From positions 1 to 30,027 of the IMG/VR virus record IMGVR_UViG_3300030019_000130: DNA of 30,027 nt; one strand, written 5' to 3'. The notes under the pieces were generated by a model. The model saw nothing but the letters and a program-made list of their open reading frames with translations. It was not told the origin of the DNA and made no database searches. This stretch comes from a virus. The position numbers were made by a program, and so were the translations under genes. This document shows positions 1-30,027 of the stretch, one piece after another. How positions within the stretch are numbered: position 1 is the first letter of the stretch; each line of letters opens with the position of its first letter.

Positions 1-765
1 GATTCCTGCACCTAATCTTTTTTTATTTGAAGCTCTTAATTCACCTCGTTCTTTTATTGATATTGAATCTGCTGTTTGAACTTTCTTCCATGTAGTAATT
101 GTTGATTTATTGATTCCGATTGTTTCTTCGTAATTTACCAACATAAACCGGGTATATGCATCTTCTATGTCGAAGTTCTTTGGATTGTTGCTCGATTCGA
201 TATAGTAATCTTGCAACGATTCCGGTAATAGCCAACGGGTGAGATATGTTTTACCCGATCCTCCTGCACCTTGTACTAATACAAGCATTATATCATTTGA
301 AAACTTTGTAAGCCACATGGCTACGTTTGCTACCATCCATTTACGCATCAGGTTACGTGCGCGAGTGATGTATTCTTCATCTGTTTTATCTTCGAAAGCG
401 CGAACGGTGATGTGCGACATCAATAGATCCAGTTGCGAAGTTCCGTTCCATTTTCCGCGTATACCGTCGAAGTACAGTTTTATCGGGTCGATGTGCGGTA
501 TATAGTAGGGGGAACACATGATTTTTCGGAGTGTGGCGTCGCCCACTGTTATGCCATGCGCTGCGAGATGAAGCGATATCTCGCTGAACTTCGGTTCTAT
601 TCCTTTGCGATCGGTATCTTTGCATACAATGTATTTTTTTGATGGGTCCTGAACCGATATCTGAATATCGTAATGCTCAAGAAGAAATGAAGCGACGTAT
701 TGAATTTTATCATCGAATAGCGATTTTTGAGTATCTTTTTTCGCGGGAGCTGTAAGTTGTGCCAT
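1..765 (-). CDS. VirE/D5-type replication helicase (N-terminal part; runs off the left edge)
   Basis: An open frame starts at ATG 765 and stays open for 255 codons to the window edge, so the C-terminus is missing. Residues 166-173 read GAGGSGKT, a P-loop, and residues about 207-216 (FMLVNYEE) look like the following acidic Walker B strand. This fits the virulence-associated-E / D5-like superfamily-3-type helicases that phages and integrative elements use to unwind their origin, often with a primase partner. The N-terminal 150 residues would be the family's linker region. It is the last visible gene of the leftward early operon, where replication genes are expected. The ATPase call is firm; the exact family is an inference. 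Confidence 0.8.
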   Translation of the reverse strand, partial: MAQLTAPAKKDTQKSLFDDKIQYVASFLLEHYDIQISVQDPSKKYIVCKDTDRKGIEPKFSEISLHLAAHGITVGDATLRKIMCSPYYIPHIDPIKLYFDGIRGKWNGTSQLDLLMSHITVRAFEDKTDEEYITRARNLMRKWMVANVAMWLTKFSNDIMLVLVQGAGGSGKTYLTRWLLPESLQDYYIESSNNPKNFDIEDAYTRFMLVNYEETIGINKSTITTWKKVQTADSISIKERGELRASNKKRLGAGI

Positions 766-829
766 TATTTATCTGATTTCTGATTGCAGTTCAAAGTTGA
801 ATTCTTTTATTAGTCGGGTGACTGTAGTG

Positions 830-1081
830 CTATCGACTAATTACTTGTTTGAAATATCGTTTTGGGAATAGAACTTCAGTCAAATGATAATTTTCGCATT
901 TAGAAAGTCCAACGGTAATAGTTCCATCACAGTTAATACTTTTTATTGCCACTTTTTTCTTTTTATTTGACTGCCTATCTAAAACCGTTACTTTTCTACC
1001 AAGCTTCATATCTGAAACTGCCATACTAAATCTATCGGTAATATTTGATGGAGTAAATAAATCAATTTGTTTTGTTTTCAT
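830..1081 (-). CDS. small hypothetical early protein
   Basis: An 83-residue basic protein. The frame stays open to 1162, but I choose ATG 1081 because the upstream gene ends at 1093 and the extra N-terminus would be a low-complexity Thr/Asn stretch overlapping that gene by about 70 bases. The protein begins MKTKQIDLFTP, then has a Lys-rich strand (SNKKKKVAIKS) and beta-like segments (TITVGLS). I recognise no family. Codon use is AT-richer than in its neighbours. It lies between a hypothetical protein and the helicase in the early operon, so a small DNA-metabolism accessory role is possible but unsupported. Confidence 0.6.
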   Translation of the reverse strand: MKTKQIDLFTPSNITDRFSMAVSDMKLGRKVTVLDRQSNKKKKVAIKSINCDGTITVGLSKCENYHLTEVLFPKRYFKQVISR

Positions 1082-1092
1082 ATTGTATAAAT

Positions 1093-1803
1093 TTATGTTG
1101 TTATTGTTTGTTGTTGTCTTTTTAAAAATTCTGCTCGTGCAATGGGTAGTTCTTTGTTGCATCGCTCGGTAATTAGCGAAGCTTGTTTTGAAAGTATTTC
1201 AAGTGGTCGCAAATGTTTAAATTGAGTTCTCATTAAGTGACCTACTTCGTCTATTATTTTTGTACTTACCTGTTTCAAGTAAATATCCAATTCGGTTTGT
1301 TCGCCCGGTTTATTGTCAAATGCTTTCGACTCCTGTTGTTTTTGGGTTATAAATTTATTACGTTCCTTATCGTAAAGAATGAATCCTTGCATAATGCGTT
1401 GTGCATCTACCGTGGCGTAGAACTGTCCGTATTCGCCACGTATCAGCTTTTCGAGTATCAGTTTAAGATCGGATAAATACAGGTGCCGATATCCGCTGTA
1501 TAGCATGTAGGCTACGGTGTCGATTTCGGTAAGCGGTTTTTGTATGTTCAGAATACTATTTAGTCGCATAAGCCATTTCTTGAAGTAATCTTCCGATGTA
1601 TTTTGTGCATCCGGATACACAATTTCTAAATCTGATATTTGCATTCGGTGTCGTTCAATGCTTTGCTCTATGGTGGTTACTCCGGAGAATGTTACCAGTA
1701 GAAAATCGGGTTTATTTTGTTCCAGAAATTTTTGATAAGTAGGACATACTTTTAATACTTTCTGCTGTATTGGTGTAAGATTTTCGAAATTGAGAACTGA
1801 CAT
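1093..1803 (-). CDS. hypothetical early phage protein (DUF6633-like?)
   Basis: A 236-residue soluble, largely helical protein with no membrane segment. The stretch GEYGQFYATVDAQRIMQGF at about residues 123-141 recalls a motif in a Bacteroides phage/plasmid family (DUF6633, from memory), in which a G-x-Y-G-x-F-Y-x-x-x-D pattern is conserved. The C-terminus is Arg/Gln/Thr-rich. It lies directly upstream of the small basic protein and helicase, suggesting a replication or modulator role. Its start overlaps the 3' end of the upstream gene by 92 bases in another frame, which is unusual. Function unknown. Confidence 0.65.
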   Translation of the reverse strand: MSVLNFENLTPIQQKVLKVCPTYQKFLEQNKPDFLLVTFSGVTTIEQSIERHRMQISDLEIVYPDAQNTSEDYFKKWLMRLNSILNIQKPLTEIDTVAYMLYSGYRHLYLSDLKLILEKLIRGEYGQFYATVDAQRIMQGFILYDKERNKFITQKQQESKAFDNKPGEQTELDIYLKQVSTKIIDEVGHLMRTQFKHLRPLEILSKQASLITERCNKELPIARAEFLKRQQQTITT

Positions 1804-1954
1804 ATATCCTTAGTTTTGTTTCGGTTAATCGTTGGATTTCGGTTTCGAGAATGGTGCGTATCAGTGGTGGCATGTGTTTATAGTGCAGGTATCGGCGTAT
1901 GGAGTCGATTTGCGTATCTACGGCCAGCACATCGCGGGCGGTAGCGTTATCCAT
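1712..1954 (-). CDS. small hypothetical protein overlapping the next gene
   Basis: An 80-residue frame beginning MDNATARDVLAVDTQID. Residues 1-50 look coding (helical, amphipathic, ILETEIQRLTETKL). The last 30 residues lie inside the start of the following gene in a different frame and are Ser/Thr/Lys-rich. Its ATG overlaps the stop of the upstream coiled-coil gene (ATGGATAA, 8 bases), typical of translational coupling. No family recognised. Either the 92-base overlap is real or the original stop was lost and the tail is read-through into the next gene. Confidence 0.5.
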   Translation of the reverse strand: MDNATARDVLAVDTQIDSIRRYLHYKHMPPLIRTILETEIQRLTETKLRIYVSSQFRKSYTNTAESIKSMSYLSKISGTK

Positions 1955-2216
1955 GACCTTTTAGTTTTTTGACCTCTGCGCGTAGCTGCATCACTTCCTC
2001 GGTAAGCAATCGTATCATCGTAGCCTGGCTTTCGGTCTTGCGTTTTTCGGTTTCTAGAAACACATCGTGCGACGGCAATTGTATTTCACTCACATACCGG
2101 CCGGAGGAATCTTTGCAGCGTTCCGCCGGTCTCGATTTTTTTACCTTCAGTACCGTTCGGGTACCGGTGGCAAAAAGATCGAGCTGCAGTTGATATGTGG
2201 GTGATTGTTTACGCAT
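1947..2216 (-). CDS. small coiled-coil early protein
   Basis: An 89-residue protein. Residues about 50-86 form a heptad-like helix (TEKRKTESQATMIRLLTEE onward) ending in a Lys/Gly-rich tail, consistent with a dimerising coiled coil. The N-terminal half contains LQLDLF, reminiscent of short peptide motifs in replication proteins that bind the beta clamp (QLxLF-like). That resemblance is suggestive only. The gene is coupled to the downstream one by an 8-base overlap. No family recognised. Confidence 0.55.
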   Translation of the reverse strand: MRKQSPTYQLQLDLFATGTRTVLKVKKSRPAERCKDSSGRYVSEIQLPSHDVFLETEKRKTESQATMIRLLTEEVMQLRAEVKKLKGHG

Positions 2217-2225
2217 GGGTGGTGA

Positions 2226-2435
2226 TTATACTTTCAGTTTGTAATATCCACGACGGCCATCGGTACGGTAATCGGGTAAGCAATGTACTTTTTCGTTCAT
2301 ACAAAGAGTTTCTTTTCTTTCGAAAGCGCATAAGTGGCAACACAGCATTAGTTTTGACACTTCGAACGTATAGATTGCTTCATCTGTAATTACCGTATTT
2401 TGGTCGGGAGTGACGTTTATTGTTTGATCTTGCAT
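2226..2435 (-). CDS. small Cys-rich putative zinc-binding protein
   Basis: A 69-residue protein with cysteines at positions 32, 33, 36, 45 and 52: CxxC, eight residues, C, six residues, C, followed by the conserved-looking tail DYRTDGRRGYYKLK. Short proteins with C-x2-C, C and C followed by R-x-DGR-x-x-x-(F/Y)K recur in Bacteroides prophages as far as I recall; a zinc-knuckle fold is the natural reading. It sits four bases downstream of the ASCH-like gene in the early operon. Role unknown; single-stranded nucleic-acid binding is a plausible guess. Confidence 0.6.
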   Translation of the reverse strand: MQDQTINVTPDQNTVITDEAIYTFEVSKLMLCCHLCAFERKETLCMNEKVHCLPDYRTDGRRGYYKLKV

Positions 2436-2439
2436 GGGG

Positions 2440-2859
2440 TTAATATCTTAGGGGTGTCCAGTGAATAATTTTACCTTTAAATCCGTTTTGAAACCATTGT
2501 AAAAAATCATCTATGCTATCAAATCCATCTTTATAAGCTAATGATATCATTTCATGTACAGCTAATCTCTTATTATCTATTATTACACCGTATTTATACC
2601 CATTATATCTCCAAAATGAATTTAAGTCTTTAGTACTTGTTTTACCAATATAAATACGTTGAGTACCGGTGCATTCGTTATTAAGGAAATTGTCAAAGAT
2701 TTTTGTTCTTACTCCATGGCAGTGATTAATCTTTCGACCTTCATGCCAACGATCATGTATATCTTCGCGCATTGTATGCTCTTTAACCCCTACTAAAATT
2801 TTACGCTTGAAGTCGGTAGACGTACCCCACGGAAACTGTTTTTTATATCCGAGTATCAT
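2440..2859 (-). CDS. ASCH/PUA-like phage protein
   Basis: A 139-residue protein. The N-terminal FKRKILVGVKEHTMREDIHD has the K-I-x-x-G-x-K-x-H-T-x-R-x-D signature typical of ASCH-fold phage proteins, in which a beta-barrel related to the PUA domain binds RNA or modified bases. The C-terminal half ends with DGFDSIDDFLQWFQNGF then IHWTPLRY, a pattern I associate with small Bacteroides-phage proteins of this type. It is three bases from its upstream neighbour. The fold assignment is an inference from motifs; the substrate is unknown. Confidence 0.6.
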   Translation of the reverse strand: MILGYKKQFPWGTSTDFKRKILVGVKEHTMREDIHDRWHEGRKINHCHGVRTKIFDNFLNNECTGTQRIYIGKTSTKDLNSFWRYNGYKYGVIIDNKRLAVHEMISLAYKDGFDSIDDFLQWFQNGFKGKIIHWTPLRY

Positions 2860-2861
2860 GA

Positions 2862-3200
2862 TTATTCTTCTTTAAGTTCAAGAAAATCATCTAAAAATTC
2901 ATATCTACTTACATCTAGCAAAGTAATTCCATTTGTACCATCCAAATAAGGCCAACCTTCCATCTGTTTAATTTCAGAAATTACGCCTTTAGCATTACAT
3001 CTTTCAGAAGTTGCAATTTCGATACACTGCATTGCGACTTTTTTCATGTATTCATAAACCGGATCTGCATCTTCGTCGTAATCCCAATCAAAGAAATCGA
3101 GCAATATTTGAGCATCTTCTTTGGTAAATTTATCGGTATCTAATTGCAGTTTACAATCAGCATCACCACTGCAATAATCGTAATTCAATACTTTAATCAT
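2862..3200 (-). CDS. DUF2528-like hypothetical protein
   Basis: A 112-residue strongly acidic protein (Asp/Glu clusters DFFDWDYDEDADP and DDFLELKEE). The pattern of a short beta start, FTKEDAQILLDFF-W-D-Y-D, then GVISEIKQMEGW and GITLLDVSRYEF resembles DUF2528, a family of phage/prophage proteins of unknown function in Bacteroidota (from memory). High negative charge could indicate DNA mimicry, but nothing in the sequence proves it. About 180 bases without a convincing gene lie upstream (3201-3382), so it may have its own promoter, although I see no TAnnTTTG box there. Confidence 0.6.
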   Translation of the reverse strand: MIKVLNYDYCSGDADCKLQLDTDKFTKEDAQILLDFFDWDYDEDADPVYEYMKKVAMQCIEIATSERCNAKGVISEIKQMEGWPYLDGTNGITLLDVSRYEFLDDFLELKEE

Positions 3201-3382
3201 AATCAGTTATATTTTAGTAATTAATAGTTTTGAGTATAGAAAAAAAAGGAAAAGAAGTGTGCAACCGAGTTACCGCCCCGAGACTTTGGGCAATCACTAT
3301 CAAAGATTATATCAGCAATACTTTGTTTTTGTTTATTGTCCCGTTTCACTCCTTTTCCAATTTTCCGTTTTGAATGGGAGTC

Positions 3383-3532
3383 TTACTCTCCCACCGCCTG
3401 AACGCTTTCAGTGCGGGTTTCCTTGTCGGGGTGTATGTTATGCAGTGTCCAATTAAGTATGAGCGAAAATACGATAGCTAAAACCGCAAATAATGTCCAT
3501 TTCATGCAGCTACATTCTCGTTTACTGATCAT
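3383..3532 (-). CDS. 49-aa single-pass membrane protein
   Basis: The frame runs from ATG 3532 to TAA 3383. Its ATG overlaps the TGA of the upstream gene (ATGA), a standard coupled junction; a second in-frame ATG lies at 3505. The protein has a short basic, Cys-containing start (MISKRECSC), one hydrophobic helix (residues about 11-31, WTLFAVLAIVFSLILNW) and a short polar tail. Small inner-membrane proteins in early phage operons can act in superinfection exclusion or host takeover, but no family is recognisable. The coupled start and the well-formed membrane segment are the evidence that it is real. Confidence 0.55.
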   Translation of the reverse strand: MISKRECSCMKWTLFAVLAIVFSLILNWTLHNIHPDKETRTESVQAVGE

Positions 3533-4032
3533 AGCTGTTCACTTTTAGCGTTAGAAATACTACTTGTAATTGCTTCAGCTGATGCTGTTGGCTCGTCACC
3601 ATTAAGTTGTTTATCAGACGGCTTAAAAACAGACTTTGAACCGCTATCGATAAAAAGATCAAGCATTGCCAGTGCGCGTTGTAGGTTGTTTCCAGACATT
3701 GTTTTCAACCGGCGAAGTCTTGTAACTTCTTGTCTGCTGACTAGATAAATTCCGTATTTTTCAGTTAATGCTTCTTTATAAAAGTTCCATGCTTCTTGGA
3801 ATTCAGTTCCTTCGAATGGCATCTTTACGGGAATGGGTGCAATAGGATCTATTTGCTTATCAATCTCGTTGTATTGGTTCACTACTAATCCAAAGTGCTT
3901 TACTAGTTTTTGAAATGCCTTAGCAGTTCTCGTATCGGTAATCCCTTCGTTTATTTCATTGATCATACCCGATAGTTGATTCATTGATTGGGAGTATGAA
4001 TCCCACAGAGGTTTGAGAGTTTGATTTTCCAT
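3529..4032 (-). CDS. hypothetical early protein with C-terminal W-x-FY domain
   Basis: A 167-residue protein in two parts: a helical N-terminus (1-70) and a domain at about residues 77-143 (EAWNFYKEAL, EKYG, GNNLQRALAMLDLFIDSG, KS, DKQL) followed by a Ser/Thr/Ala-rich tail. The second part resembles the small + strand protein at 6059-6325 (EMWKFYNEYY, EKFG, GNEEKAMKILGYLIDNG, KS, DEQL), so the phage carries this domain twice, on either side of its switch. Such W/FY helical domains recall C-terminal segments of phage replication proteins, but that link is weak. Coupled to the small membrane protein by ATGA. Confidence 0.6.
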   Translation of the reverse strand: MENQTLKPLWDSYSQSMNQLSGMINEINEGITDTRTAKAFQKLVKHFGLVVNQYNEIDKQIDPIAPIPVKMPFEGTEFQEAWNFYKEALTEKYGIYLVSRQEVTRLRRLKTMSGNNLQRALAMLDLFIDSGSKSVFKPSDKQLNGDEPTASAEAITSSISNAKSEQL

Positions 4033-4036
4033 AGTG

Positions 4037-4318
4037 CTATATTTCTAAAGTGTTTAAAATTTCGGTTGCCTGATTATATGCTTCGGTGAATTCTTCTTTA
4101 TTTGATTCGACCATATTACGCTCGAAGCTGCGAAGTGTAGAAGTAAATGCTGAACGTGATACTCCAAAATTTTGAACCTGAATTTTGGAACTTAGAAGAA
4201 TATTAGAGCATGCGTGTTCTACCGAGTTTAATTCTACCAGAATGAATTGAAATGATTTTAAATCAAAATATACGAAGTGATTATCACGTTCATTTTTCAG
4301 GAAAAGTTGTTCGTTCAT
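4037..4318 (-). CDS. small hypothetical early protein
   Basis: A 93-residue soluble protein: a beta-rich start (HFVYFDLKSFQFILVEL), then helices, the last acidic (KEEFTEAYNQATEILNTLEI). No family recognised. It overlaps the upstream gene by four bases (ATGA) and is followed four bases later by the W-x-FY domain protein, so it belongs to the tightly packed early operon. Confidence 0.55.
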   Translation of the reverse strand: MNEQLFLKNERDNHFVYFDLKSFQFILVELNSVEHACSNILLSSKIQVQNFGVSRSAFTSTLRSFERNMVESNKEEFTEAYNQATEILNTLEI

Positions 4319-4566
4319 CGGTCAAATAAGTTTAAAATTTCGAGTCGTCCGGGATTAAGAAAAAGTTCTGCTTTTTTAGTAGATATGTATTTGTAAAATA
4401 GTGGCCACATGGGTTGTTTTTCGCCGTTGTGTGGATTAGTTACCATCCAAACCTTACTGAGCATAGTTTCAGATTCTAGATGCCCGTTTTCGGGTTGAAC
4501 GTCAAGTCCGACGTTTCGTAGCATTGTTACCGCTTCGCTTTCGGTAAATTCCATATCTATTCGCAT
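4315..4566 (-). CDS. small hypothetical early protein
   Basis: An 83-residue protein (MRIDMEFTESEAVTMLRNVG). ATG 4566 overlaps the end of the upstream gene by ten bases; an alternative ATG is at 4554. It combines an N-terminal helix with an aromatic central segment (WPLFYKYI). No recognised family. Its four-base overlap with the next gene supports reality. Confidence 0.5.
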   Translation of the reverse strand: MRIDMEFTESEAVTMLRNVGLDVQPENGHLESETMLSKVWMVTNPHNGEKQPMWPLFYKYISTKKAELFLNPGRLEILNLFDR

Positions 4567-4751
4567 AGTTCAAGATCATAACCTGGAACAGGAGTTCCGT
4601 AGTAAAAACATTTGCCTTTAGCATTCCAGAATAGTCGTATTTTTCCAACGTATCCTTCAGCATTTTCAACGACTCCTTTTGGAGCACTAATATTGTCAAT
4701 AGAAACTTCTTGTTCCAGTAGTGCTTTTTCAAATTGTTCGGTTGTGTACAT
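4557..4751 (-). CDS. 64-aa hypothetical early protein
   Basis: A 64-residue protein beginning MYTTEQFEKALLEQEV and ending with beta-like segments (GKCFYYGTPVPGYDLEL). A competing frame at 4502-4732 overlaps it and the next gene; I prefer this one because it has a cleaner start, ends in a short overlap with the next ATG, and has a globular composition. Function unknown. Confidence 0.5.
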   Translation of the reverse strand: MYTTEQFEKALLEQEVSIDNISAPKGVVENAEGYVGKIRLFWNAKGKCFYYGTPVPGYDLELCE

Positions 4752-4837
4752 TGTATTCAGATTTTTAGAGAGAGTGAGAGATGTTTTTTATATATGTAAA
4801 AGTGTATTCGATACTTCCCGACGCTTCGGGTAAGCCT

Positions 4838-5206
4838 TTAATCGTTGTCTAGTCCGTATAAGTATTCAGTTTTAGATTTTACTTTTCGCGCTCTGGATCT
4901 CTTTGCCCGAAGCACATCGTTTGGAGAAGCTGCCATATCGAAAACTACAAGAAAAAGCAGCATGATTGCAAATACCTGGCGTTTCCGTTCGGTAATTTGA
5001 AAACTGATGTCGAATGCCTGACCGCAATACCATAGCACCAAATCGGAAAGCTTGCTAAAACCTAACTTTTCGTAGATGTTTTTTACGGTGGTTTCTACCG
5101 TGTAAATACTTCGGTGGGTTTTGTTGGCCACTTCTTTTTTCGATTCGCCCAGCGCGATGCGTTCGGCTATTTCAAATTCGGATCGGGATAACTGAGTTGC
5201 GATCAT
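4838..5206 (-). CDS. LuxR-type HTH regulator with C-terminal membrane helix
   Basis: A 122-residue protein. Residues 4-62 form a LuxR/GerE helix-turn-helix: LSRSEFEIAERIALGESKKE, then VANKTHRSIYTVETTVKNIY with the typical Thr-Val recognition helix, then EKLGF. A hydrophobic segment at about 78-94 (VFAIMLLFLVVFDMAA) suggests membrane anchoring, followed by a very basic tail (RAKRSRARKVKSK). LuxR-HTH proteins with a hydrophobic C-terminus are frequent in Bacteroides-type prophages near the switch. It is the second gene of the early operon, seven bases after the Cro-sized protein, so a role in early or late transcription control is likely. The target is unknown; it is one candidate activator for the late promoters. 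Confidence 0.8.
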   Translation of the reverse strand: MIATQLSRSEFEIAERIALGESKKEVANKTHRSIYTVETTVKNIYEKLGFSKLSDLVLWYCGQAFDISFQITERKRQVFAIMLLFLVVFDMAASPNDVLRAKRSRARKVKSKTEYLYGLDND

Positions 5207-5213
5207 AGCTGCA

Positions 5214-5465
5214 TTATTTAATGGCTTCGTTGGCCTGTTGTGGAAGCGACTTGATTTGTTTTACCATTTCAATTGCTTTTTGATATACGTCTAATTTCTT
5301 CCCTGCTAAAAGCTCAAAACTTTCGACTTTAAAAGTTTCGTAAACAGTGGTAAGTGATGTTTTAGCCTGAGAAGCCAATTCACTTAGTTTTTGTTTCTGT
5401 GCCAAAAATTCACTGATTGTTTTTAGGTTGTCTCTGAACATTTCGTTCTCTTGATTTTCTTTCAT
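5214..5465 (-). CDS. Cro-sized putative early regulator
   Basis: An 83-residue protein. The frame extends to 5624, but I choose ATG 5465: the upstream extension would run through the promoter region and into the divergent repressor gene. The middle (KLSELASQAKTSLTTVYETF) has the spacing of a helix-turn-helix, followed by a helical C-terminus (VYQKAIEMVKQIK). Small size and position as the first gene of the leftward operon opposite a CI-like repressor suggest a Cro-like role. The N-terminus is Glu/Gln-rich rather than basic, so DNA binding is an inference. Confidence 0.6.
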   Translation of the reverse strand: MKENQENEMFRDNLKTISEFLAQKQKLSELASQAKTSLTTVYETFKVESFELLAGKKLDVYQKAIEMVKQIKSLPQQANEAIK

Positions 5466-5487
5466 TTTTTTTACCCTTTTATTTGTA

Positions 5488-5518
5488 TTGTTTTTGTATA
5501 TTTGCTCCCTTATCTTTG
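5488..5518 (+). promoter_or_regulatory. candidate repressor promoter (TTG-N20-TATCTTTG)
   Basis: TTG at 5488-5490 and TATCTTTG at 5511-5518 are 20 bases apart, matching the Bacteroidota primary-sigma pattern. Transcription would begin near 5522 and give the repressor gene a leader of about 75 bases that crosses the palindrome at 5536-5552. A second TATATTTG at 5497-5504 lacks a matching upstream box. Confidence 0.45.
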
Positions 5519-5535
5519 CATTGCGTACAATAAGT

Positions 5536-5552
5536 ATATACATACTGTATAT
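5536..5552. promoter_or_regulatory. candidate switch operator (inverted repeat)
   Basis: ATATAC at 5536-5541 and GTATAT at 5547-5552 are separated by ATACT. The 17-bp inverted repeat lies between the two oppositely oriented candidate promoters of the switch, where a CI- or Cro-type dimer would be expected to bind. AT-rich palindromes also arise by chance. Confidence 0.4.
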
Positions 5553-5571
5553 CTTTTGTAAAATCACGTTG

Positions 5572-5602
5572 CAAATATAAGGGATATATTTAAGCCATGC
5601 AA
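5572..5602 (-). promoter_or_regulatory. candidate early leftward promoter (TTG-N20-TATATTTG)
   Basis: On the - strand, TTG (5602-5600) is followed after 20 bases by TATATTTG (5579-5572). The start would be near 5568, giving a leader of about 100 bases for the Cro-sized gene. The upstream box overlaps the first codons of the repressor gene, so the two promoters of the switch face each other. Confidence 0.5.
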
Positions 5603-6034
5603 GAAAATAGCAAAGAAATTTCACCTATAAAGAAAAGAATTTTACAATACCTTGACTATAAAGGTATTAGTTTATATAAATGCTACAAAGAAACTGGCAT
5701 TTCTAAGAATGTTTTGTCACAACCGAATGGTTTAAGCGAAGATAACTTAGTCAAATTCTTAAATAAATACAAAGATGCTAACCCTATATGGATAACAATA
5801 GGGGAAGAATCTATGATAAGAATAGAAGTTGAAACAGAACGAAAAGAAGATGTAAAACCAAGAATTCAGGAGGTAACTCCTGATTATATATTGAGGCGGT
5901 ACGAAGAATTGGTAATTGAGAACAACGAGTTGAGAAATCAATTAAAGGCTCAAAAAAATGAGGTGCAATATGTGCCGGGCGTCGAACAGACTCTTATCGC
6001 TGCCGAACCACATGTTGAATTAAAGAAAAAATAA
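5597..6034 (+). CDS. CI-like phage repressor (XRE-type HTH)
   Basis: A 145-residue protein. Residues about 9-62 have the arrangement of an XRE/lambda-repressor HTH: KKRILQYLDYKGISLYKCY, ETGISKNVLSQ, then a helix and the W-I-T-I-G-E sequence that in Bacteroidota phage repressors closes the domain (NPIWITIGEESM). Residues about 93-118 (DYILRRYEELVIENNELRNQ) form a coiled coil for dimerisation. No LexA-type protease domain is present, so induction probably does not occur by self-cleavage. It is divergent from the early operon and shares the switch region with it, with attP and integrase downstream on the same strand. Repressor identity is strong from architecture and position. Confidence 0.82.
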   Translation: MQENSKEISPIKKRILQYLDYKGISLYKCYKETGISKNVLSQPNGLSEDNLVKFLNKYKDANPIWITIGEESMIRIEVETERKEDVKPRIQEVTPDYILRRYEELVIENNELRNQLKAQKNEVQYVPGVEQTLIAAEPHVELKKK

Positions 6035-6058
6035 TACTGACCAATAAAACAAGTAATT

Positions 6059-6325
6059 ATGACAACAACATCTACAGAACTGAAAAATCTAACTGAAATG
6101 TGGAAATTCTATAACGAATACTACATAGAGAAATTTGGGGAAGCATTGACCGAAAGTGAACAAAAAAAATATATGAAAATTCTTACTGAAGCATCAGTAG
6201 GGAATGAAGAAAAAGCGATGAAGATACTAGGCTATCTAATCGATAATGGTAAAAAAAGCATGTATGCAGTGACTGATGAGCAACTGAAAGATGAATACAT
6301 TGCAGATAATGATCTGAATGAATAA
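6059..6325 (+). CDS. small protein with W-x-FY domain, downstream of the repressor
   Basis: An 88-residue acidic, helical protein, essentially one domain (residues about 9-76: EMWKFYNEYYIEKFG, then GNEEKAMKILGYLIDNG, KS, DEQL). It resembles the C-terminal domain of the early protein at 3529-4032. It begins 24 bases after the repressor stop, so the two are probably cotranscribed in the lysogen. A modulator of immunity or excision is one possibility; its position next to attP would also fit an integration accessory factor. No named family. Confidence 0.6.
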   Translation: MTTTSTELKNLTEMWKFYNEYYIEKFGEALTESEQKKYMKILTEASVGNEEKAMKILGYLIDNGKKSMYAVTDEQLKDEYIADNDLNE

Positions 6326-6335
6326 ATAATACGAT

Positions 6336-6555
6336 AATACACGAATACACGATAAACCACGAACTACACTATAATAAGAAGTAAACTGGAAAAGGGTTTA
6401 TAATAACTTAGAGTTTCCCTCCAGCTCCACTAAATTTCAAAAGTAGTTGAAAATGAACACATTAAAATCGTGTGAAACTTTTTTTAATTCGTGTATTACA
6501 AAAAAGAGACTAAAACTATCTAAAAACCAATTGATTACCTGACTATAATACACGA
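6336..6555. other. attP region with arm-type repeats and a tmRNA-3'-end-like core
   Basis: This 232-base gap between the small gene and the integrase has no ORF. The core at about 6411-6433 contains CCCTCCAGCTCCACTA; CAGCTCC pairs with GGGGCTG, the usual 5' end of tmRNA, so the core mimics the 3' acceptor end of ssrA. On the left are three direct copies of AATACACGA-like sites (6336-6344, 6344-6352 and a degenerate one at 6354-6362). On the right are inverted copies at 6468-6476 (partial) and 6489-6497 (TCGTGTATT) and a direct copy at 6547-6555. Arm sites on both sides of a core next to an integrase gene are the layout of a tyrosine-recombinase attP. The tmRNA target is an inference. Confidence 0.7.
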
Positions 6556-6557
6556 TT

Positions 6558-7766
6558 ATGGGACGAAAAACAAGTATTATTATATTTCCAACTTTAAATG
6601 ACCGAGGCGGTGATCTATCACGAAAGTGGTATGTAGAATGGAAATATCAGATTCCGGGTGAACCTGAAAAAAGAATTGAAAGAGTTTATAAAGGGCTAGC
6701 AACCGGAACAAATGCTGAACGCAGAAAAATTGCTAATGCAATTATTGACGAGAAAACTGAATGGCTTAAGTCTGGAGAGTATTTAAGCGGATCTTTGAAA
6801 AAAGTATATGAAGATGAATTGATGTATAGGAATGAAGCTAAAATTTATGGGAAATATAAGAGTAATGTAATTACTTCAAGAACCTATCTTAGCGAATTTT
6901 TATCTATGAAAAAACAGACTTTCAAAAATCCAAAGTCATATATGGATTTTCAGTCTAAGCTTAGGATTTTCAATGTTTGGTTAGAAAAGAATAAACTTGA
7001 TCAATTAAGCATAAAGCTAATTAAACGTCAACACATTATTGATTTTTCTAAGTATCTTTCTGAGGATGAAAATCTAAGTAGATTGACAATAGATAAGTAT
7101 ATTCAATGTATAAGTGCTTTTTTCGAAAATGAACTTTTAAACCAAAGAATAGAAAGTAATCCTGTTTTGAAAATCCCTAAAATGGGGAAAATAGTTGATT
7201 GTTCGGCTGTTCCATTTCATAACAATGATCGGGAAAAACTGAAAAATGCTATTTCAAATGTTGACCCACAACTTTGGCTAGCTTGCCAGATTGAATACTA
7301 TTGTGCCATTAGACCCGGTACTGAGTTGCGACTCATGAAAATTAAGTGGATTGATTTTGATAAAAAATGCTTCAGGATTCCAAATATAGAAGCTAAAAAC
7401 TCTTTGACTGAAATTGTTGTTATTCCAGATCAATTGATGAGTGAAATGATCAAAATGAACTTACAAACATATCATTTCGATTTATATTTATTTGGTAAAA
7501 ATGGTTGTCCTGGTACAATTCCTCTTGGAAAGAACACCCTTAGAAACAAATTTAATAGATATAGAGATGCCTTGAACATTTCTACTGAATATAAATTTTA
7601 CTCATGGAAGCATACAGGAGCAATTCAACTCCTTGAAAATGGAGTTAAAGAACATGATTTGCAAAATCACTTAAGACATAAAAGTTATACAACTACAGAA
7701 GTATATCTGAAGAAAAAAACACCTCAAAGAAATAGTACAGTCAATCAGTTTACATCAGATATTTAA
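6558..7766 (+). CDS. int: tyrosine-type phage integrase
   Basis: A 402-residue site-specific recombinase that would integrate and excise the phage at attP/attB. An N-terminal arm-binding region (1-100, including the strand KWYVEWKYQ) is followed by a SAM-like core-binding domain (about 105-200) and the catalytic domain (about 215-395). Visible catalytic elements are Arg252 (AIRPGTEL), Lys351-His352 in YSWKHTGA, His374 in HLRH and nucleophile Tyr383 (EVYLKK). In place of the usual HxxR box it has YxxK-H-T-G, as I recall from Bacteroidota phage integrases. It lies three bases downstream of the last AATACACGA arm site, so binding there may repress it. A bidirectional terminator follows. Confidence 0.95.
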   Translation: MGRKTSIIIFPTLNDRGGDLSRKWYVEWKYQIPGEPEKRIERVYKGLATGTNAERRKIANAIIDEKTEWLKSGEYLSGSLKKVYEDELMYRNEAKIYGKYKSNVITSRTYLSEFLSMKKQTFKNPKSYMDFQSKLRIFNVWLEKNKLDQLSIKLIKRQHIIDFSKYLSEDENLSRLTIDKYIQCISAFFENELLNQRIESNPVLKIPKMGKIVDCSAVPFHNNDREKLKNAISNVDPQLWLACQIEYYCAIRPGTELRLMKIKWIDFDKKCFRIPNIEAKNSLTEIVVIPDQLMSEMIKMNLQTYHFDLYLFGKNGCPGTIPLGKNTLRNKFNRYRDALNISTEYKFYSWKHTGAIQLLENGVKEHDLQNHLRHKSYTTTEVYLKKKTPQRNSTVNQFTSDI

Positions 7767-7768
7767 AC

Positions 7769-7805
7769 AAAAACGCCCGATCTTCACAGACCAGGCGTTT
7801 TTTTT
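7769..7805. terminator. bidirectional terminator between int and the lysis operon
   Basis: AAAAACGCC (7769-7777) pairs with GGCGTTTTT (7794-7802), with T runs in both directions. It serves the rightward integrase transcript and the leftward late/lysis transcript, whose last gene ends at 7839. Its loop is closely similar to that of the terminator at 19552-19591. Confidence 0.85.
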
Positions 7806-7838
7806 CAAAATAATCTCAAACTAAAAATATATAAACAT

Positions 7839-8477
7839 CTAACTCTCTTTTTTCACTTGAAATACTTTCAATACCCATACAAATAATTTCGGTAAAAGGC
7901 CAAACTTATCAAATAGTAAAACTAATAATATTACACCTAGTGATATTGATATATATTTCCAAATCGGGAATGATGTAGTTTGTTTCGTTTCCGATTTTGA
8001 ACTTTCCTTAGCCTTTACACTCAAAAGGCTATCATTCGATTGTTTGAGTCGTTTATTTTCTTCAATCAGTAAATTATTTTTAGTCCGGGTTTCTTCAAGA
8101 ATTTTATTATCCTTTTGGGATAATGTTTTTTCTTTAGTCGTTGTTTCTTCGATAACAGGCGGTTTGCCGGTACCGGGAAAAATCGGCTGTGAAGTATCAT
8201 ACTTCGTTGTATTCGTTTCAGTTTCTTTAGATTGATTTTCTGAACTTTGCGTATTTTTTGAAGTATCCGTTTCGCCTGAAGCTGCTGTTTTTACGTTGGT
8301 AGTTTCATCAGTCTTTTTCTTCGACTCCAGGTCAGAATTTAAAGCGATATCGCTTTTCACTTTCTCCACTTTTTTGGTAGTTGAGCATCCAGATAAAACG
8401 ATTACAAACAATAGGACCATTCCGGTGATCCACACGCTGAAGAATGAGATAAGCGATTTTTTGAGTATGTTTTTCAT
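7839..8477 (-). CDS. spanin-like lipoprotein (candidate unimolecular spanin)
   Basis: A 212-residue protein. The N-terminus is a lipoprotein signal: a basic start, a hydrophobic helix and lipobox LSGC with Cys31. A Lys/Thr/Ser/Glu-rich periplasmic region contains PIFPGTGKPP and a coiled coil (about 125-155, KNNLLIEENKRLKQSNDSLL). A C-terminal transmembrane helix (about 174-192, YISISLGVILLVLLF) is followed by a basic tail. An outer-membrane lipid anchor plus a C-terminal inner-membrane helix is the architecture of phage T1-type u-spanins, which fuse the two membranes at the end of lysis. It is last in the late operon, directly after the endolysin. Role inferred from topology and position. Confidence 0.65.
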   Translation of the reverse strand: MKNILKKSLISFFSVWITGMVLLFVIVLSGCSTTKKVEKVKSDIALNSDLESKKKTDETTNVKTAASGETDTSKNTQSSENQSKETETNTTKYDTSQPIFPGTGKPPVIEETTTKEKTLSQKDNKILEETRTKNNLLIEENKRLKQSNDSLLSVKAKESSKSETKQTTSFPIWKYISISLGVILLVLLFDKFGLLPKLFVWVLKVFQVKKES

Positions 8478-8479
8478 TT

Positions 8480-9040
8480 CTATTTAAATTTTAAGTAAGC
8501 ATTTGCTAGAGTAATATTATACGGCTCACGACCCCATTTGATTGCCATTTCACGATATTTCGCACCATTGTATAAGGTAGCAACAATATGCCAGTTATGA
8601 GCGATAAGGGCAGCTTTAAGGGCTTTATCTGTATCTATGAATTTACAAACTTGCCATATCTGCCTATCGATTCCTTTCTTAGCATCATCCCACATGGCAT
8701 TTACGCTTTCATAACCTAGGCGTTTCCAATGCAAACCGAGTATCTGACCAATGCCAATACTTGTTGCTTCCATGGCTGCCGTTTTATTCTTGCTAAATGC
8801 GTCATTAAAAGCCAACCATTCTTTGCTCTGAACTTCAACCTTATTCAGCGACCATGCTCCTGAAGGTGTATAAGGTGCGCGCTTACGGTACCAACTCGAC
8901 TCAAACTGTATAATTATCTTACCGGTTGCATCATCGAACCCTTTACCACCCGTTTCGGCCGAGATAAATGCCATTACTGCTCGTGATTCAATTTTAAAGA
9001 TTGCAGCTTCGTTCCAAACGATGGGAAGTAGTTCTTTCAT
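8480..9040 (-). CDS. endolysin, N-acetylmuramidase (DUF3380-type)
   Basis: A 186-residue single-domain lysozyme-like enzyme that would cleave peptidoglycan glycan strands. Motifs of the PF11860 N-acetylmuramidase family are visible: AVMAFISAETGGKGF with probable catalytic Glu29, IIIQFES (46-47 FE), ATSIGIGQILGLHWKRLGYE (about 92-111), and the C-terminal ALIAHNW and YNGAKY (157-162). It is nearly the full length of that domain and has no signal peptide, so it needs the holin to reach the wall. Its ATG overlaps the holin stop (ATGA), and the spanin-like gene follows two bases later: a compact holin-endolysin-spanin cassette. Confidence 0.9.
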   Translation of the reverse strand: MKELLPIVWNEAAIFKIESRAVMAFISAETGGKGFDDATGKIIIQFESSWYRKRAPYTPSGAWSLNKVEVQSKEWLAFNDAFSKNKTAAMEATSIGIGQILGLHWKRLGYESVNAMWDDAKKGIDRQIWQVCKFIDTDKALKAALIAHNWHIVATLYNGAKYREMAIKWGREPYNITLANAYLKFK

Positions 9041-9546
9041 TTCACTTCCTCCTTATCCTTTAACATCGATAAATCAATATCTAAATGGCGTTCTGTTTTG
9101 TCTACCATAAATTTTTGAGCGATTGCAGCCCATTTCGAGCCATTACATGAACTTTCATTTTCGGTGATTGACCAGAACTGAATGCCACAAAAAACGAGTG
9201 CTGTGTAATTGGCCAGATAAAGATCAGTATGCATAATGAGAATGTATTTTTCAATCACAAAAGCCAGTACTACTGCAACCATAGCCAAAACACCTGTTTT
9301 AAATGCTTTTGAGAGCTTATCACTTCTTACCTTTGCTGTGGCTTTACCGGTACATTTTTTTACCCTATGAGCAAGCCGATAAGCTGAAATGCAATCAAAA
9401 ATAACGAATACGATACAAATCAAAATAAATGGAAATGTAGGCTTAATCATTACCAGAAAGCCTCCTAACATACTTAGTGACCATTTTACTAAATCAACCA
9501 AGTTACTTATAATCCACTTGGTTATTTGTGGTGAGTAATTTTTCAT
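9037..9546 (-). CDS. phage holin (Phage_holin_4-like)
   Basis: A 169-residue membrane protein with about four hydrophobic segments (roughly 20-35, 37-55, 84-101 and 108-124), a basic loop between the second and third (HRVKKCTGKATAKVRSDKLS) and the C-terminal signature FWSITENESSCNG, the E-x-x-S-x-x-E-N-like motif of the Phage_holin_4/toxin-secretion holin family. It would form the inner-membrane lesion that releases the endolysin and times lysis. Coupled by ATGA to the endolysin gene. Confidence 0.88.
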   Translation of the reverse strand: MKNYSPQITKWIISNLVDLVKWSLSMLGGFLVMIKPTFPFILICIVFVIFDCISAYRLAHRVKKCTGKATAKVRSDKLSKAFKTGVLAMVAVVLAFVIEKYILIMHTDLYLANYTALVFCGIQFWSITENESSCNGSKWAAIAQKFMVDKTERHLDIDLSMLKDKEEVK

Positions 9547-9590
9547 AATGTATGTGTTTTTTAAAATTTATACGTTTTAAAAATAAATAG

Positions 9591-11615
9591 CTATAAAAGG
9601 GCTCTTAGTCTCGAATAGTAAGAATCTGCACATTGTTTATACCCCGAAGTATCAGGGTGTACACTGTCAGTATATTGATATTCTTGATCTGTTACTCTAG
9701 ATGAAATATTTATTAATTGGCGAGGATATCCGAATTTCCTGTCTACAAATAAAAAATTTGGAGATAAAAATACATTTGGAAATGATACGTTGTTTTCGAA
9801 AGTAGTTACAATCAACTTCATTAATTTTAGCATATTACTAACATATACCTCATAACTTGATGTTGCGTTAAAATGTAAAGCCCAACCATCTTTATTTTCT
9901 GCTGTATATGGAGTCATTGATAATATTATCTTAGCAGATGGGTACCCATAGGTTGGATCAAGTATGTTATTAATAATAGTTGTATATCTTGCTATTACAT
10001 CCGAAGGATTTCCACCATCCTTAAGGTCATTGATACCAAGCTGGATAAATACATAATCGATTCTATCAGAACCGCCGAAAAATGAGTTATTTAGCATCCA
10101 TTTTTTTAAGTTATTCCTTGATAAAGATGAATCCCAAAATGGATTTGGATAAGCACCTCCAGAAACTAAAAACATATCTGTAGAATAACCAGAATGCCCC
10201 TCGTGTTTAATTGGAGAAATTCCGTTATTTCCTAAAAATAATGGAGTAATTCCACCATCTGTAATTATTTTGCTATTCAATTCTAAAAGCATTTCGTATT
10301 TTTGTCTGCCCGTCCCAAGATAGTCAGTTAAGTAGCTATCTGTGGTACTATCCCCAATGGGTAATATTTGCTTTACTCCTGATCCTGCTGTTTTAGAAAC
10401 AACATTTAAAGTTATTGTTTTTGTTTCAATAATTAAGTTTTCTGAATTTCTAATATTCAAGGTCAAGCTTGCCGTTCCAGTTGTTGTAGGTGTGTATCTG
10501 TACGACCTTTCCATCGATTTTCCGACAGAACACACACAATCTAGTCTTAAATCATATTTATTATATGGTAAAATACTACTATACCACAAGTTAAATTCAA
10601 CGCCTACTGCTATGTATATATTTTTTGGCACTACTGATAGAATATCTGACGTATTTGAAGTGAATACAGCATTTGAATTTAGTGTATACCCTCCTGATAA
10701 TATTAATACCTGATTGTAACTAGAAGAATCAAACCAATTAGATCTATATGAATTTCCGGCATTTATCTCTAACATTAGCATTCCATTCTTCTGAACAGAA
10801 TATCTAGAAGGTAGACCTCTATTATATAATACTAATGCATCAGAATGTGTTTTTTCAATATTAAATATTCTAATATAGAATATATCAGATAGAAAGTATT
10901 GAGATGTACCTGCATATGACCCAATATTTAGTGTAGATATTCCACTACTATAAGTAACTAATTCATCGACAATAAATGAAACTTCTACCCCGTTTATAAA
11001 TACTGAGTGAGATGTTCCATTAAATGATATAATAATATGAACTTTAGTATTTATATAATCAGTAATGTAAAAATATCCTGCGTTAGCAACACCAGCCTTA
11101 GATACCATTATTTTCCCATTTGTTATGAAAAACGAAGGGTATCCAATCCCATTTTCCATTATATTTTGTAACGTATTTACGTTTGTAAGAGATATATACA
11201 TTTCAACTGCCCAAGTCGCATTTGGATATAGTGAATATGCTGAGACAAGACGAGCATTTCCATTAGAAAATTTTACTGCTGATATACCTTCATTAAGAGA
11301 ATTATAAGTTGTAACATCAACAGGAAACTGCTTTTGCCCACTATTCACCCAATTAGCCGCTAGTGCACCTAAACCATCATTCACATATATATAGCCATCA
11401 TCTAATGCCATAGCTGCATAGTTTTTGGCTGGAGTTGGATATGCTGCTACTATAGCTGCTTTGGTAGCTTTAGCATCTTTTGGGATCCAAAGATTTAGTG
11501 AGTTTATGTTTGAAATTTTTTCATCAAGTAATCTACCTGCATTGGCTGTTAAACCTTTATTTTTAGCGGAAGAAGTGAACCCGTCAATTAAATTTTCTCT
11601 TAGCGTAGTATCCAT
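9591..11615 (-). CDS. tail fibre/spike with LamG-like and SGNH-hydrolase domains
   Basis: A 674-residue protein in four parts. An N-terminal attachment segment (1-90) is followed by a LamG/concanavalin-like beta sandwich (about 115-270, with FNGTSHSVFINGVEVSF and LNIGSYAG), a Gly/Thr-rich Ig-like stretch (about 310-405), and an SGNH/GDSL hydrolase (about 415-674). The hydrolase blocks are visible: GDS at 421-423 (nucleophile Ser423), Gly473 region, Gly527-x-Asn529-Asp530, and Asp650-x-x-His653-Pro. The likely job is binding the host surface glycan and removing ester groups such as O-acetyl during adsorption. The DNA is visibly AT-richer than the tail genes beside it, as expected for a recently exchanged receptor-binding gene. 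Confidence 0.85.
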   Translation of the reverse strand: MDTTLRENLIDGFTSSAKNKGLTANAGRLLDEKISNINSLNLWIPKDAKATKAAIVAAYPTPAKNYAAMALDDGYIYVNDGLGALAANWVNSGQKQFPVDVTTYNSLNEGISAVKFSNGNARLVSAYSLYPNATWAVEMYISLTNVNTLQNIMENGIGYPSFFITNGKIMVSKAGVANAGYFYITDYINTKVHIIISFNGTSHSVFINGVEVSFIVDELVTYSSGISTLNIGSYAGTSQYFLSDIFYIRIFNIEKTHSDALVLYNRGLPSRYSVQKNGMLMLEINAGNSYRSNWFDSSSYNQVLILSGGYTLNSNAVFTSNTSDILSVVPKNIYIAVGVEFNLWYSSILPYNKYDLRLDCVCSVGKSMERSYRYTPTTTGTASLTLNIRNSENLIIETKTITLNVVSKTAGSGVKQILPIGDSTTDSYLTDYLGTGRQKYEMLLELNSKIITDGGITPLFLGNNGISPIKHEGHSGYSTDMFLVSGGAYPNPFWDSSLSRNNLKKWMLNNSFFGGSDRIDYVFIQLGINDLKDGGNPSDVIARYTTIINNILDPTYGYPSAKIILSMTPYTAENKDGWALHFNATSSYEVYVSNMLKLMKLIVTTFENNVSFPNVFLSPNFLFVDRKFGYPRQLINISSRVTDQEYQYTDSVHPDTSGYKQCADSYYSRLRALL

Positions 11616-11627
11616 TTTAGGAGTTAT

Positions 11628-12773
11628 TTATAATGCGTAAATATTTTGATTTTTATCTGTCACAATTTGATTTCCGTTGTCATCTTTCAATAAAAAGTTC
11701 TTATTGAATTTTCCAAATGGAGAATAATAAGGCGATTTATTTACAAATTCTATTTTCAATAATATTGATTCAGGAGTTGATTTAAGTAGTAAATTTTTTC
11801 GGTCGGAAGTAACCAGGCATTCTTGTGCCAAGTTTCCATTTATAAAGGTGATTTCATCTGATGACGTTAAGTCATCGATAAACATCAAATCGGAGGTAGA
11901 TTTATATCCTGTTTCCACTTCAATCACTCCATTTTTAGGAACTCTATTTCGTGTTTTTTGAAGCTTATTAGTAACTGAATTAAATCTATCATAACTTGAT
12001 TCATCTCCCGATTGCGATGATTCCGTTGCTTTGCCGGTAACTTCTAAAAATTCGTAAACACCAAGCGAATTTTTGAACTTAATCAAATAGCTTTCTTCGT
12101 TGAACTTATCCGTTATTTTTATCTGAATGATCGTTTCACCATCAATTTTAAAATACAATTTTGTTACTAATCCACTTGTAAGCGCATCGAGCCATTCGGG
12201 CACGTTAATCATGCATGCAGTACCTATTGAGCTCGAAATTATAAGCTCATCAGAATGTTCTGTTATGATTGAAATAGGGCTATCGGTCGGACATAAAAAA
12301 AACAAAGCTGTCAGTTCATTTCGGCTCATTGTTATCACATCTTCGTCGGTACGAGTAGTTAGGATCCAATTGGAACGTGGATTTAGAAATCTGTAATCGA
12401 AAGGATTTGTTTCCTGTTGAGATAAAAAAGTGATAAAGTCATCCGATAATCCTCCCGAAATCACTTTGGCTATAAAACTATACGCGCTTACGGCTTCAGT
12501 TACTGTGTATGAGTTTACAAAATCGGGTAGATTGATTTGGTGTGTAAGTGTAGCGTCGTATTTTAGGCATACGAGGTTAGCGAGTAAGTCGGAAATATCG
12601 AACGATAGTTTCCAAGTTGTAGGACCTATCTTGTAAGGGTGAACGGATATAGCGAACGTTTCGGTACCAAATGCGATATTGAAAATACGCATCACACCCG
12701 AATCGGTTGTAAACTCGAAACGGATCGGATTGCGAACAAATGAATATGCTGCTGGTGTTGAAACTGGAGTCAT
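11628..12773 (-). CDS. tail tip/baseplate protein (hypothetical)
   Basis: A 381-residue beta-rich protein. It begins MTPVSTPAAYSFVRNPIRFE, a sequence style I associate with distal-tail proteins of Bacteroides siphophages, where A-Y-S-F-x-R-N-P-I opens an N-terminal beta domain. No enzyme motif and no membrane segment. It is the first gene after late promoter A, lies 12 bases before the tail fibre gene, and follows the tape measure and hub-like gene, so it probably connects the tail hub to the fibre. Family name unknown to me. Confidence 0.65.
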   Translation of the reverse strand: MTPVSTPAAYSFVRNPIRFEFTTDSGVMRIFNIAFGTETFAISVHPYKIGPTTWKLSFDISDLLANLVCLKYDATLTHQINLPDFVNSYTVTEAVSAYSFIAKVISGGLSDDFITFLSQQETNPFDYRFLNPRSNWILTTRTDEDVITMSRNELTALFFLCPTDSPISIITEHSDELIISSSIGTACMINVPEWLDALTSGLVTKLYFKIDGETIIQIKITDKFNEESYLIKFKNSLGVYEFLEVTGKATESSQSGDESSYDRFNSVTNKLQKTRNRVPKNGVIEVETGYKSTSDLMFIDDLTSSDEITFINGNLAQECLVTSDRKNLLLKSTPESILLKIEFVNKSPYYSPFGKFNKNFLLKDDNGNQIVTDKNQNIYAL

Positions 12774-12795
12774 GCGCTTTGGTAATTTTATATAG

Positions 12796-12830
12796 CAAAA
12801 ATAGCCGAAAGCGCATGACGGTTAAAGGAC
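12796..12830 (-). promoter_or_regulatory. late promoter A (GTCCTTTA-N19-TATTTTTG)
   Basis: On the - strand GTCCTTTA (12830-12823) is followed by exactly 19 bases and TATTTTTG (12803-12796). Transcription would start near 12792, about 19 bases before ATG 12773 of the tail tip gene. The box begins four bases after the stop of the preceding gene. One of four copies with identical spacing. Confidence 0.75.
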
Positions 12831-12834
12831 AAAT

Positions 12835-14721
12835 CTACTCGTACAGTTTAGTAGTTCGGAGGTTGGCTTCTATCATTTTAATTCCGTTATCTGAAATTTC
12901 GTACTTCATATTTTCAACAATTACTGGTTGACCACCTACCAGTTTTTGTTGTCCTATGTCGAAATTTTGAAATTGAACTGGATACAAATTAAAATTGGTA
13001 AGAATAGGCTGATAGGAGTTATTGAGTACAACGTTGAATTTTTTCCAAAACGTTTCAAATAATCCTTTTTCTCCTCCGTATACCATGTGTATATTTCCGT
13101 TCGGTTGACCGATATTATTATATGAATGCGTTGATGCAAAAACAAGCTTTTCACTGTATAATTTTTTTATATCTGTATTTTCGTTTGGATTAGCAACTCC
13201 CTGCCCATGAAAAAAACAAAACATTATAGGGCATACATCTGAAGATGATGAATTATCTGCTAATAAATCATCTTCCACACGTATACTTGTATTCAACATT
13301 CGCTTATCTCCTACAAATGGAACTGGATAATAAAATCCTTTCCATCTAGAACCAGATATAGCCGGTATTATAAGTAAATCTGCATACACCATTGGTATTG
13401 CTGTATGTGTTGATTTCATTTCCTGAGCAGTTAAGTCTTTAATCTCATCATAGTAATCGAGTGAATCATCTCCAATCGTTGTCATTTTTCCATCCTTAAC
13501 CTGAAAAATAGTACATAAATTTTTAGAGAAATAGTAGCCATTACTTAGTGTAGTTGTAGCTGAAAAAATAAGATAATCCATTGGAATGATTGCTTTATTT
13601 TCAACTAATTTCTGATAAGTAGAAAAATTGGATTTTACCTGATCGAGAGAATGATCGCACGAAAGCTTCAGCGATTTATAGCTTTCAATATTATTCACCG
13701 GTTCTACCGACACATTTTTTGTAAAATCTGCATCAACGTTATCAATTAATTCATTCATGAACACGACTTTTACATCAAGACCGTTATCAGATAGAAAGAA
13801 ATCACATCCGTAACGTTTTCGTATTCCTTCCAGAAAATCATTTACCGTGCCGGTAGGTACCAGATGTTCATAATGAAGTATTCCGGTCATAATTGCATCA
13901 CAAGTATTATTGAGTATAACCTCTTTTTGTAAATCGGGATATTTAGTCAAATAGTCCTGATTAAGCGTATACCCAAAATACTGAAACAGATGTGTAAGTA
14001 CATACGATAGTTTCAGAAATGGAGTAACATTATATCCCATAGGATAATTAATTGTAATATTATCTACAGTATCAGTCTGTATATTTTTAGCAATAAGTGG
14101 GAAATAAGGCTTTGAATTTTTATCATATATCAAATGACCTAGATCAATAAGCGGAGCATTCAGTAATAAGTATTTTGTGTAGGTAAATTGTGAAGATGAT
14201 GTTTCGCCTACTGCAGGTAACGTAATGGTTCGGCTTTCCATTTTTGTACAAACAGTAAATACAAAGAAATCATCCACTACATCACCCATCATTACACTTT
14301 CGAAGTGATTAAGCCATGCCAACATTTTAGGATTATACGGCAAATTGAAATCATCGCGTACCACGTTACTGAATACTTTAGGCATAGTAACTTCATTCAT
14401 TTGCGAATAAAAAATAGATTCGTTGAATAGACATGTAGCCGTTATCATGTTTCGCGAAGCGGAAGTAACTTGCAATGTTGCCGGGCGTTGGTATAGTCCG
14501 GCATTGATAATTATTTTTCGTTTTGGTAAGTATTTATATAGCCTATCAGTGCGATATGGATACTCCAGCAACTGAAAATTATTATCCGTTGGTGGCAAGG
14601 ATATCGATAGCGAAACGCTTCCTTTATCGCTCAGAAAAGGATTTGTTTTTTCAATACTCAGTTTGAATTTAGCGGGCAAATCGTAATCATGCCCGGTTTC
14701 GTAGTCTATTAATCGTATCAT
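12835..14721 (-). CDS. tail hub/baseplate-like structural protein
   Basis: A 628-residue protein directly downstream of the tape measure gene, with an ATGA overlap, the position of Dit/Tal-type tail proteins. The N-terminus (MIRLIDYETGHDYDLPAKFK, then SIEKTNPFLSDKGSVSLSIS) resembles the first large tail protein of Bacteroides siphophages, but I cannot name a Pfam family. No peptidase or glycosidase motif seen. It has several scattered cysteines, including CPIMFC at about 500. Probably the ring or hub that plugs the tail tube; role inferred from order. Confidence 0.7.
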   Translation of the reverse strand: MIRLIDYETGHDYDLPAKFKLSIEKTNPFLSDKGSVSLSISLPPTDNNFQLLEYPYRTDRLYKYLPKRKIIINAGLYQRPATLQVTSASRNMITATCLFNESIFYSQMNEVTMPKVFSNVVRDDFNLPYNPKMLAWLNHFESVMMGDVVDDFFVFTVCTKMESRTITLPAVGETSSSQFTYTKYLLLNAPLIDLGHLIYDKNSKPYFPLIAKNIQTDTVDNITINYPMGYNVTPFLKLSYVLTHLFQYFGYTLNQDYLTKYPDLQKEVILNNTCDAIMTGILHYEHLVPTGTVNDFLEGIRKRYGCDFFLSDNGLDVKVVFMNELIDNVDADFTKNVSVEPVNNIESYKSLKLSCDHSLDQVKSNFSTYQKLVENKAIIPMDYLIFSATTTLSNGYYFSKNLCTIFQVKDGKMTTIGDDSLDYYDEIKDLTAQEMKSTHTAIPMVYADLLIIPAISGSRWKGFYYPVPFVGDKRMLNTSIRVEDDLLADNSSSSDVCPIMFCFFHGQGVANPNENTDIKKLYSEKLVFASTHSYNNIGQPNGNIHMVYGGEKGLFETFWKKFNVVLNNSYQPILTNFNLYPVQFQNFDIGQQKLVGGQPVIVENMKYEISDNGIKMIEANLRTTKLYE

Positions 14722-17700
14722 TTGCGTGCCCCCAATCCTTTGTATTCTTCAGCAAGTGCCGAAGATTTTTTAAACTCCCAATAATTTATTTCCGCTTCTA
14801 TTTTGGTTGATTTCAATTCAGAAAGCCAATTTTCAAGCCCTACGATAAATGAATCATATCTACTTCCGTTATTTCCTGAAGAATTACTATCACCCGTATA
14901 TCCACCATCGGCAAAACCTGCAGGCAGCGGGTTTCGCTTGCTGCGTTGCTGCTTTACATTGTCTATTTTACGAACATAGGATGCTGTAACAGGATTACGC
15001 ATTTCTTGAGGTGCTACTACATATTCCTCTCTATGTACATCTCCTGCAACCTCTAATCTGTTACCATCACCAGTATAACCACCATCTGAAAATCCGGGGT
15101 TATTTACCACCACTTCACCGGATTTATTGCTTGAGCTACTCGATGAACTACTTGAAGAATCAACAGTCATCGATTTAATTTTATTACGTTCAGCTGCTGC
15201 AGCTGCTACTTGTGCTGCAGCTGTACCAACAAGTAATCCAGTCATTGCTACACCGGCCATGATATTAAATGGTGCCGGCAATTCCATTGCTGTAGACCAT
15301 GCATTCATTATACCGGTAGCAGTGGCAACGCCAATTTGTGCTACCTGAATACCAAACTGAGCATCGGCATATTTCTTTTGTACTTCGAGTTCGGCCACTG
15401 CCTGGTCGTGTTGCAGTTTTTCTTTCTTAGCTGCATAATCAGCATCGCTTTCGTTTAGTCCGGCAAGTCGTTTCTGGTAATCGGCTTGTACGGTTGCTGT
15501 TTCGGCACTTTGCAGGGCTGTAACAAAATTGGATCCAGCGGTAACAAGTGAACCAACCTGGTCCGTAAATTTTTTAGCTGCATTGAGTTTTAATTTCAGT
15601 TTTTCGTCCTGAAATTCTTGTTCGGAAAGTAGACCTTCGTCGTACTCTTTTTGTAATGCTGCTTTCTTTATTTCATACTCACCAAGTATAGAGCCTTTTG
15701 CATACTTAGTAGTTATTTTACTTTTTTCAGACTCAAATTTCTCATGCTGTTTAATCTTCTGATCATCAATTTGCGCTTGAGTATCGGCAACAGCTTTTTG
15801 ACTGGCCTGTAATGCTGCAATGTATTCGGGAGTTGCAGCCATTTCGAGTCCGGCCAGCAGATCGTTGAATTCTTGCTGTGCCTGCAATCGTGCATCAAGC
15901 CCTTCCGAATTTATACGATCAACTTCATCATCGTACTGTTTTTTGTTTAGTTTTCCATTGGCAAATTCCGATTTTGCATATTGAAGTTTAGCATTGGTAG
16001 TAGCTTCAATTGTTTTTAATTGAGCCGTATTTGAACGATTTAGAGAATCTAGAACGGCTTTATCAACTGCACTTTCAATATCTTCGCGTTTCTTTTCACT
16101 CTGCACTACAATATCAGTCAATATAGCTTGATGCTCTTTGTAAATTATTTCGTATGCTTTTAGTTTTTCACCTTTCAATCCACTATTTTCGGGTGATTTA
16201 TCCGATGAAATTCCGGTATCTTTTTTCAACCGGGCATAACGGGCATTTTCGGCATCAATGGTAATTTTTTGCACATTAGAGATATATAATTCTTCCAATC
16301 GCAATTTTTCGTCCAGCTGCTCTTTCGTCAGATTTACCAATTCTTTTCCAAATAAATCAGCAGTTTTTAGACGAACGTTATTATCTTGTTCCTCTGCTTT
16401 GAGTTGTTTTGATGCATCTTCGAAAATACGTTGACGAGCTGCCAATTGATCATCCAATATCTTTTTAGCTGCTTTTGAAGCATCTTCTAGTTTCTTTCTA
16501 AGCTTTTCCTGTTTTTTTATTTCATCGTCGGTAAGTTCCTTTTCTAATTTATTATTAGTTCTGATTACTCTTTGTAGTTCCTGCTTTGCTTCACCTTGTA
16601 CGCGAATAGAAGTCACTTGTTTTTCAACTAACCTATCAATTTCATCGCCTACCGTTTTGTTATATTTATGGAAGAATGCAGCCATATTTTTTACTGAGTT
16701 TCCTGTTTTAGCTTCGAGCGCATCCAGTTGTTTTGATGCATTTGCACCAGCTACAGCATTTGTTCCACCAAATGAACCTCCTGTAGATCCGGATGTATTC
16801 ATTATACCTTCTAGATCCGCTTTATGTTTCAAATAAGATTTAGTAGATGCCATTAAAGCCTGAAAATCTTTCTTATTATAATTTTCCATGAAAGTTTCAT
16901 ATTCACCTTTGCTCATTCCGGTTAAAGATGATATTTTTTTCATTTGATTTTTATAGTCTTTATCGGCAATATCTTGCTTTAATTTAGCCTCATCTTCAGT
17001 CATTTTTACAATTTCCTTACCAGCTTCCAACCGTTTTTTTGTATCTGCGTTCACATTTCGTTGTTGTTCCAATAAATCTTGTTTTTTATTGAAATTCTTA
17101 GCTTCCTCTACCGTTAAAGCCTGTTGTTCCTTTTTAATTTCACCAAGTGTAAGTTTATATTCACGCCCGGCATTGAATGCTTCAATCATTCCTCTGAATG
17201 AAAAATCACCACTTGCAAGTGATTTCAATAGATAATCCCATGAATTAGTGAAACCTTCAATATCAGCTTTAAATTCTTTTGAAGTAGCACGTGTACTCAT
17301 CATCACTTCACCAACAAAAGCAAGTGCACCAGCTACTAATCCAATCACAGCTGCATATTTTCCCAAAGCAGGAATCATACCCATTACATCTCCACTTTTA
17401 GCAGCTGAAAGGAAACTACTAAAACTGGCAGCTCCTTTATTCAAAGTATTACTGACATCATCCGTTTTACTTTTTAGGTTTACTTTTGCCTGAGCAACTG
17501 CATTAATTTCTTTTTCTAGTTTTGCGTATTCTTCAGGGTGAAGTACTTTAGAAGTATTATCAAGTTGCTTCTGTAAATCTTTCTCAGTTTTCATAAGCTG
17601 TGTTTTGGTCATATTAGCATAACCCAGCGTTTTTTCATGCTCCTTAATCTTTAGCGTATTATAAGCTATAGATTTTGAGTTTTCTTTGTACGAAGCATCA

Positions 17701-17888
17701 AGGTTTTTCCATGCTTCACTGTTTTTTCTACCTTGAGCTACTAAATCATTCATGTCTTTAAGCAATGATTTATTCGATGCAGTCAATTCTTTATTAGCAA
17801 GTGTTACCTTGTGAATTTCTTGCTGTGTTTTTGAAGCATCCAGCGAAAGGATCCATTTTATTTCGTCATCTTTTAATTTTCCAGCCAT
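14718..17888 (-). CDS. tail tape measure protein
   Basis: A 1056-residue protein and the longest gene in the window. Long Lys/Glu/Gln-rich coiled coils cover about 20-150 and 230-830. Hydrophobic segments occur at about 176-197 (LGKYAAVIGLVAGALAFVG) and about 846-903 (Ala/Gly-rich), the usual membrane-active parts of tape measures. A run of ten serines lies near 913. The C-terminal tail carries DGGYTGD twice and a VHREEYVV motif, found at the ends of many tape measure proteins. It sets tail length and forms the channel for DNA entry. ATGA overlap with the next tail gene. Confidence 0.92.
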   Translation of the reverse strand: MAGKLKDDEIKWILSLDASKTQQEIHKVTLANKELTASNKSLLKDMNDLVAQGRKNSEAWKNLDASYKENSKSIAYNTLKIKEHEKTLGYANMTKTQLMKTEKDLQKQLDNTSKVLHPEEYAKLEKEINAVAQAKVNLKSKTDDVSNTLNKGAASFSSFLSAAKSGDVMGMIPALGKYAAVIGLVAGALAFVGEVMMSTRATSKEFKADIEGFTNSWDYLLKSLASGDFSFRGMIEAFNAGREYKLTLGEIKKEQQALTVEEAKNFNKKQDLLEQQRNVNADTKKRLEAGKEIVKMTEDEAKLKQDIADKDYKNQMKKISSLTGMSKGEYETFMENYNKKDFQALMASTKSYLKHKADLEGIMNTSGSTGGSFGGTNAVAGANASKQLDALEAKTGNSVKNMAAFFHKYNKTVGDEIDRLVEKQVTSIRVQGEAKQELQRVIRTNNKLEKELTDDEIKKQEKLRKKLEDASKAAKKILDDQLAARQRIFEDASKQLKAEEQDNNVRLKTADLFGKELVNLTKEQLDEKLRLEELYISNVQKITIDAENARYARLKKDTGISSDKSPENSGLKGEKLKAYEIIYKEHQAILTDIVVQSEKKREDIESAVDKAVLDSLNRSNTAQLKTIEATTNAKLQYAKSEFANGKLNKKQYDDEVDRINSEGLDARLQAQQEFNDLLAGLEMAATPEYIAALQASQKAVADTQAQIDDQKIKQHEKFESEKSKITTKYAKGSILGEYEIKKAALQKEYDEGLLSEQEFQDEKLKLKLNAAKKFTDQVGSLVTAGSNFVTALQSAETATVQADYQKRLAGLNESDADYAAKKEKLQHDQAVAELEVQKKYADAQFGIQVAQIGVATATGIMNAWSTAMELPAPFNIMAGVAMTGLLVGTAAAQVAAAAAERNKIKSMTVDSSSSSSSSSSNKSGEVVVNNPGFSDGGYTGDGNRLEVAGDVHREEYVVAPQEMRNPVTASYVRKIDNVKQQRSKRNPLPAGFADGGYTGDSNSSGNNGSRYDSFIVGLENWLSELKSTKIEAEINYWEFKKSSALAEEYKGLGARK

Positions 17889-17914
17889 GGCGGTAGTATT
17901 GTATTGTGGTTATA

Positions 17915-17942
17915 GTAGAGACGCACAGCGGTACGTCTCTAC
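17915..17942. repeat. 28-bp palindromic repeat, copy 1
   Basis: GTAGAGACG (17915-17923) pairs with CGTCTCTAC (17934-17942), with two further pairs around an AGCG loop and one mismatch. It lies 27 bases upstream of the tape measure ATG. A related element is at 23057-23084. Confidence 0.7.
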
Positions 17943-17949
17943 AGAGGTG

Positions 17950-18351
17950 CTACATTTCAAATTTTATTTCTAATTGTTGTCCGGCATCTTCCAGTTGTTT
18001 GCGTATAATGGCGCGTATTTCGTCGGTCATACCGTAGCGAAGTGCAGGTAATGTTTCGCCGTACAGAACGCCCCAAACGGCACGGTTATACAGGTGAAGT
18101 TTACCGCGTAATACCCAATTATTTCTAATATCATTAAAGCGTAGGTATTTTAATATGCGAACAGAAACGCTGAACTTTTGGCTTGCGCCTGTGATACCAA
18201 AACTTCGTTCGTTCAGTTTTGCGAACAGCGTACCGGTACGTTCTTTCATTACCTGGTGCGCCACATCGCTTTGGATATCGAATATTTTATTCACTCCCTT
18301 TCGGAGCGTATCCGTAGCAAACTTGTCTTTGATTATTTCGTCCGATATCAT
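17950..18351 (-). CDS. pre-tape-measure tail morphogenesis protein (hypothetical)
   Basis: A 133-residue basic protein (MISDEIIKDKFATDTLRKGV), helical at the ends with a beta-rich middle (QKFSVSVRILKYLRF) and an amphipathic C-terminal helix (IRAIIRKQLEDAGQQLEIKF). Its place immediately before the tape measure and after a late promoter suggests a tail assembly or tail-completion role; size and charge would also allow an HK97-gp10-like protein. No specific family recognised. First gene of the unit driven by late promoter B. Confidence 0.6.
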   Translation of the reverse strand: MISDEIIKDKFATDTLRKGVNKIFDIQSDVAHQVMKERTGTLFAKLNERSFGITGASQKFSVSVRILKYLRFNDIRNNWVLRGKLHLYNRAVWGVLYGETLPALRYGMTDEIRAIIRKQLEDAGQQLEIKFEM

Positions 18352-18375
18352 ACGCGGTTATTCTTTTGTTCAATG

Positions 18376-18410
18376 TAAAGATATGGCGGGACGGTTAGCG
18401 TATAAAGGAC
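18376..18410 (-). promoter_or_regulatory. late promoter B (GTCCTTTA-N19-TATCTTTA)
   Basis: On the - strand GTCCTTTA (18410-18403), 19 bases, then TATCTTTA (18383-18376; last base A instead of G). The predicted start is about 21 bases upstream of ATG 18351. It lies downstream of a strong terminator, so the tape measure unit would depend on it. Confidence 0.72.
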
Positions 18411-18456
18411 AGAATTAGTTGATAGTGGAGAGTTGACAGTTGAAAATGTGGAGATG

Positions 18457-18493
18457 AAAAAAGCCCCTGACATGATTTGTCAGGGGCTTTTTT
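18457..18493. terminator. strong bidirectional intrinsic terminator
   Basis: A 16-bp perfect stem: AAAAAAGCCCCTGACA (18457-18472) with TGTCAGGGGCTTTTTT (18478-18493) around TGATT. It ends the 18515-18925 gene and separates it from late promoter B. Confidence 0.93.
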
Positions 18494-18514
18494 ATGAATA
18501 ATCAACTTATAGGT

Positions 18515-18925
18515 TTAGTTTTCTCCTATTCCAAAGTTTTTGCGAATAACGTCATTGATTACGCGTTTACGTTCCTCAGTATTCATGCTTTTATATGCAT
18601 CTTTTTTACCGTCTATAGCATTACTTCTTAGTACAGCAGTCATTTCGGCTTCTCCACTTGCTATACCATCGTTGTAGCTTTGCATTTCGGGTGAATTGGG
18701 ATTAGCAATAGCTTCAGCAGTTTCTTCGAGTAGATAAGGTGGTATATGTCCGCGAAGAATTCTAATGGCCTGCATTGGATCTAATCCATGTCTACCACAT
18801 TCGAAAAGGATATCCAATGATGATTTATTGGTGGTATCAAATGGATTTTCTTTTTCTTTTGTTGATTTCACAGCTGCTGCTACTGATTCATCAATGGCAG
18901 CTTGCAATTCTTCGTCTATTTTCAT
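18515..18925 (-). CDS. moron-like hypothetical protein
   Basis: A 136-residue acidic, helical protein with no membrane or enzyme motif visible. The middle segment (HGLDPMQAIRILRGHIPPYL, then AIANPNSPEMQSYNDGI) is distinctive but matches nothing I can name. It has its own consensus Bacteroidota promoter (18954-18984) and a perfect terminator immediately after it, the promoter-ORF-terminator layout of a moron expressed in the lysogen. Alternatively it is a small virion or assembly protein, since it lies in the morphogenesis region. The autonomous signals favour the first reading. Confidence 0.6.
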   Translation of the reverse strand: MKIDEELQAAIDESVAAAVKSTKEKENPFDTTNKSSLDILFECGRHGLDPMQAIRILRGHIPPYLLEETAEAIANPNSPEMQSYNDGIASGEAEMTAVLRSNAIDGKKDAYKSMNTEERKRVINDVIRKNFGIGEN

Positions 18926-18953
18926 AATAACAGTATGTTTTTATAATACTTTG

Positions 18954-18984
18954 CAAATCTATCACTTATTTAATTTATTTCAAA
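18954..18984 (-). promoter_or_regulatory. consensus Bacteroidota promoter (TTTG-N19-TAGATTTG)
   Basis: On the - strand TTTG (18984-18981), 19 bases, then TAGATTTG (18961-18954), a full match to the primary-sigma consensus. It would start transcription about 25 bases upstream of ATG 18925. Unlike the late promoters it lacks the GTCC extension. Confidence 0.75.
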
Positions 18985-19002
18985 CGACAATTATATTTTT
19001 AA

Positions 19003-19494
19003 TTATTCCATTTTCAGAACTTTAAGTTCATCATCCATATAAAAAACATAAGATTTAATTTCTATATTACCATCTTTTTGTGCAGATCTAAATTTATGAT
19101 AAATTACATATCCATCAGTAATTTCTTTATAATTTTTAGATGCTTTATCGTAAATTGGTTTGTATTCATTTACCTTATTATTGTAAAATTTTAAGCTGTC
19201 ATCTATTTGTCCAGGTATAAATAGTTTTTCTGGATCACCTTGCTCTTTTAAATACTCCCATGATTGTTTACTACGTTTATATTCAAAATATTTATCACTA
19301 ATCGGTTTTCCAATTTTGGAGTCATCAAATCTAATTGTATTAGGAATCAATTTTCCAAATTCAACAGGGTCATAGCTTTTAAAATCATCTAAATTATTTT
19401 TAAGATACTCTTTTACCGCTTTTTCAGCTGTATTTTGTCTTGTACAAGAATATAAGCTTAAAAGAATAATCGCCAAAACAATAACTTTTTTCAT
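19003..19494 (-). CDS. putative surface lipoprotein (moron candidate)
   Basis: A 163-residue protein with a typical lipoprotein signal (MKKVIVLAIILLSLYSC, Cys17 as lipidation site) and a soluble Lys/Asp-rich domain (EKAVKEYLKNNLDDFKSYDP). Such short lipoproteins occur widely in Bacteroidota; the exact family is unknown to me. The region is AT-richer than the flanking morphogenesis genes and is insulated by a terminator upstream (19552-19591) and another beyond the next gene (18457-18493). A lysogenic conversion or superinfection-exclusion lipoprotein is a reasonable hypothesis. Confidence 0.65.
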   Translation of the reverse strand: MKKVIVLAIILLSLYSCTRQNTAEKAVKEYLKNNLDDFKSYDPVEFGKLIPNTIRFDDSKIGKPISDKYFEYKRSKQSWEYLKEQGDPEKLFIPGQIDDSLKFYNNKVNEYKPIYDKASKNYKEITDGYVIYHKFRSAQKDGNIEIKSYVFYMDDELKVLKME

Positions 19495-19527
19495 ACTTGA
19501 TAATTTTTGATTGATTAATAATGACTG

Positions 19528-19535
19528 TAAAGATA
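19528..19535 (-). promoter_or_regulatory. candidate -7 box of the lipoprotein gene
   Basis: TATCTTTA on the - strand, about 33 bases before ATG 19494; the expected upstream box position holds only a T run that overlaps the preceding terminator. Weak. Confidence 0.35.
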
Positions 19536-19551
19536 TATATTTTTAAGGAAT

Positions 19552-19591
19552 AATAAAAAAAACGCCCGAACTTCACAGCCCGAGACGTTTT
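19552..19591 (-). terminator. terminator after the sufE-like gene
   Basis: On the - strand the RNA pairs AAAACGUCU with GGGCGUUUU (four A-U pairs, then C-G, G-C and wobbles), followed by an eight-T run. It ends the portal-to-SufE unit, whose last gene stops at 19619. The 17-base inner sequence is nearly the same as in the 7769-7805 terminator. Confidence 0.75.
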
Positions 19592-19618
19592 ACCTTACTA
19601 TTAACCAATAAATAAAAA

Positions 19619-20008
19619 CTATGACAGTCGAAGTATCATTTGCTCCAGCGCTCCGGCGCGTGCCGGTGTGAGGTGTGCGAGTAGTTTGGTTTCGGTATGG
19701 AAGTTGATAACGGCCTGCTGTATTTCGGTGCGTGTAGCGCCTTGAAACAGCTCTTTTACTACGGTTATTATTCCACTGGGTATTGCTGCATTGCTTTGTC
19801 CGTAGATATGTGCTACGTCGTTAAGGTACGTACAGCAGAAATAGGTTTGGCTTGTGCAACCTTGTATTTTATTTTCAGGTACCACCATGTGTTCCGGCAT
19901 GGCTTGTAGTTCGTCCGATAAATGGATCAGGTAATCGAACTTATCGTTCCATTCGCCCAGGTCATTGAATAGGGAAATGAATTCTTGTTGTTTGTCGGCT
20001 AGGGTCAT
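19619..20008 (-). CDS. sufE: SufE-family sulfur-acceptor protein in the late operon
   Basis: A 129-residue protein with the full SufE pattern: an N-terminal helix (EFISLFNDLGEWNDKFDYLI), AMPEHMVVPENKIQGCTSQ with the active-site cysteine at position 51, SNAAIPSGIITVVKELFQG, and the C-terminal HLTPARAGALEQMILRL. SufE accepts persulfide sulfur from the desulfurase SufS and passes it to the SufBCD scaffold for Fe-S cluster assembly in the cytoplasm. The length matches free-standing SufE. Its ATG shares a base with the stop of the upstream gene (TAATG), so it is translated as part of the morphogenesis unit. Two further cysteines (58, 59) follow the active site. Confidence 0.9.
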   Translation of the reverse strand: MTLADKQQEFISLFNDLGEWNDKFDYLIHLSDELQAMPEHMVVPENKIQGCTSQTYFCCTYLNDVAHIYGQSNAAIPSGIITVVKELFQGATRTEIQQAVINFHTETKLLAHLTPARAGALEQMILRLS

Positions 20009-20565
20009 TACAGTACATTTTTTTCATCGTTAAACAATGCAGTCCATCCGCTTCGGTCGTTGAATGTAACAGGATCTACCGGATAAATATCAGCCGGGAA
20101 AGTAATCAGTTTCATCAGTCCACATGCTTCGAGTTCTTCCTGATCAGCGCGCATCTTCATCAATATGCCGTTGAGCACATTGTTGCATTCGTTCATTAGC
20201 AGGGCTTCGTTCAGGTTATCGTTGTTAGCAACGTTGTATTCGCGGGCAACGGTAATTCCTATTTTTTCAGTCACTCCACCGGTAGTAGTAGGGTTAAACG
20301 AAAACTGGCCGTACTCCACAAAAAGTACTATTCCTTTGGAATTTTTCACCGTGTCTTTTACAAATTTATCGTTGGAGCTAACGATAAATGTACCAATCTC
20401 CGGAACTATGTCCGTATCAGGTTGCGCCATTATTTCGGCTGCTATTTCGGAGTAACCGGAATTGCGGGTTTGATCCGGTAATGCGAATAGGTCCTGCAAA
20501 ACAGACTTAGGAACGAATTTGGAGTAATAGCGATAAATGCTAATGATATAGTCCTGATTAGTCAT
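20008..20565 (-). CDS. hypothetical morphogenesis protein (head-tail region)
   Basis: A 185-residue protein (MTNQDYIISIYRYYSKFVPK). The middle has paired strands (GIVLFVEYGQFSF, EKIGITVAREYNV) and the end DIYPVDPVTFNDRSGWTALF. Position between connector genes and tape measure, with its start overlapping the upstream stop by eight bases and its stop overlapping the sufE start by one, indicates a co-translated morphogenesis protein. A tail-terminator or tail-completion role is possible from position and fold style; no family is certain. Confidence 0.6.
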   Translation of the reverse strand: MTNQDYIISIYRYYSKFVPKSVLQDLFALPDQTRNSGYSEIAAEIMAQPDTDIVPEIGTFIVSSNDKFVKDTVKNSKGIVLFVEYGQFSFNPTTTGGVTEKIGITVAREYNVANNDNLNEALLMNECNNVLNGILMKMRADQEELEACGLMKLITFPADIYPVDPVTFNDRSGWTALFNDEKNVL

Positions 20566-21481
20566 TAGATAGGCGATTTATGTTTTTAATACTTAATCCG
20601 GTGCGTTTAGCCAGTTCATCTTTCGTGATACCTGAACCTAGCGCGTTGTTTACAGAGTCTTTAAGGGCTTTTACCTGCGCGTCGTAAAACTCGATCACAT
20701 TTTTATCCTGAACAAACGAATACCCTTCTTTTTCGAGGAAAAGCAATGTTTCACTCATGCCCAGGTTTATTTTACTTTCGTCGGGTTCTTCGCCTTCAGC
20801 GCGATCGTACAAAACACTGTATACCGGATGTTCACGGAAGAACTTCACGATACCGGTAAACCAAAACATCACACCGAACGGAATCTCTGCAGGCAGACGC
20901 AGAATAGCGCGGGTATTGAAACCGTACAACGTTTCCATTATTTTACGCAAGCAAATAATTCGCACATAGTCTTTATCGGTTTGATTGTATGCCTGCAGTA
21001 AGTCCATGCAGTCGACGTACTGTTTAGCCGTTATATTCGTCTCTACAGTAACATCACGGTTGAAATAAACCGGTGCACTGCTATCGAAAGGATTGCGTTT
21101 AAAATCGTACTTAGGCACGATCTTATTATCCTGAAGCGTAAAAGCAAAAGTGATATGTTCAGCCAACTGAATCAGATTAAACTCGATAATTTCCTGCGTA
21201 TCGGCACGGTGCTGAAGAATTTCTTTCGCTTTTTTCTTTTTGAATAGCATTAGCCATAATAAGCTAATAAACCACTTTGTCCGAAACCAGAACCCGCTTG
21301 ACTTAGCCGATTTATACCCGGTAATTTTTATCAGCATATTCAACTGAAATTGGAATGGGGTTATTTCGAGCGATAGCAGTCGCGCCAATTCGTGAAATGC
21401 AAATACAACCTGGTCGCCTTTCAAATCTTCCCAGCATTCGGGAAGGTTGATAGTGGTACGTTTAAGTTTGATGGTTTTCAT
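20558..21481 (-). CDS. hypothetical phage morphogenesis protein
   Basis: A 307-residue mostly helical protein. It opens MKTIKLKRTTINLPECWEDL, continues with a Trp/Phe-rich helix (SSGFWFRTKWFISLLWLMLF, about 60-80) that could be membrane-associated or buried, and ends with ITKDELAKRTGLSIKNINRL, which looks like a small helix-turn-helix. It overlaps its neighbours at both ends (ATGA upstream, eight bases downstream). The place between connector and tail genes suggests a tail assembly factor, but I recognise no family. Confidence 0.6.
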   Translation of the reverse strand: MKTIKLKRTTINLPECWEDLKGDQVVFAFHELARLLSLEITPFQFQLNMLIKITGYKSAKSSGFWFRTKWFISLLWLMLFKKKKAKEILQHRADTQEIIEFNLIQLAEHITFAFTLQDNKIVPKYDFKRNPFDSSAPVYFNRDVTVETNITAKQYVDCMDLLQAYNQTDKDYVRIICLRKIMETLYGFNTRAILRLPAEIPFGVMFWFTGIVKFFREHPVYSVLYDRAEGEEPDESKINLGMSETLLFLEKEGYSFVQDKNVIEFYDAQVKALKDSVNNALGSGITKDELAKRTGLSIKNINRLSND

Positions 21482-22029
21482 TGCTGTGTATTTTCAAAAA
21501 TGAATGGACGACAGACTCCGGTGGAAAAATGCTCTGCAGCTTTTAAAGCTCTAAGTACTATTTTTTCGGGAGAAACCTCATTCACATCAGTTGAATACAT
21601 TGCTCCTAATGCATATTCAACACCACATCCTACAGATGCAAAACCGTCGATATTTTCACCCACTTGAAAATCTTCATCAATCTGAAAAAGTCTGTTTTTA
21701 TAGGCAACAAGAAAAGTTCCACCTTTTTCATCACCATCTTTCTGTTTTTGAATATATCCACCATCAGTAAAGCATTTACGAACTTCATTGATAAAATCAG
21801 TACACATATACTCATAAATATCTTTGTCATTTATCACCGGTGGTTTGAATGAAAATCGAAGCAATTGAATCATTCTAAACGAAGAAGTACATCCAATAAC
21901 AAAATCACCATTTTTGAAAAGTTTTGTGTCTTTACGCGCCATAATAAGTGATCCTGCTACCCCTGCAGAATCAGCACCCATAATTACTACATCATTTTCT
22001 TTGTCCAAAAATCCTACAATACATGTCAT
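21478..22029 (-). CDS. HslV/proteasome-like Ntn hydrolase
   Basis: A 183-residue protein beginning M-TCIVGFLDKENDVVIMGADSAGVAG. Thr2 becomes the N-terminal nucleophile after removal of Met, and the strand-turn-GADS pattern is that of proteasome beta/HslV-type Ntn hydrolases. FVIGCTSSFRMIQLL (about 43-57), GGTFLVAYKNRLFQIDEDFQ (about 103-122), VGCGVEYALGAMYST and VLRALKAAEHFSTG match the later strands and helices of that fold. I recall a phage/bacterial family of this type. Sitting between connector and tail genes, it might process head proteins or remove assembly factors. Activity and oligomeric state are inferred. Confidence 0.78.
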   Translation of the reverse strand: MTCIVGFLDKENDVVIMGADSAGVAGSLIMARKDTKLFKNGDFVIGCTSSFRMIQLLRFSFKPPVINDKDIYEYMCTDFINEVRKCFTDGGYIQKQKDGDEKGGTFLVAYKNRLFQIDEDFQVGENIDGFASVGCGVEYALGAMYSTDVNEVSPEKIVLRALKAAEHFSTGVCRPFIFENTQQ

Positions 22030-22059
22030 AATAGTTTGTTTTATTGGTTAGTTTATAGT

Positions 22060-23040
22060 TTAATATCCAAACGAATCACTCTCGCACACACCCCGTAATT
22101 TGTACACTTGTGTGGATGCTCTCCCGGAATTTGCTTCAGTGGCTTTGTTGGCAATGTCTGTATCCAATGCACGCCAGTACGCATCGGCTTTGGCTTGATA
22201 TCTTGTACTTACTTTTTCACGTATATAGTTATCAGATTGCGATGCATGATCCTTACTCAACTCATTGTTTATATCCCTACGGATTGGTTCTGGCAAATTA
22301 TAGTAAGAAAGTACTATACAGGCGCGGGCAATGACTTCGTAGCATACGGCGCGTGCAATTTCGGGCGTTTTTTCTTTTTGGTTACGACTGGCAACGCATT
22401 CGGTCCATACTTCGCGGATCAGTCCGGCAGCATTGAGCATGAAATATTCGTCTGAGACTCCTATCCACTTTTTGAAATCGGCAACTTTTACCGGTATTTC
22501 GTTGAGTTCTTTGCGTTGGTCGGAATCTTTCCATTCGGAAAATTTAGCGGCATTATCGTTCATCAATTTAATCAACCGATTCATCCAATACCAACCGTCA
22601 TTGATCAATTCATTATCCAAATTTTCTTTCTGATACTTGTACAATGGTATTTCATCATCGTTCTTTTTTTGAGTTAACCCATCGTTCCCTATACGAGCAA
22701 TAATGAAAATAGTATGTTTATAAACTGCAAAATTGATAACTGCAAACTGCAAATAGTCTTTTGCCAACGCGTTTAATTCCACTTCCAAATTTTCTACTAC
22801 TGCAGGAACTTCCGCCGTATCACCATCGGCTGGTATAGCTGGTATAGCTTCCGTTTTGGCAGCTGTACCGTCGCATAGTTTGTCGTATAGCGATTGTCCA
22901 ATCAAATCGGCGATATCGGCACCGGCTTTTGTCATCGGGCTTTCGAGGTTGTCATAACTGAGTGTGACGTTGGCACCCGAAAGTTTCGGTTTCATCTCAG
23001 TCGCAAAATTGGCGCGGGTGAATGGTATTTTTAGTGGCAT
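22060..23040 (-). CDS. head-tail connector-like protein (DUF6712-like)
   Basis: A 326-residue, mainly helical protein starting MPLKIPFTRANFATEMKPKL, with AGADIADLIGQSLYDKL (about 39-55), a long helical region, and DNYIREKVSTRYQAKADAYW near the end. The sequence style resembles DUF6712, a family located just after the portal in Bacteroides phages (from memory). Adaptor/head-completion proteins commonly follow the portal gene, so a connector role is likely. There is an internal low-complexity insert (AIPAIPADGDTAEVPAVVEN, about 65-84). A palindromic repeat lies in the short gap before its start. Confidence 0.65.
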   Translation of the reverse strand: MPLKIPFTRANFATEMKPKLSGANVTLSYDNLESPMTKAGADIADLIGQSLYDKLCDGTAAKTEAIPAIPADGDTAEVPAVVENLEVELNALAKDYLQFAVINFAVYKHTIFIIARIGNDGLTQKKNDDEIPLYKYQKENLDNELINDGWYWMNRLIKLMNDNAAKFSEWKDSDQRKELNEIPVKVADFKKWIGVSDEYFMLNAAGLIREVWTECVASRNQKEKTPEIARAVCYEVIARACIVLSYYNLPEPIRRDINNELSKDHASQSDNYIREKVSTRYQAKADAYWRALDTDIANKATEANSGRASTQVYKLRGVCESDSFGY

Positions 23041-23056
23041 AGTCGTATGTTTTTAT

Positions 23057-23084
23057 GTATAGACGCACGGCTGTGCGTCTTTAC
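23057..23084. repeat. 28-bp palindromic repeat, copy 2
   Basis: AGACGCAC (23061-23068) pairs with GTGCGTCT (23073-23080) around GGCT, and the outer GTA/TAC bases pair across one mismatch. It is related to the element at 17915-17942 (shared AGACGCAC core and 28-bp span) and lies 17 bases before ATG 23040. Confidence 0.72.
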
Positions 23085-23090
23085 TGATTA

Positions 23091-24623
23091 TTATTTCACC
23101 GCTGGATCTGCAGTAGCTGTATTCGTCAATCGATCATTTGGTGTAGTTTCCTGTTGTTTGGCCGGAATATCAATCCATAGGCCTATTTTAATGCCTTTTG
23201 TTTTGGCATACGGAAAGTTGATATACATTGCCCGATTGAGTTCTTTAAGCACAAAGAATTCATCCCATGTGAGCGTTGACACATACAGCAGGTAGTTGTA
23301 ATACACATCAGCACCGGCAAGCGAAATAACGCCCTCTTTATCTACACCGGTGATTGCCGACGGAATTCCCAACGAAGCCAATACAACCTGGTCGGAGCGT
23401 TTATCGTTGCTATTGATCGAATCAATAAACTCTTTGAACTTACCCGGCATTTCTTCAAACTTCCATGGACTTTCACCGAACTGAGTGGTAGCATATAATT
23501 TACCTTGATTTTTACCTTCGCCAGTCATCAGGCTAGTGATCCGGCGAAGTTCGCATGAAATCAAATCATCAACCATTGTTTCAAAGAAACGATATGGTTT
23601 TCCGGCATCATCTACAAGTCGTACACCACGATATTCAGTTTGAATTGGCGTATCAGGATCATTCATCAGGTTATTATTGCAAATCTCTTGTAAAATCGTT
23701 TTTTGATGCGTGTACCAATCACCAGGTATAATGACATGCACATGTGCATTAAGCGCATTTTTGTAGTACGAATTGGTGTATTTGGGTGCAAGATTGGAAG
23801 ATTTAATGTATTCCGAAGCTCCTTTGAACCAATCATTAAAAGCATACACCCATTTGGTAAATGTTTTTTCGGAGTTGAAAGCAATTGCCGTAGGGAATTT
23901 AGTCGGGTTACGAGGGTCGAAGCGTGGGAATACATCGTATTGGTGAGATGAAATATACAACCAATCGCCCTGAATGACGAACTGGCAATCATCCGATTTT
24001 ATGCGTTTGTTGGTAAAATCACCGGTAGCAGCAAGTCGCGCTTCATCAGCACCAACATAGCTCAATGCATCAATAGCAGCTGGAGCACCAATGCGACGGC
24101 CTTTGTTGAAATTGTATTTTGAAGCGCATGTTTTTACAAAATAATAGTCGGTTGCAAGGCTTTTAATATAGTCATAGTAGTGATTATATCCTTTTTCTTC
24201 CCAACTTTCCAACCAATTTTGAATATTTGAATCGATTAGTGGAACACGAACACGGCGCGCATCAGCACCTTCTCCAATTACTTGTTCCTGATATAAACGC
24301 GGTCCTTTTCCGAAAAGGAATTTCACTTGTTTTTCAATCAGTTTTGGTATCAATTTATGTTCACCAACAACGGCTGCCACTTCCTGCGGATATAGGTTAT
24401 GTCCTTCTCCCCAAAACGGAATGGTATAATCGCCCAATCGCATGGTTACACGATCGGTAGAATATTTACTGTACAGCGTTTGAAATTCGCGTGTAGTGAT
24501 ATTTTCACGCTCCGAAACGCCTTGTATCTCGAATGTCAATACGTTTGATTGTGAACTTGCAATACCTCTGTTGGCACTTGTAAATTCAATTTTTACATCC
24601 TTTTCAGTAACTTTTGTGCTCAT
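23091..24623 (-). CDS. phage portal protein
   Basis: A 510-residue protein two genes after the large terminase and of the usual portal length. The region around residues 60-105 (LGDYTIPFWGEGHNLYPQEV, then LIEKQVKFLFGKGPRLY) matches the portal stem-entry style of Bacteroidota phages. The C-terminal part (VVLASLGIPSAITGVDKEGV, then LAGADVYYNYLL) has the conserved helix-loop that in portals follows the wing. It would form the 12-subunit ring at one capsid vertex through which terminase pumps DNA. Identity from order, length and these motifs. Confidence 0.82.
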   Translation of the reverse strand: MSTKVTEKDVKIEFTSANRGIASSQSNVLTFEIQGVSERENITTREFQTLYSKYSTDRVTMRLGDYTIPFWGEGHNLYPQEVAAVVGEHKLIPKLIEKQVKFLFGKGPRLYQEQVIGEGADARRVRVPLIDSNIQNWLESWEEKGYNHYYDYIKSLATDYYFVKTCASKYNFNKGRRIGAPAAIDALSYVGADEARLAATGDFTNKRIKSDDCQFVIQGDWLYISSHQYDVFPRFDPRNPTKFPTAIAFNSEKTFTKWVYAFNDWFKGASEYIKSSNLAPKYTNSYYKNALNAHVHVIIPGDWYTHQKTILQEICNNNLMNDPDTPIQTEYRGVRLVDDAGKPYRFFETMVDDLISCELRRITSLMTGEGKNQGKLYATTQFGESPWKFEEMPGKFKEFIDSINSNDKRSDQVVLASLGIPSAITGVDKEGVISLAGADVYYNYLLYVSTLTWDEFFVLKELNRAMYINFPYAKTKGIKIGLWIDIPAKQQETTPNDRLTNTATADPAVK

Positions 24624-24641
24624 ATTATTGATTAATTAATT

Positions 24642-24959
24642 TCAAAACCATTTTACAGTTAACCATTCGTGTGATGGTGGAAAAGAAATTTTTCGAATTA
24701 GTTTTTTGAAGCATTGCCGGGCTAATCCGGTTTCCATATCTTCGAAATATAGGTAGTGATCAGATACTACATTCAAACCTTCATCTTTCATCGCCGGCCG
24801 TAACCGGCAACTATCGTACTTTCGGATTTCACCGTATTCGTTTCTCTGAATATCGCATGTGATAAATATGATCGCGAACGTTGCACCTGGTACTAATTTC
24901 AGATTTCGGATCCGAATAAAAGCATCGGCACCGCTTATTGTCTTTTCGGTAAATTCCAT
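24642..24959 (-). CDS. hypothetical protein between terminase and portal
   Basis: A 105-residue protein; I use ATG 24959 (an in-frame TTG at 24965 would add two residues). It has beta strands (ATFAIIFITC), a central YDSCRLRPAM and a C-terminal FPPSHEWLTVKWF. Short genes with an L-R-P-A and F-P-P ending occur between terL and portal in related phages as I recall, but no function is assigned. It is the first gene after late promoter C, whose predicted start site falls on or next to the A of this ATG, so the message may be leaderless. Confidence 0.6.
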   Translation of the reverse strand: MEFTEKTISGADAFIRIRNLKLVPGATFAIIFITCDIQRNEYGEIRKYDSCRLRPAMKDEGLNVVSDHYLYFEDMETGLARQCFKKLIRKISFPPSHEWLTVKWF

Positions 24960-24962
24960 ATA

Positions 24963-24997
24963 CAAAAAAAGCTAACTTTCGTTAGCTCTTAAAGGAC
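24963..24997 (-). promoter_or_regulatory. late promoter C (GTCCTTTA-N19-TTTTTTTG)
   Basis: On the - strand GTCCTTTA (24997-24990), 19 bases, then TTTTTTTG (24970-24963). The second box has T instead of A at position two. The 19-base spacer itself contains the stem-loop annotated as a terminator. Spacing identical to the other three late promoters. Confidence 0.6.
24964..24987 (-). terminator. terminator inside the spacer of late promoter C
   Basis: On the - strand AGCTAAC, a GAAA tetraloop, GTTAGCT, then a seven-T run. It lies 21 bases after the stop of the large terminase gene and would end the terS-terL transcript. Confidence 0.8.
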
Positions 24998-25007
24998 ATT
25001 ATCAAAA

Positions 25008-26726
25008 CTATGCAGAGTAATTCCCCGCTCCCATTGCTTTCGTTTGCTTCCGTTCGGAGTCGGGCAACAAGTAACTGAACTCACCCCAAATCAGGTACAT
25101 CAGTGCTGATGATATTTGTGTAGAGTAATATGCCTGATCTTTGTATTCCAACAATTTTTCTGAGCTTTTATCGAGTTCGATTTTACCTTCAGTACGTTTT
25201 ATAGGTGAATGGTTGATACTCGAAATGGTTGCTTCACATTCATTTTCATCAATAAGTATATCCGATCGGTTTCCTTCGTTTTTCCCGAAAACCAAATTCA
25301 AAAGCCGGTAATGCTGCGAATAATAGATAGTCGGTTGACCTAAACTCATCAGCGTAACGTTCCAACCTCGTTTTGTAAGTGCAATTTTCAACATCTGAGC
25401 ATCTGTATCGTTCAAATCACCACTAGGTTTATAAAACTTACGGTAATGAGGGTCGCGTTGGTTAGCAGCTCGGTCGTAATGGAAAATAATCGACTTATTT
25501 CCGGTCATTCGCTGTGGCTTGAAAAAATTATCGAATTTTTCGGCCATTTCTTCATGCTGATCAGGGTGAATCACCCACATATCCTTTATAACCCTGAATT
25601 CTTTCTTTTTCTTGTTATGCTGTGCCACTTCAAGACTCGAAAACGGTCCCGGATCTAGTCCAATGATTAGCGGTAAATTCTTATCCCAATATTTCAGATT
25701 TTTGCATGTATGATTAAATTTTTCTTCAATTGAAATATTATCGATATTTCCATAAGTATAACCGTCATCAAAAGTATGCTCCTTTCCAAATTTACCGAAA
25801 AACCGATCTTTCACCTTATGTTTCCTAACTGCAAAAATTGAAGTATTCAAACGATCTACATCCTTAATATTTTTAATCATATTTTCGATGTAATCAATAC
25901 CCAGAATTTTTACATTAGAAAAAGAAGAAGCACGTAAATAATAAGTTTGATTTAAACGAAGTTCAGATAATCTTTCATTCCATCGTTCAATAAATTTATT
26001 CAGCTTTTCTTGCTTTTTTATATCTAAATTGTTTTCTGCAACTACTAAGTCAGCCATACGAATATCAACCTCAAGAGCTAATTCAGCAATACACTCTACT
26101 AGCTCATCACTCATATCCGATTGGTATTTTGTCCACCAATCTTCATCAGTCTCAAAATTTGGAGTTGATGAAGTACCTGTAATACCTCCATAATAATGTG
26201 ACAATCCAAATTTGGAACGATCTGAACGCAAAGCAGGAAATACACGCTCTGTAAACTTATCCTCTCTAATACGAAGCATTTCATCACAAATCAAGTGTGC
26301 ACCATTCTTACCAAGTGCAGATTCGGGTCTGTCTGCAGAAACAAACTGAACAACTGTACCAGTACAGAAAGATATAGTTTGCTTCCAATTATCAATACCA
26401 GTATGACATCTCCCAAAATGTTTTGGAGGTTCTTTCCCTATTTCAAAATAAACACCACGCTCATAGTTCTCATAGAAGTATTCCATCAGTCCCGGAAGAA
26501 TATTATCGAGAATAGTCTTATATGTTGGAGCTGCCATTATTATAACACAACCCTTCATATCCCATTGTATTCTGTCGAGTCGTGGTGCAAGTATGTGTGT
26601 TGTCTTACCTGATCCACGACCAAGCTCACCAAATAGAAATGTTGTATCAATAAGTTTAACTAATATCTGAGCGATAGATAAATAGTTTTCTTCAAAATAG
26701 TCAGGTGAGTATTTGCGTACTTTCAT
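25008..26726 (-). CDS. terL: terminase large subunit
   Basis: A 572-residue packaging motor and nuclease. The ATPase domain has Walker A GRGSGKT at 36-42 (LFGELGRGSGKTT) and Walker B LICDEM with Asp148-Glu149. The C-terminal RNase H-like nuclease shows Asp358 in IIGLDPG and Asp418 in FHYDRAANQRDP. Length and order are typical. It cuts concatemers and translocates DNA into the prohead through the portal. It begins five bases after the small terminase stop in the unit driven by late promoter D. Confidence 0.95.
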   Translation of the reverse strand: MKVRKYSPDYFEENYLSIAQILVKLIDTTFLFGELGRGSGKTTHILAPRLDRIQWDMKGCVIIMAAPTYKTILDNILPGLMEYFYENYERGVYFEIGKEPPKHFGRCHTGIDNWKQTISFCTGTVVQFVSADRPESALGKNGAHLICDEMLRIREDKFTERVFPALRSDRSKFGLSHYYGGITGTSSTPNFETDEDWWTKYQSDMSDELVECIAELALEVDIRMADLVVAENNLDIKKQEKLNKFIERWNERLSELRLNQTYYLRASSFSNVKILGIDYIENMIKNIKDVDRLNTSIFAVRKHKVKDRFFGKFGKEHTFDDGYTYGNIDNISIEEKFNHTCKNLKYWDKNLPLIIGLDPGPFSSLEVAQHNKKKKEFRVIKDMWVIHPDQHEEMAEKFDNFFKPQRMTGNKSIIFHYDRAANQRDPHYRKFYKPSGDLNDTDAQMLKIALTKRGWNVTLMSLGQPTIYYSQHYRLLNLVFGKNEGNRSDILIDENECEATISSINHSPIKRTEGKIELDKSSEKLLEYKDQAYYSTQISSALMYLIWGEFSYLLPDSERKQTKAMGAGNYSA

Positions 26727-26731
26727 ATTAT

Positions 26732-27355
26732 CTATTCTTTTACAACTGTAAAATCTGCATCCTCAATACCAAGTTCTCTTGTTAGTTCACCTTTAAGCCT
26801 TTCCTTATCATTACTACTTATATCTCTAGCAGCAATTATATTCTTACCACGTTCATAAGCAATAAGAATACCTTTCTTCTTAATACCCATGCGTTCGAGT
26901 TCCATATCGGCCGAAACAATCTGAGGCTTGAACTTAATACGATCGGGGTTGATAGCGTTAGCCGATGCCTTCAGTCTCCATGCCAATGCATCCTCATTAT
27001 TCTTTCTTGCTTCAGTAAAGTTATGAGCTACTAATGCAACCTCCATTAATCTCATTGCAGTATCAGCATGAAACATATTCCATGCTTCGCTTGTGACTGA
27101 GCAATCAGCATTAAAGTAGTTGATAGCATCGTATATACGTGCCTTACATGTCGAGATAGATAGAATAGGATAAGACTTTTGAAGCACACGCGCGCACTCA
27201 GTAATAGAAGGGTTACGTCGCAATAGGTTGGATGCTTCATTCACTTGAAGAATATACTCGGCCAGCGCGGGTGGTATACCTACCTTCTTTGCGTCGCGTA
27301 CCTCAAGGAATCGCTCCACCACTTCCGTTGGTAGTCGTTGTAGATGTTGTATCAT
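26732..27355 (-). CDS. terS: putative terminase small subunit
   Basis: A 207-residue protein directly upstream of terL. Residues about 45-80 (LLRRNPSITECARVLQKSYP, then STCKARIYDAINYF) form a helix-turn-helix-like segment followed by a helical bundle (MFHADTAMRLMEVALVAHNF), consistent with the DNA-recognition and oligomerisation parts of TerS. The C-terminus is charged, as in TerS tails that contact TerL. It would recognise the packaging site, which may be in its own gene or in the untranslated DNA just upstream. Call based on order and domain style. Confidence 0.75.
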   Translation of the reverse strand: MIQHLQRLPTEVVERFLEVRDAKKVGIPPALAEYILQVNEASNLLRRNPSITECARVLQKSYPILSISTCKARIYDAINYFNADCSVTSEAWNMFHADTAMRLMEVALVAHNFTEARKNNEDALAWRLKASANAINPDRIKFKPQIVSADMELERMGIKKKGILIAYERGKNIIAARDISSNDKERLKGELTRELGIEDADFTVVKE

Positions 27356-27380
27356 AGTGGTTAATTGAACTTGTATACTT

Positions 27381-27415
27381 CAAAATTACTCAACTATAAA
27401 TAGGCGCTAAAGGAC
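27381..27415 (-). promoter_or_regulatory. late promoter D (GTCCTTTA-N19-TAATTTTG)
   Basis: On the - strand GTCCTTTA (27415-27408), 19 bases, then TAATTTTG (27388-27381), a full match to TAnnTTTG. The start would lie about 22 bases before ATG 27355 of the small terminase gene. Confidence 0.75.
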
Positions 27416-27644
27416 TATTCCGATAGTTTATGAAGCAAAAAGGGTATGTTTTTGGCATTTCACTGTAGTAAATGGTCGAATACCATTAAAGTATTGATAC
27501 AAAGGGCTCAATCATATATCCCCTTTTTCGCACATTCTCGCATTACAAATCGAAATCTCAGCGGAACGAAAAGTACATACACACAGAATGCTTTATTTTG
27601 TTGCGTCAAAACATTAACAAAATGATAACCAAACTATTAAGCAT
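27416..27644. other. non-coding gap upstream of terminase; candidate packaging site
   Basis: About 230 bases with no convincing ORF on either strand, between a terminator and late promoter D. It contains an inverted repeat AATGGT-CGAAT-ACCATT at 27471-27487. Untranslated DNA immediately upstream of terS is a common place for cos or pac sites. Nothing further can be read from the sequence alone. Confidence 0.3.
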
Positions 27645-27681
27645 AAAAAAAATATCAGATGCCCCGAATCTGATATTTTTT
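27645..27681. terminator. bidirectional intrinsic terminator
   Basis: A 14-bp stem, AAAAAATATCAGAT (27647-27660) with ATCTGATATTTTTT (27668-27681), around GCCCCGA. It lies 41 bases past the stop of the 27723-28094 gene and ends the unit upstream of terS. Confidence 0.9.
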
Positions 27682-27722
27682 GAAGTGAAACCGTGTATTT
27701 CACCGAAAATTCTAAAAGCTAA

Positions 27723-28094
27723 TCATTGGAGAAGTTGCTTTAAAATATCGTGGCGAACTTTGGCATTTGACAGGTTGAGCTCCCAGTTTTCGCGCTCTTT
27801 GTCCGACTTGTATTTTTTAGTACGGAGTTGGCTTTCGATACGGCGAATGTTCTGGATTATGTTTGTTACCTGATTTAGAAACTCGGTGGGGTTCTCAGCC
27901 TTTAAAGCTGCTAGTTCGGAGTATTGGTCGTTTGAAAATTTGCGGGCGGTGGCGAGGCTGTGAACGCATAGGAATGCGCAAGTATCGTTGTAGGATTGTA
28001 GCTCACGGTGGGCGGATTGGTTACGGATATCGAGCTGTACCATTTCCTTAGCGAGTTCGGGATGCTCGTCTATAGATGCATCAATCTCCTGCAT
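27723..28094 (-). CDS. small phage protein; frame extends upstream without a start codon
   Basis: From ATG 28094 this gives a 123-residue charged helical protein (DIRNQSAHRELQSYN, VTNIIQNIRRIESQLRTKKY). The same frame is open to 28211 and the extension looks coding (SDEFPQIAWSNNTDLDIQ, then LLYDERVNTYHRM), but contains no ATG, GTG or TTG. The extension overlaps the 3' end of the previous gene and begins at an A9 tract (28204-28212). With one A fewer, ATG 28215 would open this frame; with a -1 slip the previous gene would run into it. The gene may therefore really start near 28215 or be made as a fusion. I recall similar proteins upstream of terS in Bacteroides phages. Confidence 0.65.
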   Translation of the reverse strand: MQEIDASIDEHPELAKEMVQLDIRNQSAHRELQSYNDTCAFLCVHSLATARKFSNDQYSELAALKAENPTEFLNQVTNIIQNIRRIESQLRTKKYKSDKERENWELNLSNAKVRHDILKQLLQ

Positions 28095-28171
28095 GCGATG
28101 ATAGGTGTTAACCCTCTCGTCATACAGGAGAATGCATGTTTGAATATCTAGATCGGTATTATTCGACCAGG

Positions 28172-28783
28172 CTATTTGGGGGAATTCGTCGCTTTTTTGA
28201 CGCTTTTTTTTTCATCTTCTACGACTGGAGCAACTTCTTTCGTTTCTTCAGTAGTAGGGACGTTGGTGACTTCGTCGACCTTAGTTTCATCAACCTTAGT
28301 ATCATCAACTTTTGTTTCGTCAACTATAGTTTCATCAACCTTAGTTTCATCAACCTTAGTTTCATCAACTTTTGTTTCGTCAACATTAGTGTCGTCAACT
28401 TTTATTTCGTCAACTTTTGTTTCGTCAACCTTAGTTTCATCAACTTTTGTTTCGTCAACTTTAGTTTCATCAACATTAGTTTCATCAACATCAGTATCAT
28501 CAACTTTGGTTTCGTCAATCTTAGTATCATCAACATTGGTTTCGTCAACAAATATACCCCGATTTTTCAACACATCTTCTGGATCTACTTTTGTAAGTAA
28601 ATCGTACAGCATACGGCTGTGAAGCGCTGGCATGTTGTGTTCGTTTGCTTTCGCTAACTGCGACGAAAGTTTTGAACCGGGTAAAAACTCGTTGTAGAGT
28701 TTAATGTCTGTATAGAAATGATCTTTGTGTTGAAGCTGTTGTGCCAGTTCGCCACGCTCGGATATTGTTAGTACTTTTTTCAT
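28172..28783 (-). CDS. acidic VDETK-repeat protein
   Basis: A 203-residue protein. Residues 1-78 form a normal helical domain (ISERGELAQQLQHKDHFYTD, LSSQLAKANEHNMPALHSRM). Residues 79-168 are 18 consecutive pentapeptides based on V-D-E-T-K, with substitutions VDETN, VDDTK, IDETK, VDDTD, VDEIK and VDETI. A Glu/Lys-rich tail follows (about 169-203), ending in VKKATNSPK. The repeat is acidic and probably extended. Its location just upstream of terminase genes among virion-type genes suggests a head-associated or scaffold role. Terminators lie upstream and after the next gene. Confidence 0.75.
   Translation of the reverse strand: MKKVLTISERGELAQQLQHKDHFYTDIKLYNEFLPGSKLSSQLAKANEHNMPALHSRMLYDLLTKVDPEDVLKNRGIFVDETNVDDTKIDETKVDDTDVDETNVDETKVDETKVDETKVDETKVDEIKVDDTNVDETKVDETKVDETKVDETIVDETKVDDTKVDETKVDEVTNVPTTEETKEVAPVVEDEKKSVKKATNSPK
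28280..28549 (-). repeat. 18 x 15-bp tandem repeat (VDETK)
   Basis: Eighteen consecutive in-frame 15-base units, seen on the + strand as variants of TTTCGTCAACTTTAG or TTTCATCAACCTTAG. Many units differ silently as well as by substitution, so this is an old or selected array and not a recent expansion alone. Confidence 0.95.
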
Positions 28784-28800
28784 ACTTGTTTTTTTGAATT

Positions 28801-28835
28801 AAAAAAAGCGAAACGAGTAAACCCGCCTCGCTTTT
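28801..28835 (-). terminator. terminator upstream of the repeat-protein gene
   Basis: On the - strand AAAAGCGA (28835-28828) pairs with TCGCTTTT (28811-28804), followed by more Ts; the 16-base interior may form alternative CGAG/CTCG pairs. It lies 25 bases beyond the stop of the 28860-29663 gene. Confidence 0.7.
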
Positions 28836-28859
28836 ATGGTTGTTTTTACATTCAGTTTA

Positions 28860-29663
28860 TTATCTGCGATCTACCTCGAAGAATGCATAACCGGTATCTG
28901 TTTTCGTGATCTGGAAGAAAATTGAATTTCCTACAGATGCAGAGAATGAAAGGCCTGCTTTGAGAATAAACACCGCTGATGTTTCGATAAGTGTAGGATG
29001 AGCTACACCCGCTCCAATCAATTCCACGATACGGCCTACATCACCATCGGTAACGGCTGTAATATCGGTCAATGATTTGGCAGCTGCATTATCGGTCAAG
29101 GTGTATTGAACGCCTGTACCGAGCGCAAACGTAGTTCCTGCAGCTAATGCAACAGCAGTAGGAGCAGTACGAATGATAGGACCATCGTAAAACCAGAATG
29201 GTTCAGGGCAATCTCCACCTTCCAACGAAAGTTCGATTCCCGAAATGTTATTCACATCTCCAATTGATTTTAATTTGATAGTCAAACCGCTTGAGCATGG
29301 AGAACCTGCAATGAATTTTTGACCATCGGAACAACGCTCCCAAATCAAAATGACTTCACGACCTAAATTGTCGTAAACGTACTGCAGCGTTGATTTGCTT
29401 ATTCCATCAAGAATAAGATCAACGGTTTGTTTTCCGTCGAATGGTGAAGCACCAGGAGCGGTTGAAGGTTTCACTGAGTTGACACGACAATCAATGTAAC
29501 CATGCGTTTTACCGGCTAGCAATACATTGGTTGAAATGGTAGCATTGACAGCTTTAGGGAAGTTGTCAATATCAACATCAGTCAACAATGCCGGGTAAAC
29601 ACGGAACTTAATCGAAGTGCTTTTTTCGGCAGTATTATTATTTTTCAGAACATCTAATAACAT
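28860..29663 (-). CDS. virion structural protein (tail tube-like?)
   Basis: A 267-residue beta-rich protein. The first part (about 15-150) contains QTVDLILDGISKSTLQYVYD, VILIWERCSDGQKFIAGSPC and a GIELSLEG end, a pattern like tail-tube or similar beta-barrel virion proteins. The rest (about 155-267) has FWFYDGPIIRTAP followed by an Ala/Thr/Gly-rich beta domain (TAVALAAGTTFALGTGVQYT). There are four cysteines. No membrane segment, no enzyme motif. Hairpins both upstream (29694-29715) and downstream (28801-28835) suggest controlled, perhaps high expression. Tail tube is a guess from fold style; a capsid role cannot be excluded. Confidence 0.55.
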   Translation of the reverse strand: MLLDVLKNNNTAEKSTSIKFRVYPALLTDVDIDNFPKAVNATISTNVLLAGKTHGYIDCRVNSVKPSTAPGASPFDGKQTVDLILDGISKSTLQYVYDNLGREVILIWERCSDGQKFIAGSPCSSGLTIKLKSIGDVNNISGIELSLEGGDCPEPFWFYDGPIIRTAPTAVALAAGTTFALGTGVQYTLTDNAAAKSLTDITAVTDGDVGRIVELIGAGVAHPTLIETSAVFILKAGLSFSASVGNSIFFQITKTDTGYAFFEVDRR

Positions 29664-29693
29664 ATTATTTAATTTTTTTAAGGTGAATAAATA

Positions 29694-29715
29694 TCAGGTG
29701 GCCGAAACCACCTGA
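29694..29715 (-). terminator. intergenic hairpin, possible attenuator
   Basis: TCAGGTGG (29694-29701) pairs with CCACCTGA (29708-29715) around CCGAAA. On the - strand it is followed by TATTTATT, a weak T run, so partial termination or mRNA stabilisation between two virion genes is plausible. Confidence 0.55.
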
Positions 29716-29731
29716 ATTATTATGTTATTGA

Positions 29732-30027
29732 TCACGCTGTAACTTTGCGTTCAAGTTCAAGGAACTTACCGGTTTTGCGGGTAAGAGTAACAGTTTCTCC
29801 TTCGATTTCTTCTGTATAGTCCTCCAATTCTGCATATACTTTGATATAATCGCCTGCAGCAGCCGGATCGAAATCAGCAGTAATTTTGCTGAATGCACCT
29901 ATTTTTTTCAACAGGGTAGTAGCAAACGCATCGGTAGCAACCAATTTGTACACTTTGCTTTCGTCCACTCCATTCACTGTAGTAACGCCATTGGCATCAC
30001 CACCGGTGATTTCGAATAAGCTGTTAG
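29732..30027 (-). CDS. virion-type protein, C-terminal part (runs off the right edge)
   Basis: The frame is open from the right edge; 97 residues are visible before the stop at 29732. The in-frame GTG at 29977 is internal. The sequence is beta-rich and Ala/Thr/Asp-rich (VYKLVATDAFATTLLKKIGA, ADFDPAAAGDYIKVYAELED) and ends with a Lys/Glu segment (KFLELERKVTA). It probably belongs to a head or decoration protein, judging by composition and place, but no family can be named from the fragment. Confidence 0.65.
   Translation of the reverse strand, partial: NSLFEITGGDANGVTTVNGVDESKVYKLVATDAFATTLLKKIGAFSKITADFDPAAAGDYIKVYAELEDYTEEIEGETVTLTRKTGKFLELERKVTA

Follow-up and report, generated by a model that had tools for sequence, protein, structure and literature searches.

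Four copies of the octamer GTCCTTTA, each followed after exactly 19 bases by a box of the TAnnTTTG type, very probably represent a class of late promoters of temperate tailed phages infecting Bacteroidota. The octamer was identified in a 30,027-base viral sequence (hereafter, the window), in which the late genes (terminase, portal-like protein, tape measure, virion protein, holin and endolysin) occupy the − strand and an integrase gene is on the + strand. There are exactly four copies in the window, all on the − strand (12823-12830, 18403-18410, 24990-24997 and 27408-27415), intergenic and pointing in the late direction. The boxes 19 bases past these copies are, in the same order, TATTTTTG, TATCTTTA, TTTTTTTG and TAATTTTG, and the next ATG follows 22, 24, 3 and 25 bases past the box (at 12773, 18351, 24959 and 27355). 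The initial sequence-only reading of this DNA, which had reported the four copies together with their strand, the exact 19-base distance and the nearby gene starts, is accurate at all four sites. The sites, along with a variant pair that probably constitutes a fifth promoter, are the following.

12796-12830, − strand: predicted late promoter; GTCCTTTA at 12830-12823, N19, TATTTTTG at 12803-12796; precedes gene 11628-12773, the virion gene 9591-11615, holin and endolysin.
18376-18410, − strand: predicted late promoter; GTCCTTTA at 18410-18403, N19, TATCTTTA at 18383-18376; upstream of gene 17950-18351 and of the tape measure gene 14718-17888.
18954-18988, − strand: probable fifth late promoter; variant GTCGTTTG-N19-TAGATTTG; before gene 18515-18925.
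24963-24997, − strand: predicted composite of late promoter and terminator; GTCCTTTA at 24997-24990, TTTTTTTG at 24970-24963, ATG at 24959.
27381-27415, − strand: predicted late promoter; GTCCTTTA at 27415-27408, N19, TAATTTTG at 27388-27381; upstream of the putative gene for the small terminase (26732-27355) and of the large terminase gene (25008-26726).

Two of the boxes, TATTTTTG and TAATTTTG, fit the −7 consensus, and TATCTTTA and TTTTTTTG each deviate by one base. The probable fifth site has a matrix score of 16.7, near the 5th percentile of known sites, and its GTCGTTT at the 19-base spacing is found at few other loci. When the window is considered alone, the enrichment of the octamer is marginal (4 copies vs. 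0.84 expected; 2 of 100 shuffles reach 4, before correction for the choice of octamer). The octamer followed by TAnnTTTG after 17 to 21 bases was matched twice in the window and not once in 100 shuffles.

A twin record (G002; 39,917 bases) carries the genes of the window at 100% identity and fills approximately 10 kb that the window is without; because it has a 127-base terminal repeat, it is probably a complete circle. Among named genomes, 'Porphyromonadaceae bacterium H1' carries the nearest relative, a prophage with 72% terminase identity, and remoter relatives were found in Bacteroides, Prevotella, Porphyromonas, Dysgonomonas and others. Several other genes of this phage can be mentioned here. 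On the − strand of the window, gene 28172-28783 contains a 15-base unit repeated in tandem about 18 times (28271-28549), which gives its protein an acidic, DETKV-like repeat; the copies of this gene in relatives show 32-42% identity. The small lipoprotein-like gene 19003-19494 (− strand), which among the compared relatives was detected in the twin record only, sits between late units with a terminator upstream and looks like a cargo gene. The early region missing from the window contains, as read from the protein sequences, a DNA cytosine-methyltransferase-like gene (G002:10359-11960, locus L151, − strand) and a Dam-like gene (G002:7690-8511).

The evidence that carries the promoter assignment comes from 159 terminase-related loci (2.43 Mb in total). 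In these loci, GTCCTTT preceded T[A/T]nnTTTG at a spacing of 19 at 153 sites on the late strand, a count that includes some near-identical contigs, and at 0 sites on the other strand; spacings other than 19 yielded 0 to 4 cases, and scrambled boxes produced no peak. When only unique contexts were counted, GTCCTTT before TAnnTTTG occurred 76 times on the late strand and 0 times on the other. The spacing was 19 in 53 of the 56 GTCCTTT-box pairs from 24 contigs, and the composite with at most one mismatch was present in 22 of 23 close relatives (0 for the reversed-pattern control). These counts bear out the proposed class of late promoters, in which the −7 box is host-like and the spacing is fixed, and the match to TAnnTTTG is independently supported by the test of spacing and strand. 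The spacers and flanks vary between phages, so the motif does not reflect simple sequence identity: the site in front of the small-terminase homologue, for example, keeps both boxes in relatives with a different spacer (e.g. G006:26227), and the homologue of site 18410 (G006:16262) has TATCTTTG. Phages of Bacteroides, Prevotella, Porphyromonas and others carry the element, which is still present where terminase identity has fallen to approximately 28%. A search of a viral collection with the 14-base pattern alone listed matches that were largely due to chance and were excluded as evidence.

The sites are almost confined to the late region. Downstream of the gene for a protein family of approximately 160 amino acids, which marks the early-late junction, there were 221 sites in 1,395 kb, compared to 2 sites in 163 kb upstream of this gene. 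Enrichment in the late gaps of related phages, which the sequence-only reading had set in advance as a check, was therefore observed, in the close relatives, in the counts over the 159 loci and in this confinement; the division of the late genes into units is likewise supported by the relatives and the late-region counts.

The comparison with relatives led to a corrected consensus, T-GTC(C/T)TTT-N-N19-TAnnTTTG. Among the single changes tested in GTCCTTT, only C4 to T retained a sizeable association, and several lineages without GTCC have GTCTTTT at the same place. In 229 non-redundant sites, the eighth base of the octamer is A in 39%, C in 27%, T in 23% and G in 11%, a T precedes the −33 box in 67%, and the −7 box, which was partly selected for, is T79 A79 n n T91 T100 T74 G93 (percent). 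The earlier proposal that the host −33 box is replaced by TTTA behind an invariant GTCC thus stands with respect to a phage-specific −33 side, but not in its details: TTTA is not diagnostic because the last base varies, and the invariant core is GTC(C/T)TTT rather than GTCC. One phage clade uses GTCTTTTG, which is close to, or contains, the host TTTG. As a separate observation, a related clade (L200, L202, L203, L216, L217, L219, L248, L249) has nearly invariant promoters of the form GTCTTTTGnnATnT..AAAA..TAGTACCTTTGCAC on both strands, with a spacer far more conserved than in other lineages.

Promoters of the Bacteroidota primary sigma (sigma-ABfr) consist of TTTG near −33 and TAnnTTTG at −7, separated by a spacer of variable length (PMC7366714). 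The phage sites share the −7 box and the overall geometry with these promoters and differ from them by having GTC(C/T)TTT, with a variable, G-poor last base, instead of TTTG (G in 11% at the fourth base; TTTA at the window sites), by the fixed spacer, and by their nearly exclusive location in phage late regions. We infer promoter activity, use of the host sigma, dependence on an activator along with its identity, and translational silencing, as parts of an explanation that, taken whole, we hold with good confidence. Under this explanation, the late operons in a large clade of temperate tailed phages of Bacteroidota would have their promoters at these sites; the TAnnTTTG box is probably read by the host primary sigma, and a phage protein produced as the early phase ends probably binds or stabilises the GTC(C/T)TTT element, such that several late units would fire together; RNA reading through from upstream would be neutralised at the promoter. 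Dependence of these promoters on a phage factor appears likely; the sequence-only reading had suggested a phage-encoded activator or sigma appropriator binding at −33, which is kept here as a hypothesis.

The best candidate for the −33 protein, and for an activator in general, is the basic ~160-aa family, the gene for which lies approximately 460 bp upstream of the first late promoter. This family is represented in 84 of the 159 loci, in the twin record (G002:6496-7026, a stretch that the window is without), in phages of P. gingivalis and B. thetaiotaomicron and, weakly, in phage 6H, with one or two gene copies per host genome. A recognisable late promoter follows the gene at a median distance of 462 bp in 60 of 81 loci (1 for the scrambled control). 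The median net charge of the family is +8, with +8 in the last 40 residues, and the structural model (pLDDT 94) has C-terminal helices at 81-110, 114-125 and 132-147. No functional match to the family was found in Pfam or PHROGs. The fold search returned no significant solved DNA-binding match; the best rows were homeodomains at E 2.4 and above, and a homeodomain likeness was discarded, rows at E > 2 not being evidence. The best viral match was a Polaribacter phage protein (E 0.006), and the BT-TP2 copy is called 'transcriptional regulator' by its depositors, which is an annotation only. Several observations count against this candidate: in 21 of the 81 loci, the 1.6 kb that follow the gene contain no recognisable site; the member from the clade of the window is strongly diverged (G002, E 3e-16, by profile only), yet the motif is unchanged; the clade with GTCTTTTG also has members of the family; and a neighbouring gene for a ~125-aa protein is about equally conserved. 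Given its position, conservation and charge, the chance that the ~160-aa family is the phage factor reading the late promoters seems to us only slightly short of even.

Alternatively, the activator could be another phage protein, such as the ~125-aa protein beside the first late promoter or a protein encoded in the window itself:

4838-5206, − strand: GerE/LuxR-type HTH protein, 122 aa, in the early region (Pfam GerE, 2e-8).

We consider this rather unlikely. GerE-type activators often bind near −35, and the ~125-aa family accompanies the ~160-aa family in 73 of 81 loci. However, a GerE match above the curated cut-off was found in just 4 of 15 and 5 of 28 records, and none in long motif-bearing contigs, P. 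gingivalis phages or BT-TP2 phages; the GerE/LuxR-type protein was rejected as a general activator, not being conserved among motif-bearing relatives. The ~125-aa protein is disfavoured as a regulator, given that its profile also matches an annotated 269-aa head-tail-like protein of BT-TP2, so that the family may be structural. Apart from its possible role, the GerE-type protein continues with a hydrophobic stretch, MLLFLVVFDMA, and is possibly membrane-associated; it occurs in the nearest relatives only.

An improbable scenario is that the unmodified host holoenzyme reads these sites as strong promoters, with GTC serving as a favourable −33 extension and timing achieved via a repressor or gene dosage. 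This is consistent with the −7 box being the host consensus (PMC7366714) and with the host TTTG contained in GTCTTTTG of one phage clade. Against it, the −33 octamer seldom ends in the host G, the distance between the boxes is rigid in the phages but described as variable in the host, and the sites are nearly restricted to the late region. Furthermore, a search of 14 host genomes (~60 Mb) gave 34 matches vs. 6 for the reversed pattern; most of the matches are within prophages, and approximately 21 of the 34, by our own count, are downstream of the ~160-aa phage gene. GTCTTTTG-N19-TAnnTTTG is rare in these genomes too (6 matches; control, 0).

Returning to the preferred explanation, the distance from the box to the first ATG is bimodal, with 3-5 bases in 64 of the 229 non-redundant sites and 14-25 bases in most of the others. 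We infer the transcription starts from the position of the box; an ATG 3-5 bases past the box would coincide with the predicted start, so that leaderless messages are predicted for a large class of sites. In B. thetaiotaomicron, only approximately 3.7% of 5′ UTRs are shorter than 10 nt (PMC7366714).

Three alternative arrangements could neutralise read-through RNA from upstream: a terminator may precede the promoter, a terminator may be placed within the spacer and use the −7 box as its U-tract, or a hairpin may have its 5′ arm at or before the −7 box and its 3′ arm over the start codon. Terminators ending within 30 bases upstream were found at 32 of 229 sites, compared to 0.75 in shuffles; upstream of 18410 in the window, a terminator hairpin with a T-run was read from the sequence at 18488-18462. 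A spacer-filling hairpin that ends at the box is present at 15 of 229 sites vs. 3.0 expected (G-U stems counted). At window site 24997, the spacer hairpin AGCTAAC-GAAA-GTTAGCT (24987-24970) has the GC-containing stem of an intrinsic terminator, followed by the U-run. Here TTTTTTTG, which had been placed correctly but described as a promoter box only, is both the U-tract and the −7 box. This composite adjoins the stop codon of the terminase, just past the end of the gene, and such composites recur in relatives with changed stem sequences.

In the class of sites with a leader, the spacer or the −7 region is complementary to the bases around the start codon. Perfect repeats of at least 8 bp were detected at 22 of 149 sites, vs. 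2.9% when halves were swapped between sites, and those of at least 10 bp at 12 of 149, vs. 0.3%; a duplex energy of −14 kcal/mol or lower was reached at 28 sites vs. 4.2 expected. Compared to ordinary gene starts, the signal is weaker than in the swap test (8+ bp, 13 of 140 vs. 10 of 400; 9+ bp, p = 0.058), and start-codon hairpins were found at a minority of sites. Among the 21 long repeats, the right arm overlaps the ATG in 14 and the repeat overlaps the −7 box in 16, and in all 21 the left arm ends by the predicted start. The box in front of the first late gene is frequently TAACATTG, the CATTG of which pairs with a CAATG that bears the start codon. The arm sequences change while the pairing stays, which argues for base pairing rather than a protein site. 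A case in the window is site 12830.

12771-12817, − strand: inverted repeat; the left arm, CATGCGCTTT (12817-12808), falls within the spacer, and the right arm, AAAGCGCATG (12780-12771), spans the ATG start codon (12773-12771).

Here, the folding energy is −24.2 kcal/mol (z −4.7) for read-through RNA, compared to −1.8 for RNA from the predicted start; the repeats at 18410 and 27415 are weak (z about −1). A start-codon hairpin in the read-through RNA would limit translation to RNA begun at the late promoter, and a translational lock of this kind is, on balance, the better bet. Neither the start-codon hairpins nor the conserved upstream ~160-aa gene had been noticed in the sequence-only reading. 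In its most complete form, which we offer tentatively and with somewhat less than even confidence, the proposal would involve a single late-promoter code used throughout a clade of temperate Bacteroidota phages, a new ~160-aa activator family retargeting the unusual Bacteroidota primary sigma, and an RNA lock built into the promoter, where the −7 box would be both a promoter element and either a terminator U-tract or an antisense of the start codon.

The terminator-like spacer and box at 24997 and at approximately 15 of the 229 sites might suggest that the element serves as a signal for RNA or DNA processing, or arises as a byproduct of terminators, rather than being a promoter, but most sites have the exact spacing and the −7 consensus of the host without any spacer hairpin, and the sites directly precede gene starts at the two ATG distances described above, making this very improbable. 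Chance recurrence of the octamer, although four copies are reached in 2 of 100 window shuffles, is rejected as having a negligible probability on the strand and spacing counts in relatives (153 vs. 0 and 153 vs. 0-4, respectively).

In the T4 middle promoters that depend on MotA/AsiA and in the promoters activated by Mu C and P2 Ogr, the host −10 box is kept and the −35 side is replaced in an activator-dependent manner. The sites described here are similar in that a host-like downstream box is combined with a phage-specific upstream element at several coordinated late units; they differ in the hosts and sequences involved and in that the candidate protein has no detectable homology to a named family. 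The hairpins resemble those of T4 gene e (also soc, 49 and I-TevI), in which a hairpin conceals the start codon of long transcripts and an internal late promoter gives rise, for gene e, to late transcripts that start inside the hairpin and lose its 5′ arm (PMC3014915). As in gene e, the 3′ arm lies over the start codon and the 5′ arm before the predicted late start, with pairing kept while the sequence changes; unlike gene e, the 5′ arm here overlaps the −7 box or the spacer, many phages have the arrangement at their first late gene, a terminator replaces the hairpin at other sites, and silencing is a prediction.

Duneviridae (Flavobacterium phage 6H), P. gingivalis phages and BT-TP2 phages have a related terminase (22-36% identity to that of the window), a similar gene order and the ~160-aa family (weakly in 6H); the P. 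gingivalis and B. thetaiotaomicron BT-TP2 phages also share the promoter element. With a terminase ~29% identical to that of 6H, the window phage is only distantly related to 6H-like Duneviridae, and no GTCCTTT-N20-box pairs were found in phage 6H. In the same phage (L178), TTTTTGTCCC occurs about 17 bases before TAnnTTTG at 16473 and 23132 on the + strand, the late genes being on the other one; this is probably due to chance. A literature search that did not extend to subscription journals and preprints yielded no description of late gene control in this phage group, of the motif or of late promoters of Bacteroidota phages, and promoters are not a subject of the paper on the P. gingivalis phages. 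Phage-specific upstream elements and gene e-like hairpins are of known kinds, but their combination, the consensus and the protein family appear to be new with respect to the searched literature.

The consensus can be used to mark the late operons and the prophages of Bacteroidota from the gut and mouth; the analysis also points to one candidate regulator per phage and may yield inducible expression parts for Bacteroides. The start-codon hairpin within the promoter suggests that the device of T4 gene e is widespread and has been kept at the first late gene of many phages.
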